Source: Streptomyces geranii (GTDB lineage Bacteria; Actinomycetota; Actinomycetes; Streptomycetales; Streptomycetaceae). From it: 64,000 bases of DNA. The notes under the pieces were generated by a model. The model did not search any database, was not told the DNA's origin, and was given only the letters and a program-made list of their open reading frames with translations. Location: contig NZ_PJME01000008.1 of NCBI RefSeq assembly GCF_002954775.1, positions 186,001 through 250,000 of the forward strand, written 5' to 3'. Made by a program: the position numbers and the translations under genes. Positions 1 through 64,000 of the stretch are shown here, piece after piece; the stretch's first letter is position 1; each line of letters opens with the position of its first letter.

Positions 1-520
1 GCTGCTGGTCTCCGCCGTCGCGAACACCGCGGCCAACCGGCGCCTGACCTTCGGGGTGACCGGCCGGGGCGGTGCGGTGCGCCACCAGGCGCAGGGCCTG
101 GTCGTCTTCGGCATCGGACTCGCCCTGACCAGCGGCTCGCTCGCCGCCCTCAACGCGGCGACCAGCGACCCCGGTCACTCCACGGAACTGGCGGTGCTCA
201 TCGCCGCCAACCTCGCGGCAACGGTGCTGCGGTTCCTGCTCTTCAGGGCCTGGGTCTTCCCGGACCAGCGCGACGAGCCGACGGCCTCGACGGTCGTGGC
301 CTCGCACACGCCGAGTTCGCCGACCTATCAGGCCTACCAGGCCCACAACTCGGGCCAGTACACCTCGACTTCGTACAACAACTCGCAGTACGCCAACTCC
401 CCTTACCCCAATGACCAGTTCCGCGCCGGTGAAGTCGCGGACCGTACCTGGGGGGACCCGACCATGCGGCTCCAGCCGGTGCGCCCGCACGACAGCCAGG
501 ATCCGAGGAACCCGCGATGA
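1..520 (+). CDS. GtrA-like membrane protein, 5' end outside window
   Basis: Frame 2 is open from the window edge, so the N terminus is missing. The visible part has two hydrophobic segments, an R-R-L-T-F motif before the first and an F-R-A-W-V-F motif after the second. That is the end of a GtrA/DPMS-type small membrane protein, a family linked to polyprenyl-linked sugar handling. A hydrophilic tail rich in S, T, Y, N and Q follows (about 80 residues) and is longer than usual for the family. Its stop overlaps the start of the GT39 gene by ATGA at 517-520, so the two are probably co-translated. The family call is by motif only. Confidence 0.75.
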   Translation, partial: LLVSAVANTAANRRLTFGVTGRGGAVRHQAQGLVVFGIGLALTSGSLAALNAATSDPGHSTELAVLIAANLAATVLRFLLFRAWVFPDQRDEPTASTVVASHTPSSPTYQAYQAHNSGQYTSTSYNNSQYANSPYPNDQFRAGEVADRTWGDPTMRLQPVRPHDSQDPRNPR

Positions 521-2772
521 CAACCACGCACTTCGACCAGACGACCTATCCCCCGCCGGACCCAACTCCGGTACAGCAGCAGGAAGTCGGCGACACGGCC
601 GTACCGGCTCCCTCCTCCGGTGAGCCCAAGCAGCCCTTCGTGCACAGACTGTGGCGCGGGCGGCCCGAGGACCACCGGTGGATACGGCCCGCCTTCCTCG
701 CCACGCTGCTGGTGATCGGCGCGCTGTACACCTGGAACCTGACGGCCTCCGGGTACGCCAACTCCTTCTACTCGGCGGCGGTTCAGGCCGGCAGCCAGTC
801 CTGGAAGGCCTTCTTCTTCGGCTCGCTCGACTCGGCGAACGCCATCACCGTCGACAAGCCCCCGGCCTCCCTCTGGCCGATGTCGTTGTCGGTCCGCGTC
901 TTCGGCCTCAACTCCTTCGCGATCCTGTTCCCGCAGGTCCTGATGGCCGTCGCCACGGCGGGTGTGCTGTACGCGTCCGTGCGGCGCCGCTTCAACGCGA
1001 CCGCGGGCTTCCTCACGATGGCGGTTTTCGCGCTGACACCCGTCGCCGCGCTGATGTTCCGCTTCAACAACCCGGACGCGCTCCTCGCGCTCCTCATGGC
1101 CGCCGCGGTCTACGCGACCCAGCGCGCCATGGAGAAGGCCGAGACGAAGTGGCTGCTCTGGGCGGGTACGGCGATCGGTTTCGCCTTCCTCGTCAAGACG
1201 CTCCAGGCCTTCCTGATCCTGCCGGTGCTCGCCCTGGTCTACGTGATCTTCGCGCCGACCAGCGTGCGCAGGCGGATCGGCCAGGTGCTGGCCGCCGGGC
1301 TCGCGATGGTCGTAGCGGGCGGCTGGTGGGTCGCGATCGTCGAGCTGTGGCCGGCCTCCTCGCGCCCCTACATCGGCGGCTCGCAGAACAACTCCTTCCT
1401 TGAACTGACCTTCGGCTACAACGGACTCGGCCGTATCAACGGCGAGGAGACCGGCAGCGTCGGCGGTGGTGGCGGTGGCGGCAGCAGCGGCCAGTGGGGC
1501 GAGACCGGCTGGGACCGGATGTTCAGCTCCAGCATCGGCGGCCAGATCTCCTGGCTGATCCCGGCCGCGCTGATCCTGCTCGTCGCGGGCATCTGGGCCG
1601 GCCGCAAGGCCACCCGCACGGACGGCGTCCGCGCCCTGCTCCTCCTCTGGGGTGGCTCGCTGCTGATCACCATGGTGGTCTTCAGCTACATGCAGGGCAT
1701 CTTCCACGAGTACTACACCGTCGCCCTCGCCCCCTACATCGCCCCGCTGATCGGTATCGGCGCGGCCCTGCTGTGGCGCGAACGGGACAAGATGTGGGCG
1801 TCGTTGACGCTCGCGGGCGCCATGACGGCGACCTCGGTGTGGGGTTACGTCCTCCTCAACCGTTCCTCCGACTACCTGCCCTGGCTGAAGTGGCTGGTGC
1901 TGGTCGGCGGCCTCGTCGCCGCGCTGGGCCTGATCTTCGTCAACAAGCTCGGACGCCAACTGGCGCTCGCGGTAGTCGGGTTGAGCTTCGTCACGGCACT
2001 TGCGGGCCCGACCGCGTACTCCCTCACCACCCTCAACGAGGGTCACACCGGCTCGATCGTCACGGCGGGTCCGTCGGTGTCCGGCGGTCGCGGTGGCCCC
2101 GGCGGTGGCGGTGGCGGCGGTATGGGCGGCGGTCCTGGTGGCGGCGGTCAGCAGGGCAACCAGAACGGCAACACCCAGGGCGGCCAGGGCAATCAGCAGG
2201 GCGGTGGCGGCATGGGCCAGCCTCCGACCGGCGGCAACGGCAACAGCAACGGCGGCGGGTTCCCGGGCGGCGGCAACGGCAACACCCAGGGCAATGGCAG
2301 TACCCAGGGCCAGGGCAACCAGCAGGGTGGCATGCCCGGCGGTACGACCGGCGAGGGTGGCGGCATGGGCGGCGGCGGTGGCGTGGGCGGTCTGCTCAAC
2401 GGCGCCAGCGTCACCAGCGAGGCCAAGGCCCTGCTGGAGAAGAACGCGGGTGACTACACCTGGGCGGCGGCAGCCATCGGCGCGCAGAACGCGGCGAGCT
2501 ACCAACTGGCCACCGGCGACCCGGTGATGGCGATCGGCGGCTTCAACGGCACCGACCCGTCCCCGACACTGGCCGAGTTCAAGAAGTACGTGGCGGACGG
2601 CAAGATCCACTACTTCATCTCCAGTGGCTCCGGCGGCGGTGGCATGGGCGGCAGCAGCAGCACGACGAGCACGTCGTCGCAGATCAGCTCGTGGATCGAG
2701 AGCAACTTCACGAAGGTGACAGTGGGTTCGGCCACCTTCTACGACCTGACGCAGCCGACGAGCAGCAGCTGA
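517..2772 (+). CDS. GT39-family (ArnT/PMT-like) membrane glycosyltransferase
   Basis: 751 residues. A cytoplasmic N terminus is followed by many membrane segments. An early luminal loop holds D-K-P-P (around residue 115), the acidic/proline motif typical of GT39 enzymes that use polyprenyl-phosphate sugars. After the last membrane segments (around residue 500) lies an extracytoplasmic domain that opens with a long Gly/Asn/Gln-rich stretch (about residues 525-640). A short folded segment ends in a second Gly-rich loop and an S/T tail. Such low-complexity inserts are common in Streptomyces members. The start is fixed by the overlap with the GtrA-like gene, which could supply or flip the lipid-linked sugar donor (inference). 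Confidence 0.88.
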   Translation: MTTTHFDQTTYPPPDPTPVQQQEVGDTAVPAPSSGEPKQPFVHRLWRGRPEDHRWIRPAFLATLLVIGALYTWNLTASGYANSFYSAAVQAGSQSWKAFFFGSLDSANAITVDKPPASLWPMSLSVRVFGLNSFAILFPQVLMAVATAGVLYASVRRRFNATAGFLTMAVFALTPVAALMFRFNNPDALLALLMAAAVYATQRAMEKAETKWLLWAGTAIGFAFLVKTLQAFLILPVLALVYVIFAPTSVRRRIGQVLAAGLAMVVAGGWWVAIVELWPASSRPYIGGSQNNSFLELTFGYNGLGRINGEETGSVGGGGGGGSSGQWGETGWDRMFSSSIGGQISWLIPAALILLVAGIWAGRKATRTDGVRALLLLWGGSLLITMVVFSYMQGIFHEYYTVALAPYIAPLIGIGAALLWRERDKMWASLTLAGAMTATSVWGYVLLNRSSDYLPWLKWLVLVGGLVAALGLIFVNKLGRQLALAVVGLSFVTALAGPTAYSLTTLNEGHTGSIVTAGPSVSGGRGGPGGGGGGGMGGGPGGGGQQGNQNGNTQGGQGNQQGGGGMGQPPTGGNGNSNGGGFPGGGNGNTQGNGSTQGQGNQQGGMPGGTTGEGGGMGGGGGVGGLLNGASVTSEAKALLEKNAGDYTWAAAAIGAQNAASYQLATGDPVMAIGGFNGTDPSPTLAEFKKYVADGKIHYFISSGSGGGGMGGSSSTTSTSSQISSWIESNFTKVTVGSATFYDLTQPTSSS

Positions 2773-2799
2773 CCGGCATCCGCTGAGGGTTCCTTTCCA

Positions 2800-2845
2800 G
2801 GGTGGTGGCCCGGAGCGATACAGCTCCGGGCCACCACCCGTTTTT
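2800..2845 (+). terminator. Strong intrinsic terminator after the GT39 gene
   Basis: A perfect 17-bp stem (2800-2816 with 2823-2839) and a 6-nt loop are followed by a T run at 2841-2845. It separates the glycosyltransferase operon from the MFS gene. Confidence 0.9.
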
Positions 2846-2850
2846 AGTTT

Positions 2851-2888
2851 GTTGTACGCCGTACAGGAACTGTTCTACGGTGTACAAC
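2851..2888. promoter_or_regulatory. Operator-like palindrome abutting the MFS start codon
   Basis: A 38-bp imperfect palindrome has outer arms GTTGTAC/GTACAAC and inner CCGTA/TACGG. It ends one base before the ATG at 2889. TetR-type regulators usually bind sites of this length, so the TetR encoded downstream (4546-5310) is the obvious candidate. Because the site reaches the start codon, the MFS mRNA is either leaderless or has almost no leader. Confidence 0.7.
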
Positions 2889-4391
2889 ATGTCTACGTCC
2901 CCCCAGGGCACCCGCTCGGACAAGTCCCGGTCCCAGTCCCAGGGTCACCCCCAGCGCTGGCTGATCCTCGGTGTCATCTGTCTCGCGCAGCTCACCGTGC
3001 TGCTCGACAACACCGTCCTGAACGTCGCGATCCCCTCCCTCACCCGGGAGTTGGGCGCGTCCACGTCCGACATCCAGTGGATGATCAACGCGTACTCGCT
3101 GGTCCAGTCGGGCCTGCTGCTCACCGCCGGCAGCGCGGCCGACCGCTACGGCCGCAAGAAGATGCTGATAGCGGGCCTGGCCCTGTTCGGCGTTGGCTCG
3201 CTGGTCGCCGGACTGGCGGACAGCACCGGCCAGTTGATCGCGGCGCGGGCCGGAATGGGCGTAGGCGGGGCGCTGTTGATGACGACCACGCTGGCCGTGG
3301 CGATGCAGATCTTCACGCCCGAGGAGCAGCCGAGGGCGATCGGCATCTGGGCGGCGGTGAACTCCCTAGGCTTCGCCACGGGCCCCCTCCTCGGCGGCTT
3401 CATGCTGAACCACTTCTGGTGGGGCGCGATCTTCCTGATCAACCTCCCCGTCGCGGCACTGGGGTTGGTGGCGGTGGTGGCGCTGGTCCCCGAGTCCAGG
3501 AATCCGCAGGGCGACCGCCCGGACCTGGTGGGTGCGCTGCTGTCGACCATCGGCATGTCCTCGCTGGTCTTCGCGATCATCTCCGGCCCGGAGCACGGCT
3601 GGACCTCCGGCCGCGTACTGGTCCCGGCGGCGGTCGCGGTAGTCGTGCTCGCCGCGTTCGCGTACTGGGAGAGCAGGATCCCGTACCCCATGCTGGACAT
3701 GCACTTCTTCCGCAACCGCCGCTTCACGGGCGCGGTCGCGGGCGCGGTGCTCATCACGTTCGGCATGGGCGGCTCCCTCTTCCTCCTCACCCAGCACATG
3801 CAGTTCGTGCTCGGATACGGCCCCCTGGAGGCCGGCCTGCGCACGGCACCGCTCGCCCTCGCGATCGTCGCCCTCAACTTCACCGGCGTGGCGGCGAAAT
3901 GGTCGGCGAGGCTCGGCACCCCGATCGCCATCGGCCTCGGCATGACGGCGATGGCGGCGGGCCTGGTGTCCATCGCGACGGTTGCCTCCGGCGGTTACGC
4001 GGGTACGTTGCTGGGCCTGCTGCTGATCGGCACGGGAGCGGCGGTGGCGAGCCCCGCGATGGCCCACGCGATCATGAGCTCCATCCCGCCGGAGAAGGCG
4101 GGTGTCGGGGCGGGGATCAACGGCACGGTGGCGGAGTTCGGGCAGGGTCTGGGGGTCGCGGTACTGGGCGCGGTGCTCAACTCGCGCTTCGCGGCGCTGA
4201 TTTCGGTGGCGGCGGTGTCCCTGCCGGGGGCGTTGGCGGAGGCGGGGTCGGCGGCGGAGAGGGCGCGTATTACGGAGGCGTTCGCGTCCGGGCTGGAGAC
4301 GAGTCAGTTGGTGGGGGCGGGGGCTGTGTTGCTGGGTGGGGTGGTGGCGGCGGTACTGCTGCGCAGAGCCGAGCGGATGAATGCCGCCTAG
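2889..4391 (+). CDS. DHA2-family (EmrB/QacA) MFS drug efflux transporter
   Basis: 500 residues and about 14 membrane segments. Residues 30-60 contain L-D-N-T-V-L-N-V-A-I-P, the DHA2 motif D1. A D-R-Y-G-R-K-K loop follows TM2 (motif A), and a G-P-L-L-G-G motif C lies in TM5. An in-frame GTG at 2802 is possible but would place the operator inside the gene, so ATG 2889 is preferred. Substrate unknown. The palindrome at the start and the TetR gene downstream suggest induction by the exported compound. Confidence 0.9.
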   Translation: MSTSPQGTRSDKSRSQSQGHPQRWLILGVICLAQLTVLLDNTVLNVAIPSLTRELGASTSDIQWMINAYSLVQSGLLLTAGSAADRYGRKKMLIAGLALFGVGSLVAGLADSTGQLIAARAGMGVGGALLMTTTLAVAMQIFTPEEQPRAIGIWAAVNSLGFATGPLLGGFMLNHFWWGAIFLINLPVAALGLVAVVALVPESRNPQGDRPDLVGALLSTIGMSSLVFAIISGPEHGWTSGRVLVPAAVAVVVLAAFAYWESRIPYPMLDMHFFRNRRFTGAVAGAVLITFGMGGSLFLLTQHMQFVLGYGPLEAGLRTAPLALAIVALNFTGVAAKWSARLGTPIAIGLGMTAMAAGLVSIATVASGGYAGTLLGLLLIGTGAAVASPAMAHAIMSSIPPEKAGVGAGINGTVAEFGQGLGVAVLGAVLNSRFAALISVAAVSLPGALAEAGSAAERARITEAFASGLETSQLVGAGAVLLGGVVAAVLLRRAERMNAA

Positions 4392-4437
4392 GAGCTCGGG
4401 GGTTCTGTTCTGTTGCGGGTGTGGCGCCGTCGTGGTT

Positions 4438-4490
4438 CATCGCGCCCACGCGGCGGAGCCGCATATCAGGCACAGCCCCGCGCCCCTTCA
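4438..4490. repeat. Streptomyces-type intergenic repeat
   Basis: The block with CGCGCCCACGCGGCGGAGCC and CAGCCCCGCGCCCCTT resembles a short dispersed intergenic repeat I recall as common in Streptomyces chromosomes. The rest of 4392-4545 holds the TetR promoter region. An ACGTACGT core at about 4522-4529 could be part of an operator. Confidence 0.5.
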
Positions 4491-4545
4491 GGTCGGCTGC
4501 GGCCTAGCATCTTTGCAAGTGAACGTACGTATCGGGAGGTGCGCC

Positions 4546-5310
4546 ATGGCGAAGGCGGTTGAACGGCCTGCGCGGACCAGTGTGTGGCTGGAAGGGAAAG
4601 CGCGCCGGAGCAGTAGTGGACGTAGCGGTCAGCCCTCCGGTCTGGACCGGGACCGGATCACCGAGGTGACCGTGCGGCTGCTGGACGCCGAGGGACTGGC
4701 GAAGTTCTCCATGCGCCGTCTCGCCGCCGAGCTGAACGTGACGGCGATGTCCGTGTACTGGTACGTCGACACCAAGGACGACCTGCTCGAACTCGCCCTG
4801 GACGCGGCCTCCGCCGAACTGCGCCTGCCCGACCCGGAGTCAGAGGGCGAGGACTGGCGCGACCAGCTCCGAGTGCTGGCCGGCGAGTACCGCTCGTTGC
4901 TGGTCCGCCACCCCTGGGTGTCACCGCTGGCCGGTACTTACCTCAACATCGGCCCGCACTCACAGGCGTTCTCGCGCGCGGTGCAGCGCGTACTGCGCCG
5001 TACGGGACTGCCCGCACGGGGGCTGACGGGCGCCATCGCCGCCGTCTTCCAGTTCGTGTACGGGTTCGGCACGGTCGAGGGCCACTTCATCGCCCGCTGC
5101 GCGGACGCGGGCATGACGCAGGACGCCTTCTTCCAGCACGCTATGAACGCTGTCGGGGCCGCCCCGGAGACCGCCGAGTTCATCCAGGAGTCGGCGGACA
5201 TGATGGAGGCGCGGGGCGGCGGCACGGTGGAGGAGATGAGGGAACGGGACTTCGACTTCGCGCTGGAGCTGCTGGTGGCGGGGATCGAGGCGATGGTGGC
5301 GAGGGCGTGA
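4546..5310 (+). CDS. TetR-family transcriptional regulator
   Basis: 254 residues from ATG 4546, which has a good GGGAGGTG ribosome site. Residues about 30-75 form the TetR helix-turn-helix (R-R-L-A-A-E-L-N-V-T-A-M-S-V-Y-W-Y-V), with Y-W-Y in the recognition helix. The C-terminal half fits the TetR_C ligand-binding fold. The open frame extends back to 4381, but that part crosses the intergenic repeat and looks non-coding. It is co-oriented with the MFS gene and probably controls it through the palindrome at 2851-2888 (inference). Confidence 0.88.
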   Translation: MAKAVERPARTSVWLEGKARRSSSGRSGQPSGLDRDRITEVTVRLLDAEGLAKFSMRRLAAELNVTAMSVYWYVDTKDDLLELALDAASAELRLPDPESEGEDWRDQLRVLAGEYRSLLVRHPWVSPLAGTYLNIGPHSQAFSRAVQRVLRRTGLPARGLTGAIAAVFQFVYGFGTVEGHFIARCADAGMTQDAFFQHAMNAVGAAPETAEFIQESADMMEARGGGTVEEMRERDFDFALELLVAGIEAMVARA

Positions 5311-5341
5311 GCGCTCCCCGTAGGCCTCCCGCCCCCTACCC

Positions 5342-5815
5342 TCATGCCTCCCCGGTCACCAACCGGGCCGGGAACCCGCCGGTGGCAACAGGCCCCCACT
5401 TCTCCGGAGTGACCCGAATGATCGACTTCCCCTGCTTGAGCATGGCCTCGCGATACTCGTCCCAGTCGGGGTGCTCCCCGGCGATGTTCCGGTAGTACTC
5501 CACGAGCGGCTCGACCGACTCGGGCGAGTCGACGACCTCGGCGGTCCCGTCGATCTGCACCCAGGGTCCGTTCCAGTCGTCGCTCAGGACGAGCAGGCTG
5601 ACCCGCTCGTCCCGCTTGGCGTTACGCGTCTTGGCGCGCTCGGGGTACGTCGACACGACGACCCGCCCCGAGTCGTCGACCCCACAGGTCAACGGCGAGG
5701 CCTGCGGAGACCCGTCCGCACGCCGGGTGAGCAGAATCGCCCGATGCCGGGGCCGCACGAAGTCGAGCAGCTCGGCGAGGGAGACGGCGGTGTTCGTAGC
5801 GATGTTCGGTGCCAT
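5342..5815 (-). CDS. PPOX-class F420-dependent oxidoreductase-like protein
   Basis: 157 residues, the normal length for a split-beta-barrel flavin/F420 protein. Features seen: R-P-R-H-R-A-I-L-L-T-R-R-A-D-G-S-P-Q near the N terminus, a V-V-V-S-T-Y-P-E-R-A-K-T-R-N strand and loop (cofactor phosphate side), W-V-Q-I-D-G-T-A-E-V-V, and a C-terminal I-I-R-V-T-P-E-K-W-G-P. These are hallmarks of the Rv1155/Rv2074-type branch, which binds F420 in actinobacteria. The substrate cannot be told. It converges with the TetR gene, 31 bp away. Confidence 0.88.
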   Translation of the reverse strand: MAPNIATNTAVSLAELLDFVRPRHRAILLTRRADGSPQASPLTCGVDDSGRVVVSTYPERAKTRNAKRDERVSLLVLSDDWNGPWVQIDGTAEVVDSPESVEPLVEYYRNIAGEHPDWDEYREAMLKQGKSIIRVTPEKWGPVATGGFPARLVTGEA

Positions 5816-5863
5816 GTGGCCAGCCTAGGGGCAGGTGGGCTGCGGGGCCTGTCCCCGCTGGGC

Positions 5864-6210
5864 TCATGTCCGGGTCGGACCCGGGCAGGCCAGTGCGGGC
5901 TTCGAACGGTTCGGGGAACAGGTCACCACGGCCACGGAAAGGTACGAGGGGTGTTCGAGGTAGAAGCCGTACGACACGTCTCTGCCGGACTCCAGTTGTA
6001 CGGCGGCCGAGTCGACCAGCGTGGCCAGCCGGGTGGCGTCCCGGTCGTACGCGCAGACGAACCGGTGCGTGTGCTCAGCCAGAGCCTCTCCGATCCAGAC
6101 CGCCGCTGCCTTCGCCTCGCCCCAGGTGCCGCGCACGAGCGAAGGGGTTTGATCAGCCAGTACGCGATTTCGAGCGGCGGCAGATCGACGGCCGGAACTC
6201 CGCCGACACT
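5864..6210 (-). pseudogene. Conserved hypothetical protein, probably frameshifted
   Basis: The downstream part is an open frame from GTG 6136 to 5864 (90 residues, beginning V-R-G-T-W-G-E-A-K). Just upstream in another frame is a matching-looking N-terminal stretch, V-D-L-P-P-L-E-I-A-Y-W-L-I-K-P-L-R-S. The two join if one base is shifted near 6133-6137. I recall similar single-frame proteins in Streptomyces next to XRE/DUF397 genes, so this is likely a broken copy. GTG 6136 could also be a real start of a shorter protein. Confidence 0.45.
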
Positions 6211-6291
6211 TCCCGGTGGCGCTGGATCAGTTCGGGTTTTCCTCCGGCCGGGGGTGGGTCGGGGTGCGGGGGCCGGCGTAGGGCTTCCTGA

Positions 6292-6555
6292 TCGAAGCGC
6301 TCCTTTGTCCCGACCCAGAACGTCGCTGTGGGTATCGTCCCGTTCTCGGCGCAACGAACCGTGTGGCCCATGCCGACCTTCACCGTCTTTGACGACACCA
6401 GGGTGCACGCGGACACATTGGACGCTGCTTCCGCCCTCACACAACCAAGCCAGGTCGAGTTGTACACCCGAGCTTTTGAGCGGCTGTCCCAGGGAGCCGC
6501 GCGCGGAGCGGCAGCACGTTCCCTGATAGCGGATGCGGTGGCGTCACTGACGTGA
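6292..6555 (+). pseudogene. C-terminal remnant of an XRE (DUF5753-type) regulator
   Basis: The frame reads V-G-I-V-P-F, then W-P-M-P-T-F-T-V-F-D-D-T, then L-T-Q-P-S-Q-V-E-L-Y-T-R-A-F-E-R-L and A-A-R-S-L-I-A-D-A. This is the characteristic end of ligand domains in Streptomyces XRE regulators. No helix-turn-helix part precedes it in frame, and a stop lies immediately upstream at 6289-6291. It is antisense to nothing recognisable. Confidence 0.55.
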
Positions 6556-6611
6556 CGAACGATGTCGGTGGACGAGCCGCAGTCACGGCTGGTCGGCACC
6601 ACCACCGTTCC

Positions 6612-6800
6612 TCACCTCCGGGAAGAGCGCCGCCCCACACCGGAGAGGAAGTCCGCCCAGGCCGCGGGCCGGACGGTGAGTTGGGCGCCCGCGGGTGTCT
6701 TGGAGTCGCGTATGTGGATGGTGGTGGGGGCGGTGGCTATCTCGACGCAGGCAGAGCCTTCTTCGCTGTAGGTCGACTTGTGCCAGGTCGGTTCGGTCAT
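6612..6800 (-). CDS. DUF397 domain protein
   Basis: 62 residues with the DUF397 pattern: W-H-K-S-T-Y-S near the N terminus, a C-V-E-I-A core, then I-H-I-R-D-S-K-T-P and a W-A-D-F-L end. These small proteins pair with XRE regulators throughout Streptomyces and several modulate development or antibiotic production. Its start is 10 bp after the stop of the XRE gene, so they form an operon. GAGAGA lies just upstream of the ATG. Confidence 0.93.
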   Translation of the reverse strand: MTEPTWHKSTYSEEGSACVEIATAPTTIHIRDSKTPAGAQLTVRPAAWADFLSGVGRRSSRR

Positions 6801-6810
6801 CGTTCGTCTC

Positions 6811-7662
6811 TCAGGTGTCTTGGGAGATGCGGTGGATGAGGTCGCGCGAGGGGGCGGGTTTCAGGGCGACGGACTCCATGCGGTTAAGGACGAGCCGGTA
6901 CTTCTCCAATTGTCCTGCCGCGTCGACGAGTTGGCTGCCGTGTGCCGTGTCCACCTCGACGGTGTCGAGGGCGGGTACCGGGCCGTGGAAGTAGTCGACG
7001 GCGTGCCCGGCCGTGGGGAACGACGTGCCGTCGAAGGGGATCACGCGAAGGCCGACGGCGGGGTGTTCGCTCATCTCGGTGAGGTGCCGCAGCTGAGCCC
7101 TGGCCACCTCGCGACCACCGAACTGCATGCGCAGGGCGGCCTCGTGGACGATCGCCGCGTATGGCGGCGGCTGCTCACGGTGGAGGATGGCCTGGCGCTT
7201 GATGCGGTGCGAGATGCGGTACTCGATGTCGTGCGGGCGCAAGGGCGGCACCGCTTCGCGGAACAGCGCGCGGGCGTGTTCCGGTGTCTGGAGCAGACCG
7301 GGGATGTTGATGACCTGGGTCACGCGCACCGCCGTGGCGTGGTGTTCCAGCTCGGCCAGGTCGAGGAGGCGGGACGGCAGGGTGTCGCGGTACTCCTCCC
7401 ACCAGCCCCGCGTGCGATCCGCGGCCATGGCGGCGAGGGCGTCGACCAGGGGAGCGTCCGTGGCGCCGTAGATCTGGGCGAGCGTGTGCACGCGTTCCGC
7501 GCTGACGCCGAAGCGGTTGGCCTCGATGTTGCTCATCTGGCCCTGAGTCGTGCCCAGGGACCTGGCGGCCTCGGCGGCGGTCATGCCGGCGCGTTCCCGT
7601 AGTCGGCGCAGTTCTACGCCGACCCGGAGGCGGCGTGCCGTCGGGGCGGGCCTCGGTGCCAT
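6811..7662 (-). CDS. XRE-family regulator (HTH plus DUF5753-type domain)
   Basis: 283 residues from ATG 7662. Residues about 15-70 are an HTH_XRE domain (L-R-E-R-A-G-M-T-A-A-E-A-A-R-S-L-G then Q-M-S-N-I-E). The rest is the large alpha/beta domain usual for DUF397 partners (I-P-G-L-L-Q-T-P-E-H-A-R-A at about 160). A longer frame to 7893 exists but crosses the divergent promoter. It is divergent from the ATPase gene at 7815, with an inverted repeat between them that is a likely autoregulatory site. Confidence 0.92.
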   Translation of the reverse strand: MAPRPAPTARRLRVGVELRRLRERAGMTAAEAARSLGTTQGQMSNIEANRFGVSAERVHTLAQIYGATDAPLVDALAAMAADRTRGWWEEYRDTLPSRLLDLAELEHHATAVRVTQVINIPGLLQTPEHARALFREAVPPLRPHDIEYRISHRIKRQAILHREQPPPYAAIVHEAALRMQFGGREVARAQLRHLTEMSEHPAVGLRVIPFDGTSFPTAGHAVDYFHGPVPALDTVEVDTAHGSQLVDAAGQLEKYRLVLNRMESVALKPAPSRDLIHRISQDT

Positions 7663-7717
7663 GTCTCCACTCCGTTTCGTACACCTGGCGTGGGGGGTCA
7701 CCCACACGAAGCATATT

Positions 7718-7753
7718 GCTGAAGGTTTTTCGGAATTCTGCAAAACCTTCAGC
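7718..7753. promoter_or_regulatory. Inverted repeat between divergent XRE and ATPase genes
   Basis: Arms GCTGAAGGTTTT (7718-7729) and AAAACCTTCAGC (7742-7753) are perfect and 12 bp each, with a 12-bp AT-rich centre. It sits between the two start codons and is placed to control both. Confidence 0.7.
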
Positions 7754-7814
7754 AGGCGCAGTCTACGGTGAAACCGCAAACCACCGAGCCAACCCCCCAC
7801 CGCAGGAGCCGTCC

Positions 7815-8258
7815 ATGCGCACCGTATCCCCGCCCACCACCTGGACGTACACCCTCCGCCTCCCCCACGACCCCCGCGCGGCACGAGTCGCACGTATGAC
7901 CGTACGGACCGTGCTTGACACCCACGGCAGGCCCGAAATCCTGGACGCCGTCGAGCTGTTGACCTCCGAGCTGGTCACCAACGCCTACCGGCACACCGAC
8001 GGCCCCGCCTCCCTCCGCCTCACCGCCCTTGCCGACGGACGTCTGCGCGTCGGACTCTGGGACAGCCACCCGCGTATCCCCGCCCCCTTCGGCTCGCCGC
8101 CCCGCGACCGCGTCCCGCTCGCGCCGGCCGACCGGGAGGGCGGGCGCGGGCTGCGTCTCGTACAGGAGTACGCCGACTGCTGGGGTGGCTGGCCCCTCGG
8201 GGACGGTCTGCTGGACCGCGGCGCCGGGAAGTTGCTGTGGTTCGAGGTGGGCGGGTGA
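7815..8258 (+). CDS. HATPase_c_2 ATP-binding regulatory protein (anti-sigma/SpoIIAB-like)
   Basis: 147 residues from ATG 7815 with CAGGAG upstream. It shows the Bergerat N box (E-L-V-T-N-A-Y-R-H), the D-x-H/G1 region (G-L-W-D-S-H-P) and a G2 box (E-G-G-R-G-L-R-L-V). These are soluble kinases or regulators related to anti-sigma factors. Streptomyces has dozens, often beside XRE/DUF397 genes as here. The partner protein is unknown. Confidence 0.88.
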   Translation: MRTVSPPTTWTYTLRLPHDPRAARVARMTVRTVLDTHGRPEILDAVELLTSELVTNAYRHTDGPASLRLTALADGRLRVGLWDSHPRIPAPFGSPPRDRVPLAPADREGGRGLRLVQEYADCWGGWPLGDGLLDRGAGKLLWFEVGG

Positions 8259-8331
8259 GTGAGACCGGTCGGTTCTGGAGAGGGATCCGAACGGACGGAC
8301 AACGGAGACCTGGGGGCGGGGAGCGAACGGA

Positions 8332-8784
8332 ATGACCGACAACGGTTCGGGTAACGGTGAGAAAGACGTTGCGAACGACACTGAGTTCGACGCTGAGTTC
8401 GACGCCGAGCGCGAGAACAACGCGGACCAGTGGCCCCTCCTCCCCGACTGGATGTGGGACTGCGCCGACTGCGTCCGCTTCTACGAGGAGATGCGCCACG
8501 TACAGGCCGAAGTTGCCGGGCTGACGGCCGAGGACTCCTCCGTCGACTGGGACTTCGCCGACAGCGTCTTCGGTACGCAGATCCGGCTCGGCCGTCATCT
8601 CGCCGACGCGCACGCCGAGTTGCTGGCCCCGTGGGACCCCGCCTGCGCGACCTGCGCCGAGCGCCAGGAGTCCCTGGTCAAGGCCGAGGGACGGCCCGAC
8701 TGGATGCCCGCCGCCGTGATGAACGCCGAGGAACACCGGGCCCGGCACCTCTTCGTCCCGCCCCGCCTGCTCCGCCTCCTGTAG
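8332..8784 (+). CDS. Hypothetical protein with paired-Cys motifs
   Basis: 150 residues. The N-terminal 35 residues are acidic and contain a D-x-E-F-D-A-E-F-D-A-E duplication. The rest has two C-x-x-C pairs (C-A-D-C and C-A-T-C) and an H-R-A-R-H, which could together bind zinc. Family not recognised with confidence. It lies 73 bp downstream of the ATPase gene on the same strand. The start with GGGAGCGAACGG before ATG is plausible. Confidence 0.7.
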   Translation: MTDNGSGNGEKDVANDTEFDAEFDAERENNADQWPLLPDWMWDCADCVRFYEEMRHVQAEVAGLTAEDSSVDWDFADSVFGTQIRLGRHLADAHAELLAPWDPACATCAERQESLVKAEGRPDWMPAAVMNAEEHRARHLFVPPRLLRLL

Positions 8785-8790
8785 CCCGAC

Positions 8791-9618
8791 TCAGTCGGTT
8801 CCCTGTACCGCCTGAATCTCGATCTCCACCCTCAACGTCGTACCGATCGCCGCGATCCCCGCCCGTACCACCTGGTTGTAGTTCATGGCGAAGTCCTCGC
8901 GCCGCAGTTCGGTCGTCGCCCGGAACGCGGCCCGCGTCCCGCCCCAGGGATCGGCGCCGGTGCCGAGGTAGGCGAGGTCGAGGTCGACCGGACGTACGAC
9001 ACCGCGCATGCCCAACTCGCCGTGGACGAGCCAGCGGTCGGCCCCGGCGCCCGGGGTCAGGCCCGTCGAGCGGAACGTGATCTCCGGATGCCGTTCCACG
9101 TCCAGGAAGTCGGCGGAACGCAGGTGATCGTCCCGCGTCGCGTTGCCCGTATCTATCGAGGCGGCCGAAATGACCGCCTCCACCCGGGACTTGGCGACCT
9201 CGTCCGGCGCGATCTCGATCGCCGCCGTGAACTCCGTGAACCGCCCGCGCACGCTGGAGATGCCCAGATGCTGGGCCACCGCCCCGACCGACGAATGCGC
9301 CGGGTCGACCAACCACGTTCCCGGCGGCGGCAGTTCGGCGCCGCCGCCGAGCCGGGCGAGGGTGACCGTCCCGACCTCGGTCCGACCGCTCGCGGTCACG
9401 ATCGCGCTGGACGCCGTCGGCGCGTACCCGACCGCCGTCACGATCACGGTGTACGCGCCCGGCGCGAGCGGAGTCGTGTCGCGCACGACCCCGTCCGCGT
9501 CGGCCCCGGCCCGCAGCACCTGCTGCCCGGTCATGTCGGTCACGGTCACGACGGCGTGCGACACCGCCCACCCGTCCCGCGAAACGATCCGCGCGTTGAG
9601 CCCTGGAACAGTCGTCAT
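8791..9618 (-). CDS. YceI-family protein with N-terminal carboxypeptidase-regulatory-like domain
   Basis: 275 residues. Residues about 1-90 form a beta-sandwich with G-A-Y-T-V-I-V-T-A-V-G-Y-A-P, the CarboxypepD_reg signature. Residues about 98-275 are a YceI domain: W-x-x-D-P-A-H-S-S, V-R-G-R-F-T-E-F, a T-G-N-A-x-R-D-D-H-L-R-S-A-D-F-L-D motif and E-I-T-F-R-S-T. YceI folds bind isoprenoid-like lipids. No signal peptide is visible. It lies 6 bp downstream of an MFS gene that carries the same accessory domain in three copies, so the two are an operon. Confidence 0.9.
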   Translation of the reverse strand: MTTVPGLNARIVSRDGWAVSHAVVTVTDMTGQQVLRAGADADGVVRDTTPLAPGAYTVIVTAVGYAPTASSAIVTASGRTEVGTVTLARLGGGAELPPPGTWLVDPAHSSVGAVAQHLGISSVRGRFTEFTAAIEIAPDEVAKSRVEAVISAASIDTGNATRDDHLRSADFLDVERHPEITFRSTGLTPGAGADRWLVHGELGMRGVVRPVDLDLAYLGTGADPWGGTRAAFRATTELRREDFAMNYNQVVRAGIAAIGTTLRVEIEIQAVQGTD

Positions 9619-9624
9619 GTTCCG

Positions 9625-12096
9625 CTACTCCCCACCGGGGTGGGCGAGTTCGATGTCGTGGCCGTCGGTCCCGGCGCCCGCGACGGTCAGGGCGGTGGCC
9701 GCCGGCGGGTAGCCGGTCGCGATGACCGTGTACTCGCCGCCGTCCAAGTCCGTGAAGGCGTACGCCCCGTCCGTACCGGTCGTCGCCGAGCCGACCACGT
9801 TGCCCGCCGCGTCGACGAGCGTGACCCGCGCGTCCGCGAGCGGCCCGTGCGGCGCCCGTACGACACCCTGGACGTGCGCCCCGGACGCGAGTTCCACCTC
9901 GACCCGGGTCACCCCGGCGCCGCCGACCTCGACGGGCAGCGCCCGCGGCCGGTACCCGGCGGCGTTCACCGCGACGGTCACGACCCCCGGCACCAGCTCG
10001 GCGAACGTGAACTCGCCCTGCTCACCGGTGTTCCCGGTGGCCAGCACATCCCCGCGCACATCGGTGACGATCACCATCGCGTCCTTGACGGCCAGCCCGT
10101 CCTCCGCACCCCGCACCAGCCCGCCGAGCCCACTGGTGCCGCTCAGCAGGATGTCGTACGAGACCGGCTCGCCGCCCACGACCACGGTGGACGCCTGCGG
10201 CTGGAACCCGTCCGCCGAGGCGATCAGGACGTACGAGCCCGTGCCGGGCGCGTCCAGCGCGTAACCGCCGTCGCCCTGCGCGACCGCGCGGCCCAACTGC
10301 CGTCCGGAGAGGGAGATCAGCGTGACGGCGGCCTGCGGAACGGGCGCGCTCTCGACACCGCGCACATGACCACGTACCGGAATCCCGGCGGGAGCGGGCT
10401 CGTTCACGGGCTCGACCGCGACCGGAACCGTGGGAGTGGAGGCGACGGCCGGCGCCTCCGCGACCGGAGCCGTGGCGGAACCGTTCTCCTCCGCGGCCAT
10501 CGCCAGGGCGCCCTTGGTCCGCAGCGGGACCTCCTTGATGAAGAGGGAGATGACGAGGGCGAGGAGGGCGGCCGGGGCCGCGTAGAGGAAGACGTCGCCG
10601 ATGCCGTGGCCGTACGCGCCCTCGATGACCGAGCGCAGGGGGGCGGGCAGGGCGTCGAGGTCGGGGATGGTGTTGGAGGTCGAACCGGAGAGCGCGGAGG
10701 CGTACTTCGGGTCGAGGGTCGCCAGGCCGTCCTTGAGGTGGTCGGTGATCCGGTGGCTCAGCACCGCGCCCAGCGCCGAGACGCCGATCGCACCGCCGAG
10801 GGAGCGGAAGAAGGTGACGACCGAGCTGGCGACGCCGAGGTCGGCGGGGGAGACCTGGTTCTGGGTGCAGAGCACGAGGTTCTGCATCATCATGCCGACG
10901 CCGAGCCCGAGCAGCGCCATGTAGACGGCGACGTGCCAGTACGGGGTGTCGTAGCGCAGGGTGCCGAGGAGGCCGAGACCGGCGGTCACCAGCACGCCGC
11001 CCGAGAGCAGCCATGCCTTCCAGCGTCCCGTACGGGTGATGACCTGGCCGGAGACGGTGGACGCGACGAACAGGCCGCCGATCATCGGGATCGTCATGAC
11101 GCCGGACATGGTCGGCGACTTGTCGCGGGCCAGCTGGAAGTACTGGCTGAAGAAGATCGTGCCCGCGAACATCGCGACGCCGACGAAGAGCGAGGCGAGG
11201 GAGGCGAGGGTGATGGTGCGGTTGCGGAAGAGGCGCAGCGGGATGATCGGCTCGCTGGCCCTCGACTCGACGAGGACGAAGACGCCGAGGAGCGCGAGCG
11301 TGCCGCCGAGCATCGCGCCCGTCTGCCAGGACGCCCAGTCGTACTTGTCACCGGCGAAGGTCACCCAGACCAGCAGCAGGCAGACGGCCGCGGTGATGAA
11401 GAAGGCGCCGAACCAGTCGACCTTGGCCTGACGCTTCACGACGGGCAGGTGGAGGGTCCGCTGGAGCACGATGAGCGCTATGACGGCGAAGGGGACGCCG
11501 ACGTAGAAGCACCAGCGCCAGCCGAGCCAGCTGGTGTCGGTGATGACACCGCCGATCAGCGGGCCGCCGACCATGGCGGTGGCGAAGGTGGCGCCGAGGT
11601 AGCCGTTGTAGCGTCCGCGCTCACGCGGGGAGATCATCGCGGCGAGGATGATCTGCGCGAGGGCGGAGAGCCCGCCCATGCCGATGCCCTGCACGGCACG
11701 GAAGCCGATGAGCATGGCGGCGTTCTGCGAGAGCCCGGCCGCGGCCGACCCGAGCACGAAGATGACGAGCGCGAGCTGGATCAGCAGCTTCTTGGAGAAG
11801 AGGTCGGCGAGCTTGCCCCACAGCGGGGTGGACGCGGTCATCGCGAGCAGCGACGCGGTCACGACCCAGGTGTAGGCGTTCTGGCCGCCGCCGAGGTCCT
11901 TGATGATGTCGGGCAGGGCGTTGGAGACGATCGTGGAGGACAGGATCGCCACGAACATGCCGAGCAGCAGTCCGGTGAGCGCTTCCATGATCTGCCGGTG
12001 CGTCATCGGCGTGCCGTCGGCGGAGGCGGAGCCGTGGGACCCTCCCCCGTGCTTGGCGTGAGCCGCCCGCACACCGGCCGGTGTGGTCGTTGCCAT
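9625..12096 (-). CDS. DHA2-type MFS transporter fused to three carboxypeptidase-regulatory-like repeats
   Basis: 823 residues. About residues 35-535 are a 14-TM DHA2 exporter (motif A W-G-K-L-A-D-L-F-S-K-K; motif C G-G-P-L-I-G-G). A linker rich in A, P and V follows, then three beta-sandwich repeats (about 575-650, 655-730, 740-820). Each repeat has a G-x-Y/F-x-F/L-x-x-L/P core and an A-x-G-Y/F-x-P-x-A/R motif. The repeats lie after the last membrane segment and their side of the membrane is uncertain. It is controlled by, and in an operon order with, the MarR gene just upstream. Confidence 0.9.
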   Translation of the reverse strand: MATTTPAGVRAAHAKHGGGSHGSASADGTPMTHRQIMEALTGLLLGMFVAILSSTIVSNALPDIIKDLGGGQNAYTWVVTASLLAMTASTPLWGKLADLFSKKLLIQLALVIFVLGSAAAGLSQNAAMLIGFRAVQGIGMGGLSALAQIILAAMISPRERGRYNGYLGATFATAMVGGPLIGGVITDTSWLGWRWCFYVGVPFAVIALIVLQRTLHLPVVKRQAKVDWFGAFFITAAVCLLLVWVTFAGDKYDWASWQTGAMLGGTLALLGVFVLVESRASEPIIPLRLFRNRTITLASLASLFVGVAMFAGTIFFSQYFQLARDKSPTMSGVMTIPMIGGLFVASTVSGQVITRTGRWKAWLLSGGVLVTAGLGLLGTLRYDTPYWHVAVYMALLGLGVGMMMQNLVLCTQNQVSPADLGVASSVVTFFRSLGGAIGVSALGAVLSHRITDHLKDGLATLDPKYASALSGSTSNTIPDLDALPAPLRSVIEGAYGHGIGDVFLYAAPAALLALVISLFIKEVPLRTKGALAMAAEENGSATAPVAEAPAVASTPTVPVAVEPVNEPAPAGIPVRGHVRGVESAPVPQAAVTLISLSGRQLGRAVAQGDGGYALDAPGTGSYVLIASADGFQPQASTVVVGGEPVSYDILLSGTSGLGGLVRGAEDGLAVKDAMVIVTDVRGDVLATGNTGEQGEFTFAELVPGVVTVAVNAAGYRPRALPVEVGGAGVTRVEVELASGAHVQGVVRAPHGPLADARVTLVDAAGNVVGSATTGTDGAYAFTDLDGGEYTVIATGYPPAATALTVAGAGTDGHDIELAHPGGE

Positions 12097-12117
12097 TGAG
12101 CTTCCTTCTCCGTTCGC

Positions 12118-12555
12118 TTACGAGTGTTGATGTGCGGCGAAGCTCTCCCGGAGCCGCCCCATGAGCCGGGCGAGCTGGGCGACCTCGTCGTCGCTCCAGT
12201 CGGCGAGCCGGCGGGCGAGGAGTGCGCTGGTACGCCGTGACAGCTCACCGATCTGCGCGTGCCCCGCGGGGGTCAGCCGCAGGATGCGGGAGCGCTTGTC
12301 GGCGGGGTCGGGCAGCCGTTCGATCCAGCCGCGTCCGGCGACGTGGGCGACATGGCGGCTGGTGACGGACATGTCGACGGCGAGCAGCTCGGCGAGCCGG
12401 CTCATCCGCATGTCCCCGTGCCGGTCGAGCAGCGTCAGCACAGCGGCCGAACCGCCGGGACACTCGGGCGGCATGATCCGCCCCATCTCCCGCCGCACGG
12501 CCCCGAAGGCGCTGAACTGACGCACCAACTCCTCGTACTGCGCCTGCTCGGCCAT
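12118..12555 (-). CDS. MarR-family transcriptional regulator
   Basis: 145 residues from ATG 12555 (a GTG one codon earlier is also possible). A winged helix is clear: L-T-L-L-D-R-H-G-D-M-R-M-S-R-L-A-E, V-D-M-S-V-T-S-R-H-V recognition helix, wing D-P-A-D-K-R-S-R-I-L-R-L-T. It precedes the MFS gene by 21 bp and has two operator-like sites just upstream, so autoregulation with the pump is likely. Confidence 0.92.
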   Translation of the reverse strand: MAEQAQYEELVRQFSAFGAVRREMGRIMPPECPGGSAAVLTLLDRHGDMRMSRLAELLAVDMSVTSRHVAHVAGRGWIERLPDPADKRSRILRLTPAGHAQIGELSRRTSALLARRLADWSDDEVAQLARLMGRLRESFAAHQHS

Positions 12556-12573
12556 CACACCCCCACCTCATTT

Positions 12574-12617
12574 GTTGCTTGAGGCAACCATAGAAAAGAT
12601 TGGTTGCTACAGGCAAA
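12574..12617. promoter_or_regulatory. Two tandem MarR-type half-palindromes
   Basis: Site 1 is GTTGC-n5-GCAAC (12574-12588) and site 2 is GTTGC-n5-GCAAA (12603-12617). Their starts are 29 bp apart, close to three helical turns. They lie 19 to 62 bp upstream of the MarR start. Confidence 0.7.
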
Positions 12618-12747
12618 TGAAATGGGGAGGAGGTGGACTAAAAACTTGGCAAAGGCAAGCATTGGCGAACGTAAACACGCAGGTGGGAGCGGCCTGCGAG
12701 GCCCCCCGCTTGGGCGGGCCCGGCCGGGTTCGCTAGGGTCTCCCACC

Positions 12748-12945
12748 ATGGCCAACACCCAGGGCCCCGAGGGCAACTACGACCCCGCGGGCAGCACCCA
12801 GATGTTCCGAGCGTTCGTCGACGAGACCCCCCAGGGCGGCAGCCGCCCGGCACCGGCCCAGGCGGGCCCCCGCATCGGCCTGATCGTCGGCGTGGTCGTC
12901 GCCGTGCTGGTGGTCGCGGCGGTGGCCTGGCTGGCGCTCAAGTAG
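12748..12945 (+). CDS. Small single-pass membrane protein
   Basis: 65 residues: a polar N terminus rich in Q, G, P and D, then one hydrophobic helix (about residues 43-63) ending at A-L-K. ATG 12748 is chosen because the upstream open frame reads a GC-rich promoter region. Function unknown. A GC palindrome follows directly. Confidence 0.7.
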   Translation: MANTQGPEGNYDPAGSTQMFRAFVDETPQGGSRPAPAQAGPRIGLIVGVVVAVLVVAAVAWLALK

Positions 12946-12965
12946 AACCACGGAAATCCGCACCG

Positions 12966-12991
12966 CGGGCCTCGGCTGCAGCCGAGGCCCG
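12966..12991. terminator. GC palindrome, probable terminator
   Basis: A perfect 26-bp palindrome (arms CGGGCCTCGGCTG) lies 20 bp after the small membrane protein and is followed by GTTTCTGCT. There is no full T run, as is frequent in Streptomyces. Confidence 0.6.
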
Positions 12992-13027
12992 GTTTCTGCT
13001 GCCTCGCGACCGGAGGACGTACCGCCG

Positions 13028-13873
13028 ATGAATCGTGGTGACGACGGGCATGCCGGGCATGCCGGGCACGCCGGGCACGCCGGGTACGCCGGGGGCGACC
13101 GGGGTGGCGGGGTCGCCGGGGACGGCGGCTATGGCGGGCATGACGGGGATGCCGGTGCTGGCGGGCACGACGGGGATACCGGCGACGGCGGGCACGTCTT
13201 GGCCGCCGGGGGTCGCGGGGGCGCCGGGGACAACCGGGTTGGCGGGGGCGTCGGGGACACCCGAGGTGGTGGGGACACCCAGGGTGGTGGGGACACCCAG
13301 GGTGGCGGGGATAACCGGGACGGCAGTGGCAGCGGGGACGGCTGGATCAGCACCTCCGTGCCCTACCTCGCGCCGCAACCCGGCGGCGGCCCGGGTGACG
13401 TATGGGGCGAGGAAGCCGCCGCGAAGGGCCGCCGGGGCACGCAGCGCATCGTTCACGCGGGGGAGGTGCCGGCCTCCGAGGAGGTCTCCGGCCTGCTCGG
13501 TGTCGCCGAGGGCGAGGCAGTGGTCGTACGCCGTCGGGTGATCGAACTCGACGGTGAGCCGTGTGAGTTGACGGACACCTACTACCCGGTGCACATCGCC
13601 GGCGGCACCGGACTCGCCGACGTCGCCAAGATCCCGGGCGGAGCCGTCACCCTGCTCGCCCGCCTCGGACACGTGGGCGTGCGCGTACGCGAGGACGTGA
13701 CGGCCGGCCTGCCGAGCGCGGCGGAGCAACAGGCCCTGCGCATCGGCCCGGACACCCCCGTCCTACGGCTGACCAGGCTCACCCTGGACGCCGGGGACCG
13801 CCCGCTCCAGGCGGACCTGATGACGATGCCGGCGCATGGGCAACGCCTGCGCTACGAATTGCGGATCGGGTAG
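13028..13873 (+). CDS. UTRA-domain protein lacking the GntR helix-turn-helix
   Basis: 281 residues. About residues 100-281 are a UTRA ligand domain: G-R-R-G-T-Q-R-I-V-H-A-G-E-V, A-V-V-V-R-R-R-V, C-E-L-T-D-T-Y-Y-P, and the ending L-Q-A-D-L-M-T-M-P-A. UTRA normally follows a GntR winged helix. Here the first 100 residues are Gly/Asp/His low complexity with no HTH. GGAGG precedes ATG 13028. Without DNA-binding, it may sense a ligand and act through another regulator (inference). The same DNA encodes collagen-like G-x-x repeats in the +1 frame. Confidence 0.75.
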   Translation: MNRGDDGHAGHAGHAGHAGYAGGDRGGGVAGDGGYGGHDGDAGAGGHDGDTGDGGHVLAAGGRGGAGDNRVGGGVGDTRGGGDTQGGGDTQGGGDNRDGSGSGDGWISTSVPYLAPQPGGGPGDVWGEEAAAKGRRGTQRIVHAGEVPASEEVSGLLGVAEGEAVVVRRRVIELDGEPCELTDTYYPVHIAGGTGLADVAKIPGGAVTLLARLGHVGVRVREDVTAGLPSAAEQQALRIGPDTPVLRLTRLTLDAGDRPLQADLMTMPAHGQRLRYELRIG

Positions 13874-13980
13874 CCGCGGCCGGTGCGCGCACGGCGGAGC
13901 GGGCGTGTTCCCGCGCCGGAACTCCGGGGACGCGGCGGACCGCGCCCCGGAGCATGAGGCCCTTGTCAGGCCGCGAGCCA

Positions 13981-14118
13981 TTACGGTCCCCAGCCGCAGC
14001 CGACCTGGGTGCCCGCGCCGAAGCCCCCGTTGCCGTTGCCGTACCAGCGGTACAGGCACTGCGAGCCGGAGTTGATGGCGATGAGATCGCCGTTCCCGTC
14101 GTTGTTCAGGTCGCCGCC
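13981..14118 (-). pseudogene. C-terminal remnant of a VCBS/FG-GAP repeat protein
   Basis: The minus frame ending at the TAA (13981-13983) reads D-L-N-N-D-G-N-G-D-L-I-A-I-N-S-G and then L-Y-R-W-Y-G-N-G and G-G-F-G. This is one clear VCBS/FG-GAP calcium-binding blade. No start or further blades are visible upstream, where the frame merges into the MHYT gene region. The rest of 13874-14266 holds nothing I can support. Confidence 0.6.
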
Positions 14119-14266
14119 GCCGACACGCCCCTGGCCGCGCTCATCGGCCGCACCCGGGCTGCCCTGCTGGAGGCCGTCGTCCCCGGTAGCTCGACCGGCG
14201 ACCCGTACCCGCGCCGCTCCGCGCCGGGCAGCGGCGGTACGGCTACGGGCAGGCGTACGGGTACGG

Positions 14267-15139
14267 CTACCAGGAAGTCCGCGACTGCGAAGTCCGCGCC
14301 TGCTGCTCGTCGAAGTGGGTCGGCTGCGCCGGAACCGTCCCGCGCGGTGCAGTACCCCGCGGTGCCGTTGCCGCGACAGGCGCCCGGTCCCAGTCGTCCT
14401 CGGTCAGCATCATGTCCGGGTCGAACATGACGATCACGGCGGCGACCAGCAGGACGACGAGCGGGCCTGCGAGCATCGCCAGGAGGAACGACAGCAGGTC
14501 GGTCGACGACTGCGAGGTCGCGCTGTGTCCCGTCAGGTGGACGGAGACGGCGGCCATGCCGGTGTAGTGCATGCCGGTCACGGCCACCCCCATGACCAGG
14601 CTCGCGCCGAGGCTGGCCCACAGGGCGTGGATGGAGACGACCACCCACAGTGCGGCCGTGGCGGCGGCGATGGCGATGACGATGGAGAGGATCACCGTCG
14701 GGGTGTCGTACCCGAGCGTGCCGTTGGTGTGGATGGCGGCCATGCCGAGGTAGTGCATGGCCGCGACGCCGAGCCCGGTGACCGTGCCCGCCGTGGCCAG
14801 CGTCGCCGGAGAGCCGCCCCGGTAGCCGACGAGGAACACGCCGACCGAGACGACGGCGATGGCGACCACGAGGCTGAGCAGGGTCTTCGTCGTGTCGTAA
14901 GTGACCAGCGCGCCCTGGACGTTGAAGCCGATCATCGCGATGAAGTGCATGGTCCAGATGCCGCAGCCGATCGCCGTGGCGCCCAGCGCCAGCCAGCCGG
15001 CTCTTCGGTGCGGGCGGCGCAGCGACCGGGTCGTGCAGCGCAGCCCGAGCGCCGCCCCGAGGCAGGCCATCAGGTAGGCGACGACCGGGGTCACGGCGCC
15101 GTAGTAGAAGTTGGAGACGTCGGAGGCGGCGTAGGTCAT
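14267..15139 (-). CDS. MHYT-domain integral membrane sensor
   Basis: 290 residues from ATG 15139. Seven membrane segments and three M-H-Y/F-x-x-M motifs (M-H-F-I-A-M, M-H-Y-L-G-M, M-H-Y-T-G-M), each at a membrane edge. These define the MHYT family, proposed to bind copper and sense O2, CO or NO. The C-terminal tail is polar, with no GGDEF/EAL or kinase domain, so it is a stand-alone sensor. The open frame to 15277 upstream is promoter DNA. Confidence 0.9.
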   Translation of the reverse strand: MTYAASDVSNFYYGAVTPVVAYLMACLGAALGLRCTTRSLRRPHRRAGWLALGATAIGCGIWTMHFIAMIGFNVQGALVTYDTTKTLLSLVVAIAVVSVGVFLVGYRGGSPATLATAGTVTGLGVAAMHYLGMAAIHTNGTLGYDTPTVILSIVIAIAAATAALWVVVSIHALWASLGASLVMGVAVTGMHYTGMAAVSVHLTGHSATSQSSTDLLSFLLAMLAGPLVVLLVAAVIVMFDPDMMLTEDDWDRAPVAATAPRGTAPRGTVPAQPTHFDEQQARTSQSRTSW

Positions 15140-15805
15140 GGTGGCTGGTTCCCTTCGCTTACACGTGTCGGCAGGCGACATCGCGGAAGCGGTGTGCCGG
15201 CACGGTGGTGTGGCGGATCGGCGGTGTGGTGCACACACCTGCCCTGCTTCGGGCCGGGCCGATACGGGGGCCTCCACCTGGAAGGAGACGTAGCGAAACG
15301 AACCATGGAGACGTGGCGAACGCTGGAGTACCCGACGGCCGAGGCGAGCGCGGGCGTCGATTCCCTCCCCCTGCCGCGCGCGTTTCGGCTCGGCCCGGCG
15401 GACCTGACCGGAACGCGTGGCAGTCCTGCTGGGGAGCAGGCCACGGGGAGCCGAGCGGTCAGTTCAGGCCACCTGGCCGAGTTGTGCACGATTCAATCAT
15501 GGGAAGCGCACACTTCCTACATATTGGGGGTTTCGTTCGCCGAATCGTTTCTTCAGCGTTCTGCGGCGCCTTGTGATGTTCTTCGCCGCTCTACGCCGCA
15601 CCTCGCGACGGCCGCCGAGGTGGTCAGGGCGATGATGCCCCGGCGGTCATGCGTCGTCGTCGCGAGTCGTCGTACGCCCGGTGGGTGTCTGTGGGTGTCT
15701 GTCGAAGCACCGCGACACCGTCACCGATGCTTCGTCAGAAGTGAACCCACGACCCTCGAACCTCTGGAGGTACGACTCCCGAACCTCTGGAGGTCCGATC
15801 TCGGG
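15140..15805. other. 666-bp intergenic region
   Basis: No convincing gene. It holds the MHYT promoter side and, next to the sigma gene end, a 15-bp direct repeat CGAACCTCTGGAGGT at 15757-15771 and 15780-15794. Each copy contains the small inverted repeat ACCTC-TG-GAGGT. The long open frames crossing it have no codon-usage or domain support. Confidence 0.6.
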
Positions 15806-16723
15806 TCAGTCAGAGATCAGGCCCTCGCGCAGCTGGGACAGCGTGCGGGTGAGGAGGCGGGAGACGTGCATCTGGGAGATGCCGACCTCCTCGCCGATCT
15901 GCGACTGCGTCATGTTGGCGAAGAAGCGCAGCATGATGATCCGGCGCTCGCGCGGCGGGAGCTTGGCCAGCAGCGGCTTGAGGGACTCGCGGTACTCCAC
16001 GCCCTCCAGCGCCGTGTCCTCGTACCCGAGGCGGTCGGCCAGGGAGCCCTCGCCGCCGTCGTCCTCGGGGGCCGGGGAGTCCAGGGACGAGGCCGTGTAC
16101 GCGTTGCCGACCGCGAGGCCGTCGACGACGTCCTCCTCGGACACGCCCAGGACCACGGCGAGTTCGGGGACCGTCGGCGAGCGGTCCAGCTTCTGGGAGA
16201 GCTCGTCGCTGGCCTTGGTGAGGGCCAGCCGCAGCTCCTGGAGGCGGCGCGGGACGCGCACCGACCACGAGGTGTCCCGGAAGAACCGCTTGATCTCGCC
16301 CACGACCGTCGGCATCGCGAACGTCGGGAACTCGACGCCGCGTTCGCAGTCGAAGCGGTCGATCGCCTTGATCAGGCCGATCGTGCCGACCTGGACGATG
16401 TCCTCCATCGGCTCGTTGCGCGAGCGGAAGCGGGCCGCCGCGTAGCGCACGAGGGGGAGGTTCAGCTCGATGAGGGTGTCCCGGACGTACGCACGCTCCG
16501 GGCTGTTCTCGTCGAGGGCGGCGAGCCGCAGGAACAGGGAACGGGACAGGGTGCGGGTGTCGATGGCTCCCGTGCTCGGCGGAGCCGGCGGGAGGGCCTG
16601 GACGGCCGGGGCTGCCTCTGCCTCGACCTCCACTACGAGGGCCGGGACGTCGTGAAGCTCGGCCGGCGTCGACTCGCTCTTCGTGAGCGTGAGCACCTTC
16701 GAGCTGCCCTGGTCTACGGACAT
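15806..16723 (-). CDS. sigN: RNA polymerase sigma factor, SigB/F/G subfamily (SigN-like)
   Basis: 305 residues. An acidic N-terminal extension (about 60) is followed by sigma-70 region 2 ([11 protein letters not shown], then [18 protein letters not shown]), region 3 (V-R-V-P-R-R-L-Q-E) and region 4 ([19 protein letters not shown]). These regions are those of the stress/sporulation sigma subfamily normally held by an anti-sigma factor. From memory the S. coelicolor sigN-sigF pair lies just before tadA and upp in the same order, which supports this symbol. AAAGGGGG precedes ATG 16723. Confidence 0.85.
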
Positions 16724-16833
16724 GCCACCCCCTTTGGGTCGCGGACGGTCGCGGCGGACGCTCCCGTCTGAGGAACGCAGCCTTCACCTGAATACCGGAG
16801 CCGAAGCCACGGCAAACGCTCTTCCGGCAGAAT

Positions 16834-16874
16834 GTCACATGTCGGCAACACGCTGTAGTGACATGTCGACATGT
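16834..16874. promoter_or_regulatory. Repeated palindromic site upstream of the sigN-like gene
   Basis: GTCACATGTCG (16834) and GTGACATGTCG (16858) are direct repeats 24 bp apart. The second lies in the perfect 14-bp palindrome ACATGTCGACATGT (16861-16874). They are 110-150 bp upstream of the sigma start, in the 333-bp gap 16724-17056 that otherwise shows no gene. Confidence 0.55.
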
Positions 16875-17056
16875 AAGACACGAATCAGCCCTGGAAAAAG
16901 GGGGTCTGACGGTTTTTCACCCAAGAAACGGCATGAGGTACGCCAATGAGCGATTCGCTCTCCAGGGTGACGTCTCGATCCTTTATCCGGTTCTACCCGG
17001 ACCGCCCCTTGGTGACTCGTGTGACTCCTGCGGAGACGTCCGCGACCGGGCCCCGC

Positions 17057-17974
17057 TCACGCCTCGATGCGGTTCGCCGAACGCAGTCGCGCGAAGCTGC
17101 GCGCGAGCAGCCGGGAGACGTGCATCTGGGAGACGCCCAGTTCCACGCTGATCTGTGACTGGGTGAGATTGCTGTAGTAACGCAGCAAAAGGATCCGCTG
17201 CTCCCGCTCGGGGAGTTGGACCAGCAGATGGCGGACCAGGTCGCGGTGCTCCACGCCGTCCAGCGCCGGGTCCTCGTAGCCGAGCCGGTCGACCAGGCCG
17301 GGCAGGCCGTCGCCCTCCTGGGCCGCCTCCAGCGAGGTCGCGTGGTACGAACGGCCCGCCTCGATGCAGGAGAGTACGTCGTCCTCGCTGATCCGCAGCC
17401 GCTCGGCGATCTCGGCGGTCGTCGGGGTGCGCCCGAAGGCCGTCGTCAGATCCTCGGTCGCGCCGTTCACCTGCACCCACAACTCGTGCAGCCGGCGCGG
17501 TACGTGGACCGTGCGGACGTTGTCCCGGAAGTACCGCTTGATCTCGCCGATGACGGTCGGCATCGCGAACGTCGGGAACTGCACACCCCGGTCCGGGTCG
17601 AACCGGTCGATGGCGTTGATCAGCCCGATGGTGCCGACCTGGACGACGTCCTCCATCGGCTCGTTGCGGGAGCGGAAGCGGGCGGCGGCGTAGCGCACGA
17701 GCGGGAGGTTCGCCTCGATGAGCGCCCCGCGCACGCGGTTGTGCTCCGGCGTGCCCGGGTCCAGCATCTTCAGCTGGCCGAAAAGCACCTGGGTGAGCGC
17801 CCGGGTGTCCGCACCGCGGCTGCGCTGGGCGACGGGCTCCGGAGGGGCGGGCTCCTGGGGAGCGGCTTCCAGCGGTGCGGCTTCCTGGGGTGGCGCAGTA
17901 CTGGCCGACACGGTCAACGCCACCTCTTCATCGGTCAACTCATCGGTCGACTCGTCGGTCAACTCATCCGTCAA
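17057..17974 (-). CDS. sigF: RNA polymerase sigma factor, SigF-like
   Basis: 305 residues if begun at TTG 17974. Region 2 is nearly identical to the neighbouring sigma ([19 protein letters not shown]). Region 4 ends [23 protein letters not shown], which matches my memory of S. coelicolor SigF. The start is uncertain: the first 17 residues are a D-E-L-T-D repeat made by a short DNA repeat, and a GTG inside it could be the real start. It is a late-sporulation type regulator by family. Confidence 0.85.
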
Positions 17975-18061
17975 AAGCGGTCATAGCATCACAAGACATG
18001 TGCACTGTGTGCAAGCACCCCATAACACCGTGTTGAGCGAAGGGTTGGCTCCCGAGGCGCG

Positions 18062-18091
18062 AAAAAGCCCCGCACCGGAACGGTGCGGGGC
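18062..18091 (-). terminator. Intrinsic terminator for the Dabb gene
   Basis: A 10-bp stem GCCCCGCACC/GGTGCGGGGC (18067-18076 with 18082-18091) and a 5-nt loop are followed on the minus strand by T5 (18066-18062). Confidence 0.9.
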
Positions 18092-18107
18092 CGGCTGTCC
18101 GCTCGGC

Positions 18108-18401
18108 TCAGAACTCGTAGTCGGCGATCACCCAGGTGGCGAATTCGCGCCACAGCGCGGCGGCTGCCTGATGGGCCGGATGCTCCAAGTACCGCTTCAG
18201 CGCGTCCGCGTCGTCCACCGCCGAGTTGATCGCGAAGTCGTAGGCGATGGGGCGGTCGGTGATGTTCCAGGCGCACTCCCAGAAGCGGAGTTCACCGATC
18301 TGCCCGGACAGGGCACGAAAGGCCTCGGCGCCCGCCTCGACCCGTGGTTCGGCGCGCTGGACGCCCTCGTTGAGCTTGAAGAGGACCAGATGGCGGATCA
18401 C
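18108..18401 (-). CDS. Dabb (stress-responsive alpha/beta-barrel) family protein
   Basis: 97 residues from GTG 18401, with AGGGAG five bases upstream. I-R-H-L-V-L-F-K-L starts the first strand, and the H-P-A-H-Q-A-A-A end of the domain is typical. Dabb proteins are dimeric ferredoxin-like barrels found as cyclases, oxygenases or stress proteins. No specific reaction can be assigned. It lies 25 bp after the small membrane gene and ends at a clear terminator. Confidence 0.88.
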   Translation of the reverse strand: MIRHLVLFKLNEGVQRAEPRVEAGAEAFRALSGQIGELRFWECAWNITDRPIAYDFAINSAVDDADALKRYLEHPAHQAAAALWREFATWVIADYEF

Positions 18402-18426
18402 ACGTACTCCCTGTACTCCGGGACGA

Positions 18427-18603
18427 TCACTTGGCGCCGTCGGCGATCCAGGTCATGAAGTCCCCTATGGCGCTGGCCGCGTTCGAGATTCCCTCGAACG
18501 CTATCTGGACGTAGTCGGCCGCTTTCTGCGGGTCCGTGATGATCACGTACGCCACGAAGACCACGAGCAAATAGACGGCGATCTTCTTCGAATTCACCGC
18601 CAC
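18427..18603 (-). CDS. Small conserved membrane protein
   Basis: 58 residues from GTG 18603 (GGAGG five bases upstream; a second GTG two codons on is possible). One hydrophobic helix (K-I-A-V-Y-L-L-V-V-F-V-A-Y-V-I-I), then D-P-Q-K-A-A-D-Y-V-Q-I-A-F-E-G-I-S. The frame extends upstream through the partial tRNA and is not coding there. It is the last core gene before element 1. Confidence 0.75.
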   Translation of the reverse strand: MAVNSKKIAVYLLVVFVAYVIITDPQKAADYVQIAFEGISNAASAIGDFMTWIADGAK

Positions 18604-18686
18604 CGCGGCCTCCCCTCGGAACCGACCCGACCGACCCGACTGATGTCGCACGAAGGGCCCCGCCGTTCGGCGAGGCCCTTCTACAG

Positions 18687-18741
18687 CGGTAGCGGAGGGA
18701 TTTGAACCCTCGGTGACTTGCGCCACACTCGCTTTCGAGGT
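18687..18741. repeat. attL core of element 1 (tRNA-Ser 3' half)
   Basis: It is identical over 55 bp to 32361-32415 and diverges on both sides. It contains the T-arm, variable arm and anticodon loop of tRNA-Ser but no 5' half, so it is not a working tRNA gene. Confidence 0.95.
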
Positions 18742-18846
18742 CTGTTTGCGACGACCCTAGCATGATCCAGGGCTGTTCAGCCCAGTTCATTTCCATACTT
18801 TCACCTGGCGCGTGAACTGTTGTGAACGGCGCTGGACGGGGGTGAA

Positions 18847-18867
18847 TGAGACGGAAACTGAGACGGA
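18847..18867. promoter_or_regulatory. Arm-type repeat near attL
   Basis: Two copies of TGAGACGGA separated by AAC. The identical 21-bp block occurs at 32294-32314 near attR in the same orientation. These are probably integrase or excisionase arm sites. Confidence 0.65.
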
Positions 18868-18919
18868 GGCGACTGGCGCCGACCTGGGGCATCGTCAGTT
18901 CCGGCTGCGGTGGACCGGC

Positions 18920-19738
18920 TCATGCGGTGACGTTGGCGGGAGCCCGTCCGACGGCTAGAAGGTGTGAGCTTGCGGCGAGCAGCTCCGGGTACGGCTCAGC
19001 CATCCGCGCGGCCGTCATGGCGGACGCGATCAGATCGTCCGTGGGTCCGTCGCCTGGCTGTTGTTCGACTGCTTTCACGAGCGACCATGCCGGGCCCTCG
19101 ATTCCGAACACCTTCACGTCGGTGAGTCCCGATTCCCGAAGCTCGTCAGCCAGCTCTTCGCCGCGATGGAAGTACGCCAAGGTGAAGTGATCTCCGTCGT
19201 GCACCGCAGTTCGGAGGATCTTCGAGATTGCCTCCTGCATGCGCTCCGTGTGGAGGTGCGCGTAGGTGACGTGCTCGAAGAGCGAGGCATAGCGGTTGAT
19301 CGCCGCAGCGGCCACCAACCCGCCCGGCTTCACGACGCGTCGGGCCTCCGCAAGTGCTTGCCGGCGGTCGTCGGCATCGGGCAGGTGGTAGAGCGGGCCG
19401 AATAGCTGCACGACGTCGTAGCTGTCATCGGCCGCGTCCAGGTCCCGAGCGTCCCCCAGTGACGCTGGGCAAACAGCGGACGCCTGCTCAACGTGGCGAG
19501 GAACGGGGTCGACCAAGGACACCTCGTATCCGTCCTTCACCAGCCACTCCGCATGCACTCCGGTGCCGCCCCCCACGTCCAGCACGCGCGCGGGGGCCGG
19601 CGGGAGGAAGCGGCGTAGGAGTTCCTTGGTCCGCGCCAGTTCGAGACGGCCGTCTGCCGAGCGATGCAGGCGGCTGCCCTCGTTCACGGTCTCGCCGTAA
19701 AAGCGCAGGACAGAGGGGGCCAATTCGCGATTCGACAT
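18920..19738 (-). CDS. Class I SAM-dependent methyltransferase
   Basis: 272 residues from ATG 19738. Motif I is V-L-D-V-G-G-G-T-G (about residue 50), then S-L-V-D-P-V-P (motif II acidic end), D-V-V-Q-L-F-G-P-L-Y-H-L (motif IV region) and V-K-P-G-G-L-V-A-A-A (post III). Target unknown; it looks like a small-molecule type. It is divergent from the GntR gene across a 59-bp gap holding an operator, so it is probably regulated with it. It is cargo of element 1. Confidence 0.88.
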   Translation of the reverse strand: MSNRELAPSVLRFYGETVNEGSRLHRSADGRLELARTKELLRRFLPPAPARVLDVGGGTGVHAEWLVKDGYEVSLVDPVPRHVEQASAVCPASLGDARDLDAADDSYDVVQLFGPLYHLPDADDRRQALAEARRVVKPGGLVAAAAINRYASLFEHVTYAHLHTERMQEAISKILRTAVHDGDHFTLAYFHRGEELADELRESGLTDVKVFGIEGPAWSLVKAVEQQPGDGPTDDLIASAMTAARMAEPYPELLAASSHLLAVGRAPANVTA

Positions 19739-19756
19739 AGGAGCAGTATGGTGTGT

Positions 19757-19778
19757 ACCGGTGGACCAGTCCACCCTG
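19757..19778. promoter_or_regulatory. GntR operator copy between methyltransferase and GntR genes
   Basis: ACCGGTGGACCAGTCCA matches the palindrome at 20634-20659 read on the other strand with one change. It is placed to control both divergent genes. Confidence 0.65.
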
Positions 19779-19797
19779 AAGTGTCGGAAGGGAAGTC

Positions 19798-20514
19798 ATG
19801 GCCCTACTGAAGTACGAGGAGATCGCGGAATCGCTGCGTGCGCGCATCGCCGCTGGCGACTTCGGCCCGGATGAGCCACTGCCGTCCGGGCGGGACCTCG
19901 CAGAACAGTGGTCGGTGTCGCGTGCGACCGCCATCAAAGCTATGGATGTGCTGCGCAACGACGGCGTTGTCGTGGCCAAGCAGGGAACTGGGTTCGTCGT
20001 GACGAACACCCCCGTCGCGCGGCCTGCGGGCGCACGACGGGCGGGTTCCGCCCGGATCTCTGGCGGCATGCCCTTCGAGCGGGTCGGTGAGCCTGATTGG
20101 GCCGATCCCCCGGTGCGTGTGGCCGCCGCGCTGCGGCTGGATTCGGGGGTCGCCGCACTGCGACGCACCCGAATCCACCGCCTCCCGGACGGGAGTCCGC
20201 ACAGCTACGCGGAAGCGTGGTTCCCGCCGGAGGTTGCGGAAGCCTCCCCTCGGCTTGCGGATACCGCTCCCATCGCCGAAGGAACGACCCGTTACGTCCG
20301 TCGACAGACCGGCCGCTATCCGGTAGAGGGGGTGGACGTGACCACGGTGCGACTCGCGACTGAGCACGAGTCCCATCACCTGGCGCTGCCGGAGGCGACG
20401 GCGGTTGCCGTCATCCTGCACACCGCGTACGACCAACAAGGGCGCCCGCTCGTATGCGAAGAGGGGGTCACACCTTCCCCTCACTATGAGCAGGTGGAGA
20501 CCTATGCGATGTAG
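19798..20514 (+). CDS. GntR/HutC-family regulator of element 1 (KorSA-like)
   Basis: 238 residues. Residues about 5-75 form a GntR winged helix (P-S-G-R-D-L-A-E-Q-W-S-V-S-R-A-T-A-I-K-A-M). Residues about 95-238 form a UTRA domain (R-T-R-I-H-R-L-P-D-G, then H-T-A-Y-D-Q-Q-G-R-P-L). GGAAG precedes the ATG. Comparable regulators (KorSA in pSAM2, TraR in others) repress transfer and replication genes. Four copies of one palindrome lie before this gene, after it, before the transfer operon and before the replication operon, which fits a master repressor. Confidence 0.9.
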   Translation: MALLKYEEIAESLRARIAAGDFGPDEPLPSGRDLAEQWSVSRATAIKAMDVLRNDGVVVAKQGTGFVVTNTPVARPAGARRAGSARISGGMPFERVGEPDWADPPVRVAAALRLDSGVAALRRTRIHRLPDGSPHSYAEAWFPPEVAEASPRLADTAPIAEGTTRYVRRQTGRYPVEGVDVTTVRLATEHESHHLALPEATAVAVILHTAYDQQGRPLVCEEGVTPSPHYEQVETYAM

Positions 20515-20534
20515 GCCTGAGTTACCCATGGAAG

Positions 20535-20565
20535 AGCTGGACCGGTCCGCCGGTCCAGCTTTTTT
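20535..20565 (+). terminator. Terminator of the GntR gene built on the operator palindrome
   Basis: An 11-bp stem AGCTGGACCGG/CCGGTCCAGCT (20535-20545 with 20550-20560) runs straight into T6. The stem is also a near-perfect copy of the GntR operator. Confidence 0.85.
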
Positions 20566-20633
20566 CATGCTCTTTCAGCTCTCTGAACAGCAGGAACGCT
20601 AGAAATGTCGACAAAGCTGGTGTCACATCGCTT

Positions 20634-20659
20634 GACTGGACCGGTCCACCGGTCCAGTC
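20634..20659. promoter_or_regulatory. Perfect 26-bp operator upstream of the transfer operon
   Basis: Arms GACTGGACCGGT (20634-20645) and its complement (20648-20659) with a CC centre. TTGACT at 20632 overlaps the left arm and could be a -35 box, so binding here would block transcription of the leader and the transfer genes. Confidence 0.8.
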
Positions 20660-21256
20660 TATGGATGTGCCCGGAGGAAAGCCCCGCAGGGGGTGAGTAC
20701 GAAGGAAGCGCCGATTGGTTGAGAACTGAACAGTGATCGTGCGGGGCTGACGCGGGAGCGGCGGTCACGGCAGGTGCCCAGGGCGAGGGTCCGGGGGCAA
20801 ACCGTCGTGATGGACGCAGCTCTCCCCCTACGCGCCTGGCAGGCGCCACCCGGTGACGGGTGTGGGGAGGTAAAGCGGGCTCCAACGCACGTGGCGGGAT
20901 GAGAAGACCGCCCCCGAGACGACCGGGTGACGTCGTCGGCGGCACGCCACCTTGCACCGTTCGTGCAAGCCGCCTGCTGGCGTCAGAGCAGTGACGATGA
21001 CGCGCCCGATGCACCGGCTCGGGACCGGTCCGCCCCGCAAGGGCGGACCGGTGAAGCCGTCGAACCATTCCTGCTTACCGCCCCGGCATTCAGCCGTGAG
21101 GGCGCGGGATCGACTCCCGCCCGGGGCACTCCAGCCGCTGTTCTGCGGCTGCGCCGCGCGTCAGCGCGCGGCTGTTCACCCACAACGGCGTGCGGCTCCC
21201 GGGGTGCCACCCGGGAGCCGCTTCGGGCCGTCCCACTGACTAAGGAGACACGACCC
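20660..21256 (+). other. 597-nt leader rich in hairpins, tRNA-like fold
   Basis: No gene supported. Hairpins seen: a 12-bp stem ACCGGTCCGCCC/GGGCGGACCGGT at about 21023-21052; a tRNA-like minihelix at 21080-21128 (7-bp acceptor GCCCCGG/CCGGGGC, 5-bp T stem GCGGG/CCCGC with a 7-nt loop, then A); GC stems at 21131-21175; and a long stem GCGGCTCCCGGG/CCCGGGAGCCGC at about 21189-21220. AAGGAGA at 21242 serves the first transfer gene. It may be an origin, an attenuator or a stability element. Confidence 0.5.
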
Positions 21257-21520
21257 ATGAAGCACATCGGTGCTGTTCAGACGGACGTTACCGCCGACGA
21301 CTTCGACAACGAGCCGGCTCCCTGGGACCTGGTCGACATCGAGGACGAGATGCCGCTCATCGAGGCGGAGATTGAACTGTTGGACGTCCAGATCAGCCTG
21401 CTGGACCGGCCGGCCACCGAGACGGACACGCGCCGGCTGCGGCGGGCCCACCGCAAGGTGCTGGCCGCCCGCCGCGTGCTGGCCAACCGGGACGGCGACG
21501 CGTTCTCGGACGTGGCCTGA
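21257..21520 (+). CDS. DUF6284-like small protein
   Basis: 87 residues from ATG 21257 (AAGGAGA upstream). The core I-E-D-E-M-P-L-I-E-A-E-I-E-L-L-D-V-Q-I-S-L-L-D-R and an R-R-L-R-R-A-H-R-K-V-L-A-A-R-R end give an all-helical, coiled-coil-like protein. I recall this as a family found first in Streptomyces ICE transfer operons. The longer frame to 20927 crosses the tRNA-like leader and is rejected. Role unknown. Confidence 0.75.
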   Translation: MKHIGAVQTDVTADDFDNEPAPWDLVDIEDEMPLIEAEIELLDVQISLLDRPATETDTRRLRRAHRKVLAARRVLANRDGDAFSDVA

Positions 21521-21807
21521 TGGCGGGGGAGTTCACCGCTCAGATGTCCGTTCACCGGGGCCGGTGGCGCCTGTACGTGGTGCTGTTCAACACCACCGAG
21601 CGGTGGCCCGAGTTCGGCTTCGACCGGGCCGCTCCGGTGCCGACGTTCACGGAACGCACTCACGCGCTCAGCGTGCTCGGCTTCGAGCCGCTGCCGGATG
21701 CCGAGTGGACGTGGACCGAGGACAGCGAGACCCCCGACGACCCCGCTTCCCCGGTCTGCCTGATCGCCGCGATCCGGGTGCGTTCCTGGTCGGGGGTGAG
21801 CTTGTGA
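21520..21807 (+). CDS. DUF6303-like small protein
   Basis: 95 residues beginning M-A-G-E-F-T-A-Q-M with W-R-L-Y-V-V-L-F-N-T-T-E-R-W-P. It overlaps the previous stop by one base (TGATG) and the next start by GTGA, so it is tightly coupled. This is a recurring small gene of actinomycete ICE transfer operons; no function known. Confidence 0.75.
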   Translation: MAGEFTAQMSVHRGRWRLYVVLFNTTERWPEFGFDRAAPVPTFTERTHALSVLGFEPLPDAEWTWTEDSETPDDPASPVCLIAAIRVRSWSGVSL

Positions 21808-22823
21808 ACGCCGTTCAGATCCGTTCAGCAGAGCGCGCGCTGTCGGTCGGCACGTGGCTGATCGTGGCGGGCGCGATGCTGTATTCGATCCTCACCGTCA
21901 CCCCGCTCGCTGCCGAGCACACCCCCGACAGGTGGGACTGGACGGCGCCGATCCTGCCGCTCGTGGTGGACGCGGCGGTGGTGATCGTGGTCCGCCTCGA
22001 TGCCGTGCTCGCCTCACTGGGGGGTCACGGTGGGAAGTGGCCAATCGTCCTGCGCTGGATGACCGGCTGCATGACCCTCGCCCTGAATGTCGCAGACTCA
22101 GCGCTGCGGAAAGACCTGGTCGGCGCGGCCGTGCATGCGGTTGCCCCGCTCCTGCTGATCGTCACCGCAGAGACCGGACTCGCCTACCGCCGCGCCATCG
22201 CCACCGCCACCGCCGCTCTGGAAGAGCAGCAGCGCACGGAGCGGGCGGCGCGGGAACAGGCAGCGGCCGAACGGCGCGAGGCAGCGGTGCGGCTGGCCCG
22301 CGAGGAACGCGAGCACACCGCCCTGCTGGCGCGTGAACAGCGCGATCACGAAGCCCGCCTCGCCCGTGAACAGGCTGAGCGCGAGGAGCGGGCGCGGCGC
22401 GAGGAAGCCGAGCGCACCGAAGTTCGGGAGCGGTTCGAGCGCGAGCAGCGTGAACGCGCTGAGCGCGAGCGTGAACAGCAGCGGCGCGAGCGTGAACGCC
22501 GTGAGCGCGAGGAAGCCGAGCAGCGCGAGCAGGCGCGGCAGCAGCACGCGGAGCGTGAACGCCGTGAACAGGTGGAGCGTGCGGCGCGGGCGGAGCGTGA
22601 ACGCGCCGCGCTGCTGTCCGGCGGACCGGCTACAGCGAAGCTGTCGGAGGACCGGGCCCGCCCGATCGTCCGGGCCGCGTTCGAGACCGGTTTGCCGACG
22701 CGGGCCGCTGCTGAGCTGTGCGGCTGGTCGGTCGGCTGGGTGTCCAGCCGCTATCAGGAACTGCGCGACGCCGGCCACCCCGGCACCGCCCGCGAGGCGG
22801 TACCGGCTGAGGCGGTGGCGTGA
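21804..22823 (+). CDS. DUF2637 membrane/coiled-coil protein (Spd-like)
   Basis: 339 residues from GTG 21804. Residues 1-130 contain four hydrophobic segments (DUF2637). Residues about 135-265 are an extreme charged helix of R-E-R/E-R-E repeats, a long single alpha helix or coiled coil. The last 70 residues hold a helix-turn-helix-like segment (A-A-E-L-C-G-W-S-V-G-W-V-S-S-R-Y). DUF2637 proteins are common in Streptomyces plasmid spread (Spd) loci, where they help intramycelial DNA spread. Confidence 0.82.
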   Translation: MNAVQIRSAERALSVGTWLIVAGAMLYSILTVTPLAAEHTPDRWDWTAPILPLVVDAAVVIVVRLDAVLASLGGHGGKWPIVLRWMTGCMTLALNVADSALRKDLVGAAVHAVAPLLLIVTAETGLAYRRAIATATAALEEQQRTERAAREQAAAERREAAVRLAREEREHTALLAREQRDHEARLAREQAEREERARREEAERTEVRERFEREQRERAEREREQQRRERERREREEAEQREQARQQHAERERREQVERAARAERERAALLSGGPATAKLSEDRARPIVRAAFETGLPTRAAAELCGWSVGWVSSRYQELRDAGHPGTAREAVPAEAVA

Positions 22824-23203
22824 TGTCCCTCGGGTACGCCAAGTGCTTCGACCCGACCGGCGCCCGCTACGGCATCCCCACCTTCCCGTGGCGCTGCGTC
22901 CCGGACGGCTACGCCACCCGTCGCCAGTTACGGGCGCGCGGTCTGCGCCCCGGTGGTCAGCCGGTGGCCGCTCAGGCACTTCGCCCGCGCTACCGGCGCG
23001 GCCCGCTCATCGCCTACTTCTACCGCCTCGACCAGGCCAAGCCGGTCCGCCCGATGACGCCGGCGAAACGGCGGGCTCTGGAGTGCGCCAACCGCGCCCG
23101 GCGGACGTGCCCGCAGTGCCGTACGGACGCCGGATACGTCATCCCCGTCTCGCTCGGAACGTGTGTGACCTGCGCCTATCCCGAAGAACAGTGCGCCGCC
23201 TGA
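22823..23203 (+). CDS. RRQRL-type putative zinc-binding protein
   Basis: 126 residues from ATG 22823 (TGATG overlap). It has Y-A-T-R-R-Q-L-R-A-R-G-L-R-P-G near residue 33, the motif that names this family, and near the C terminus two pairs C-P-Q-C and C-V-T-C that probably bind zinc. It is a standard member of Streptomyces ICE operons; function unknown. Confidence 0.75.
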   Translation: MSLGYAKCFDPTGARYGIPTFPWRCVPDGYATRRQLRARGLRPGGQPVAAQALRPRYRRGPLIAYFYRLDQAKPVRPMTPAKRRALECANRARRTCPQCRTDAGYVIPVSLGTCVTCAYPEEQCAA

Positions 23204-23226
23204 CCCTTCCATCCGAGGAGCAATCC

Positions 23227-23472
23227 ATGGTGCCTCTCCAGACTCCGACCGCATGGCCGCCGGGCGTCACGGCCCGTTTCCTCACCCTGGCCGGTGAGCT
23301 GCTGGGGGACGCGGACGTCACGGTCGACGTGAGCGTCGACGACATCCAGGCCACCGCCCGCTGCACCGCCTGCGGCAGCACGCACGCCCGGTACGGCCAC
23401 GCGGACCCGGTCCGCGAGTGGGCGCAGGAGCACGCCGCCAAGTGCCGCGCCCTGCCCCGCCCCACCCCGTGA
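23227..23472 (+). CDS. Hypothetical ICE protein with C-x-x-C
   Basis: 81 residues from ATG 23227 (GAGGAGC upstream). V-D-V-S-V-D-D-I-Q-A-T-A-R-C-T-A-C-G, then H-A-R-Y-G-H and a later C suggest a small metal site. It lies between the RRQRL gene and a membrane gene it overlaps by GTGA. No function known. Confidence 0.65.
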   Translation: MVPLQTPTAWPPGVTARFLTLAGELLGDADVTVDVSVDDIQATARCTACGSTHARYGHADPVREWAQEHAAKCRALPRPTP

Positions 23473-24011
23473 ACCACCCCAACATCCCTCTGTCACCCGG
23501 GAGTTCTGCTGTGTCCAGCCGTACCCGTACCCGCCGCGTGAAGACAGCGGCCGGCGTCACCACTGTGCGTCTGCCGCGTCAGCGCGGGCGCCGCTCCGCT
23601 CAGCCGTTCGTGGTCGTCGTGCCCGAACGCCCCTCCCTCGCCCGCGAGTTCGCCGCGTGGGCGGGCAGTCTGCTGTGGCGCTTCCGCCATGCGCTCGCGC
23701 CGACCGGCATCGCGCTGGGGGCGTTCGCGGTGACCGCGCTGTTGCACGTGCTGGCCTGGTGGTCGGCTCTCGTGCTCGCCCCCGCCGTCGCCGCGCCGAT
23801 CGCGTGGCTGCTGTTCGTTCAGCGCCGTCACCCCGCCCACCGCTCCACGCTCGCGTGGCGTATCGGCACGGCCGCCCTGGCCACGCTCGCGCTCGGGTGG
23901 GCTGCTCTGGCCGCCGGGTTCGGGCCGCTCGCGGGTCCGCTGGAGTTGCTGTGGCTGTTGCTGCTGCTGCCGGCTCAGACCGGCTGGCTCATCGTCCGCC
24001 GCACCCACTGA
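23469..24011 (+). CDS. Membrane protein of the transfer operon
   Basis: 180 residues from GTG 23469. A basic N terminus of about 75 residues (R-T-R-T-R-R-V-K) is followed by three to four hydrophobic helices with P-R-S-style loops, ending in I-V-R-R-T-H. It is probably one of the Spd-type membrane proteins; assignment by context only. Confidence 0.65.
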   Translation: MNHPNIPLSPGSSAVSSRTRTRRVKTAAGVTTVRLPRQRGRRSAQPFVVVVPERPSLAREFAAWAGSLLWRFRHALAPTGIALGAFAVTALLHVLAWWSALVLAPAVAAPIAWLLFVQRRHPAHRSTLAWRIGTAALATLALGWAALAAGFGPLAGPLELLWLLLLLPAQTGWLIVRRTH

Positions 24012-24029
24012 CCTGAGGAGACACGTCTG

Positions 24030-24626
24030 ATGGCAGACAACGGATCGGCCAACCGGGCCGCCAACCGGCAGCACCGGCAGGCACAGAGCGCCAACCGGCC
24101 GCGCGTCAACACCAGTGACGGCACCACCAACAAGTCCAACAAGTTCGCCAACGTCGGCGCGGCGGCGGGCGGGTTCGTCGGCGCGATGGGCGGCTCGTTC
24201 GTCCCGCCGATCAACGTCACGGTCAACAACAACAAGGGCATGGCCCGTGCGGGCGGTGGCCGGGGGAACGCCCAATCGCTGCTGCCCGCGCCGGAGTTCA
24301 CTTCTCCCGCGCAGGTGCGGAACTACTGCAACACCCTGCGTGCGGCGGCCGTGGCCCTGTCGATCGAGGTGGCCATGGGCTCGGAGATCCTCAAGAGCGT
24401 GCTGTCCGCCGTGCCGGACCCGGAGGGGCGCGCGTTCGGCTCCCGCATCCGGGCCCGGAAGGTCGCCCGGAAGATGCAGAAGTCCGCCGACGCCCTGCGC
24501 GACGCGGCGAAGAACGCCGCTTCCTGCTACTCCGCTTTCCAGCAGGAGTACCAGGAAGAGATCAACCGGGTCCGTCACCGCGCCCGTAAGCCGCAGCAGC
24601 CCGTCATCAACTGGGCTCAGCAGTAA
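24030..24626 (+). CDS. TraA/Spd-like conjugal transfer accessory protein
   Basis: 198 residues. An N-terminal 70 residues rich in N, A, G and R contain a short hydrophobic Gly-rich segment (V-G-A-A-A-G-G-F-V-G-A-M-G). The helical part Y-C-N-T-L-R-A-A-A-V-A-L-S-I-E-V-A, then S-R-I-R-A-R-K-V-A-R-K-M, matches small proteins annotated as plasmid transfer proteins next to traB. AGGAGA precedes the ATG; 13 bp to traB. Confidence 0.7.
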   Translation: MADNGSANRAANRQHRQAQSANRPRVNTSDGTTNKSNKFANVGAAAGGFVGAMGGSFVPPINVTVNNNKGMARAGGGRGNAQSLLPAPEFTSPAQVRNYCNTLRAAAVALSIEVAMGSEILKSVLSAVPDPEGRAFGSRIRARKVARKMQKSADALRDAAKNAASCYSAFQQEYQEEINRVRHRARKPQQPVINWAQQ

Positions 24627-24639
24627 GGAGGCACCGGCC

Positions 24640-26691
24640 ATGGCCCGTGACCACAACCGCATGACCTACTCCGACGACAGCAGCATGCACGGCTACACCC
24701 TCGACTCACGCGGCGGTGGGGGCGGTGTCGGCGCCTACCTCCTCAACCGGGCCAAGCCGCACCTTCCCCCGTGGCTCGGGGTCGCCGGTGTCGGCATCAC
24801 GGGCGCGCTGGGGAACTGGCGGTGGGGCGAGAGCGCCGCCGCCGGCGTTGGCCTCACTCTCGCTTCCGTCGTACTGACCGGCGCCACCTGGGCTATCGGC
24901 AAGTCGACCAGCCAGCAGCGCCGCCTGCACTCCGCGATCACGGTGGCGGCGGGGTCCGCGTGGCTGACGGCCGCGTGCCTGGCCGGGCCGACCGCCGGGC
25001 CGATCGATGATCTGTACCTGATCGGTGGGCCGGTGCTGGCGCTTACGTGGAACGTGCGCATGGTCCTGCGCCGCAACGACGACCCCGCCGGCGAAGGCTC
25101 CGACAAGGGGCTGTTGGCGAAGGTCGGGCTGGCCCGCGCGCAGATCGGCGCGGCGAAGGTGGAACCCAACCGGGTCACCGCGTCGGTGGCGTTGGAGCCG
25201 GGGGAGCAGACGAACGAGGACGTCACCAAGAGCCTGTCTAGGCTCGCGTCCGCCCTGGATCTGCCGACGTCGGCCGTGCGCTACCTGCCCGACCCCGGCT
25301 CCGCACGGCGCGGCGAACTCGTCATCGTCCCCGAAGACATGCTCGCCGAAGTCGTCGAGTGGGAGGGGCCGTCGAACCTGGGGGGTTCGATCGCGGAACC
25401 GCTGGTCATCGGACGCTACGACGACGGCGCCCCCATCTACCTGTGGCTTCCGGGTGACCCGGAGGCCAAGCGGAACGGCACGCATATCCTGATCGCGGGC
25501 GGGACGGGGTCCGGCAAGGGCGACACCGCCCTGAACGTCCAGACCGAGATCTTGTCCCGGCGGGATGTGGTGCTGTGGTTGTCGGACCCGAAGTCCTTCC
25601 AGGACTTTAGGCCCCTGCTGCCCGGCATCGACTGGGCCGTTGAGGGCGGGGCGCCGACGGAGATCATGGTGGAAGCCCTCAAGGCCGCCATTCCCGCCCG
25701 CACGAGCTGGCTCGGTGCCCACCACTACCGGCAGTGGACCCCTGAATGCGTCCAGCAGCAGAACGACCCCAAGCACTCCTGCCGGTCGAACGGCACGGCG
25801 TGCGGCTGCACGGGCATGCCCTACCTGGTCGCCTGGATGGAGGAAGCCGCCAACACCCTGCGCGCCCTCGGGGACGACGTCTTCACCGGCATTGCGCAGG
25901 AAGCTCGGTCCGCCGGTATCTCGCTGATCGTGTCGCTTCAGCGGCCGTCGTACGACCAGATGTCCACCAGCACGCGGGCCTCGCTGCCGTCCGTGATCGC
26001 GCTCGGCTGCGACCCGCGCGACGAGGGGTTCAGCCTGCCGGAGACGGTCATCGACGCCGGCGCGCACCCCGGGGCGTGGGGCAACCGACGACCCGGTTAC
26101 TGCTACGTCGTCTCCCCCGGTATCGACGAGTCCCGCTACCCCTCCCCGGGCCGCACCCGCGCCTTCGGCCACCGGGCGGTGCCCGTCATGGAGCTGCTCG
26201 CCACCTGGGCACAGCGCAACGGCGCCACCCCCGACCCGATCACCGACCGCGCTGCGGCCGGTGTCGCCGGACGCGCCTACACCACCCGCAACGACACCGA
26301 CGACCAGTCGACGGCGGGCGCCGCTGCCGAGGAGGGGGACGACGACATGGAGTACGGGCTGCTGGTCGACCCGGAAGACGTCGACATCGACCCGGACGCC
26401 GAACTCCCCGACCCCGAAGACGGCGACGACACCCCGCTGTTCGGACAGGACACCGGACACAAGCCGTCCCCCGCAGAGGCACGGCGGCTGTTCGCGGACG
26501 CGCTCACCCAGTTCGAGAACGAGGGCCGCATGGTCGTCGGGCCGAAGGACTTCATGGACTGGTGCGACCGGCACGGCCTCTCCCGCCCGTGGGTGTCCGC
26601 ACGGTTGAAGGACGCGTACGAGGAGGGCCGGTTGGAGCCCACAAACCAGACCGGCCGGTGGCGGATCGTCCCCGCCCTGACACCCGCCTGA
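24640..26691 (+). CDS. TraB-type FtsK/SpoIIIE DNA translocase
   Basis: 683 residues from ATG 24640 (AAGGAGG). Four hydrophobic segments (about 45-145) anchor it. Walker A is A-G-G-T-G-S-G-K-G-D (K at about 293); Walker B is Y-L-V-A-W-M-E-E-A-A, and S-L-Q-R-P-S-Y is the FtsK motor motif. The C-terminal 70 residues (F-M-D-W-C-D-R-H-G-L-S-R-P-W-V) look like a winged helix, as in TraB/FtsK-gamma, which reads octamer repeats at clt. The octamer array at 26677-26797 begins inside the 3' end of this gene. An acidic linker (about 565-605) precedes the DNA-binding end. Confidence 0.93.
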   Translation: MARDHNRMTYSDDSSMHGYTLDSRGGGGGVGAYLLNRAKPHLPPWLGVAGVGITGALGNWRWGESAAAGVGLTLASVVLTGATWAIGKSTSQQRRLHSAITVAAGSAWLTAACLAGPTAGPIDDLYLIGGPVLALTWNVRMVLRRNDDPAGEGSDKGLLAKVGLARAQIGAAKVEPNRVTASVALEPGEQTNEDVTKSLSRLASALDLPTSAVRYLPDPGSARRGELVIVPEDMLAEVVEWEGPSNLGGSIAEPLVIGRYDDGAPIYLWLPGDPEAKRNGTHILIAGGTGSGKGDTALNVQTEILSRRDVVLWLSDPKSFQDFRPLLPGIDWAVEGGAPTEIMVEALKAAIPARTSWLGAHHYRQWTPECVQQQNDPKHSCRSNGTACGCTGMPYLVAWMEEAANTLRALGDDVFTGIAQEARSAGISLIVSLQRPSYDQMSTSTRASLPSVIALGCDPRDEGFSLPETVIDAGAHPGAWGNRRPGYCYVVSPGIDESRYPSPGRTRAFGHRAVPVMELLATWAQRNGATPDPITDRAAAGVAGRAYTTRNDTDDQSTAGAAAEEGDDDMEYGLLVDPEDVDIDPDAELPDPEDGDDTPLFGQDTGHKPSPAEARRLFADALTQFENEGRMVVGPKDFMDWCDRHGLSRPWVSARLKDAYEEGRLEPTNQTGRWRIVPALTPA

Positions 26692-26797
26692 CGCCTGACA
26701 CCGTCACAGCGCCCTGACACCCAAACCCCTAGGCAGACGCGGTGTCACGCACTCCTGACACCACCCGCTGACACCCCTGACACCCGCGTCTGACACC
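26677..26797 (+). repeat. Octamer array CTGACACC, candidate clt/TRS
   Basis: Exact copies start at 26677, 26695, 26714, 26755, 26768, 26777 and 26790, all on the plus strand. There is one variant (CTGACGCC, 26688) and one inverted partial copy (26741-26747). It sits at and after the traB stop, where Streptomyces plasmids keep the sequences their own TraB recognises. Confidence 0.8.
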
Positions 26798-26847
26798 CGC
26801 ACGTTCTCGGGCCTGTGCTACCTCGGCGCGGGTCTGCCTCTTGATCA

Positions 26848-26873
26848 GACTGGACCGGTCTACCGGTCCAGCC
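26848..26873. promoter_or_regulatory. GntR operator upstream of the replication operon
   Basis: GACTGGACCGGT (26848-26859), CT, then ACCGGTCCAGCC: one change from the perfect 20634 palindrome. TTGATC at 26841 could be the -35 box beside it. Confidence 0.75.
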
Positions 26874-26891
26874 TCGCCGAAGGGAGTGTCC

Positions 26892-27203
26892 GTGACCCAC
26901 CGCGACCCGCCGGGGATCATCGCCCCGCACATCCCCGCCGACGACTGGCGCCGCGCAGAAGCCACCGGCGCCCCGCTCGTGATCGTCGTTCAGACCACCG
27001 ACCACAGCGGCATCCCGTGGCGACGCGTCCTGATTCCGTTCGCCGTCGCCGGCGCCGCCGCCCTCGGTTGCTGGGGGCTGATTGCTGCCCTCTGCGCGCT
27101 GCTCGATGCCGCCGCCCACGCGTGGACCGTCATCGCCGGTGCCACCGGGCCGATCGGTATCGGCGGCATCACCCTCAAACTCGCCCGCGCCAAGACCCAC
27201 TAG
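26892..27203 (+). CDS. Small membrane protein of element 1
   Basis: 103 residues from GTG 26892 (AAGGGAG upstream; another GTG two codons earlier). A soluble N terminus of about 45 residues, then two hydrophobic helices with a Gly/Pro turn, ending A-R-A-K-T-H. It is first in the operon behind the operator. Function unknown. Confidence 0.68.
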   Translation: MTHRDPPGIIAPHIPADDWRRAEATGAPLVIVVQTTDHSGIPWRRVLIPFAVAGAAALGCWGLIAALCALLDAAAHAWTVIAGATGPIGIGGITLKLARAKTH

Positions 27204-27291
27204 CTACGCCCGGGGCGACCGCACCTCTCGCCAAAGACACGCGGTCGCCCCGGCCAACCAGTCCGCTACAGACCTGTTGGAGGTCTCCAGC

Positions 27292-28209
27292 ATGACCCAT
27301 GACCCCCATGCCGCATTGCTGCGCGCGGCATTGGCCGCCGCCGGACGCGGCTGGCACGTCTTCCCGCTGCGCCCGAACAGCAAGCACCCCGCCCTGCACG
27401 GCGCCGACCGCTGCCAGCAGACCGGCGACTGCGTGAACGGACACCGGAAGTGGGAGCAGCGGGCCAGCACCGACCCCGAGCGCATCCGCATCTGCTGGGA
27501 GACCGGCGCGGCGAACGTCGCCATCGCGACCGGCCCCTCGAACCTGGTCGTCGTCGACCTGGACATGCCCAAGCCCAACGGCAAGAACGGGAAGGGCAGT
27601 GCGGACGCGCCTGACGGCGCGACGACCTTTGCGGCGCTCTGCGAGCGCGCCGGACAGCCCGTGCCCACCACCTACCGAGTGCGGACCGCGAGCGGCGGAT
27701 CCCACCTGTACTTCACTGCCCCGCCCGGCGTCCGGCTGGCCAACACCGCCGGCAGTCTCGCCCCGTTGGTCGACACCCGCGCGTGGGGCGGCTACGTCGT
27801 CGCCGCCGGCAGCACCACCCCCACCGGACCGTACGAAGTCGTCGACGACGCGGCCGTGGCCGCGCTGCCCGCATGGCTGCTGCGCCTGCTCCAACCCGCT
27901 CCCGCCCGGCCGGCCGGACCGCTCAGGCTCCCGGCAGTCAGCGGCAGCAGCGCCGCCCTGGCCGCGCTGGAAGCCGAGTGCGCGATCGTGTCCGCCGCCC
28001 CGGAATCGCAGCGCAACATCACGCTCAACCGGTCCGCCTTCAAGGTGGGGCGATTCGTCGCGTGGGGCGACATCCCCCGCCACGTGGTGGAAGACGCCTT
28101 CCAAGCGGCAGGAGAGGCGCACGGACTCACCGCTGCGGAGTGCCGCGCCACGATCCGCAGCGCCCTGGACAGCTCCCTGCGCAAAGCCCGCCCCCGGGAC
28201 GCGGCATGA
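27292..28209 (+). CDS. Bifunctional DNA primase/polymerase (prim-pol)
   Basis: 305 residues from ATG 27292 (TTGGAGG). The PF09250-type fold shows G-W-H-V-F-P-L-R-P-N-S-K-H-P-A near residue 20, N-V-A-I-A-T-G then V-V-D-L-D (catalytic acidic pair), R-V-R-T-A-S-G-G-S-H-L-Y-F and D-T-R-A-W-G-G-Y-V-V-A-A-G-S. With the DUF3631 ATPase downstream it makes the replication module that replaces RepSA in many actinomycete ICEs. Confidence 0.92.
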   Translation: MTHDPHAALLRAALAAAGRGWHVFPLRPNSKHPALHGADRCQQTGDCVNGHRKWEQRASTDPERIRICWETGAANVAIATGPSNLVVVDLDMPKPNGKNGKGSADAPDGATTFAALCERAGQPVPTTYRVRTASGGSHLYFTAPPGVRLANTAGSLAPLVDTRAWGGYVVAAGSTTPTGPYEVVDDAAVAALPAWLLRLLQPAPARPAGPLRLPAVSGSSAALAALEAECAIVSAAPESQRNITLNRSAFKVGRFVAWGDIPRHVVEDAFQAAGEAHGLTAAECRATIRSALDSSLRKARPRDAA

Positions 28210-28559
28210 ACCCCCCACCCAGCAACCCCTTGGAAGGCCAACCCGCCGCCACAGCGCGCCCGCGCGCCGCCACACCGGCCGTACTTCCGCCAGGCGATGG
28301 CGCCCGAAGGGACGTCGCCGAAGGCGTCCTTTCAGCTCTTCGCCCCAACCCGCCACGCGGCGACGGCCGGTACCCGATCGCGTGGTTGCACATCACCATG
28401 CCGCGCCGGGGGACCCCGACGGCCAGGTCGACGTGCGAGTGCGGCCGTGACCGCAGCGCCGTCGGCCACGACGACGTGTGCGCCCTGGCCGCCGACCACA
28501 ACGCTCACCGCGACACCTGCCCCCTCCGCACCCCTCAGGAAGGGAGGAACGCCGCATGA
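28206..28559 (+). CDS. Hypothetical protein between prim-pol and DUF3631
   Basis: 117 residues, coupled on both sides by ATGA overlaps. The N-terminal half is low complexity (A, P, R). The C-terminal half has C-E-C-G-R-D, then V-C, then H-R-D-T-C, which could form a zinc site. It recurs in this operon position in Streptomyces ICEs; role unknown. Confidence 0.65.
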   Translation: MNPPPSNPLEGQPAATARPRAATPAVLPPGDGARRDVAEGVLSALRPNPPRGDGRYPIAWLHITMPRRGTPTARSTCECGRDRSAVGHDDVCALAADHNAHRDTCPLRTPQEGRNAA

Positions 28560-29722
28560 CCACCACCGACACTCCGCCGCCGCCCATCGACGGCGCGGCC
28601 CTGCTCAACGAGGTCGAAGCGTTCCACCGCCGCTTCAACGTCTTCCCCCGCGAAGCCGCCTACGTCGCCGTCACCCTCTGGGACGCCCACGCCCACCTCC
28701 TCGACGCCTTCGACTCCACTCCCCGTCTGGCGTTCCTCTCCCCGGAGCCGGGCTCGGGGAAGTCACGGGCCCTGGAAGTCGTCGAAACCCTCGTACCGCG
28801 CTCCATGGCCGCCGTGGACGCCTCCGCCGCCGCCCTCTTCCGGTCGGTGTCCGGTGTGGACGGCGGACGCCCGACGATCCTGTTCGACGAAATCGACACG
28901 ATCTTCGGACCGAAGGCAGGAGAGAACGAACAGCTCCGGGGGTTCATCAACGCAGGTCACACCCGGGGCCGCGTGATGTACCGGTGCGTCGGAGATGGCT
29001 CCAACCAACAGGTACAGGGCTTCCCCTCGTACTGCGCGGTCGCCGTCGCCGGACTCGGGGCACTGCCCGACACGATCATGACCCGCTCGGTCATCATCCG
29101 CATGCGCCGCCGAGCCCGCAACGAGACCGTGGAACAGTTCCGCACCCGCATCCACGTACGGGAAGGCAACCACCTCCGTGACCGCCTCGCGAAGTGGGCG
29201 GAAGCCATTCAGGAGCGGGTCACGGACGCCTTCCCGGAGATGCCCGAAGGCGTGGCCGACCGGCCGGCGGACGTGTGGGAACCCCTGATCGCCATCGCCG
29301 ATGCGGCCGGCGGGGACTGGCCCAAGCGGGCCCGCGAAGCCTGCGTCGCGCTGGTCAAGGCATCGCAGGTCAACGACAAGGGCAGCATCGGCATCCGCCT
29401 CCTCACCGACCTGCGCGACCACGTGATGATCGGCATCGACCGCCTGCCCACCGTCGCCATCCTCGACCGGCTCAACGCCCTCGACGACGCCCCGTGGGCG
29501 GACCTCAACGGCAAGCCCCTCGACAACCGCCGCCTCTCCCGGATGCTCGGGGAGTACGTCACCGCAGATGGCGACCCCGTGGCCTCCCGGAACATCAAGA
29601 CCGCCGGGAGCGTGCTTAAGGGCTACTACGCCACCGATCTGCATGACGCGTGGCAGCGCTACTGCCCCCCGCCCCCGGAAAGTCCGCTACTCCCGCTACC
29701 GGACGGCGAAAACACGCTCTGA
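28556..29722 (+). CDS. DUF3631 replication ATPase/helicase-like protein
   Basis: 388 residues. Walker A is S-P-E-P-G-S-G-K-S-R (about residue 65), Walker B is T-I-L-F-D-E-I-D, and a DUF3631 region follows (R-A-R-E-A-C-V-A-L, then D-L-R-D-H-V-M). It probably loads or acts as helicase with the prim-pol. AGGGAGGA precedes the ATG. CGCTAC iterons begin in its last codons. Confidence 0.88.
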   Translation: MTTTDTPPPPIDGAALLNEVEAFHRRFNVFPREAAYVAVTLWDAHAHLLDAFDSTPRLAFLSPEPGSGKSRALEVVETLVPRSMAAVDASAAALFRSVSGVDGGRPTILFDEIDTIFGPKAGENEQLRGFINAGHTRGRVMYRCVGDGSNQQVQGFPSYCAVAVAGLGALPDTIMTRSVIIRMRRRARNETVEQFRTRIHVREGNHLRDRLAKWAEAIQERVTDAFPEMPEGVADRPADVWEPLIAIADAAGGDWPKRAREACVALVKASQVNDKGSIGIRLLTDLRDHVMIGIDRLPTVAILDRLNALDDAPWADLNGKPLDNRRLSRMLGEYVTADGDPVASRNIKTAGSVLKGYYATDLHDAWQRYCPPPPESPLLPLPDGENTL

Positions 29723-29856
29723 CCAGCACAAACACGGTAGCGGGTCGCACCCCCGCGACCCGCTACCTCTCGCTACTCCATCCGCTACCGCTACCCCTCT
29801 CCGCTACCCCCGACGGGGCTCTGACCTGCACGGAAGCGGAGGTAGCGCAGGTAGCG
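29657..29856. repeat. CGCTAC iteron cluster, candidate replication origin
   Basis: CGCTAC on the plus strand at 29657, 29685, 29694, 29761, 29771, 29783, 29789 and 29802, and inverted (GGTAGCG) at 29736, 29841 and 29850. The GTAGCGGGTCGC/GCGACCCGCTAC pair at 29738-29766 is a perfect hairpin. There is no gene in 29723-29918. Confidence 0.7.
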
Positions 29857-29918
29857 GACTTTCCAGAACGGGGCGCAGCCCCATGCCCCGGCCAAGAAGC
29901 CGAAGGAGCATCACGCGA

Positions 29919-30152
29919 ATGGACACGGCCCACGCCGCCGACGCATTCGACCCCACCCTCGTGCTGCTGACCGTCGAAGAGGCTGCCCGCCGCCTCCGAG
30001 TCGGCCGAACCGTCTGTTACCGGCTCATCCGCTCCGGAGAACTGGAGTCCATCACCGTCGGCCACCTCCGCAGGGTCCCCGCCGACGCCGTACCCGAGTT
30101 CGTCACCCGCCGCCGCAAGAGGCAGCGCTCCGCCATCGCCGCCGCAGCCTGA
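29919..30152 (+). CDS. Excisionase (MerR-like HTH)
   Basis: 77 residues: L-L-T-V-E-E-A-A-R-R-L-R-V-G-R-T-V-C-Y-R-L-I-R-S-G-E-L-E-S-I-T-V-G-H-L-R-R-V, the winged helix of HTH_17 excisionases, then a basic tail. GAAGGAG upstream. It is 9 bp before int, the usual Xis-Int pair. Confidence 0.92.
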   Translation: MDTAHAADAFDPTLVLLTVEEAARRLRVGRTVCYRLIRSGELESITVGHLRRVPADAVPEFVTRRRKRQRSAIAAAA

Positions 30153-30161
30153 GGAGTACGC

Positions 30162-31442
30162 ATGGCAGAAGACAAGAGCAAGCGCACTCGACAGCCCAAC
30201 GGCCGCTCATCCATCTACCTGGGCAAGGACGGCAAGTGGCACGGCCGTGTCACCGTCGGCATTCGCGACGACGGTACGCCTGATCGCCGCCACGTTGAAC
30301 GCAAGACCCGCGCCGAAGTGACGGCCGCTGTCCGCGATTTGGAGCGGGAACGTGACGCCAAGACCATCCGCAAGGCTGGTCGCCCCTGGACGGTCAAGAC
30401 ATGGCTGACTCACTGGGTGGAGAACATCGCCCCGCTCGCCGTCAACGAGAACACGATGGTTGGCTACGGGGTCGCAGTGCGGAAGCACCTGATTCCCGCG
30501 CTCGGTGCCCACCGGCTCGACAAGCTCAAGCCGGAACACATCGAGCACTTCTACGGGAAGATGCAGGCCAACGGACGTAGAGCCGGAACGATTCACCAGA
30601 TCCACCGCACCTTCCGGACCGCGCTGAACGAGGCGGTACGGCGCGGTCACCTCGCCCGGAACCCCGTCCAACTCGCCAAGGCGCCTCGCCTCAGCGAAGA
30701 GGAAGTGGAGCCCTACACCGTCGAAGAGGTTCAGCGGCTGTTGCGCACGGCGGACGACCGCCGGAACTCCGCACGGTGGGCCGTGGCGCTCGCCCTCGGA
30801 CTCCGACAGGGCGAAGCGCTCGGACTCAAGTGGGCGGATGTGGACCTCGCTCGGGGTGTCCTGATGGTCCGTCGGAGTCGACGTCGACCGCGCTACGCCC
30901 ACGGATGCGGCGACACCTGCGGCAGGAAGGCCGGGTACTGCCCTCAGCGTCAGCGGACCAATCCGGAGACAGCAGACACGAAGTCTCGCGCGGGACGGCG
31001 ATCGGTCGGACTGCCCGCACAGCTTGTTGACTTGCTCCGGACCCACCAGACCAAGCAGGCCGTGGAACGAGCGGGAGCCGGGGACGACTGGACGGAAGAG
31101 GGCTGGCTCTTCGCGACGTCGACCGGTCGGGGCACGTCGCCCCGCACGGACTATGACGACTGGAAGGAGTTGCTCAGCGACGCGAAGGTGCGAGACGGCC
31201 GGCTGCACGACGCTCGGCACACAGCCGCCACTGTCCTGCTGATCCTCGGAGTCTCCGAGCGGGCTGTCATGGGGCTCATGGGATGGTCGACCACGGCCAT
31301 GGCCGCACGGTACCAACACATGGTGGACTCCGTGCGCACCGACGTTGCCCGTCAGGTCGACGGGCTTATCTGGAAGCCGGACGTAGACGCGCCGGACGAC
31401 GATGACGACGGTCTCTCCGGGACCCTCGTACCAGCCCACTGA
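30162..31442 (+). CDS. Tyrosine recombinase integrase of element 1
   Basis: 426 residues. An AP2-like arm-binding N terminus (W-H-G-R-V-T-V-G), a SAM-like core-binding domain (about 75-165), then the catalytic domain: R in A-L-G-L-R-Q-G-E-A-L-G-L, H-D-A-R-H-T-A-A, and Y in A-A-R-Y-Q-H-M. It inserts the element into the tRNA-Ser(CGA) 3' end, judged from position. A zinc-like insertion (C-G-D-T-C-x-x-x-x-x-Y-C) lies in the catalytic domain, as in other pSAM2-type integrases. Confidence 0.95.
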   Translation: MAEDKSKRTRQPNGRSSIYLGKDGKWHGRVTVGIRDDGTPDRRHVERKTRAEVTAAVRDLERERDAKTIRKAGRPWTVKTWLTHWVENIAPLAVNENTMVGYGVAVRKHLIPALGAHRLDKLKPEHIEHFYGKMQANGRRAGTIHQIHRTFRTALNEAVRRGHLARNPVQLAKAPRLSEEEVEPYTVEEVQRLLRTADDRRNSARWAVALALGLRQGEALGLKWADVDLARGVLMVRRSRRRPRYAHGCGDTCGRKAGYCPQRQRTNPETADTKSRAGRRSVGLPAQLVDLLRTHQTKQAVERAGAGDDWTEEGWLFATSTGRGTSPRTDYDDWKELLSDAKVRDGRLHDARHTAATVLLILGVSERAVMGLMGWSTTAMAARYQHMVDSVRTDVARQVDGLIWKPDVDAPDDDDDGLSGTLVPAH

Positions 31443-31447
31443 AACAT

Positions 31448-31474
31448 CGGGGGCAGGCTTTCTGCCTGCCCCCG
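31448..31474. terminator. Hairpin between int and the DUF4145 gene
   Basis: A perfect 11-bp stem CGGGGGCAGGC/GCCTGCCCCCG with loop TTTCT. It lies between two convergent genes and has no T run. Confidence 0.7.
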
Positions 31475-31488
31475 CCCGGATCTCCGGG

Positions 31489-32199
31489 CTACGGCGTTGG
31501 CGACTTGGCCGCCGTGCGCCGCGCGGCCCGCTGCGCTGCCATTTTGGCCCGCTGAGCGGGTTGAACGTACAGCACGAGCACCGCTTCGTTGATGAGCTCG
31601 GCGATGTCTGCGATCTCTTCGGTGGAGTAGGCGAGGGCATCGTGAGCCGCGTCGTTCCCAACGAATCGGGCCTCGTGGAAGGCCTCCACGATTTCCTCGG
31701 TAGCGCCAAGGTTCTTCAGCCCGGTGATGCGCTCGTACAAGTTGTTGCCGACGGCGCCTCGTTCCTTGACGATCTGTTCCACAGTCGCCCGGTATCCGAT
31801 GCCAGCGAGACGGAACGCACCTGCGGCTTCTGCTAGTGCTGCTTCCGCGAAGACTTCCCGGACGGTCTCTGGTGCCTCCGGAGCTAGCTCGCGGGGCGTC
31901 CTGACAGGCCAGACCTGTTCGGTGTCGAAAGTGGTGTAGAAATCGCGGGTGCCTCCTGACACCGGCGTCTTCTTAATGGTGACAAGGCGGAGGTAGACGC
32001 TTTCCTTCGAGCACCAGTTGCACAGCAGAGTCATCAGACACCTGGCCCCTTTGCCGTCCGTAGGCTCAAGGTCGCTACCGCGCAGCTTTGAGTGTGAGAT
32101 GACGGTGAGCGTCGTATGGCAGAGGCAGTGCGGGCACTCTCCGCCGACAGTGCTGTGTAGGGGATCGTAGCCGTCTAGCTTGGCGAAGCGGTTCGTCAC
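31489..32199 (-). CDS. DUF4145 (HEPN-like) protein, element 1 cargo
   Basis: 236 residues from GTG 32199 (a frame extension to GTG 32235 is possible; neither has a clear ribosome site). Two Cys pairs (C-P-H-C and C-N-W-C) near the N terminus look like a zinc ribbon. The C-terminal half is the DUF4145 helical domain with R-F-V-G-N-D-A-A-H-D, the R...H signature of this HEPN-related family. Such proteins occur in defence and toxin settings. It is next to attR, a typical cargo position. Confidence 0.75.
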   Translation of the reverse strand: MTNRFAKLDGYDPLHSTVGGECPHCLCHTTLTVISHSKLRGSDLEPTDGKGARCLMTLLCNWCSKESVYLRLVTIKKTPVSGGTRDFYTTFDTEQVWPVRTPRELAPEAPETVREVFAEAALAEAAGAFRLAGIGYRATVEQIVKERGAVGNNLYERITGLKNLGATEEIVEAFHEARFVGNDAAHDALAYSTEEIADIAELINEAVLVLYVQPAQRAKMAAQRAARRTAAKSPTP

Positions 32200-32293
32200 G
32201 GAAGGACCGTATCTGCAGGCCGACCCAAGCGTCACCGGTTTTTGCTAGGCGTCTCGTCTCGAAGGACTCCGACAAGGGTCCCGGCTGGTCAAC

Positions 32294-32314
32294 TGAGACG
32301 GAAACTGAGACGGA
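32294..32314. promoter_or_regulatory. Arm-type repeat near attR
   Basis: Identical 21-bp block to 18847-18867, made of two TGAGACGGA copies in the same orientation, 46 bp from the attR core. Confidence 0.65.
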
Positions 32315-32360
32315 AGCCGAAGAGGCGCCCGACTTGATGAGCCGGGCGCCTCTTCTACCT

Positions 32361-32415
32361 GCGGTAGCGGAGGGATTTGAACCCTCGGTGACTTGCGCCA
32401 CACTCGCTTTCGAGG
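32361..32415. repeat. attR core of element 1
   Basis: 55 bp identical to 18687-18741, coinciding with the 3' part of the intact tRNA-Ser gene. Integration therefore rebuilt the tRNA with element-supplied 3' sequence. Confidence 0.95.
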
Positions 32416-32446
32416 CGAGCTCCTTCGGCCGCTCGGACACGCTACC
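32362..32446 (-). tRNA. tRNA-Ser(CGA)
   Basis: 85 nt. Acceptor GGTAGCG/CGCTACC, anticodon stem CTCGC/GCGAG with loop CTCGAAA (anticodon CGA), long variable arm TGGCGCAAGTCACC, T arm GAGGG-TTCAAAT-CCCTC, discriminator G. The CCA end is not fully encoded (GCA follows). It is the integration target of element 1. Confidence 0.96.
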
Positions 32447-32509
32447 GAGACAGACCTTACAGCACGGTGTGGCGTGCTCCGAAATCCGTTTTCGTGGTGC
32501 AAGCGGAGG

Positions 32510-32980
32510 TCAGCGGTCGGGTCTGTGGGAGTCGCCGGAAGAGGTCCGGGGGGAGTTGCGGAAGAAGTCGGTCAGGAGGCGGGCGCAGTCGTCCGGGAGG
32601 ACGTCTCCGATCACCTCGGGGCGGTGGTTGAGGCGGCGGTCGCGTACGACGTCCCAGAGGGAGCCGGCCGCGCCCGCCTTCTCGTCGCGGGCGCCGTAGA
32701 CGACCCGGTCGACCCGGGACTGCACGAGGGCGCCCGCGCACATCGTGCAGGGTTCCAGCGTCACGACGAGCGTGCAGCCGGACAGCCGCCACTCCCCGAG
32801 GTCCGCCGCCGCCCGCCGGATCGCGAGGACCTCGGCGTGCGCGGTCGGATCGCCCGTCGCCTCGCGCTCGTTGTGCCCGCTCGCGAGGACGGTCGTACCG
32901 TCGGCGGCCAGGACGACGGCGCCGACGGGGACGTCACCGCCCCGGACGGCCCGCCCGGCCTCGGCCAGGGCGAGCCGCAT
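32510..32980 (-). CDS. tadA: tRNA-specific adenosine deaminase
   Basis: 156 residues. It has the zinc deaminase motifs H-A-E-V (with catalytic Glu) and P-C-T-M-C, plus the conserved N-E-R-E...H-A-E spacing and V-V-Y-G-A-R-D-E-K-A-G-A-A-G-S. TadA converts A34 to inosine in tRNA-Arg(ACG). ATG 32980 is the first start after the preceding stop; no good ribosome site is visible and it starts 62 bp after its partner gene, so coupling is likely. Confidence 0.93.
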   Translation of the reverse strand: MRLALAEAGRAVRGGDVPVGAVVLAADGTTVLASGHNEREATGDPTAHAEVLAIRRAAADLGEWRLSGCTLVVTLEPCTMCAGALVQSRVDRVVYGARDEKAGAAGSLWDVVRDRRLNHRPEVIGDVLPDDCARLLTDFFRNSPRTSSGDSHRPDR

Positions 32981-33042
32981 CGCGGCCCGCCACGGATCGC
33001 GTACGGGGTCGGGCGGCCCTTCGTCGGTCGGGCCCTGTTCGC

Positions 33043-33600
33043 TCAGCGCACCGTCTCCAGGACCTCCGACGCTCCCAGGGCCTCGGCGATCGCGCCCAGC
33101 GCGTCGTCGGCGTCCAGGGCGCGCAGTTCCTTCTGGCCGACCCCGAGGTCGTCGAGGATCTCGGGGTCGCCGACGGGGCCGTGCGGTACGGCCTCGGCGG
33201 AGGTGTCGTCGTCCTCGTCGTCGTCGGCACCGGAGCCGGCGGCCGGACCGGAGTCCGACTCACCGTCCTCGGTGCCGTCGAGGTCGAGGGCGTCCAGGTC
33301 TGTCTCGTCGTCGTCCGGATCACGGCCGAGCAGCTCGTCCGTGAGCAGGATCTCGCCGTACGAGCTACGGGCGGCGGCGGCGGCGTCCGAGACGTAGATC
33401 CGGGGGTCGTCCTCGCCGTCGATGCGGACGACGCCGAACCAGGCGTCCTCCTGCTCGATGAGCACCAGCACCGTGTCGTCCTCCGGGGAGGCTTCACGGG
33501 CCAGTTCGGCCAGGTCCGACAGGGTTTCCACATCGTCGAGCTCTGTGTCGCTCGCTTCCCACCCGTCTTCGGTGCGCGCGAGCAGTGCGGCGAAGTACAC
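33043..33600 (-). CDS. tRNA adenosine deaminase-associated protein
   Basis: 185 residues from GTG 33600. A folded N-terminal part (Y-F-A-A-L-L-A-R-T-E-D-G-W, then A-W-F-G-V-V-R-I-D-G) is followed by a very acidic central stretch (about residues 95-135) and a helical end. This acidic protein is conserved directly upstream of tadA in actinobacteria; its function is not known. Confidence 0.85.
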   Translation of the reverse strand: MYFAALLARTEDGWEASDTELDDVETLSDLAELAREASPEDDTVLVLIEQEDAWFGVVRIDGEDDPRIYVSDAAAAARSSYGEILLTDELLGRDPDDDETDLDALDLDGTEDGESDSGPAAGSGADDDEDDDTSAEAVPHGPVGDPEILDDLGVGQKELRALDADDALGAIAEALGASEVLETVR

Positions 33601-33862
33601 CGTGACTCTCCCACTGGTCCTAGGCGTGCCGGTTGGGGGTCCCCCCGGCGGAGGCTATGGGTGGGGAACGCTGTGCGCCGAGCCCCACCCACTCGGAATC
33701 GTGGCAGAAACGGAGCGTTCAGGGGACGTCTTCGGCACCCTGTGTCCGGCTCTTTCGACCTCTTGTCGGCCGAGCCGTTCAGCACGCTCTCGCTGCCGCC
33801 ACCAGCGGATCGTAACCGGCTTCCCTGGCCGCCTCCGCACGGCCACCCCCTCAACGCGCCTA

Positions 33863-34045
33863 CTACCAGCGGAACGTACGCATACGCATGGCGTGGCGGA
33901 GCCGGGCGGCCTTGGCGCGGCGGGGCTGGACACGGTCGCGCAACTCGCGTGCCTCGGTCAGCTCGCGCAGGAAGACGGCGCGGCGCCGACGCCGCTCGGC
34001 CTCGGTCTCCGACGGCCTCCGGTCCTGGTGTTCCCGGTCAGGCAT
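33863..34045 (-). CDS. Small basic conserved protein
   Basis: 60 residues from ATG 34045: R-R-R-R-R-A-V-F-L-R-E-L-T-E-A-R-E-L-R-D-R-V-Q-P-R-R, then M-R-M-R-T-F-R-W at the end. It is helical and strongly basic, and I recall the same ending in other Streptomyces at this locus. It is divergent from upp. The 262 bp on its other side (33601-33862) show no gene. Confidence 0.72.
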   Translation of the reverse strand: MPDREHQDRRPSETEAERRRRRAVFLRELTEARELRDRVQPRRAKAARLRHAMRMRTFRW

Positions 34046-34160
34046 GGGTGGCACCCCCAATCCATCCCTCCCACTTTCCCTCCGTCGGGCGGTTTGATGC
34101 CAGCGGAAGGGTGATCGGGGAGCAGAGCCGTCGCGCAGGACCACGGCTACTGTTAGTGCC

Positions 34161-34796
34161 ATGCGTCTTCACGTCGTCGACCACCCTCTGGTCGCCCACA
34201 AGCTCACCACCCTGCGCGACCAGCGCACCGACTCCGCGACCTTCCGCCGTCTCGCCGACGAGCTGGTCACCCTCCTCGCCTACGAGGCCACGCGCGACGT
34301 GCGCACCGAACAGGTCGACATCACGACGCCGGTCTCCTCGACCACGGGCGTCAAGCTGTCCTACCCGCGCCCGCTCGTCGTGCCGATCCTGCGGGCCGGG
34401 CTCGGCATGCTGGACGGCATGGTCCGGCTGCTGCCGACCGCCGAGGTGGGCTTCATGGGCATGGTGCGCGACGAGGAGACGCTCCAGGCGTCGACGTACG
34501 CCACCCGCATGCCGGAGGACCTCTCCGGGCGTCAGGTGTACGTCCTCGACCCGATGCTCGCCACCGGCGGCACCCTGGTCGCGGCGATTCAGGAGCTGAT
34601 CAAGCGCGGCGCCGACGACGTGACGGCCGTGGTCCTGCTGGCCGCCCCGGAGGGCGTCGAGGTCATGGAGCGCGAGCTGGCGGGCACCCCGGTGACGGTC
34701 GTGACGGCGTCGGTCGACGAGCGCCTCAACGAGCACGGCTACATCGTCCCGGGCCTCGGAGACGCGGGCGACCGCCTGTACGGCGCGGCCGAGTAG
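34161..34796 (+). CDS. upp: Uracil phosphoribosyltransferase
   Basis: 211 residues, the normal length. The signature [13 protein letters not shown] (PRPP loop) and the ending [12 protein letters not shown] are diagnostic. It makes UMP from uracil and PRPP in pyrimidine salvage. Its stop codon lies in the first unit of a 25-bp tandem repeat. Confidence 0.97.
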
Positions 34797-34865
34797 CACT
34801 CCGGTACCGGTCGCGGAGTAGCACTCCGGTGCCAGTCCCCGAGAAGTACTCCGGTACCGGTCAGG
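34791..34865. repeat. Three tandem 25-bp repeats at the upp stop codon
   Basis: Units 34791-34815, 34816-34840 and 34841-34865 all read GAG(T/A)AG(C/T)ACTCCGGT(A/G)CC(G/A)GTC. The first unit contains the last codon and stop of upp (GAG TAG). Confidence 0.9.
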
Positions 34866-34875
34866 GATACGAGAT

Positions 34876-35523
34876 TCAGCAGCCCTTCGGGGTGCCGGAG
34901 GGCGTCGGTGCCGGGTTGGCCAGCGCGGCCAAGGCCTGATCGGCCTCCGGCTTGTTCGTCAGCGCCGTGAACTTCGTGCCGATGAGCAGGTCGACCTCGG
35001 TGGCCGACGCCCGCGCGTCCGTCTTCAGCTGGGCGCCCGCGAGCTGAGTGCCGAGCACGGGCAGCGCGGCCCGGGCGGCCGACTTCGCGCCGAGCACTAT
35101 TCCGGTGCCGGCGATCTTCTTGTCGTAGGCCTTGGTCGCGTTGCCGATGTCGCCGATGCGGAAGCCGCGCTTCTTCAGCTCGTCCGCCGCCTGCTTGGCG
35201 AGCCCGCTGCGGGGCGTGGCGTTCAGGACGTTGACGGTGATCTGGCCGGGCTTGAGGAGTGTCTTCGGGGCCGCCGGTGTCGGCGAAGGGGTCGCCTTCG
35301 TGGCGCAGTCCGACTTCGGGCCCGCGGCCGTGGCCTTGCTGCCGCCGCCGGTGAAGACGTCGATGAGCTGCAAGGTGCCCCAGCCGATCAGGCCGAGGGC
35401 GGCGACGGAGGCCACGAGTCCGAGCACGACTCTGCGGCGTCCCCGGGGTCGGCGCATCCGCGGGTACTTGTCCCCCGTGATGCGGTACTGGCCGCCCATT
35501 CCGGGGGGAGTCAGCATGCTCAT
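34876..35523 (-). CDS. LytR C-terminal domain, membrane-anchored protein
   Basis: 215 residues from ATG 35523 (M-L-T at 35517 is an alternative). A basic cytoplasmic N terminus (R-R-P-R-G-R-R-R) and one membrane helix (about 32-53) precede a Gly/Pro/Thr linker. Then comes a LytR_C-type domain with I-T-V-N-V-L-N-A-T-P-R-S-G-L-A and A-D-E-L-K-K-R-G-F-R-I-G. There is no LCP catalytic domain, so it is a cell-envelope protein rather than a ligase. Confidence 0.85.
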   Translation of the reverse strand: MSMLTPPGMGGQYRITGDKYPRMRRPRGRRRVVLGLVASVAALGLIGWGTLQLIDVFTGGGSKATAAGPKSDCATKATPSPTPAAPKTLLKPGQITVNVLNATPRSGLAKQAADELKKRGFRIGDIGNATKAYDKKIAGTGIVLGAKSAARAALPVLGTQLAGAQLKTDARASATEVDLLIGTKFTALTNKPEADQALAALANPAPTPSGTPKGC

Positions 35524-35645
35524 GGGCGCAGCGTAGTGCGCCCGGACGGTGATGCCTACTAAATGATCATTGACCTGGCCCGGGTAGTACCCGAAAGGGC
35601 CAATAAGGCCGGTGAAACAGGGGTGACGGGGCGGAGAGCCGGACG

Positions 35646-35942
35646 TCAGTCCAGTTCCAGCACGCGCGCGTGCAGCACCTGGCGTTGCTGGAGGGCCGCC
35701 CTGACCGCGCGGTGCAGACCGTCCTCCAGATACAGGTCGCCCTGCCACTTCACGACGTGCGCGAAGAGGTCGCCGTAGAACGTGGAGTCCTCGGCGAGCA
35801 GGGTTTCCAGGTCGAGCTGGCCCTTGGTCGTCACGAGCTGATCGAGGCGGACCGGGCGCGGCGCGACGTCCGCCCACTGCCGGGTGCTTTCCCGGCCGTG
35901 GTCGGGGTACGGCCGGCCGTTTCCGATGCGCTTGAAGATCAC
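35646..35942 (-). CDS. Small ParB-like-fold conserved protein
   Basis: 98 residues, M-I-F-K-R-I-G-N-G-R-P-Y-P-D-H-G at the start. V-R-L-D-Q-L-V-T-T-K-G-Q, then Y-L-E-D-G-L-H-R-A-V-R-A-A-L, recall the strand and D-G-x-H-R motif of ParB/Srx folds. It is widely conserved in actinobacteria, and some annotations call it a VapB-like antitoxin, which I cannot support from the sequence. No partner toxin is adjacent. Confidence 0.72.
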   Translation of the reverse strand: MIFKRIGNGRPYPDHGRESTRQWADVAPRPVRLDQLVTTKGQLDLETLLAEDSTFYGDLFAHVVKWQGDLYLEDGLHRAVRAALQQRQVLHARVLELD

Positions 35943-36046
35943 ACGGAAAGCCTACCGGTCCAGACGTTCCGGGCGCAGCCATGGAGACGGAGTGCGACGC
36001 TGGAAAAGATGCCGTAAAGCGGGGCAAACCGGAATAGGGGTCCGAC

Positions 36047-37690
36047 ATGAGCGACAGCGAGACCGCGCCTTCGGCCACCACGGAGGCCGTGACCGAGCCT
36101 TTGCCACCGGCAAACGCGCCCACGTCACCACCCCGTGCGCCGGGGAGCGCCCCCGCACTCCCCCAGCAGGCCCTGGAGATTGCTTCCGGATACGCCTTCA
36201 CCGGCCCGGCCCTCGATCTGGGCGCCCTCCTCTGGGACGGGACGTGCCTCCCGGACGCCCAGATCCGCATCCCCCTCCCCATGCTCAACCGGCACGGACT
36301 GGTCGCGGGGGCCACCGGCACCGGCAAGACCAAGACGCTCCAGCTGATCGCCGAGCAGCTCAGCGCACAGGGTGTGCCCGTTTTCCTGGCCGATGTGAAG
36401 GGCGACGTCTCCGGGATCTCGGCGCCGGGGGCGGTGAACGACAGGGTCACCGCCCGTGCCGCCGAGGTGCACCAGCGGTGGACGGCGACCGGCTTCCCCG
36501 CCGAGTTCTACGCCCTCGGCGGCCTCGGCCACGGCATCCCGGTCCGGGCGACCATCACCAGCTTCGGCCCGGTGCTGCTGTCGAAGGTGCTGCAGCTCAA
36601 CCAGACCCAGGAGCAGTCGCTCGGCCTGGTCTTCCACTACGCCGACCAGAAGGGGCTTGAGCTGGTCGACCTCAAGGACCTGCGAGCCGTCGTCGCCTTC
36701 CTCGCCTCCGACGAGGGCAAGGCGGAACTGAAGGGCATCGGCGGACTCTCGACGGCCACGGCCGGGGTGATCCTCCGTTCCCTCACCGCCTTCGAGGCGC
36801 AGGGCATGGCGGACTTCTTCGGCGAGCCCGAGTTCGACACGGCCGAGCTGCTGCGCACGGCGCCGGACGGCCGGGGCCTGGTCTCGCTGCTCGAACTGCC
36901 CGCCGTACAGGACCGGCCGCAACTGTTCTCGACCTTCCTGATGTGGCTGCTGGCCGACCTCTTCCACGACCTCCCGGAGGTCGGCGACGCCGACAAGCCC
37001 AAGCTCGTCTTCTTCTTCGACGAGGCGCATCTGCTCTTCAACGACGCCTCCAAAGCCTTCCTGGACGCGATCACACAGACCGTCCGGCTGATTCGCTCGA
37101 AAGGGGTCGGCGTCTTCTTCGTGACGCAGACCCCGAAGGACGTACCCGCCGACGTCCTCGCCCAGCTCGGCAACCGCATCCAGCACGCGCTGCGCGCCTT
37201 CACCCCCGACGACCAGAAGGCCCTCAAGGCCACGGTGAAGACGTTCCCGAACTCGGCGTACGACCTGGAGGAACTCCTCACCGGCCTCGGCACGGGCGAG
37301 GCCGTGGTCACGGTGCTCAGCGAGAAGGGGGCCCCGACACCCGTTGCCGCGACCCGCCTGCGCGCCCCCGAGTCCCTGATGGGCCCGGTGGACGCCACGG
37401 CTCTGGACGGGGCGGTCAGGTCGTCGGGCCTGTACGCGCGTTACGCACAGGCTGTGGACAGGGAGTCGGCGTACGAGAAGCTGACGGCACCGAAGCCTTC
37501 GGGGGGAGCCGGCGGAGCGAAGGGCCCGGACGAGCTGAGGGCCACGCCGAAGGCACCCGAGGAGGACCCTTCCCTCGTCCAACAGGTGGTGGGCAGCGGC
37601 ATGTTCAAGTCGCTCGCGCGCTCCCTGGGCACCCAGATCGGCCGCGAGATCACCCGTTCCCTCTTCGGGACGGCACGGCGGAGGCGGTAG
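36047..37690 (+). CDS. HerA/YjgR-like (DUF853) ATPase
   Basis: 547 residues. Walker A G-A-T-G-T-G-K-T (K94), Walker B V-F-F-F-D-E-A-H, sensor V-T-Q-T-P-K-D-V-P, and arginine finger region I-Q-H-A-L-R-A-F-T-P. About 500 residues match the HerA-like helicase family of unknown cellular role. Variable Pro/Ala-rich N terminus (40 residues) and G/A linker near 485. It is divergent from the ParB-like gene. Confidence 0.92.
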   Translation: MSDSETAPSATTEAVTEPLPPANAPTSPPRAPGSAPALPQQALEIASGYAFTGPALDLGALLWDGTCLPDAQIRIPLPMLNRHGLVAGATGTGKTKTLQLIAEQLSAQGVPVFLADVKGDVSGISAPGAVNDRVTARAAEVHQRWTATGFPAEFYALGGLGHGIPVRATITSFGPVLLSKVLQLNQTQEQSLGLVFHYADQKGLELVDLKDLRAVVAFLASDEGKAELKGIGGLSTATAGVILRSLTAFEAQGMADFFGEPEFDTAELLRTAPDGRGLVSLLELPAVQDRPQLFSTFLMWLLADLFHDLPEVGDADKPKLVFFFDEAHLLFNDASKAFLDAITQTVRLIRSKGVGVFFVTQTPKDVPADVLAQLGNRIQHALRAFTPDDQKALKATVKTFPNSAYDLEELLTGLGTGEAVVTVLSEKGAPTPVAATRLRAPESLMGPVDATALDGAVRSSGLYARYAQAVDRESAYEKLTAPKPSGGAGGAKGPDELRATPKAPEEDPSLVQQVVGSGMFKSLARSLGTQIGREITRSLFGTARRRR

Positions 37691-37738
37691 CTCCCGTAGC
37701 TACCGAGGCTCCTGGGGAACCCCGCCCCCGCCGCCCGG

Positions 37739-37870
37739 TCAGTGGCCCGCGTCCTTCGCGGGCCGCTGCGGCTCGGCCGTCTTGACCTGCGGTGATTGCA
37801 CCTTGGGTGCGTTGCGTACGGCCTCGGCGCGCAGGAGGGCGCGCAGGAGCGCGTAGGGGTCGATCGCCAT
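37739..37870 (-). CDS. Short conserved peptide (43 aa)
   Basis: ATG 37870 with AAGGAAC upstream encodes M-A-I-D-P-Y-A-L-L-R-A-L-L-R-A-E-A-V-R-N then a Q/K/P-rich tail, ending at 37739. The amphipathic N-terminal helix and good ribosome site support a real gene despite its size. Function unknown. Confidence 0.6.
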   Translation of the reverse strand: MAIDPYALLRALLRAEAVRNAPKVQSPQVKTAEPQRPAKDAGH

Positions 37871-37924
37871 GTCGGTGTTCCTTGTCCCGTGTGACTGACT
37901 GATGGACCGGGGGAGCCGGGCCTG

Positions 37925-38263
37925 TCAGCAGCGCAGGACCACCGAGCGCGGGGCGCGGAGGGAAGGAGCGGCGGGCGGTGTGTGGGTGGGCAGGGGCCGC
38001 GCGGCGGGCCCCGGGACCGGGGCGGGCACGGGTCGCAGCGGTACGACGGAACGGCCGGCGCCCCGCGTCACCGGCCGCAGCACGCTGTCCAGGACGTCGT
38101 ACTCGAAGACCGCCGAACCGCTCTCGGCCGCCGCGACGGAGACGGGCACCGCTCGCGCGCCCGCGTGCCCGCCCGGCATGGACAGGGCGAGCAGCAGGAC
38201 GAACGCCCGCAGCCAGCCACGCCGACGGGCGTGACCGAGGGCCTGCGGTGCGACGGGGCTCAC
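37925..38263 (-). CDS. Putative secreted small protein
   Basis: 112 residues from GTG 38263. A basic N terminus (H-A-R-R-R-G-W-L-R) and a hydrophobic core (F-V-L-L-L-A-L-S-M) give a signal peptide with probable cleavage near A-G-A-R-A. The rest is Pro/Arg/Val-rich with one C-terminal Cys. No family recognised; no clear ribosome site. Confidence 0.5.
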   Translation of the reverse strand: MSPVAPQALGHARRRGWLRAFVLLLALSMPGGHAGARAVPVSVAAAESGSAVFEYDVLDSVLRPVTRGAGRSVVPLRPVPAPVPGPAARPLPTHTPPAAPSLRAPRSVVLRC

Positions 38264-38347
38264 GGGGTGTGTGTCCCGTGCGGAGTACGTCGTTCATCGC
38301 ATCGGCGGGGAGAACCGCCCGCTCGGCGTACGTGCCGTTACTCGGCG

Positions 38348-38860
38348 CTACTTGCCGACGGCCTTCGCCGCCTTCGCCGCCGCCTTCATCTCCTGCTTGT
38401 GCGCCCGGACCTTGACGAGGGACTCCGGCCCGGTGATGTCGGCGACGGAACGGAAGGACTTCGCCTCGCCGTACGCGCCGGCCGCCTCGCGCCAGCCCGT
38501 GGGCCGCACGCCGAGCTGCTTGCCGAGGAGGGCCAGGAAGATCTGGGCCTTCTGCTTGCCGAAGCCGGGCAGGTCGGAGAGGCGCTTGAGCAGCTCCTGG
38601 CCGGTCGCCGCGTCCCGCCAGACGCCCTCCGCGTCACCGTCGTAGTGCTCGACGAGGTACTGGCAGAGCTGCTGGATCCGCTTTGCCATCGACCCCGGGT
38701 AGCGGTGCACGGCCGGCTTGTCGGAGAGGAGCGCGGCGAAGGCCTCGGGGTCGTACGCGGCGATCTCGTGCGCGTCGAGGTCGTCGGCGCCGAGGCGTCG
38801 CGCGATCGTCGCCGGTCCTTTGAAGGCCCATTCCATCGGCACTTGCTGGTCGCAGAACAT
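38348..38860 (-). pseudogene. HhH-GPD DNA glycosylase-like gene, 3' part
   Basis: It reads D-Q-Q-V-P-M-E-W-A-F, then L-P-G-F-G-K-Q-K-A-Q-I-F (helix-hairpin-helix) and a Lys/Ala-rich end. The family normally has about 30 more residues before D-Q-Q. Those 30 codons are at 59425-59514, beyond element 2. The ATG at 38860 and the first two or three codons of this frame come from the element. The product would lack the first helices and is probably inactive; catalytic residues were not identified. Confidence 0.88.
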
Positions 38861-38874
38861 TTGGAAACGAGGTG
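38844..38874. repeat. Left attachment site of element 2
   Basis: Core TGCTGGTC (38844-38851), then a 6-bp spacer, then CATTTGGAAACGAGGTG (38858-38874). The 17-mer is the inverted partner, 15 of 17, of CACCTCGTATCCGAATG at the right end. Confidence 0.8.
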
Positions 38875-38880
38875 ATCAAT

Positions 38881-38895
38881 GTTACAATAAGTAAC
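38881..38895. promoter_or_regulatory. Inverted repeat upstream of the serine integrase
   Basis: GTTAC-AATAA-GTAAC lies 14 bp before the integrase ATG. A related GTTACTTATTG occurs in inverse orientation at about 40646, upstream of the divergent genes after the integrase, so one regulator may bind both. Confidence 0.5.
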
Positions 38896-38908
38896 AGGAG
38901 ATCACTCC

Positions 38909-40498
38909 ATGCAGTCACAACCGAATATCATCCAGCGTGCCCACCGTGGCGATTTCACCGGCCTCAAGTTTGCCGGTCTGGTTCGGTTGTCCTTCGAGAT
39001 CAACCCCGACCGTGAGCGGCCGGAAGTCCCCCTCACTGGCGCTGACATCAACAACCGCGAGGAACAAGAGCGGTTGTGCCGCGAGTACGTCGAGTCGCGC
39101 GGCGGCATCTACATCGGGACGTACGACGAACCCCACACCTCTGCATGGAAGAAGAAGCGCATCACGCAGCCCGACGGCTCGTATGCGTATCGGGTCATCC
39201 GTCCCGTCTTCGAGGGGATGTTGAGCGACCTCAAGAAGAGCAGCACCAACCCCAAGTTCTTCACGCCGCTCAACGGCTACATGCCGCGCACTGAGATTCA
39301 AGGTGCCATCGTCTACGACGTCGACCGCCTGACCCGCGACAACAGGCACCTTGAAGACGCCATTGAAACGGTGGAGTTCTTCAACTGCCCGATCATCGAC
39401 ATCACGGGCACGCTCGACCTGCTGAGTGAGAACGGCCGAGATATGGCCCGCGTCATGGTGACGATGGCCGGTAAACAGTCGGCTGCAACTTCCCGCCGCG
39501 TTAAGAACATCCACAACGCGATGGCTCGTGAGGGCATCCCTGTTGGCGGCACTCGCCCGTTCGGTTGGAAGGCAGACAAGCGCACCGCCGACCCCGAAGA
39601 GAAGAAGCTCGTTGTCGACGCAGCGCGCGACTTGTTGGATGGCGTCAACGTCAACACCGTGCTGAAGCGGTGGGAGAAGAAAGGTGTTCAAACCCCACGA
39701 GGAAACTTCTGGGTGCGCTCAACCTTCATCCACATGATTACGTCGCCCCGCATGGTCGGGTGGCGCGTGCACGGCCCCCAGAACCTGCCGTTTCACGAGC
39801 GCTACGCACGAGACACAGAAGGCAACCCGATCAAGGCACAGTACGAGGCTCTTCTTGATGAGAAGACTTGGCGTGCCGTCGTCGAGCTCTTGACGGGGCC
39901 GGATCGTCCTGGTGCTGGTGAGTACACCGGAAAGCTCAAGTACATGTGCTCGGGCATCATCCGTTGCGGCAACTGTGGTAGCAAGCTGCGCGGTAATGCC
40001 AAGGCGAAGAACAGTCACGAGTATGTGTGTGACGGCTGCCGGAGGGTCACGGGTTCTGGAAGGGCGATCGACAAGCTGATCACCGCGCTTGTTCTGGCAC
40101 GTCTCGAACAAGAAGAACTGTCCGTCCCACCTGCCAACTGGCCTAAAACGGAGGAGCTTACGGCCCTGGAGGCATCCAAGGCTGGTCTACTCGCTCAGTT
40201 CAAAGAGAACCCGGATATGGGTTCATACATCTGGCCTGAGGTGCGAAAGCTGGAAGTGGAGATCACAAAGCTCACCAAAGAGCGGGCGGCCTACCTGCGC
40301 AAGGTGACGCGGTCTCGACGACCGAACCTCGTCGAAGCATGGCCCACCCTAGAAGTTGAGCAGCAGCGAGACATCTGCGCAGAGAACTTCGAGGTCGTCA
40401 TCTTGAACTCTGCGACCAAGGGAGGAAACCGATTCGATGAGACTAGGCTTCAGGTGGTCTATCGGCAAGAATCTTCTCAATACGCTTCCGCTGCTTAG
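38909..40498 (+). CDS. Large serine recombinase (integrase) of element 2
   Basis: 529 residues from ATG 38909 with AGGAG. Resolvase-type catalytic domain (Ser28 in G-L-V-R-L-S; Y-D-V-D-R-L-T-R-D), recombinase domain (about 200-310), zinc ribbon (C-S-G-I-I-R-C-G-N-C-G then Y-V-C-D-G-C) and a C-terminal coiled coil. It recombines attP with the HhH-GPD gene. A 65-residue insertion between the Ser strand and the R-E-E-Q-E helix makes the catalytic domain longer than usual. The gene lies 35 bp inside the left att arm. Confidence 0.95.
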   Translation: MQSQPNIIQRAHRGDFTGLKFAGLVRLSFEINPDRERPEVPLTGADINNREEQERLCREYVESRGGIYIGTYDEPHTSAWKKKRITQPDGSYAYRVIRPVFEGMLSDLKKSSTNPKFFTPLNGYMPRTEIQGAIVYDVDRLTRDNRHLEDAIETVEFFNCPIIDITGTLDLLSENGRDMARVMVTMAGKQSAATSRRVKNIHNAMAREGIPVGGTRPFGWKADKRTADPEEKKLVVDAARDLLDGVNVNTVLKRWEKKGVQTPRGNFWVRSTFIHMITSPRMVGWRVHGPQNLPFHERYARDTEGNPIKAQYEALLDEKTWRAVVELLTGPDRPGAGEYTGKLKYMCSGIIRCGNCGSKLRGNAKAKNSHEYVCDGCRRVTGSGRAIDKLITALVLARLEQEELSVPPANWPKTEELTALEASKAGLLAQFKENPDMGSYIWPEVRKLEVEITKLTKERAAYLRKVTRSRRPNLVEAWPTLEVEQQRDICAENFEVVILNSATKGGNRFDETRLQVVYRQESSQYASAA

Positions 40499-40634
40499 GG
40501 GTAAGAGCGGGTGCGTTCTTGAGTTGTGAGGCGACCCAAGCCTCAGAAGAAGCGTCGGCCTTCGTGGCTGGCGCTTTCTTCTTTTTCTTGGGGCTCTGTT
40601 GCTTGCCCGGATTCTCTCTGCCGCTAGATCTCAT
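40443..40634 (-). CDS. Small basic mobile-element protein
   Basis: 63 residues from ATG 40634: a Lys-rich stretch (P-K-K-K-K-K-A-P), then W-V-A-S-Q-L-K-N-A-P-A-L-T-P-K-Q-R-K-R-I-E-K-I-L. The A-P-x-L-T-P-x-Q-R-x-R pattern is typical of short proteins in actinobacterial phages and ICEs. It overlaps the integrase 3' end by 56 bp, convergent. Confidence 0.62.
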   Translation of the reverse strand: MRSSGRENPGKQQSPKKKKKAPATKADASSEAWVASQLKNAPALTPKQRKRIEKILADRPPEA

Positions 40635-40709
40635 CAAAAACTCAGTTACTTATTGCTTAATTATAACAGCCAAGACCACCAAACAGAATATCGAAGGGAG
40701 TTGGTCGGC

Positions 40710-41036
40710 ATGGCATACGTGACACGACGCGTCAGCGATCTGTCCGGCGTCGAAGGCGCTGAATCAGATTTCGCCACGCTCACCGTCCGCCGTTACCCGG
40801 GACTTGAGAAGCCCGCCCAGTTCGACGTCACGCCGGACGAAATCAAGGGCCTCAAGGACAACGACACAATCGTCATTGTCGAAGTGAAGCGTCCCGGGTC
40901 AAACGACACGGAAATGGTTCACATGTTGCGCGACGACTTCGACGCGCTTGCACCTAAGGACAACATGGCAGAACTGCTGGGCCAGGCTCGCGGCACTCGC
41001 GGGCGTCGCCCCGGTTCACGAGTAAACGGCGGATGA
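40710..41036 (+). CDS. Hypothetical mobile-element protein
   Basis: 108 residues from ATG 40710 (AAGGGAG upstream). A beta-rich acidic protein: S-D-F-A-T-L-T-V-R-R-Y-P-G-L-E-K-P, then D-T-I-V-I-V-E-V-K-R-P, with a basic C terminus. No family recognised. Its promoter is probably in the AT-rich stretch 40635-40709. Its stop opens the outer stem of the structured region that follows. Confidence 0.65.
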   Translation: MAYVTRRVSDLSGVEGAESDFATLTVRRYPGLEKPAQFDVTPDEIKGLKDNDTIVIVEVKRPGSNDTEMVHMLRDDFDALAPKDNMAELLGQARGTRGRRPGSRVNGG

Positions 41037-41160
41037 GGCGTAGTCACCACGCAGTCCGTGTCTCTCGCTACCTCCGTGGTAGTGCGAGACACGGACGTCT
41101 CTCAGCCCTCGGGGTGTGTGCGAACCCCGTAGGTCAAGTGTGTGGTGACTCCTACGCCTC
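41035..41160 (+). other. Three-way-junction inverted repeat (origin or structured RNA)
   Basis: An outer stem of 16 bp pairs 41035-41050 (GAGGCGTA+GTCACCAC) with 41142-41160 (GTGGTGAC, 3-nt bulge, TACGCCTC). Inside are hairpin A, 41054-41072 with 41078-41096 (19 bp, one mismatch, one G-U), and hairpin B, GGGGT/ACCCC (41111-41128). The 71 bp before the next gene include a perfect AAAGGAGGT ribosome site. Confidence 0.7.
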
Positions 41161-41231
41161 TACCGGCGTTTACCAGGGTGGTTGCCGCCCAGAGGACGGG
41201 CACAACTACCTTCAGAAAGGAGGTCTCCTGA

Positions 41232-41909
41232 ATGAACCTATCTACGAGGGACATGGAGGTCGTCCGGCTGGTCGGACGGTTCTACCAACTCACCTCTTCC
41301 CACATTGCATCCATGGTTTTTCCAGACACAACCGGAACCCCGGTGGATAGAACCATGGCCCGGCTGGTTCGGCTGGAAGCACTGAGACGAATTGGTCGAC
41401 GTGCAGCGGGCCCGCAGGGTGGTGCCGGTTCATATGCCTACCAACTCGGGCCGCGTGGTTGGTGGCTTCTCCAGCGTGAAGGGAAGTACCGGCCATATCG
41501 AGCGGTTAACCTGCACGCACTGGAAGTGGCAGATGCCTACGTCGAACTGCTCACCGCAGAGAGAGCGGGAGCTATCCAGATCCTGCATACAGAACTAGAA
41601 CAGTCCATCGGGAGCGCTCGGCCAGACATGACCGTCGAGATTGGGCTTGTCCAGCAGCGCATGAAGATGAGCTATGCCATCGAGGTCGACCGAGGCAGCG
41701 AGAAGCCGCGGATCATTGCGGAGAAGTGCGCTGCGTACATCGAGGCGTTCTACAAGGGACTACGTAACCCGTTCCCGTATGTCCTCTTCCTGGTGCCGGA
41801 CGAGTGGCGTAAGTCCGAGCTATCTCGGGTGCTTGGCCGGCTGGGGGATTGTCGAGAGATTTTTAGTGTGAAGCTGGCTGCGGGGTTTGGGGCGGGGTTT
41901 CAGGCGTGA
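41232..41909 (+). CDS. Replication-relaxation family protein
   Basis: 225 residues. A winged-helix N terminus (S-T-R-D-M-E-V-V-R-L-V-G-R-F-Y-Q-L-T-S-S-H-I-A), then R-L-G-P-x-G-W-W-L-L, then a nuclease-like core (H-T-E-L-E-Q; Y-A-I-E-V-D-R-G-S-E; Y-I-E-A-F-Y-K) as in PF13814, found in plasmids and ICEs. The ribosome site is AAAGGAGG. Its 3' end overlaps the convergent NTP transferase by 47 bp. With no other relaxase, it is the best candidate to start replication or transfer at the structured region just upstream (inference). Confidence 0.82.
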   Translation: MNLSTRDMEVVRLVGRFYQLTSSHIASMVFPDTTGTPVDRTMARLVRLEALRRIGRRAAGPQGGAGSYAYQLGPRGWWLLQREGKYRPYRAVNLHALEVADAYVELLTAERAGAIQILHTELEQSIGSARPDMTVEIGLVQQRMKMSYAIEVDRGSEKPRIIAEKCAAYIEAFYKGLRNPFPYVLFLVPDEWRKSELSRVLGRLGDCREIFSVKLAAGFGAGFQA

Positions 41910-42645
41910 TCGTCTCTACTTGGGTCGCCAAGTACGAAAGCGCCTGCGCTAGCTCCTGCGCCGTTCCTACATTGAAGTAGCGGATATCAGGGTTGTGAGC
42001 CGCCCTCATGAGCCCCTTGTCTACCAGGGGGTTAATCATGCTGCTCCAGTCGTGGCCGTACTCCGTGTCGAAGAGATCCACTGCATCCCTGCGGAAGACG
42101 ATGAAGCCGACGTTGATCTGTCCTACTTCGGTTTCGCGCGTCTTGAATCTTTCACCCTTCAGTTCGGTCGCCAAGATAGTTCCGTCTTCATCGGTGGTGA
42201 TGACCCGATGCTGATAGAGGCGATCAGAACGCGTGGTGGTCATCGTGGCTCCTTTCTGAGGAGCGGAAGCATGTTGGGCCAGAAGGTCCCCCATGACCAT
42301 GCCGTCTCGGGTTTCATCGGTGTTGCATACGATGAAGCTCTCCTGCGTCACGAGCTTGAGGGCGGCCTTTACTGCGCCCAGAACTCCGGGTTCAGTCTGC
42401 TCTGAAAAGTGAACCGGGCAGGGAATCTTCTGCTCTGCGACCCAGTCTCTGATGGCGTCCGCGTGATGGTCGATCGCAAATACCAGGCTGTTGATAGCCG
42501 AGAAGTCCAATACGTCTAGCGTGAACCTGATGAGCTCAAGGTCATCAAGCTTGTAGAGCGACTTGGGGATCGCGTCCTTCGTTACTTCATGGAACCGAGT
42601 GCCCTTACCTCCACAGAGAAGAACGACGTCTACCAAGCCGTTCAC
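41863..42645 (-). CDS. NTP-transferase (sugar-nucleotidyltransferase family)
   Basis: 260 residues. V-L-L-C-G-G-K-G-T-R-F (nucleotide-binding signature), P-K-S-L-Y (substrate Lys), F-I-V-C-N-T-D-E-T (metal-binding acidic), and G-Q-I-N-V-G-F-I-V-F. It resembles glucose-1-phosphate or mannose-1-phosphate nucleotidyltransferases. Its start overlaps the GAPDH-like stop by ATGA, so they are one operon with a shared pathway implied. Confidence 0.85.
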   Translation of the reverse strand: MNGLVDVVLLCGGKGTRFHEVTKDAIPKSLYKLDDLELIRFTLDVLDFSAINSLVFAIDHHADAIRDWVAEQKIPCPVHFSEQTEPGVLGAVKAALKLVTQESFIVCNTDETRDGMVMGDLLAQHASAPQKGATMTTTRSDRLYQHRVITTDEDGTILATELKGERFKTRETEVGQINVGFIVFRRDAVDLFDTEYGHDWSSMINPLVDKGLMRAAHNPDIRYFNVGTAQELAQALSYLATQVETITPETPPQTPQPASH

Positions 42646-43640
42646 GCAGTGGTCCTTCTTGTAAGGTAGTTGGTGAGATCGAAGTAGCGGTTTACCGAGT
42701 TCTCGTTGTCGAAGTAGGCCGACAGATATAGATTCTCGCCTACGCGCCTTATGGAAGGCTCCACCAACACAGCAGAGTGAGAGGTGAACTTATGCTCTTC
42801 GGGCCCGTTGTCGGTCGCTACAAGGCCGTAGAGACGTCTTAGGCTTCCGGCCTTGATCGCATCTCGTATGAACGCCTTGATGCTCTCCTCGGAATCACCA
42901 GCCTTGAGCCTGAATCGGTAGTCAATGAGAGACACACCGGCGTATGGAACAAGGCTGTAGTTCACTAGGAAGTTGCTCGCATCAAGGAAGTCCAAGAGAT
43001 GCGGCGCAACAAGTTCCAGGGTGCATTCTCGCCGCTCGATTGTGTCGAATGACTCCAGCTGTCGAACGGGCACGTTGTGGATGACGTTAACGTCGCTATC
43101 CAGAACGCCGTACTGCTCGTGTAGCAGCTGAGCCAGTGGAACATAGGCGTTGACCGTGCACGAGCCGTAGGAAATAGCCCCGTGCTTATCTCGGGCAAAC
43201 TCTTCATGGTTGAAGCCATAGACGAGGATCTGATCCGCCGTCCAAGAAGTCGCCGACACAATGACATGTTTTGTGTCACCCGTAAGCGTCTCGTTCCAAC
43301 CTTCCTTTCGCGTCTGCTTGCCAGAGCACTCTAAGAAGAGCGCTGGTTTGCCGAGCCAAGGAATCTGGTCGTACTCGACGTTCGTGTACGGAATGATTTT
43401 GGTACTTCCATCGGGCAGCTGCACGATGAGCGCCTGATCCGTTGTAGACACGTGCGACTTGAGCCGAAGGTACCTGTCACTCTGTACGGCTGTATTCAGT
43501 TCATCCAGCGAAAGATAGTCATCGTTTATATAATCAATTGAGAAGCGAGAGTGTTCGTAGTTCTCGATCCAATATTGCAGAAGATGTAGGCCAAATCTGC
43601 CAACTCCATTAACCCCTGTAGAAATTTTCTTGCTTTCCAT
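42642..43640 (-). CDS. GAPDH-family dehydrogenase-like protein
   Basis: 332 residues from ATG 43640 (GTG 43658 is an alternative). V-N-G-V-G-R-F-G (residues 10-17) is the NAD Rossmann loop. S-Y-G-S-C-T-V-N holds the catalytic Cys161, with H-N-V-P-V-R downstream where GAPDH has its second substrate motif. The V-S-A-T-S and E-C-S-G-K segments also match the GAPDH fold, but overall it is very diverged. It is coupled to the NTP transferase and divergent from the GDP-mannose dehydratase-like gene, so an aldehyde or phosphosugar substrate is possible. Confidence 0.8.
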   Translation of the reverse strand: MESKKISTGVNGVGRFGLHLLQYWIENYEHSRFSIDYINDDYLSLDELNTAVQSDRYLRLKSHVSTTDQALIVQLPDGSTKIIPYTNVEYDQIPWLGKPALFLECSGKQTRKEGWNETLTGDTKHVIVSATSWTADQILVYGFNHEEFARDKHGAISYGSCTVNAYVPLAQLLHEQYGVLDSDVNVIHNVPVRQLESFDTIERRECTLELVAPHLLDFLDASNFLVNYSLVPYAGVSLIDYRFRLKAGDSEESIKAFIRDAIKAGSLRRLYGLVATDNGPEEHKFTSHSAVLVEPSIRRVGENLYLSAYFDNENSVNRYFDLTNYLTRRTTA

Positions 43641-43753
43641 AAATATAGAGATTAACACGGCTTGCCGATTATCAATAGGCGAAATGTCGAGTGTTGATCG
43701 GCACTACGAGAGGTGTTACATTACATATGTACACTATTTAAACGGACCTACTT

Positions 43754-44764
43754 ATGACGCAGAAAAAGAAAGCCTTGATTATCGGTGTTTCTTCCCAGGA
43801 TGGTTCATACCTTGCAGACTTATTGCTCGAAAAGGGTTATGAAGTATGGGGAACTATTCGAAGAAGCACAAGCTTCCACCACGAGAATATCGCTCATCTC
43901 TACGGAAAAATTATTATTAGGGCTGCTGACCTTATCGACTCAGTGAGCCTCGAAACTGTGGTTAAAGAATGTCAGCCAGACGAGGTTTACAACATCGCTG
44001 CTCAGTCTGTGCCAGCCGACAGCTGGACGCACGCCATGTATACAGGTGAAGTAACGGCCCTCGGACCAGTACGTGTCTTTGAGGCAGTTCGTCAGTTCGC
44101 CCCAAATGCTCGTGTCTACCAGGCAACCAGTCGCGAGATCCTCGGTAACATCGAAGCTGAATCAGCTACCGAGTCAACTCCGATCGATGCGAACAACCCA
44201 TACGGTATCGCTAAGGCTTACGCCCACATGATGATTCGCAACTACCGCGAGTCATACGGAATGTTCGTGTGTGGTGGAATCCTCTTCAACCACGAGAGCC
44301 CACGCCGATCACTGCACTTTGTGACTCGTAAGATCACAGCTGGTGTTGCATGTATCAAGAACAATGTTGAGCATCCTCCAATCAACGAGGCCGGCGAGCC
44401 AATCATTGGTGCCGACGGCAAGTTGCACATGGGTGATATCAGCAACATGCGTGACTGGGGTTACGCTAAGGATTACGTCGAGGCTATGTGGCTCATGCTG
44501 CAACAGGACGAGCCAAAAGACTACGTTATTGGTACCAACACTGCTTACTCGGTTGAGGACGCTCTACGCGTAGCCTTTGCGCACGTTGGCCTTAACTGGG
44601 AAGACCACACTGTCGTTGACAAGAAGTTCTTCCGCCCTACCGAGATTAAAGAGCTCAAGGGTGACTACTCACTAGCCAAGAAGGAACTTGGTTGGGAGCC
44701 TAAGATGAGCTTCGAAGACCTCATGAAGTTGATGGTTGACGAAGACCTGAAGAAGTTCCAGTAG
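43754..44764 (+). CDS. GDP-mannose 4,6-dehydratase-like SDR
   Basis: 336 residues. G-V-S-S-Q-D-G-S-Y-L-A-D-L-L-L-E-K-G-Y-E-V-W-G (11-33) is the GMD start, with G-x-x-G changed to G-V-S-S. The catalytic Y150-x-x-x-K154 is in N-N-P-Y-G-I-A-K. F-N-H-E-S-P-R-R and R-D-W-G-Y-A-K-D-Y-V are canonical. The usual T/S-S-E at the active site appears as T-S-R-E. Codon use is clearly AT-richer than the host. It ends at a good terminator. Confidence 0.87.
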   Translation: MTQKKKALIIGVSSQDGSYLADLLLEKGYEVWGTIRRSTSFHHENIAHLYGKIIIRAADLIDSVSLETVVKECQPDEVYNIAAQSVPADSWTHAMYTGEVTALGPVRVFEAVRQFAPNARVYQATSREILGNIEAESATESTPIDANNPYGIAKAYAHMMIRNYRESYGMFVCGGILFNHESPRRSLHFVTRKITAGVACIKNNVEHPPINEAGEPIIGADGKLHMGDISNMRDWGYAKDYVEAMWLMLQQDEPKDYVIGTNTAYSVEDALRVAFAHVGLNWEDHTVVDKKFFRPTEIKELKGDYSLAKKELGWEPKMSFEDLMKLMVDEDLKKFQ

Positions 44765-44788
44765 GAACCCGACTCATCGAATGAACGA

Positions 44789-44816
44789 AGCCCCTGTCTA
44801 CGGACGGGGGCTTTTG
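44789..44816 (+). terminator. Terminator after the dehydratase gene
   Basis: AGCCCC-(T)-GTC pairs with GAC-GGGGGCT across a short loop, followed by TTTTGTTT. Confidence 0.8.
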
Positions 44817-44842
44817 TTTATCAGGCGGTCTTCTAATGGGGA

Positions 44843-44872
44843 GAGCCCGCAACCATAGGTGGTTGCGGGCTC
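44843..44872. terminator. Hairpin between convergent genes
   Basis: A perfect 13-bp stem GAGCCCGCAACCA/TGGTTGCGGGCTC with a TAGG loop, between the dehydratase terminator and the minus-strand gene end at 44912. Confidence 0.7.
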
Positions 44873-44911
44873 GTGCATTTCCGAGAGGTACGGCAGGTAT
44901 GAGAGGCGCGC

Positions 44912-45169
44912 TTAGTACGCGGCGTTGATCCGTTGGAGACCTTCGGCGGTGTGCCGGTCGATCTGCTGGATGGCGGTCTGCTGGATTCCTTCGAGGAGCC
45001 CCGCCAGTTGACCGGTCGGGTCATCCGAGCCGATGCCTGCTGCGAGCATCTCTTCGTATTGCGTTGTCAGCTGCTGCTTCCTTTCGGCCGCGTGCGCGAC
45101 GAGGAAACCGCTCTGCTCCCGTCGTACCTGCTCCAGGTCAACCGGGGGTCGAAAGAAGTTGGGGAGCAT
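44912..45169 (-). CDS. Hypothetical helical protein
   Basis: 85 residues from ATG 45169 with a strong AGGAGGA. A continuous charged helix (E-Q-V-R-R-E-Q-S-G-F-L-V-A-H-A-A-E-R-K-Q-Q-L) with an A-G-I-G-S-D-D-P turn. No family recognised. It is divergent from the small membrane-gene operon that begins at 45345; the 175-bp gap is AT-rich promoter DNA. Confidence 0.7.
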   Translation of the reverse strand: MLPNFFRPPVDLEQVRREQSGFLVAHAAERKQQLTTQYEEMLAAGIGSDDPTGQLAGLLEGIQQTAIQQIDRHTAEGLQRINAAY

Positions 45170-45344
45170 AGCTCCTCCTGTTCTATCCGCAGGGTATGGA
45201 ATTGCCCACCTATTTAAATATCATTCCATTAATGCGTCAATGATGAAATAACCTCCATTCGAGATTTGAACTGATCACCCGGATCTCACTAGGGTCACGC
45301 CTCGAACGGTAGATCCAGCCTTCACCCGAGACGGGCCCACACAG

Positions 45345-45665
45345 ATGAACGAGCTCACCAACACCTCACGGCCGGCGATCCCTTGGATGAGCCGGTTCTT
45401 CGGCAGCACCCCCGCGCCCGCAAGTCGTCTTGGACGAGAGAGGCATGTCGTCGACGATGAAGCGCGGCTTGAAGTCTTCAAAGTTGACGGCGCTTATGCC
45501 GTCACGGGACGCATCATGGAGCGCAACGCGCAACTCACTTCTCAGCGCCATCAGTTGGCCCGAGGAGATGACCTCCTCAATCACATGCTCGCTGAGGTGC
45601 AGTGCAACTTTCTGCGGAAGGCCGCACAGATCCAGGCCGACATGTACGACCCCTACAGGCCCTGA
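45345..45665 (+). CDS. Hypothetical protein of the transfer operon
   Basis: 106 residues from ATG 45345. An N-terminal S/P/R-rich part, then V-D-D-E-A-R-L-E-V-F-K-V-D-G-A-Y-A-V-T-G-R-I-M-E-R-N and a helical end. It is first in a five-gene co-oriented run leading to the TraD-like ATPase. No function known. Confidence 0.65.
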   Translation: MNELTNTSRPAIPWMSRFFGSTPAPASRLGRERHVVDDEARLEVFKVDGAYAVTGRIMERNAQLTSQRHQLARGDDLLNHMLAEVQCNFLRKAAQIQADMYDPYRP

Positions 45666-45668
45666 CCC

Positions 45669-45935
45669 GTGGGCATCGTGGTTCCGGTCGTTCTTCTGGT
45701 CTGCATCCTCTTCCAGAGCATCGCTCGTCTTCCGTGGCCGCTCGGCCTGGCCGTGATCGTCGGTGTCGTGCTCGCCTGCTGGGCCTGGATCAAGTGGGTT
45801 CAGGGCGACGCGCGCCGGTTGCGCCGGAAGACCATCCGCAACCAGCAGGCGACCGCTCGGCGCGAGGTCGAGTCGACCTACCGGGCCGCAGTCGTCGAGA
45901 TGCAGCAGCACACCAACTCGCGAGGGCCGGCGTGA
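45669..45935 (+). CDS. Small membrane protein
   Basis: 88 residues from GTG 45669, three bases after the previous stop. Two hydrophobic helices (V-V-P-V-V-L-L-V-C-I-L and G-L-A-V-I-V-G-V-V-L-A-C-W-A-W) are followed by a basic coiled tail. Overlaps the next start by GTGA. Confidence 0.7.
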   Translation: MGIVVPVVLLVCILFQSIARLPWPLGLAVIVGVVLACWAWIKWVQGDARRLRRKTIRNQQATARREVESTYRAAVVEMQQHTNSRGPA

Positions 45936-46090
45936 GGAAGGTCCGAGAGTTCTTGGTGCTCGCCCTGCTCGCCGCTGTCGTCGCCAAATTTGTGTGGTGG
46001 GTTGTGGCACCAACCTTGCCGTACATCGGTGGCGGCCTGCTGCTCGTGTCGATCTTTGGCGTGCTGTTCTACCGCAAAACCCGCTGGTAA
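45932..46090 (+). CDS. Very small membrane protein
   Basis: 52 residues from GTG 45932: K-V-R-E-F-L-V-L-A-L-L-A-A-V-V-A-K-F-V-W-W-V-V then a second hydrophobic helix and K-T-R-W. It is translationally coupled to the preceding gene. Together with it, it may form a membrane subcomplex for the ATPase that follows (inference). Confidence 0.65.
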   Translation: MRKVREFLVLALLAAVVAKFVWWVVAPTLPYIGGGLLLVSIFGVLFYRKTRW

Positions 46091-46143
46091 ACGCAAGCTT
46101 CTCGTGCCCGTTGGTCTCAGCGGGGATCATCACAATCAGTGAC

Positions 46144-48408
46144 ATGGTTACTGATGTTTTTCTCAGCCTCAGCGCTGGACTACTGGCACTAGCAGGAGCG
46201 GGCAAGATGCGTCTCGCTGGACAAGCAGAACGCGATGTTCAACGAGACGTGCTCTCCCTCCAATTCCCGCCCGACCTTACGGCCGAGCAGGTTTCCCTAT
46301 GGTTGACCGCGATCAGCGGGAGCCTGCGCATGGGCAAGATTCCGCTCGGCGGGGTGCCCTCGATGGCCCTTGAGATGATGGCCAGCAGTCGGGGCATCGT
46401 CCACCGCATCAGAGTCCCCGAATCTCAAGCCGCCTACATACAGTCACAGCTCCAGACTCTTCTACCAGGCATCCGGGTTGCACCAGATGAGCCACCGTCA
46501 GAGAGCTGGAGCGGTGCCGTAGAGATGGGTACATCTCAGACGGCGCTACCGCTCCGTGTGCTCAATCCTGCTGCGCTCTCCGCCAGTCTCCTTGGAAGCA
46601 TCCAGACTCTGACATCCGACGAGCGGGTCTTGATGCAGTGGGTCATCACGACGGCCCGCCCCCAACGGCCGGCGTCCGGGAAGAACGAGACGATCAAGCC
46701 TAACTCTCTGCTCGGCTGGTTGCTCACCGGCGCGACACCAGCGAGCAAGGAAGAAGCCGACGGCTTCAAGCGGAAGCTCTCCGAGGTCAACTTCCTTGGC
46801 CTGCTCCGAGTTGGAGCGAAGGCAACCAGCGAGACCCGTGCCCGACAGTTGATCGGGTTGGTTCAGAACGCCCTCGCTGGCACCGGAGATGCCAGCAACC
46901 ACCTGCGTCCGCGGTGGCGAGTGCAAGAGCGACTTCTACGAGACATCCGTGATGCTCGAACTCCGCTCGCCTTCCCGGCCCAGCTGACCAGTTCAGAACT
47001 TGCCGGACTCCTGGCCTGGCCCATCGGGCAACCACATGTCGCCGGACTTCCTCAAGGACATGCTCGACAACTTCCACCAGGCGGCACCGTTGCTCGTGGT
47101 GGTCGGGTGGTCGCCTTCTCCAACTTTCCAGGCACCGAGCAACGGCCGCTTGCGACTACCGCGCAGGACAGCTTGAAGCATCTCCACATCTTGGGGCCGA
47201 CCGGTGGCGGTAAGACAACGCTTCTCACCAACCTTGTGGCCCAGGACATCGCGGCCGGTCATGGGGTCATCGTGATGGAGAGCAAGGGAGACCTCTTCCA
47301 TGGTGCTCTCACCGCAGTGCCCGAGCACCGTATAGACGACGTCATCGTCCTGGACGTCACCGAGGAACAACGGCCGGTCGGCTTCAACGTGCTCGCAGAG
47401 GCCAACCCCCGGGCGATCGTCGAGCAGCTCGGCTCGCTCTTCGAGTACCTCTACCGCGACAGCAGGAACGTCTACACCAGAGAGGTGCTGTACCACGGGC
47501 TGTCGACGCTGGTATCTCGTCCCGGCCTGACCTTCGCTGACCTCTCCGTCCTCCTGGCCCCGCGCCTCCCCGAAGAGGTGCGCTGGCGAGACAACCTGAT
47601 CGCCTCGATCAAGGAGACAGAGCTTGCCAACTTCTGGGCTCGGTTCAAGGAAGCGCCGCGGATACAGCAAGAGCGCATCATCCAACCGGTGCTCGACCGC
47701 ATCTGGCAGCTCAACTCTCGGCCGGAGATCCGGAACATCATTGGTCAGACGCACTCCAGCTTCACCATGCGCGAGGTGATCGAGCAGAACAAGATTCTGC
47801 TGGTCAACCTCGCCGGCCTCGGGGCTGAGACGGCCCGACTTACCGGGACGCTCCTCATCAATGCTCTCTGGCAGGCCGTGAAGAGTGGTCGATCCCGTCA
47901 ACCGAGCTTCCTGTACGTCGATGAGTTCCAGGACTTCCTACAGCTCCCGATCAGCCCGGAGACCATGCTTGCGCAGGCCCGAAGCTTCGGGCTCGGCATG
48001 GTGCTTGCTCACCAGCACCTTGAACAGCTCTCCCGCGAGATGAAGAGCGCCATCATGGCCAACGCCCGGAGCAAGGTGGTCTTCCAGACCAACGCTGACG
48101 ACGCCTTCGCCTTCTCTCGGGCCATGGGCCGCTCCGTGAGCGAGCACGACTTCATGAACCTCCGGCCCTTCGAGGTCATCACCCAGCTCGTGACCGGCGG
48201 TGGTGTCAGCTCCCCAATGACCGGAACCACCCCGGCCCCGTTCACCGGCTACCCCTTCGCGGGCGAGGTCATCCAGCGCTCCAGACAGCGCTACGGAACT
48301 CCGCTCGTTCTTGTGCTCGCCGAGATGGCGACGAGAACCCGAGAGCTTGAACCACCCGCACCCGAGAAGAAGCGCCCAAGTCTTGGAGCGCAGGAATGGA
48401 CCCCGTGA
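46144..48408 (+). CDS. TraD/VirD4-like conjugative ATPase
   Basis: 754 residues from ATG 46144. One N-terminal hydrophobic segment (about 5-22), then a region of about 300 residues before the motor. Walker A is L-G-P-T-G-G-G-K-T-T and is followed by I-V-M-E-S-K-G-D-L. Walker B is S-F-L-Y-V-D-E-F-Q-D-F. The L-A-H-Q-H-L-E-Q-L sensor and the T-N-A-D-D-A-F-A-F end match TraD/TraG coupling proteins. It would export DNA through the cell envelope. The open frame upstream to 45763 overlaps other genes and is not used. Confidence 0.9.
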   Translation: MVTDVFLSLSAGLLALAGAGKMRLAGQAERDVQRDVLSLQFPPDLTAEQVSLWLTAISGSLRMGKIPLGGVPSMALEMMASSRGIVHRIRVPESQAAYIQSQLQTLLPGIRVAPDEPPSESWSGAVEMGTSQTALPLRVLNPAALSASLLGSIQTLTSDERVLMQWVITTARPQRPASGKNETIKPNSLLGWLLTGATPASKEEADGFKRKLSEVNFLGLLRVGAKATSETRARQLIGLVQNALAGTGDASNHLRPRWRVQERLLRDIRDARTPLAFPAQLTSSELAGLLAWPIGQPHVAGLPQGHARQLPPGGTVARGGRVVAFSNFPGTEQRPLATTAQDSLKHLHILGPTGGGKTTLLTNLVAQDIAAGHGVIVMESKGDLFHGALTAVPEHRIDDVIVLDVTEEQRPVGFNVLAEANPRAIVEQLGSLFEYLYRDSRNVYTREVLYHGLSTLVSRPGLTFADLSVLLAPRLPEEVRWRDNLIASIKETELANFWARFKEAPRIQQERIIQPVLDRIWQLNSRPEIRNIIGQTHSSFTMREVIEQNKILLVNLAGLGAETARLTGTLLINALWQAVKSGRSRQPSFLYVDEFQDFLQLPISPETMLAQARSFGLGMVLAHQHLEQLSREMKSAIMANARSKVVFQTNADDAFAFSRAMGRSVSEHDFMNLRPFEVITQLVTGGGVSSPMTGTTPAPFTGYPFAGEVIQRSRQRYGTPLVLVLAEMATRTRELEPPAPEKKRPSLGAQEWTP

Positions 48409-48704
48409 TGTTTGGCCTCAGTGGCAGCACAGACGCCCAGCGAACCGCAGACCGGATCTCTCGTATTGCAGACGAGGGCCGGGGTCATATTGGCAGTGAC
48501 ATGGAGGCGATCTACCTGGCAGCTCGGGACATCGAGAAGGCCGTCATGGCTCTAGAAAAGGAAGCCGGTAGCGAAGCCGAAAGTCACCTTCAGACCGTCG
48601 AGACACAGCTTGAACAGCGTGTCCAGCATGTACGGCACGAGCTGAATGACCTGAAGGTCTGGATGCAGGGGATGATGATTTCTGTTGAGCGGCTACGCAA
48701 CTAA
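48396..48704 (+). CDS. Coiled-coil protein
   Basis: 102 residues, overlapping the ATPase end by 13 bp. Two long heptad-like helices (I-Y-L-A-A-R-D-I-E-K-A-V-M-A-L, then E-T-Q-L-E-Q-R-V-Q-H-V-R-H-E-L-N-D-L). Probably a partner of the TraD-like ATPase by position. Confidence 0.7.
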   Translation: MDPVMFGLSGSTDAQRTADRISRIADEGRGHIGSDMEAIYLAARDIEKAVMALEKEAGSEAESHLQTVETQLEQRVQHVRHELNDLKVWMQGMMISVERLRN

Positions 48705-48875
48705 ATCCCAGAAAATCAATGTTGCCGAAATGGGGCATTCTCTGCTATAAAAAATAAAGTTCAACCATAAGCGCACTTCTGCCACCCTCAACGCTCAACT
48801 ACTTTGCAGCCAATCCTCAGCTGAAAGTAGGACTATGTATGTGGGCATCGCGAACTACCCGGTATAACCAATAAC

Positions 48876-48896
48876 GCGCCAAGCGCTTGGTGCGCC
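48876..48896. promoter_or_regulatory. Palindrome upstream of the second xis
   Basis: CCAAGCGCTTGG (48879-48890) is perfect and is flanked by GCG/TGCGC. TATAAC at 48863 just upstream could be a -10 box. The rest of 48705-48911 is AT-rich with no gene. Confidence 0.6.
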
Positions 48897-48911
48897 GAAA
48901 GGGGGCAGAAG

Positions 48912-49142
48912 ATGAAAGACAAAATGACAGACATACTCGACGACGAACATAGACCGGCTCTTGCGCCAAAATTACTGACCGTGCGGGAAGCGTACAGACG
49001 GCTCCGCATTAGCAAGTGGAAGCTATACGACCTGATCCGCTCACGTCGGCTCGTTTCCATCAAGATAGGCCGCCGCAGGCTCATACCTGCCGAAGCAGTT
49101 GAGAACATGATTCGTCAACTCTCGCGGGAGGCATTTGCCTAG
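48912..49142 (+). CDS. Excisionase-like HTH protein
   Basis: 76 residues: K-L-L-T-V-R-E-A-Y-R-R-L-R-I-S-K-W-K-L-Y-D-L-I-R-S-R-R-L-V-S-I-K-I-G-R-R-R-L-I, an HTH_17 excisionase. Its stop overlaps the GTG start of the integrase (TAGTG). Confidence 0.9.
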   Translation: MKDKMTDILDDEHRPALAPKLLTVREAYRRLRISKWKLYDLIRSRRLVSIKIGRRRLIPAEAVENMIRQLSREAFA

Positions 49143-50548
49143 TGCCTCGCCGTAGCACAAACGGTGAAGGCACGGTCTACCGCCGCAAGAGCGGCCGGTA
49201 TGTCGGCTCCGCTTGGGTACTGACTACGAGCGGCGAGAGAAAAAGACGCTACGTCTACGGCGCTACTCGCGCGGAGGCCCGCGCAAATCTCAATGAACTC
49301 CTAGCCAACCATAACCAGGGGATTCCATCTCCAGACGCCGCATGGCGTCTGGAGGATTACCTTGACGCTTGGCTGGAGTCCGTAGTCAAGCCAACCATGC
49401 GGCCCAAGACTTATGAGCAGTACGAACTAATCGTGCGGCTCCACCTTAAGCCTGGGCTCGGGCAGAACTACCTAAAGAATCTGGGCGTGATGACCGTCCA
49501 GACTTTTTTGAATCAGCAGCATGAGAACGGCGCTTCTGTACGCCGAGTCCAGATGATTCGAACAGTACTTAGCTCTGCTCTCACCCGAGCCATGCGCGAA
49601 GAACTCATCACCCGCAACGTGGCGCGTCTTGTTGTCTTGCCGAAATGGCGGCGACGCAAGGTCGACCCGTGGACGGTCGAGGAAGCTACTCGATTCCTTG
49701 CAGTTGCTCGCGGGCATCGGTTATACGCGGCTTTCGTACTCGCGCTGTACTACGGAATGCGCCGAGGAGAGATCCTTGGGTTGCGCTGGCAGGACATTGA
49801 CTTCCAGCGAGGAACCTTCAACGTAGAACAGCAGCTTCAGCGAGTCGGCACCGAGTTGCTGATTGGGCCAGTGAAGACAGATACCAGCCGTCGAGGTCTC
49901 CCGCTCGTAGAAGAGCTGGTTCAAGCGCTCCGCGGAATCGAGCGTAAACCATCCGATCATGACCTCGTCTTCACGAGTACCGTTGGCACACCACTTGAGC
50001 CGCGCAACTTTGTGCGGTTGTTCTGGCGACTTCGTGAGCAGGCCGGCTTGCGCGAGATCGTGTTCCACTACCTTCGCCACACACAGGCCACCATGTTGGA
50101 GCACTTTGGTGTGCCGGTCAGAACTGCGCAGATCATCCTGGGCCACTCCAGCCCATCCGTAACTCAGCAGGTCTACCAGCACGGAAACATGGAGCTAAAA
50201 CAGAAGGCCATAGAGAGCCTGCAAGACGCCCTACGTCCAAGCACAACGGCTCCGACTGAAGAGTCGGAGCCGTCTAAGGATGGGGCTGACAGCAGTCGTA
50301 GCTGTCAAAATAGCTGTCAAAGTCTATTTGCAAGAATTTTTTCCATGAAAAAACACCGACAGGTAGCGATTTATCGGTGTTTTTTCATGGAGGGCCAGCT
50401 GGGACTTGAACCCAGGACACCCTGCTTAAAAGCTCAATCCGCCATCTCCTTGAAGGACCAGATAACAGAGGCCCGCGTGTTCGCGGATAGACGCACAAGG
50501 TCTTGGATGGTCGGGATCGTTGCTGTCAACTTAGCTGTCAAATGCTAA
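49142..50548 (+). CDS. Second (tyrosine) integrase in element 2
   Basis: 468 residues from GTG 49142. AP2-like arm-binding domain, core-binding domain, then catalytic R (Y-G-M-R-R-G-E-I-L), H-Y-L-R-H-T and L-G-H-S-S-P-S-V-T-Q-Q-V-Y. The last 100 residues are encoded across attP, including a terminator hairpin and a tRNA-like piece. This part is unlike other integrases, so the functional protein probably ends its conserved fold at about residue 365. Confidence 0.92.
   Translation: MPRRSTNGEGTVYRRKSGRYVGSAWVLTTSGERKRRYVYGATRAEARANLNELLANHNQGIPSPDAAWRLEDYLDAWLESVVKPTMRPKTYEQYELIVRLHLKPGLGQNYLKNLGVMTVQTFLNQQHENGASVRRVQMIRTVLSSALTRAMREELITRNVARLVVLPKWRRRKVDPWTVEEATRFLAVARGHRLYAAFVLALYYGMRRGEILGLRWQDIDFQRGTFNVEQQLQRVGTELLIGPVKTDTSRRGLPLVEELVQALRGIERKPSDHDLVFTSTVGTPLEPRNFVRLFWRLREQAGLREIVFHYLRHTQATMLEHFGVPVRTAQIILGHSSPSVTQQVYQHGNMELKQKAIESLQDALRPSTTAPTEESEPSKDGADSSRSCQNSCQSLFARIFSMKKHRQVAIYRCFFMEGQLGLEPRTPCLKAQSAISLKDQITEARVFADRRTRSWMVGIVAVNLAVKC
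50299..50542. promoter_or_regulatory. Candidate attP of the tyrosine integrase
   Basis: Tandem arm sites TAGCTGTCAAA at 50299 and 50311 on one side, and TTGCTGTCAAC at 50520 plus TAGCTGTCAAA at 50532 on the other. Between them, 50391-50440 reads on the minus strand as a tRNA 3' half (T arm CTGGG-TTCAAGT-CCCAG, then CTGGCCC). Only one copy of this core is seen, so this site is not currently used as an att junction within the window. Confidence 0.7.
50343..50390. terminator. Bidirectional terminator inside attP
   Basis: A perfect 17-bp inverted repeat CCATGAAAAAACACCGA / TCGGTGTTTTTTCATGG with a 14-nt loop; the A6/T6 runs suit either strand. Confidence 0.75.
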
Positions 50549-50631
50549 GAGTTTACCTCTCTGGGTAGCCAACTCACGGATTTCTACTTTCAGCAAAAAA
50601 CAAACCCAGCCAAGTTTGGATCCTTTCTTCG

Positions 50632-51048
50632 CTATTTTTTGATCAGGGCAACTATGACAGCGGCGGCAGCTATGATTGTAGGTATCCAGAACGTCAGGCT
50701 CTTCCAGCCTTTATCCCTCATTTTTGCTTCGATGCGGCCGTCAACGTATAGATTGAGCTTCTGCTGCGCGTCGCTATTGCTGAATTGCGCAAGCCCAATT
50801 TCCTGAACTTTCGTCTGGAACGCCTCGTGCCTGTTACTAGAATATGCGTTGTCGAGCTCTTCCTTCAAAGAATCGCGGACCTTATTTCTAAAGTCGGTGC
50901 TGTCTGTGCGTTCATCAATTATTTTGATAATGCGCTCTCTGAAGTGTTCGTTATCTACAAAGTCCTGAATCTTCTGCTGGATTGCAGCATCACTGTGGGA
51001 AGCTTGAGAGATGGTTCGAGAGTGCGGAACACTTTGCTCTTCTGGCAT
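50632..51048 (-). CDS. C-terminally membrane-anchored coiled-coil protein
   Basis: 138 residues. Long helices (I-Q-Q-K-I-Q-D-F-V-D-N-E-H-F, K-V-R-D-S-L-K-E-E-L-D-N) are followed by one C-terminal membrane helix (F-W-I-P-T-I-I-A-A-A-A-V-I-V-A-L-I) and K-K. AT-rich, unlike the host. It begins 3 bp after the ribbon-helix-helix gene, so they are one unit. Confidence 0.72.
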   Translation of the reverse strand: MPEEQSVPHSRTISQASHSDAAIQQKIQDFVDNEHFRERIIKIIDERTDSTDFRNKVRDSLKEELDNAYSSNRHEAFQTKVQEIGLAQFSNSDAQQKLNLYVDGRIEAKMRDKGWKSLTFWIPTIIAAAAVIVALIKK

Positions 51049-51051
51049 AAA

Positions 51052-51258
51052 TTAAGACTCGCTGGTTGGCGGTTTCGACTCTTTAAGTTTTTGAACCACC
51101 CCTATGGCAATCTTTACCACTTCCGTAAGATCTTCCGTCTCAAAGTATTCAGCTAAATCCTCCAACTCTTTGAGCGCCCCGTTCGTGAAGGTTACCTGAA
51201 AGGCGGCCTTCTCCTGGCCGTCGTCTTGAATCGTAGTCTTTTGTCCTTGGTGTGGCAT
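51052..51258 (-). CDS. Ribbon-helix-helix-like small regulator
   Basis: 68 residues from ATG 51258. F-Q-V-T-F-T-N-G-A-L-K-E-L-E-D-L-A-E-Y-F, then D-L-T-E-V-V-K-I-A-I-G-V-V-Q-K-L, is the strand-helix-helix pattern of RHH proteins. It probably controls its own promoter. The longer frame to 51414 is upstream DNA. Confidence 0.68.
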   Translation of the reverse strand: MPHQGQKTTIQDDGQEKAAFQVTFTNGALKELEDLAEYFETEDLTEVVKIAIGVVQKLKESKPPTSES

Positions 51259-51270
51259 AATGCTTTTAGT

Positions 51271-51306
51271 ATATAGCAAATCTGCAGAATGAAAAAGAAA
51301 TCTGCA
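51271..51306 (-). promoter_or_regulatory. Promoter with direct repeats, probably leaderless
   Basis: On the minus strand TATACT (51276-51271 region) lies only about 12 bp before ATG 51258, too close for a normal leader. Two AAATCTGCA repeats (51278-51286 and 51298-51306, plus-strand reading) are 20 bp apart over the promoter. Confidence 0.55.
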
Positions 51307-51423
51307 ATCACCCGTTTGATTTCTGCATCTTTGATATCGATTTCGCGACGACCGAAGAAAAAGAGTGCCCCGCGATTCAGTACGGGACACTCTCGGCAAT
51401 GCTAATCGGTGCAAGCGGCAATC

Positions 51424-52038
51424 TTAAGTCACATCTTTCACCCTCCTCGCCACCGACGCCGTGACCGTGGTGTCCATCAGCCTCTCGTAGAGCGACATGC
51501 GCGCCTGCTGCTCAACAGGCCCTCGTCGTGCACGGAGGTCGCTGGGTAGAAGCAGTGGTCGGTGCCACTCGCCAGAGGGTTGCTCCACCGGAGCATCGAG
51601 GGGGAGTTCTGCCCAGACGATCTTCCCGCCTGCCCTGGGACGGTAGACACCCCAGCACTCAGTCAGCGCCTCGACCAGAACCAACCCGCGCCCACTCTCA
51701 GCTTGGAGGTCAGGGTTCTTCCGCGCAGGTGCATCATCTGTTCTGTCCCAGACCTCGATGTAGAGGCCGGCTCCGAGGGCTCGCATCTGAATTCCGATGA
51801 CGTGCTCCGGCTTGATGTGCCAGGGCTTTACGTCCGGGTCGATGATGCCGCTGGCCTTCACGGCATTGGTGACGAGCTCGCTCATGATGAGCGTCGCGGT
51901 CTCGATCTGCTCCTTGTAGCCCCAGTTGGTCAGGTGGTGCGTGACGAACAACCGGGAGCAGCCGACAACGGTAGGTACGGCAACCAACCGGAGAGAGGCG
52001 TTCAGCAGTGGAATCGGGTGAACCGTGTCAGCGCTCAT
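51424..52038 (-). CDS. HATPase_c_2 ATP-binding protein
   Basis: 204 residues. N box S-E-L-V-T-N-A-V-K-A, G1 V-W-D-R-T-D-D-A-P and G2 S-G-R-G-L-V-L-V. An extra C-terminal segment of about 55 residues is unusual. It overlaps the resolvase-like gene by ATGA. High-GC codon use here is host-like, so this block was probably acquired from a Streptomyces. Confidence 0.85.
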   Translation of the reverse strand: MSADTVHPIPLLNASLRLVAVPTVVGCSRLFVTHHLTNWGYKEQIETATLIMSELVTNAVKASGIIDPDVKPWHIKPEHVIGIQMRALGAGLYIEVWDRTDDAPARKNPDLQAESGRGLVLVEALTECWGVYRPRAGGKIVWAELPLDAPVEQPSGEWHRPLLLPSDLRARRGPVEQQARMSLYERLMDTTVTASVARRVKDVT

Positions 52039-52382
52039 GACGCGGTACTCCTCTGCTGCACGGCGGCACCCTGCACCACCCAGAGACGAGCGCCAATCTC
52101 GCGCTCGATGTGGTCGCGCATGGCTGCTTGCAGACCAGGGAGACGAGCGAAGTGCCAGAGGCTGGGCACGATGACGTGCTTGACGTCGGTGGTCTTGAGA
52201 GCGTCAACCAGAGCGAAGAACGCTGACTCCTCGTCGACGCGGAGCCGTTCGATGAACAGCCGCTCCAGCGTGAAGCCCTCTCGCCTGGCGTGTGCTGCCA
52301 ACTCCAGTTTGATTGCCTGGTTTTCGTCCTTGTCCTCTTCGTGTACGAGCTGCCGCATGTAACCGAACATGACGGGGGTCAT
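52035..52382 (-). CDS. Resolvase-like protein without the catalytic serine
   Basis: 115 residues from ATG 52382 (GGAGGAACGG). F-G-Y-M-R-Q-L-V-H then E-G-F-T-L-E-R-L-F-I-E and V-K-H-V-I-V-P-S-L-W-H-F-A-R-L follow the N-terminal resolvase fold. The catalytic Ser position is Q-L and the R-L-x-R motif is lost. It is likely a regulator rather than a recombinase. Frame extension to 52502 is not needed. Confidence 0.72.
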   Translation of the reverse strand: MTPVMFGYMRQLVHEEDKDENQAIKLELAAHARREGFTLERLFIERLRVDEESAFFALVDALKTTDVKHVIVPSLWHFARLPGLQAAMRDHIEREIGARLWVVQGAAVQQRSTAS

Positions 52383-52604
52383 CCGTTCCTCCGGGGGGTT
52401 GGAACGGTTGACGGGCAGTGGCACGGGGCTCCGACTGCCCGTCAACCTACCCGCCAGAGAAGCGGTTTGACCTGGGCAAACACCACAGCAAACGTGCCGC
52501 ACGAATGACGCATCGGTGCTGCATTGGGCGGTCTGGCCTGCACAGATGGTCTACGTGCCGCTACGGTAGTAACTCGCCCCGTAACCGGAGGGATGGGCGA
52601 TGGC

Positions 52605-53756
52605 ATGAAGCGCATACGTTTCGCCGGGCGGCGCAAGGCGGCAGGCTTCACGCAAGAGAGCCTGGCCCAGTATCTAGGCGTCGAGCGGTCAACGGTAGGT
52701 CGCTGGGAGAGTGCCGAGACCGAGCCTCAAGCGTATATACGGCCAAAACTGGCGCGGGCGCTCAAGGTCGGTAGCGAAGAACTTCAGGCGCTCCTGGATG
52801 ACATCACCGTCATGGACACCAGCCCCAGTGAGCGGATGAGCTATGCCCTGGAGCATCCAGGCTCCGCTGACCTGATGGTGGTTGCCTACCTCCACGAGCG
52901 GCTGCGGCAGTTGGATGAGTCCTACGACCAAGAGTCCTCAACAAGCCTGCTTGGTACGGCCGGTCAACTGCATGGGCAGGTCTGCTTCCTCCGGGAGAAC
53001 GCCGGGAACCCTCGGGTACGCCGGGCCCTGTACGAGGTTGAGGCCGATTCGGCAACGTTCATGGGGCAGTTGGTCTGGGACGTCAGCCAGCGCCGTGACC
53101 ATGCCGCACCCCTTGGGTACTTCGAGGAAGCCGTCACTGCGGCAAGACATGCCCGAGATCCGTCTACCGAGTCGTACGCCACCCTCCGGATGAGCTTTGT
53201 TGCGCTGTACGGCGAGAAGAACGCTGCACGAGGAGTGATGCTCGCCGAGCGGGCAGTCGAGGCGGCCAGGTTGGTCAGTCCCTCGCTCACTGGTCTCAGC
53301 CTTCTACATGTGGCCGAGGGGCACGCCATGACCGGTGCTCTCAAGGAGTGTGAGGATGCACTCAGGAAGGCGGAGGCTCAGTTCGACCGCGTACATGCGG
53401 ATGACCTGGCAGCGCCGTTCTACACGCTCAATGAGTTCAACCGCCTCACCGGCTCCTGCTATCTCTTCCTCGGTCTCCCCGAGCGAGCCGAACCCATCCT
53501 GCGCACCACTTCACGGGCGCTGGCCTCCAAGAAGAAGAGCCAGGCCATCGCCCTCGGCAACCTGACCTTGGCGCTCATCCGTCAAGGGAAGCTCGACGAA
53601 GCAGCCGCGACCATGCACCGAACGATTGATGCCGTCGAGCTGACTCGTGGCGGAGGTGGTCTTAATCTGGCGTTCTCTGCCGGACGTGAGCTGCGGCAGT
53701 GGAGAGCAGAGCCGTGGGCGCAGGAGATCAACGATCGCTTGCTCGCCCTGATGTAG
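52605..53756 (+). CDS. XRE regulator with TPR-like C-terminal domain
   Basis: 383 residues from ATG 52605 (GGAGGG 13 bases upstream; ATG 52593 is also in frame). HTH_3 at residues about 5-60 (R-K-A-A-G-F-T-Q-E-S-L-A-Q-Y-L-G-V-E-R-S-T-V-G-R-W-E). The rest is helical repeats (A-E-R-A-V-E-A-A-R; A-L-R-K-A-E-A-Q-F-D) as in Rap/PlcR-like or Streptomyces peptide sensors. Divergent from the ATPase/resolvase pair and 11 bp before the 5-FCL gene. Confidence 0.87.
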   Translation: MKRIRFAGRRKAAGFTQESLAQYLGVERSTVGRWESAETEPQAYIRPKLARALKVGSEELQALLDDITVMDTSPSERMSYALEHPGSADLMVVAYLHERLRQLDESYDQESSTSLLGTAGQLHGQVCFLRENAGNPRVRRALYEVEADSATFMGQLVWDVSQRRDHAAPLGYFEEAVTAARHARDPSTESYATLRMSFVALYGEKNAARGVMLAERAVEAARLVSPSLTGLSLLHVAEGHAMTGALKECEDALRKAEAQFDRVHADDLAAPFYTLNEFNRLTGSCYLFLGLPERAEPILRTTSRALASKKKSQAIALGNLTLALIRQGKLDEAAATMHRTIDAVELTRGGGGLNLAFSAGRELRQWRAEPWAQEINDRLLALM

Positions 53757-53767
53757 ACAGGTGGGGC

Positions 53768-54496
53768 GTGAAAGAGATCGACCAGGCCAAGCAGGCCGTA
53801 CGTGAGCGGGTATGGCGTCGACTGATCGACGGCGGCGGTGCTCCGGAAGACTCTTACGGCAAGATCCCAGGCTTCTACGGTGCAGAGGCGACCGCAGAAC
53901 GACTTGCCGGTCTGGATGAGTGGCAGCAGGCATCAACCGTCAAGGCCAACCCGGATTGGGCACAGCTTCCTGTACGCATCCGCGCCTTGAAGGATGGGAA
54001 GCGCGTCTACATGGCTGTGCCGAGGATGGCCAGTCCCAAGCCGTTCTACCTGCTCGACCCCGAGACGCTGACCATCTCGCCAGAGGAGGCGGCCGAGAAG
54101 AAGGGTGCGGCTCAGGTTGCCACTCAAGTTGGCGCAGATGAGGTGCGACCTATCGACATCGTGGTCTGCGGCAGTGTCGCGGTGAACCGCTCTGGTGTCC
54201 GGATCGGTAAAGGTGCTGGGTACTCCGACCTTGAAGTCGCGCTTCTCATTGAAGCCGGCCTGATCACCGAGAAGACGGTGATCGTCGCGCCGGTGCATCA
54301 GCTTCAGGTCATCGAGGACGAGATCCCGGAGACGATGCACGATTTCTCCGTGGACTACATCGTCACCCCCGACGAGGTGATCCCCTGCCCCAACCCCCGG
54401 CGACCGAGCGGTCTGGTCTGGGAGGACCTCACCGCCGAGAAGATCGCGGCCATCCCGGTTCTGGCTGCGCTTGCCGCAACTGGACGAACCAAATGA
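53768..54496 (+). CDS. 5-formyltetrahydrofolate cyclo-ligase-family protein
   Basis: 242 residues from GTG 53768. K-I-P-G-F-Y-G-A-E-A-T-A-E-R-L, V-K-A-N-P-D-W-A-Q-L-P-V-R, Y-M-A-V-P-R-M-A and the G-x-G-x-G-Y-x-D-L-E loop (G-K-G-A-G-Y-S-D-L-E) match the 5-FCL (MTHFS) fold. It would convert 5-formyl-THF to methenyl-THF, but this divergent branch has no proven folate activity. It follows an XRE-TPR gene, an arrangement I recall in other actinobacteria. Confidence 0.85.
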   Translation: MKEIDQAKQAVRERVWRRLIDGGGAPEDSYGKIPGFYGAEATAERLAGLDEWQQASTVKANPDWAQLPVRIRALKDGKRVYMAVPRMASPKPFYLLDPETLTISPEEAAEKKGAAQVATQVGADEVRPIDIVVCGSVAVNRSGVRIGKGAGYSDLEVALLIEAGLITEKTVIVAPVHQLQVIEDEIPETMHDFSVDYIVTPDEVIPCPNPRRPSGLVWEDLTAEKIAAIPVLAALAATGRTK

Positions 54497-54580
54497 TCCG
54501 CTACTTAGCGTGGCAACAAAACGACAATAAGTAGTAGAATGGTGGCAAGGGAAGTGGGGGCCGGTATGTGGCTCCCACAC

Positions 54581-54608
54581 TTGCTAATGAATAACATTGC
54601 GGATAATT
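54581..54608 (+). promoter_or_regulatory. Promoter candidate and hairpin for the giant STAND gene
   Basis: TTGCTA (54581-54586) and ATAATT (54603-54608) are spaced 16 bp, with CGGAGGG before the ATG. Just upstream a hairpin AGTGGGGGCC/GGCTCCCACACT (about 54552-54582) could terminate the previous operon or shield this promoter. Confidence 0.5.
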
Positions 54609-54630
54609 CACATCAGAAACGGAGGGTTTC

Positions 54631-57600
54631 ATGAGTCCTCGACCGGGAGGTGAGGCTGACAAGTTTGGCAATCGCTATGAAGGTGCCTGGACGATCCGGC
54701 ATCTTCTTTACGTGCTTCGAGGCACGGGTCAGTCTGTAACGGTCGAGGATATCGATGATTTGGGGCAGGGAGCCGAGTTCACCTATTGCCATGGCGATAC
54801 CGTAGAAGTGCACCAACTGAAGCGACAGAACGGCAGTGCAAACACTTGGACTGTCAAGTCCCTTCATAGCAAAGGGATCTGGGAGAACGTTCGTTCGCAC
54901 GTCGAAGATGGACGTCAGTTCCACTTCGTTTCCCTGTTGCCTGCCAACTCCCTCCAGGAGCTTGCCGATCGCGCAAGACGTTCAGGCAGTCATGAGAATT
55001 TTATTAACCATTGGCTAACGGAGGGGCTCAGGGACCCTTTCGATGACCTCGCCTCTTCTGAGATTTTTGAATCTTCGGAGACGGCATGGGAGATGCTGCG
55101 AGGCTTCTGGATTTCTTGGCCTGATGAGCAAGATATTGTGAATATGAACGGAGCGCTTGCCGGGCTGTTCTTGGAAGGTGCGGCCGGAAACCTGGCGGCA
55201 GTTGGCTTGGGCGACTTGGTTCAGAATGCCCTTGGCGTAACGCTTGACGTCCCAGCAATTGAGGCCCGCCTGGGCACCTATGGGCTGAGCCGGTCCCGGC
55301 TTGTTAACATCAATGGAATCGCCGAGCAGGTTAGCTCGGTTTCCAAGGGTTGGAGTTCGAGCGTTGAGCGAGAGCTCCTTCAGCCCACCATCGAACGCCC
55401 TGAAACGACCCAGCTAGTAGAGCTGGTCAATGGAGCGGATCAACTTCTCCTGTTGATGGGGCATGGAGGTGGTGGGAAGAGCGCCACGCTTCATCAGGTC
55501 TACGAATCTCTTGATGCGGATTCGGTGCCGCTTCTAGCTTTCCGGCTTGACCGTCTTGAACCCTTCTCTTCTACGACCGAACTCGGGGCAAGGATTGGCC
55601 TCGGTGTTTCGCCCGTCACCGCGCTCGCTGCGGTTGCTGGGGAGCGTCCCAGTGTCATGGTCGTGGACCAGCTGGATGCGGTGAGTCTGGCTTCAGGAAG
55701 AATGCCGAGGAACTTCGACGCCGTTGCGAGCTTGGTGCGCGAAGCGTCAGCATTTCCTGCAATGACAGTTATTCTCGCTTGCCGGAAATTTGATGTCGAG
55801 AACGACTACCGCATCCGCGAACTCGTCGATGCTAAGAATTGTGCGCATGTCGAGGTTGGGGAGCTTTCCGACGAGCAGGTCGCAGAGTCGGTTCGCGCAA
55901 TGGGGTTGGACGCGAACGCTCTAACTGACCATCAAAAGAAACTGCTGTGCTCTCCGCTGAATCTTGTACTGTTGAAGAGCATCGCCGGCGACGAAGACGC
56001 CATGGCATTTCAAACCTCGAAGAATCTCTTCGACGCCTTCTGGCAGCGCAAGCTGACGGACTGCCGTCAGAGGCGTGATGCAGTTCGCTTTAACAAGGTC
56101 ATCTCGACCCTTGCTGAGGCCATCAGTTCGAGACAGCGACTCTCTGTCCCGATTACTGCTCTTGACGCCGATGATCTGGCTGATGATGCGGGAGTCCTGG
56201 TTTCAGAGCATGTACTTGTTCGTGATGGCCAGCAGATCGCGTTCTTCCATGAAAGCTTCTTTGACTACGCCTTTGCCCGCGGTTGGATCGAGCGCGGTGA
56301 GTCACTCGTAACGTTCTTGTTGGGCGGAGAACAAGAACTCTTCCGTCGGGCACAAGTTCGCCAGATCATGAACCATCTACGAGAACTTGAGCCAGACCGC
56401 TTTGCTGTCGAGGTGGAGGCTCTACTAACAAGTTCTGAGATTCGGTTTCACATCAAGGATGTGGCTCTCAAAATTATTGGCTCCTTGTCGAACCCATCGG
56501 CCCGTGAGTGGGAGATGGTGGCAAGTGTCCAGGATTCGGATCCGACTTTTGATGAGCGTTTGTGGCGCTCTCTCCAAACCGCAGGATGGTTTGGGCGCCT
56601 TGATGCTGAAGGCGTAATCGAAGAGTGGCTGGCTGGGCCTGACGAAGCAGCCCAAGGGCGAGCCATTGACATTATGGTTGGCGCCGCGAAAACCAACCCC
56701 GATCGTCTAGCAGTAATCCTTGATGCAGACAAAGCAGCACCTGAGCATCCGCAGCGTCTTCTTTGGGTGACCCGATTCTCTGACCTATACCGTAGTCGCC
56801 CGCTATTTGAACTGCTTCTCGATGCAGTGAGGAGCGGTCACTATGCAGCAAGGACGGATGAGCTGTGGCTATCAGCTCACGACCTCGGCAAACATGAGCC
56901 AGGGTGGGTAGTGGAGTTGTTGGCCGCTCACCTTGTCGATCGACCTGATGCAATGGCCGTGGATGACAACGGAAAAGTTGAGACGCTACTTGACCGTGAC
57001 TACTCCGTAATCCGGCTAGTGCAGATCGCGGCAGTTGGCGCACCCGAAATTTTCTGTGAACGTCTAATCCCGTACATGCTGCAAGTAATGGCTGCGACAG
57101 CTTATGAGAACGGCGAGGACCGTCCCGCTAGAGATCGACATTTCTCCCAACGTCATCCAGGAACAAGAAGCCATGAACTTGAAGATGCCCTTCTGGCAGG
57201 AGCTGCTACAGCGCTTCGCCTCATTGTCGAGAGGGATGCCGCGTCGGCCCGGACCATCCTTGAAAACCTCGCCTCAGACTCTCACGACACGGCGCAGTGG
57301 CTTCTCTATGAAGCATTGAGGGCGGCGGGCAGCCAATACGCAGATTGGTCAGCCGAGCTTCTACTTCAGGGAACCCGTCGACTCATTAGTGGGTACTATG
57401 CGGCAAATGCTGTATGGAAAACACGGGAACTAATCCAGAGCACGAGTCAGTTCATGTCGGACGAGGCATTTTCGAGACTCGAAGCGGCGATCCTAGCGGT
57501 TCGGTTTCCATGGGAGTCTAAGCCGACGGGCTGGTATCCCTTCAATCTGCTTTCAGCGATGCAAGAAGATCGACTATCTGAGCAAGGGCGCCGTAGACTC

Positions 57601-59082
57601 GGAGAACTACGCAGGAAGTTTAATTGTGATCAGCCAGCGGCGCCGCAAGGCATAACAGGTGGTGCTATCGGCGCTCCCATTAATCAAGCTGCCTCTGAGC
57701 GCATGAACGATGAACAGTGGCTAGGCGCCATCGCAAAACATAACTCAGAAAGAACAAACTGGCAGAATCACACCGGTGGTGCTTACGAGCAGTCCCATGT
57801 ACTCCGCGAACAAGTGAAGAGTGACCCTGAAAGATTCGCTCAACTCGCTCTCCAGTTTGATGAGAATGTCCATCCTGCCTATGGTGATGCACTTCTCATG
57901 GGACTAGGAGATGCCGAATCTCTCGCTGATCCTACGTCGGTATTTGAAGCTGTCCGCCATATTGCTTCCCTCGGACACGAGGCAAACAATCGATGGCTGG
58001 GATCTGCCATCCAAAAGTATCTCAAGACGGTTCCTCAAGATATCGTTCAACTTATTGTTGACCGTGCAACCGGTGCTGCTGATCCGGTTGACGGTAGCTT
58101 GACTGTCCAGACTGCTAATCAAGAGCACACGCGGGGGCGAGACCTGTATACGTCGGGGATTAATTCTTCGCGCGGAAGTGCGGCAGAGATCCTGGGCGAC
58201 CTACTCATCTACGATGCGGATGGCTCTAGAACAGCATTGGTTGTTCCAGTACTCGAAACGATGGCTGAGGATCCCGCTGTCACCGTGCGCTCTTGTGTCG
58301 CACGCGTGATTCACGCCTCCATGCGCCATGCTCGTCCTCAGGCTTTGCAAGCCTTCACTCGGCTCATTGACGCAGACGATGAACTACTTGCTACGTATCA
58401 CGTGGTACGGCTTATCGCGCACATTGGTTTTGAGAACCCTGACGTAGCGAAGCCCGTGATTGAACGCATGTTGCAATCGGACAGCTACGAGACACGGCAG
58501 TGCGGTGGGCAATTGGCTGCACTGGCTGCGATGCAGTGGAGCTTGGCAAGGCTCTTGGATTCGGTACTCTCAGGTGAGGATGCGGCCAGTCGTATTGGAG
58601 CTGCCGGGGCTTGTGCTCAAGGGCTGTCTAAAGCGACCGATACTACCATCACTCGGCGAGCCTTCGTGCAATTTATTGACGACTCTGAGGAGGGCGTACG
58701 CAAGGCCATCGCTGAGTTCCCATCGGTTGTACGTGGTGAGCGCCTACGCCCCCTGAAGGTCTCTCTGAAAGCACTAATTGAGTCTTCCTCCTTCGAGGAA
58801 GCTCTACCGCAACTGCTCATCACTCTTGAGCACGCACCTGACCGCGTCGATGACTTGGCCTTGGAGTGTGCCCGCCGGTTCATTGAGGTCCACGGAGGGG
58901 CATCCGGAAACATTCAGAACCGTGCAGCAGCCGATGCTCGGCATGTTGGTGAGCTGCTGGTTCGGGCCTACGCGCAAGCTACATCGAGTGCAAGCCGTGG
59001 ACAGGTCCTTGATCTATTGGATCAGCTGCTACTTGTCGGTGCCTTTGGCGTTGCAGAGCTTGTGGAGAAGTCCGAGCGGTAG
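54631..59082 (+). CDS. Giant nuclease-STAND NTPase-helical repeat protein, probable anti-phage effector
   Basis: 1483 residues. N-terminal part (about 1-130) matches the Cap4/DUF4297 nuclease pattern: E39-D40, then E59-V-H-Q62-L-K64 (E-x-H-Q-x-K). NTPase: Walker A G-H-G-G-G-G-K-S (K283), Walker B V-M-V-V-D346-Q-L-D, and the helical tail motif F-F-H-E-S-F-F-D-Y-A seen in NACHT/STAND proteins (about 535-545). Residues about 600-1480 are degenerate helical repeats. This order (effector nuclease, STAND switch, repeat sensor) is that of Avs/bNACHT-like defence proteins. It stands alone with its own promoter, at the right end of element 2. Confidence 0.85.
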   Translation: MSPRPGGEADKFGNRYEGAWTIRHLLYVLRGTGQSVTVEDIDDLGQGAEFTYCHGDTVEVHQLKRQNGSANTWTVKSLHSKGIWENVRSHVEDGRQFHFVSLLPANSLQELADRARRSGSHENFINHWLTEGLRDPFDDLASSEIFESSETAWEMLRGFWISWPDEQDIVNMNGALAGLFLEGAAGNLAAVGLGDLVQNALGVTLDVPAIEARLGTYGLSRSRLVNINGIAEQVSSVSKGWSSSVERELLQPTIERPETTQLVELVNGADQLLLLMGHGGGGKSATLHQVYESLDADSVPLLAFRLDRLEPFSSTTELGARIGLGVSPVTALAAVAGERPSVMVVDQLDAVSLASGRMPRNFDAVASLVREASAFPAMTVILACRKFDVENDYRIRELVDAKNCAHVEVGELSDEQVAESVRAMGLDANALTDHQKKLLCSPLNLVLLKSIAGDEDAMAFQTSKNLFDAFWQRKLTDCRQRRDAVRFNKVISTLAEAISSRQRLSVPITALDADDLADDAGVLVSEHVLVRDGQQIAFFHESFFDYAFARGWIERGESLVTFLLGGEQELFRRAQVRQIMNHLRELEPDRFAVEVEALLTSSEIRFHIKDVALKIIGSLSNPSAREWEMVASVQDSDPTFDERLWRSLQTAGWFGRLDAEGVIEEWLAGPDEAAQGRAIDIMVGAAKTNPDRLAVILDADKAAPEHPQRLLWVTRFSDLYRSRPLFELLLDAVRSGHYAARTDELWLSAHDLGKHEPGWVVELLAAHLVDRPDAMAVDDNGKVETLLDRDYSVIRLVQIAAVGAPEIFCERLIPYMLQVMAATAYENGEDRPARDRHFSQRHPGTRSHELEDALLAGAATALRLIVERDAASARTILENLASDSHDTAQWLLYEALRAAGSQYADWSAELLLQGTRRLISGYYAANAVWKTRELIQSTSQFMSDEAFSRLEAAILAVRFPWESKPTGWYPFNLLSAMQEDRLSEQGRRRLGELRRKFNCDQPAAPQGITGGAIGAPINQAASERMNDEQWLGAIAKHNSERTNWQNHTGGAYEQSHVLREQVKSDPERFAQLALQFDENVHPAYGDALLMGLGDAESLADPTSVFEAVRHIASLGHEANNRWLGSAIQKYLKTVPQDIVQLIVDRATGAADPVDGSLTVQTANQEHTRGRDLYTSGINSSRGSAAEILGDLLIYDADGSRTALVVPVLETMAEDPAVTVRSCVARVIHASMRHARPQALQAFTRLIDADDELLATYHVVRLIAHIGFENPDVAKPVIERMLQSDSYETRQCGGQLAALAAMQWSLARLLDSVLSGEDAASRIGAAGACAQGLSKATDTTITRRAFVQFIDDSEEGVRKAIAEFPSVVRGERLRPLKVSLKALIESSSFEEALPQLLITLEHAPDRVDDLALECARRFIEVHGGASGNIQNRAAADARHVGELLVRAYAQATSSASRGQVLDLLDQLLLVGAFGVAELVEKSER

Positions 59083-59370
59083 CACTGCACCCAACCACCT
59101 TCACCTGTCCAGGTTGGTGTGTTGACCTGGTGCCACAGATTGTCGCCGCTATCCCGGTGTTGGCTCAGCGTCGGCCTAGGTAGCCCAAGAACTCGCGTTC
59201 AAGAGCGCTCGGTCTGTCGGTTGGATCGGGCGTTCTTCGCGTTGGTTGGCTCCGAGAGCGACCGCCGGACCGCCACCTCTCGCCCCGGCCAGTACGGACG
59301 GCCGATCGTCCCTCGAAACCTGCTCTGACCTGCGACGTTGCGTCCTCCGAGGGACTGCCCACGGGCCCTC
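59083..59370. other. 288-bp region at the right end of element 2
   Basis: No gene supported. A weak inverted repeat CAACC/GGTTG lies at 59092-59117 after the STAND gene. Nothing else was recognised; short frames on both strands look random. Confidence 0.5.
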
Positions 59371-59514
59371 TCAGGCGGTAGACTTACCCCTGTCCGCACC
59401 ACCTCGTATCCGAATGTGCTGGTCAAGCAGCATGCCGGTCAGCGCGGCGAGCGCGCTGCGGCCGAGGAGCGCGTCGGCCTCGGGGTCCTGGGCGAGGTGG
59501 AGAGTGACGTCCAT
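59371..59514 (-). pseudogene. HhH-GPD DNA glycosylase-like gene, 5' part
   Basis: ATG 59514 encodes M-D-V-T-L-H-L-A-Q-D-P-E-A-D-A-L-L-G-R-S, then T-G-M-L-L-D-Q. After the core TGCTGGTC the frame enters element DNA and stops at 59371-59373 after 47 codons. It joins in frame with 38348-38851. Confidence 0.9.
59400..59424. repeat. Right attachment site of element 2
   Basis: CACCTCGTATCCGAATG (59400-59416) followed by core TGCTGGTC (59417-59424). The symmetry centre of the rebuilt attP falls at the TC ending the core, the likely crossover dinucleotide. Confidence 0.8.
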
Positions 59515-59681
59515 GGGTCGATCATGCCTCGGCGGTCGCCCGGCCGCGTGTGGGGCATGGCTCCGCGGCGGGGCCGGGCGACTCGTACGACGGTCAGAGG
59601 TATACGTACGGGCTGGTCAGGGACGTACCGAAGAGCCAGAAGCAGCCGTCGGCGTTCTCGCCGGGAGGTAGTTTTCCCCGG

Positions 59682-60182
59682 GTGACCTCCACCCCGGGAA
59701 ACCCCACCCCCGCCGACCTGATCGCCCACTACGGCCTGGAGCCCATCCCGCGTGAGGGCGGGCTGTTCCGGCGCACCTGGGCCGGGCCCGAGCGGGCCGA
59801 CGGGCGGCCGGAGGGGTCGGCGATCGTCGCGCTGCTGACCTCCGCGCCCGGCGACTTCTCCGCCCTGCACCGGCTGCCGTCCGACGAGATCTGGCACTTC
59901 TACCTCGGCGACCCGCTGGAGCTGCTGCTCCTCGCCCCGGACGGGAGTTCGCGGGCGGTGGTGCTCGGGCCGGGTGTTCTGCGGGGGCAGGAGCTCCAGT
60001 TCACCGTGCCCGCCGGGACCTGGATGGGCGGGCGGGTCGTCGCGGGCGGTGCGTGGACGCTTTTCGGGTGCACGATGGCGCCCGGGTTCACGTACGAGGG
60101 GTACGAGCACGGGGACGCCGCCGGACTGGCCGCGCGTTATCCGGCGGAGGCGGCCCGGATCGGGGAACTGTGTCGCCCATGA
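59682..60182 (+). CDS. Cupin_5 (DUF985) family protein
   Basis: 166 residues from GTG 59682 (GGGAGGTAG upstream). H-Y-G-L-E-P-I-P-R-E-G-G-L-F-R-R-T-W, S-D-E-I-W-H-F-Y-L-G-D-P-L-E-L, and P-A-G-T-W-M-G-G match the YML079w-like cupin family. It is a small cytoplasmic barrel, possibly a sugar or nucleotide-sugar isomerase relative; activity unknown. Its stop overlaps the SDR start (ATGA). The frame upstream to 59550 overlaps the HhH-GPD promoter side. Confidence 0.85.
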   Translation: MTSTPGNPTPADLIAHYGLEPIPREGGLFRRTWAGPERADGRPEGSAIVALLTSAPGDFSALHRLPSDEIWHFYLGDPLELLLLAPDGSSRAVVLGPGVLRGQELQFTVPAGTWMGGRVVAGGAWTLFGCTMAPGFTYEGYEHGDAAGLAARYPAEAARIGELCRP

Positions 60183-61174
60183 ACCTTTCGAACCCCTCGA
60201 ACCCCTCGAACCCCTCGAACCCCTCGAACCTTTCAAGCCTTTTGGCAGGCCGGGTCGCCCTCGTCACCGGGGCCGGTGGCGGCATCGGGCGCGGGATCGC
60301 GACGCGGTTCGCGGCGGCGGGGGCCGCCGTCGCCGTGCACTGCCGGACCTCCGACGAGGGCGCCCGGGACGTGGTCGAGCGGATCGAGGGATCGGGCGGC
60401 CGGGCCGTCGTACTGCGCGGCGATCTCACCGTCGAGGACGACTGCCGGCGCGTGGTGCTGGAGGCCGCCGAGTGGGGCGGCGGGCGGCTGGACGCGCTGG
60501 TCAACAACGCGGGCGTACAGCCGGTGCAGGAACTGGCCGGGATGACGGTCGCGGACTGGCGGGCCGTCGTCGACACCAACCTCCTCGGCGTCTTCGCCTG
60601 TACGCAGGCCGCGGCGGAGGTCATGCGGGGACAGGAGGGCGGGGGGAGTGTCACCCACATCGCCTCCATCGAGGCCGCGCGCCCGGCTCCCGGCCACGCC
60701 CACTACTGCGCCGCCAAGGCGGCCGTCGTCATGCACGCCCGGTCGGCGGCGCTCGAATACGGGCCGTACGGCATCCGCGTCAACACCGTCTCGCCCGGGC
60801 TCGTCGACCGAGAAGGGTTGGCCGACGACTGGCCCGACGGGGTGCGGCGGTGGCAACAGGCGGTGCCCGTACGGCGGTTGGGGCGGCCGGAGGACATCGG
60901 CGACGCGTGTGTGTTCCTGGCCTCGCCGCTCGCCTCCTGGGTCAGCGGGCACGACCTGGTCGTGGACGGGGGGGATGTCGGCGCGTCCCACGTGGTGAAG
61001 ACCACGGTGAAACCCTTCGCCGGGGCGGTGAGCGGGGCGTCAGGATCGTCCGTACGTATACGAGAGCCGAAAAGTCCCGAAGACGGAGAAGGTACGTGGG
61101 CCGACTACGGAGCGAAGGGCGCGATGACCGACGAGCCGCGGGAGGCGAACAGCCAGGCGTCGGCAGAGGGGTGA
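60179..61174 (+). CDS. Short-chain dehydrogenase/reductase with repeat N terminus and long tail
   Basis: 331 residues. Residues 2-19 are S-N-P repeats from a 9-bp DNA repeat (60182-60235). The SDR core follows: T-G-A-G-G-G-I-G-R-G (cofactor), N-N-A-G, catalytic Ser in H-I-A-S-I-E and Y-C-A-A-K, and S-P-G-L-V. The fold ends near V-V-D-G-G-D (about residue 265). A further 65 hydrophilic residues with no known domain follow, so a lost stop or frameshift near 60980 is possible. Coupled to the copper gene by GTGA. Confidence 0.85.
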   Translation: MNLSNPSNPSNPSNPSNLSSLLAGRVALVTGAGGGIGRGIATRFAAAGAAVAVHCRTSDEGARDVVERIEGSGGRAVVLRGDLTVEDDCRRVVLEAAEWGGGRLDALVNNAGVQPVQELAGMTVADWRAVVDTNLLGVFACTQAAAEVMRGQEGGGSVTHIASIEAARPAPGHAHYCAAKAAVVMHARSAALEYGPYGIRVNTVSPGLVDREGLADDWPDGVRRWQQAVPVRRLGRPEDIGDACVFLASPLASWVSGHDLVVDGGDVGASHVVKTTVKPFAGAVSGASGSSVRIREPKSPEDGEGTWADYGAKGAMTDEPREANSQASAEG

Positions 61175-63108
61175 TCCGGGGACTCGGGGGGTTCAGGGGG
61201 GCCCGGGGGCTTCAACGGGTGGCGCTGCTCGGTGCCATGCTGGTCCTGTTCGTCCTCGTCGGCGGGGCCGGTACCGCCTCCGCGCACGCCGCGCTCAAGG
61301 ACACCGACCCCCGGGACGGCAGCGTCCTGGAGTCCGCGCCCCGGCAGGTCACCCTGAGCTTCACCGAGTCCGTCGGTCTGCTCGACGACTCCTTCCGCCT
61401 GTTCGACCCCGACAGCCGACGCGTGAGCACCGGCGAGGCCGAGCATGTGAAGGGGCGTTCCGACGCGGTGCGCGTGAGTCTGCCCGCCGGGCTCGGCGAG
61501 GGCACGTTCACCGTGGCCTGGCGGGTCGTCTCGGCGGACAGCCACCCCATCTCGGGCGCCTTCACCTTCTCCATCGGCGAGCCCTCGGCGACCCCGGCCG
61601 CCATCGACACCGGCCCCACCGAGAACGCGGCCACCAGCGCCCTCTACGACATCGTCCGCTATCTGGCGTACGCGGCACTGGCGTTGCTCGTCGGCACGGT
61701 CGTCTTCGTGCTGGTCTGCCGGCCGTCCAGTACGGACCCGCTGCGCAAGCTGGTCCTGACGGGCTGGTGGATCCTCCTCGGCGCCACGCTCGCCCTGCTG
61801 CTGCTGCGCGGCCCGTACGAGGCGGGCACCGCCCCGACCGCCGCCTTCGACCTGGCGACCCTGGAACGGACCGCGACCAGCAGGCCCGGCGAGGCGCTCC
61901 TCGCCCGGATCGTCCTGCTGGCCCTGACGGCCGTACTCCTCAAGGTCGTCGCCCGCCGCAGTGCGAGCGACGGCGAGAGCGGGACAGCGGGCGGGAAGCC
62001 GGTTCTGTTCGCCGCCGGTGGCGTGCTCACCCTCGGCCTCACGCTGACCTGGGCCGCCGCCGAGCACGCGTCGGCCGGTATCCAGGTGCCGGTGGCGATG
62101 ACCTCCTCGGTGCTGCATCTGCTCGGCATGGCGGCCTGGCTCGGCGGCCTCGCGGCCCTGCTCGCCTGCCTCCAGGCGGCGGAGCCGCTCCCCGAGTCCG
62201 CCGTCGCCCGCTTCTCCAAGCTGGCCTTCGCCTCCGTGACCGTCCTGACGGTCACCGGCGTCTACCAGTCCTGGCGCGGCCTCGGCTCCTGGGACGCCTT
62301 CACCGACACGTCGTACGGCCGCATCCTGATCGCCAAGCTGGTCGCGGTGCTGGCGCTGCTGGCGGCGGCCGGGTTCTCGCGCCGCTGGACGGCACGGCTG
62401 CTGGTGCCGGAGACGGCCGAGGCGGAGAAGAAGCAGGAAGCGAAGGGGGCGGAGGCGGAGGTTGCCGAACGGGTGCCGGAGACCGTGGGCGCTCCGGCGG
62501 CGGGAACGGCGACAGCAACGTCGACGGTGACGGCCGCGGTGGGTGCGGGCGACGGTGACGCTTCCGGCGGCGGGGCCTCCGACGACGTACGCCCGGAGAG
62601 TTCTTCCGACGCCTACCGGCGTCGGCTGCGTGGCTCCGTGCTGGTCGAAGTGGCCGTCGGGGTCGCGGTGTTGGTGATCACGACGATTCTCACGGCCACC
62701 CTGCCCGGACGGGCCGCGGCCGAGGCGGCGGAGGCCGCCAAGGACGCGCCCGTGCCCGGGGTGATCAGCGCGTCCACGACGACGATCCCCTTCGACGTCG
62801 GCACGCCCGGCGGGCACGGCAAGGTGCAGGTGACCCTCGAACCGGCCCGGGTCGGCGAGAACAGTGTGCAGGCCGTGGTGTTCGGGCCCGACGACGGTTT
62901 CGCGATCGTCCCGGAACTCCGGATCTCCTTCTCCCTGCCCAGCAAGGACATCGGCCCGCTCAACGCCGACGTCACCGACCAGGGCGGCTACTGGGGCGCC
63001 AACGCCTTCCAGCTGCCCATCGCCGGGACCTGGACCATGAAGGTGACCATCCGCACCTCGGACGTCGACCAGGTGAGCGTGGAGCGGAAGGTGGAGATCA
63101 GGCCCTGA
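61171..63108 (+). CDS. CopC/CopD fusion copper protein (YcnJ-like)
   Basis: 645 residues from GTG 61171. A signal-like helix ends A-S-A-H, leaving His1 of the CopC domain (H-A-A-L-K-D-T-D-P; D-S-H-P-I-S-G-A-F-T-F). The CopD membrane part (about eight helices) and an acidic, A/E/G-rich loop (about 415-480) follow. Then comes a last helix and a C-terminal periplasmic beta domain (YtkA-like). It takes up or exports copper across the membrane. Confidence 0.92.
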   Translation: MIRGLGGFRGARGLQRVALLGAMLVLFVLVGGAGTASAHAALKDTDPRDGSVLESAPRQVTLSFTESVGLLDDSFRLFDPDSRRVSTGEAEHVKGRSDAVRVSLPAGLGEGTFTVAWRVVSADSHPISGAFTFSIGEPSATPAAIDTGPTENAATSALYDIVRYLAYAALALLVGTVVFVLVCRPSSTDPLRKLVLTGWWILLGATLALLLLRGPYEAGTAPTAAFDLATLERTATSRPGEALLARIVLLALTAVLLKVVARRSASDGESGTAGGKPVLFAAGGVLTLGLTLTWAAAEHASAGIQVPVAMTSSVLHLLGMAAWLGGLAALLACLQAAEPLPESAVARFSKLAFASVTVLTVTGVYQSWRGLGSWDAFTDTSYGRILIAKLVAVLALLAAAGFSRRWTARLLVPETAEAEKKQEAKGAEAEVAERVPETVGAPAAGTATATSTVTAAVGAGDGDASGGGASDDVRPESSSDAYRRRLRGSVLVEVAVGVAVLVITTILTATLPGRAAAEAAEAAKDAPVPGVISASTTTIPFDVGTPGGHGKVQVTLEPARVGENSVQAVVFGPDDGFAIVPELRISFSLPSKDIGPLNADVTDQGGYWGANAFQLPIAGTWTMKVTIRTSDVDQVSVERKVEIRP

Positions 63109-64000
63109 CCCGGGAGAGGTGCCCGGCGAGGGCGGTGACCGACGCCAGGATCTCCGCCGGTGGGCGGGCCAGGTCCACGGCGTGGCTGGTCAGGGTGATG
63201 CCGGCGTTGCGGATCGGGTGCGGGACGGGGGCGTCGCCGCGCTGGGCCGCGTAGACGAGGTGGCCGTGCGGGAGCGCCAACGCCGTGCAGTAGCTGAGCA
63301 GTTGGTACAGGTGCTCGTGGGGCGGCGGGTCGGCGCCGAGGTCGCGGTACTTGGCGTCCACGACGGTGAGCGGGACTCCGGCGCGGTAGAGGACCAGGTC
63401 CGGGATGATCCGGACGCGTGCGCCGACGTCGAGGTGGTGGCGCCGGTCCTGGCGGGCGACGCGTATGCCGTGGGGGCGGAGCGCGGCGGTCAGGGTGTCG
63501 GTGAGGAACCGTTCGAAGACCCGGGCCAGGTCGAGGACGAACCCGTCGGTTGTCACGGGGGCCGCGCCTGCGTGCGGGGACATGCTGCGGTCGGTGAGGA
63601 CCAGTTCCGCCAGGCGCAGGGCGGGCGCGTAACGGGAGTTGAGGCGGGTCGGCGTCCAGACGGGGAGCGGGGTGCCGGGGCGCAGCGGGGTGACCTCGGG
63701 GAGGCGTCCGGCCAGGTGGCGCAGGGTGCGGCGGGTCGGCTCCGGGACTCCGGGGAGGCGTTCCAGGCGGTGCAGCGCGGCCAGCAGGACGCGGTTCTCC
63801 GCGATGTCGGCCGTGAAGTCGTCGTAGCGGACGGCCACGGGGAGCGGCAGTCCCGTCCGGCGCAACTGGTCGGCGGCGCGGATCCGGCCGCGTACGACGG
63901 GGAGTTCGTCGTCGGTGACGCGGTAGCCGTGCAGGACGCCGGGGTCGAGGGCGCGGCGGGCGGCGCGGGCGTAGGCGTCGGCGAGGGCCGGGAGCAGGGT
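63098..64000 (-). CDS. McrC-like restriction component, 5' end outside window
   Basis: The frame runs from the window edge to the stop at 63098 (about 300 residues visible), overlapping the CopCD end by 11 bp. A-E-N-R-V-L-L-A-A-L and L-N-x-R-Y-x-P-A-L-x-L-A are typical of McrC N-terminal regions. P-D-L-V-L-Y...V-V-D-A-K-Y-R is the PD-(D/E)xK nuclease. McrC is the nuclease partner of the McrB GTPase in modified-DNA restriction; McrB should lie beyond 64000. Confidence 0.85.
   Translation of the reverse strand, partial: TLLPALADAYARAARRALDPGVLHGYRVTDDELPVVRGRIRAADQLRRTGLPLPVAVRYDDFTADIAENRVLLAALHRLERLPGVPEPTRRTLRHLAGRLPEVTPLRPGTPLPVWTPTRLNSRYAPALRLAELVLTDRSMSPHAGAAPVTTDGFVLDLARVFERFLTDTLTAALRPHGIRVARQDRRHHLDVGARVRIIPDLVLYRAGVPLTVVDAKYRDLGADPPPHEHLYQLLSYCTALALPHGHLVYAAQRGDAPVPHPIRNAGITLTSHAVDLARPPAEILASVTALAGHLSRVRA

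Follow-up and report, generated by a model that had tools for sequence, protein, structure and literature searches.

A candidate clt after traB in an integrated Streptomyces element, and a two-residue correlation between TraB and its repeat word

We analysed an array of short direct repeats that follows traB in an integrated element of Streptomyces geranii and conclude from sequence comparison that it is very probably a clt, the site at which TraB would dock for transfer of the element. Comparison with relatives further suggests that residues 650 and 654, in the predicted recognition helix of TraB, determine which base follows the first T of the repeat. The clt itself is unsurprising and its repeat word was already known; what is new here is the two-residue correlation, together with a cassette pattern of helix domain and repeats. 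In the literature searched, mainly titles and starts of abstracts with subscription journals mostly uncovered, neither a residue-to-repeat code for TraB nor such a cassette pattern was described. Streptomyces conjugation moves double-stranded DNA by a single FtsK-like protein, with clt deciding the cargo, and a clt that could be read from the TraB sequence would allow cognate transfer sites, and cross-mobilisation of co-resident elements, to be predicted.

The repeat array and its host element

The window, that is, the whole stretch of 64,000 nucleotides analysed here, comes from a genome of 10.2 Mb in 100 contigs. Within it, the array sits in an integrated element of ~13.7 kb (18686-32415), bounded by a 55-bp direct repeat and tRNA-Ser (Table 1). 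An integrase, a replication protein and TraB were found between direct repeats at a tRNA, and this gene content makes the element an AICE, for which excision and transfer are predicted. The traB product was recognised by its family model, the Pfam profile FtsK_SpoIIIE giving 19.1 bits, below its cut-off of 24; a Pfam search with the small ORF that follows the array gave no match. Just inside both att copies lies a direct repeat of 28 bp (18841-18867 and 32287-32314; 93% identity; containing CTGAGACGGA-like units), possibly the arm sites of the integrase. Elsewhere in the window, all ten 2-kb steps of 40001-60000 have a G+C content of 0.51-0.63, against mostly 0.65-0.74 outside this stretch, which is possibly a further foreign island, and a short repeat array is found at ~60188-60320, where 8-mers of TCGAACCCCTCGAACC recur 4 times within 130 bp.

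Table 1. Features of the element and of the array after traB (window positions).
Feature	Positions	Strand	Remarks
Left att copy	18686-18740		55 bp identical to the 3' part of tRNA-Ser
GntR/UTRA regulator (GntR-type)	19798-20514		
traA, plasmid transfer protein TraA	24030-24626	+	NF041213
traB, FtsK-like DNA translocase	24640-26691	+	NF041214 plasmid_TraB, 1006 bits (cut-off 800)
C-terminal domain of TraB (last 80 residues), predicted winged helix	26449-26688	+	AlphaFold2 pLDDT 90.4, H-H-H-E-E
Codons of predicted recognition helix alpha3 (residues 650-661)	26587-26622	+	Pro650 = 26587-26589, Ala654 = 26599-26601
Candidate clt repeat array	26677-26797	+	CTGACACC at 26677, 26695, 26714, 26755, 26768, 26777 and 26790; motif count, layout common to pWTY27 clt and other relatives
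Variant copy CTGACGCC, one mismatch	26688-26695	+	contains the traB stop codon TGA (26689-26691)
Conserved spacer (core) CAAACCCCTAGGC	26722-26734	+	separates left and right repeat blocks
Inverted copy GGTGTCAC	26741-26748	-	7/8 to the octamer, 7/7 to TGACACC (exact GGTGTCA)
Small ORF directly 3' of the array	26892-27203	+	putatively spread-protein-like, from position and by-eye hydrophobicity
Primase/polymerase (Prim-Pol), replication	27292-28209	+	PF09250; searched from 27295
DUF3631 protein, probably replication-associated	28478-29722	+	
HTH_17 excisionase-like protein	29568-30152	+	searched from 29742
Tyrosine integrase	30162-31442	+	PF00589
tRNA-Ser(CGA)	32361-32446	-	right att = 32361-32415

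The first-pass annotation had described seven exact copies of the octamer, one variant and one inverted partial copy, in an array beginning in the final codons of traB, and all of these were found again. The repeats extend to 106 bp beyond the stop codon. Over the whole window CTGACACC occurs 10 times, compared to 100 shuffles that averaged 2.56 occurrences and never exceeded 7. No other 8-mer of the window is as tightly clustered, with 7 copies of CTGACACC in 130 bp against 5 for the runner-up. When the local 240 bp were shuffled 2000 times with dinucleotides preserved, no 8-mer reached more than 3 copies within 130 bp, and 40 shuffles of the whole window likewise gave at most 3. Directly past the array, an inverted repeat, CTGGACCGGTCTACCGGTCCAG, occupies 26850-26871; a terminator-like T run was looked for there and none was found. 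Several relatives have other GC-rich stem-loops at this place.

Correspondence with the clt of pWTY27

A search of plasmids with TraB gave 61 records, eight of them at 71-78% identity with pWTY27 (NC_013667.2) among these, and the TraB relatives are nearly all from Streptomyces. Excerpts of the pWTY27 study (PMC3583192) describe a clt comprising 16 bp within tra and 159 bp downstream that are needed for transfer, with four TGACACC repeats named DC1; deletions in it reduce transfer up to about 1000-fold, and a purified truncated Tra protein footprints all four DC1 plus a second region. Aligned via the stop codon, these footprints fall on 26670-26722 and 26740-26770 of the window.

Both sites begin inside tra, near its 3' end, and combine direct TGACACC repeats with an inverted copy and a CAAACCCCTAGGC core; the repeats in the window also lie within the ~160 bp over which a site of this type reaches downstream, and they have a cognate TraB with the same helix, as the pWTY27 protein (named TraA, of the TraB family) is 72% identical to the TraB of the window and has the same 12-residue recognition helix. 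The two differ in that the four exact direct copies of pWTY27 all belong to its left block, the right block being degenerate, whereas the window has seven, three in the left and four in the right block; furthermore, pWTY27 is a free theta plasmid, whereas the element of the window is integrated at tRNA-Ser. With the same place, layout, repeat word and helix, the array thus appears to be a clt of the pWTY27 type, whose repeat word was already known. The first-pass annotation had likewise proposed a candidate clt read by the C-terminal winged helix of TraB, and this proposal stands, both on the pWTY27-like place, repeat and layout and on the covariation of helix and repeat among relatives. Its further suggestion that the octamer may be a new specificity is rejected, since TGACACC is DC1 of pWTY27 (in the excerpts of PMC3583192) and the helix stretch SRPWVSARLKDA is identical in the pWTY27 protein.

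The TraBs of the eight nearest plasmids all have the helix SRPWVSARL. Seven of the plasmids share a layout in which a left block of TGACACC copies, placed where traB ends, is followed by a CAAACCCCTAGGC-like core and an inverted copy, with an exact GGTGTCA in 7/8. Of the 7 that share the layout, 5 have one or more exact copies in the right block and two, pWTY27 and pSM17B, have none there. The eighth, L008 (NZ_CP109563.1; loci are given L numbers), has a single copy and no array. Of the 83 relatives used for the tree below, 80 have a looser inverted copy no farther than 30 bp from the core and 77 have a similar core; the copy at the stop codon is present in many relatives too. Four loci (L008, L182, L196 and L051) have no array directly after traB despite the helix, and the clt of L008, L182 and L196 may have been lost or be located elsewhere. 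Among the distant rows L087, L088 and L092-L095, an array was looked for and none was resolved.

Covariation of helix and repeat among relatives

AlphaFold2, given the last 80 residues of TraB and an alignment of 43 of the 57 usable relatives, predicted with confidence a winged helix of the H-H-H-beta-beta fold, with domain residues 47-58 (TraB 650-661) as the recognition helix. Structure searches with this domain matched generic winged helices, and no FtsK gamma chain was among the matches listed. Nor did the domain match FtsK gamma (PF09397) in Pfam, and hhalign against the FtsK gamma domain of the host gave a probability of 0.4%, that is, no detectable profile similarity; a homology may have escaped these comparisons.

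In a first set, for which 392 genomes (64 of them matching at E<=1e-30) and 19 of the 61 plasmid records were used, SRPWVS[A/E/K] accompanied TGACACC, SRSWVSL accompanied TAACACC and SRSWVSK accompanied TCACACC. We put this as a rule that predicts which base follows the first T: Ser650 with Leu or Met654 gives A, Ser650 with Lys or Arg654 gives C, and all else gives G. The rule was written down before the helices and repeats of a second set, from a named-species collection, were examined. A third, more distant set (21 loci and 20 stretches, 41 in all, less 13 duplicates) was scored with a slightly wider pattern. Duplicates were dropped by exact match only, so that both held-out sets still include near-copies; on these, the rule was right in 37 of the 38 second-set loci that are not exact duplicates (of 58; 23 G, 7 A and 7 C, where a constant guess of G would score 23) and in 23 of 28 in the third set. 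The single second-set miss is L151, whose traB stops ahead of the helix. Those of the third set are L182 and L196 (no array), L187 (broken traB) and L189 and L190 (TGTCACC arrays); L191, scored as right, is actually of the TGTCACC type as well, and L185 has one match only, besides GCACA repeats. All eight non-duplicate loci of the third set with at least 60% identity obey the rule, which is therefore good among close relatives and frays farther out. Outside the rule, TGTCACC-type repeats accompany the helix SRQWVSGQV of the distant L189, L190 and L191 and may represent a fourth specificity class. In both L151 and L187, traB is interrupted before the helix domain.

For a phylogenetic control we kept 83 rows of the 147 loci in the first two sets; the other 64 were below 60% identity, lacked a recognisable helix, or were duplicates or short fragments. 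Ser650 with Leu654 goes with A in 17/17 rows, Ser650 with Lys654 with C in 11/11 and the remainder with G in 54/55, where L028 and L069 are C by TXACACC counts and A once rescored with TXACRC; the lone exception to G is L008. A tree of the TraB body, for which the C-terminal domain was removed from the 83 rows, needs 20 changes of repeat class (19 if L008 is left out) compared to a mean of 25.8 after shuffling; repeat class is thus only loosely tied to descent. Mutual information with repeat class (entropy 1.34 bits) ranks residue 654 first and residue 650 second of 658 columns, at 1.13 and 0.92 bits; the third-best column has 0.45 and the median column 0.04 bits. Contrasts at Ser650 on well-supported branches agree in 17 of 17 independent pairs (median of 200 pairings; in a few pairings 16 agreed and one was tied; p between 1.5e-5 and 3.1e-5 by sign test). 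Those between Lys and Leu654 among Ser650 rows agree in 4 of 4 pairs, which at p 0.125 is below significance for so small a number.

At the homologous repeat that adjoins the core, A stands in 16 of the 17 rows with Ser650 and Leu654, and C in the remaining row, L110 (TCACACC). The 28 A- and C-class arrays comprise 16 with one TGACACC, which is the copy at the stop codon, 3 with one elsewhere and 9 with none, a pattern that would follow if the gene constrained the copy at its stop codon.

A sister element in the same genome bears on how such changes arise. A second TraB, 92% identical to that of the window (L057, G000:C10:160000-179000; traB match G000:C10:169853-171901), belongs to an AICE-like locus with a different integrase-like ORF and a tRNA-Thr downstream, and has the helix SRSWVSKRL and TCACACC repeats. 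Compared in 90-bp steps, the two loci are 82% identical in the opening step of traB and 84-96% over the bulk of the gene. Identity is 78-80% over 26440-26709, which holds the helix domain, drops to 66% in the clt and to 37% in the gap, and is back at 92% where the next gene starts. Relatives of the same class as the window remain similar through helix domain and clt (L011 87-92%, L097 86-92%; gap 50% and 44%). The dip in identity against L057 looks like a swapped cassette. Cassette exchange also fits a tree of the C-terminal DNA from which the helix codons were removed: it needs 13 class changes compared to 19 on the TraB-body tree, though few of its branches are supported. Helix domain and clt look like a unit that changes together, at least sometimes as a single recombining cassette.

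These same observations lend themselves to another account, which is compatible with the clt reading and which we consider unlikely: helix and repeats would covary through joint inheritance of neighbouring DNA, not because residues 650 and 654 read the repeat. The helix codons lie ~100 bp from the repeats and could be swapped with them as one cassette, and the lower number of changes on the C-terminal tree favours this account as well. However, equally linked C-terminal columns are far less informative (best other 0.45 bits), and deep lineages lean the same way, with Ser650 and Lys or Arg654 helices accompanying GCACA repeats in the kin of pJV1 and pSN22 (~48-52% identity). In L089 (Ser650 and Met654, 36% identity), TAACACC is the most frequent word, yet it makes up only 3 of 7 copies (TCACACC 2, TGACACC 2). 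Dependence of repeat recognition on alpha3 of TraB has also been reported for pSVH1 (cited in the excerpts of PMC3583192). We lean towards a specificity code at residues 650 and 654, with elements repeatedly re-specified (19-20 changes on the TraB-body tree) by mutation or by swap of a ~350-bp cassette, so that sister elements on one chromosome would become mutually orthogonal, a state in which the two AICEs of the present genome appear to be. The natural pair in one genome, with TGACACC in one element and TCACACC in the other, makes a two-residue switch of specificity directly testable.

Selection for unlike classes in co-resident elements found no support: counted by hand, the classes differ in 4 of 6 genomes (this genome, S. 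samsunensis, S. beigongshangae and S. sp. S.PB5) and are the same in two (G109 and G693), where class frequencies alone would make about half differ. The count covers genomes with two non-identical, full-length close TraBs, leaving out G227 and G268 (identical), S. bambusae (fragments) and broken genes.

Other readings of the array, a proposed mechanism and chromosomal copies

Replication iterons bound by Rep proteins of the element are a very improbable reading, even with direct repeats near rep genes and the Prim-Pol (27292-28209) and DUF3631 genes just downstream: the iteron of pWTY27 is separate, with GTGGGAAC/TTCCCAC repeats beside repAB, and TGACACC is its clt (excerpts of PMC3583192). 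Moreover, the nearest plasmids keep the array after traB though the next annotated gene differs (a DNA methylase, NUDIX or hypothetical, in PLSDB gene tables that are incomplete), and repeat class tracks alpha3 of TraB. Least credible of all is an operator at which a regulator of the element, such as the GntR-type one (19798-20514), would control the gene after traB; most of the array does lie in the 200-bp gap upstream of that gene and the element does encode a GntR/UTRA regulator, but an operator with seven copies over 121 bp that begins inside the preceding gene would be unusual, and no sigma-70-like promoter was detected in 26600-26950 (Streptomyces promoters often deviate). Both readings are rejected on the clt data for pWTY27 (excerpts of PMC3583192) and on the tracking of repeat class with TraB residues.

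The array also differs from the sites of better-known relatives. In pSVH1, an FtsK-like TraB reads repeated 8-bp motifs by alpha3 of its C-terminal winged helix (cited in the excerpts of PMC3583192), which resembles what we propose here, but the repeat word differs: the TRS of pSVH1 is GACCCGGA (quoted in an excerpt of PMC5133688), a motif that has no copy in 26677-26797, so that the array is not a TRS of the pSVH1 type. The window contains 10 copies of GACCCGGA, all single, against 5.56 expected, and 6 of 100 shuffles reach 10. The clt of pJV1 has nine CCGCACA[C/G][C/G] repeats (quoted in the excerpts of PMC3583192). In pJV1 and pSN22 the CCGCACA repeats likewise lie directly 3' of traB, but they have a GCACA core, helices of the Ser650-Lys/Arg654 type and a TraB about 48% identical to that of the window. 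E. coli FtsK, which acts on KOPS, is likewise a translocase whose octamer is read by a C-terminal winged helix, but the domain of the window shows no detectable profile similarity to the FtsK gamma of its host. Judged from the register of the helix, aligned by eye, TraB residues 650 and 654 presumably match N1296 and R1300 of E. coli FtsK. The KOPS residues given for E. coli FtsK gamma are N1296, R1300 and E1303 (excerpt of PMC2533119).

From the anatomy of the array, its homology to a mapped clt and the covariation, we infer how binding, loading and transfer may proceed in this element. It would first excise and replicate, as its integrase, excisionase-like and Prim-Pol genes suggest. TraB hexamers would load on the circular double-stranded element, with alpha3 of the C-terminal winged helix reading TGACACC and residues 650 and 654 most likely fixing the base after the first T, and the loaded TraB would then pump the DNA of the element into the recipient.

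Across the 10.2 Mb of the genome, CTGACACC occurs 273 times, a number that speaks neither for nor against a KOPS-like chromosomal role because two controls disagree on it: it is below the about 400 predicted by the window-shuffle rate (2.56 per 64 kb) and above the 161 of the reversed string. Beyond the clt, five isolated pairs lie within 30 bp (reversed control 1), together with one cluster of three copies, in which TGACACC recurs with a spacing of 13 bp between NUDIX and acyltransferase-like genes (C18:72800-72832; L045:1501-1533). No TraB ORF was found within the 3 kb examined near this cluster, which could be a clt-like chromosomal site or a product of chance.
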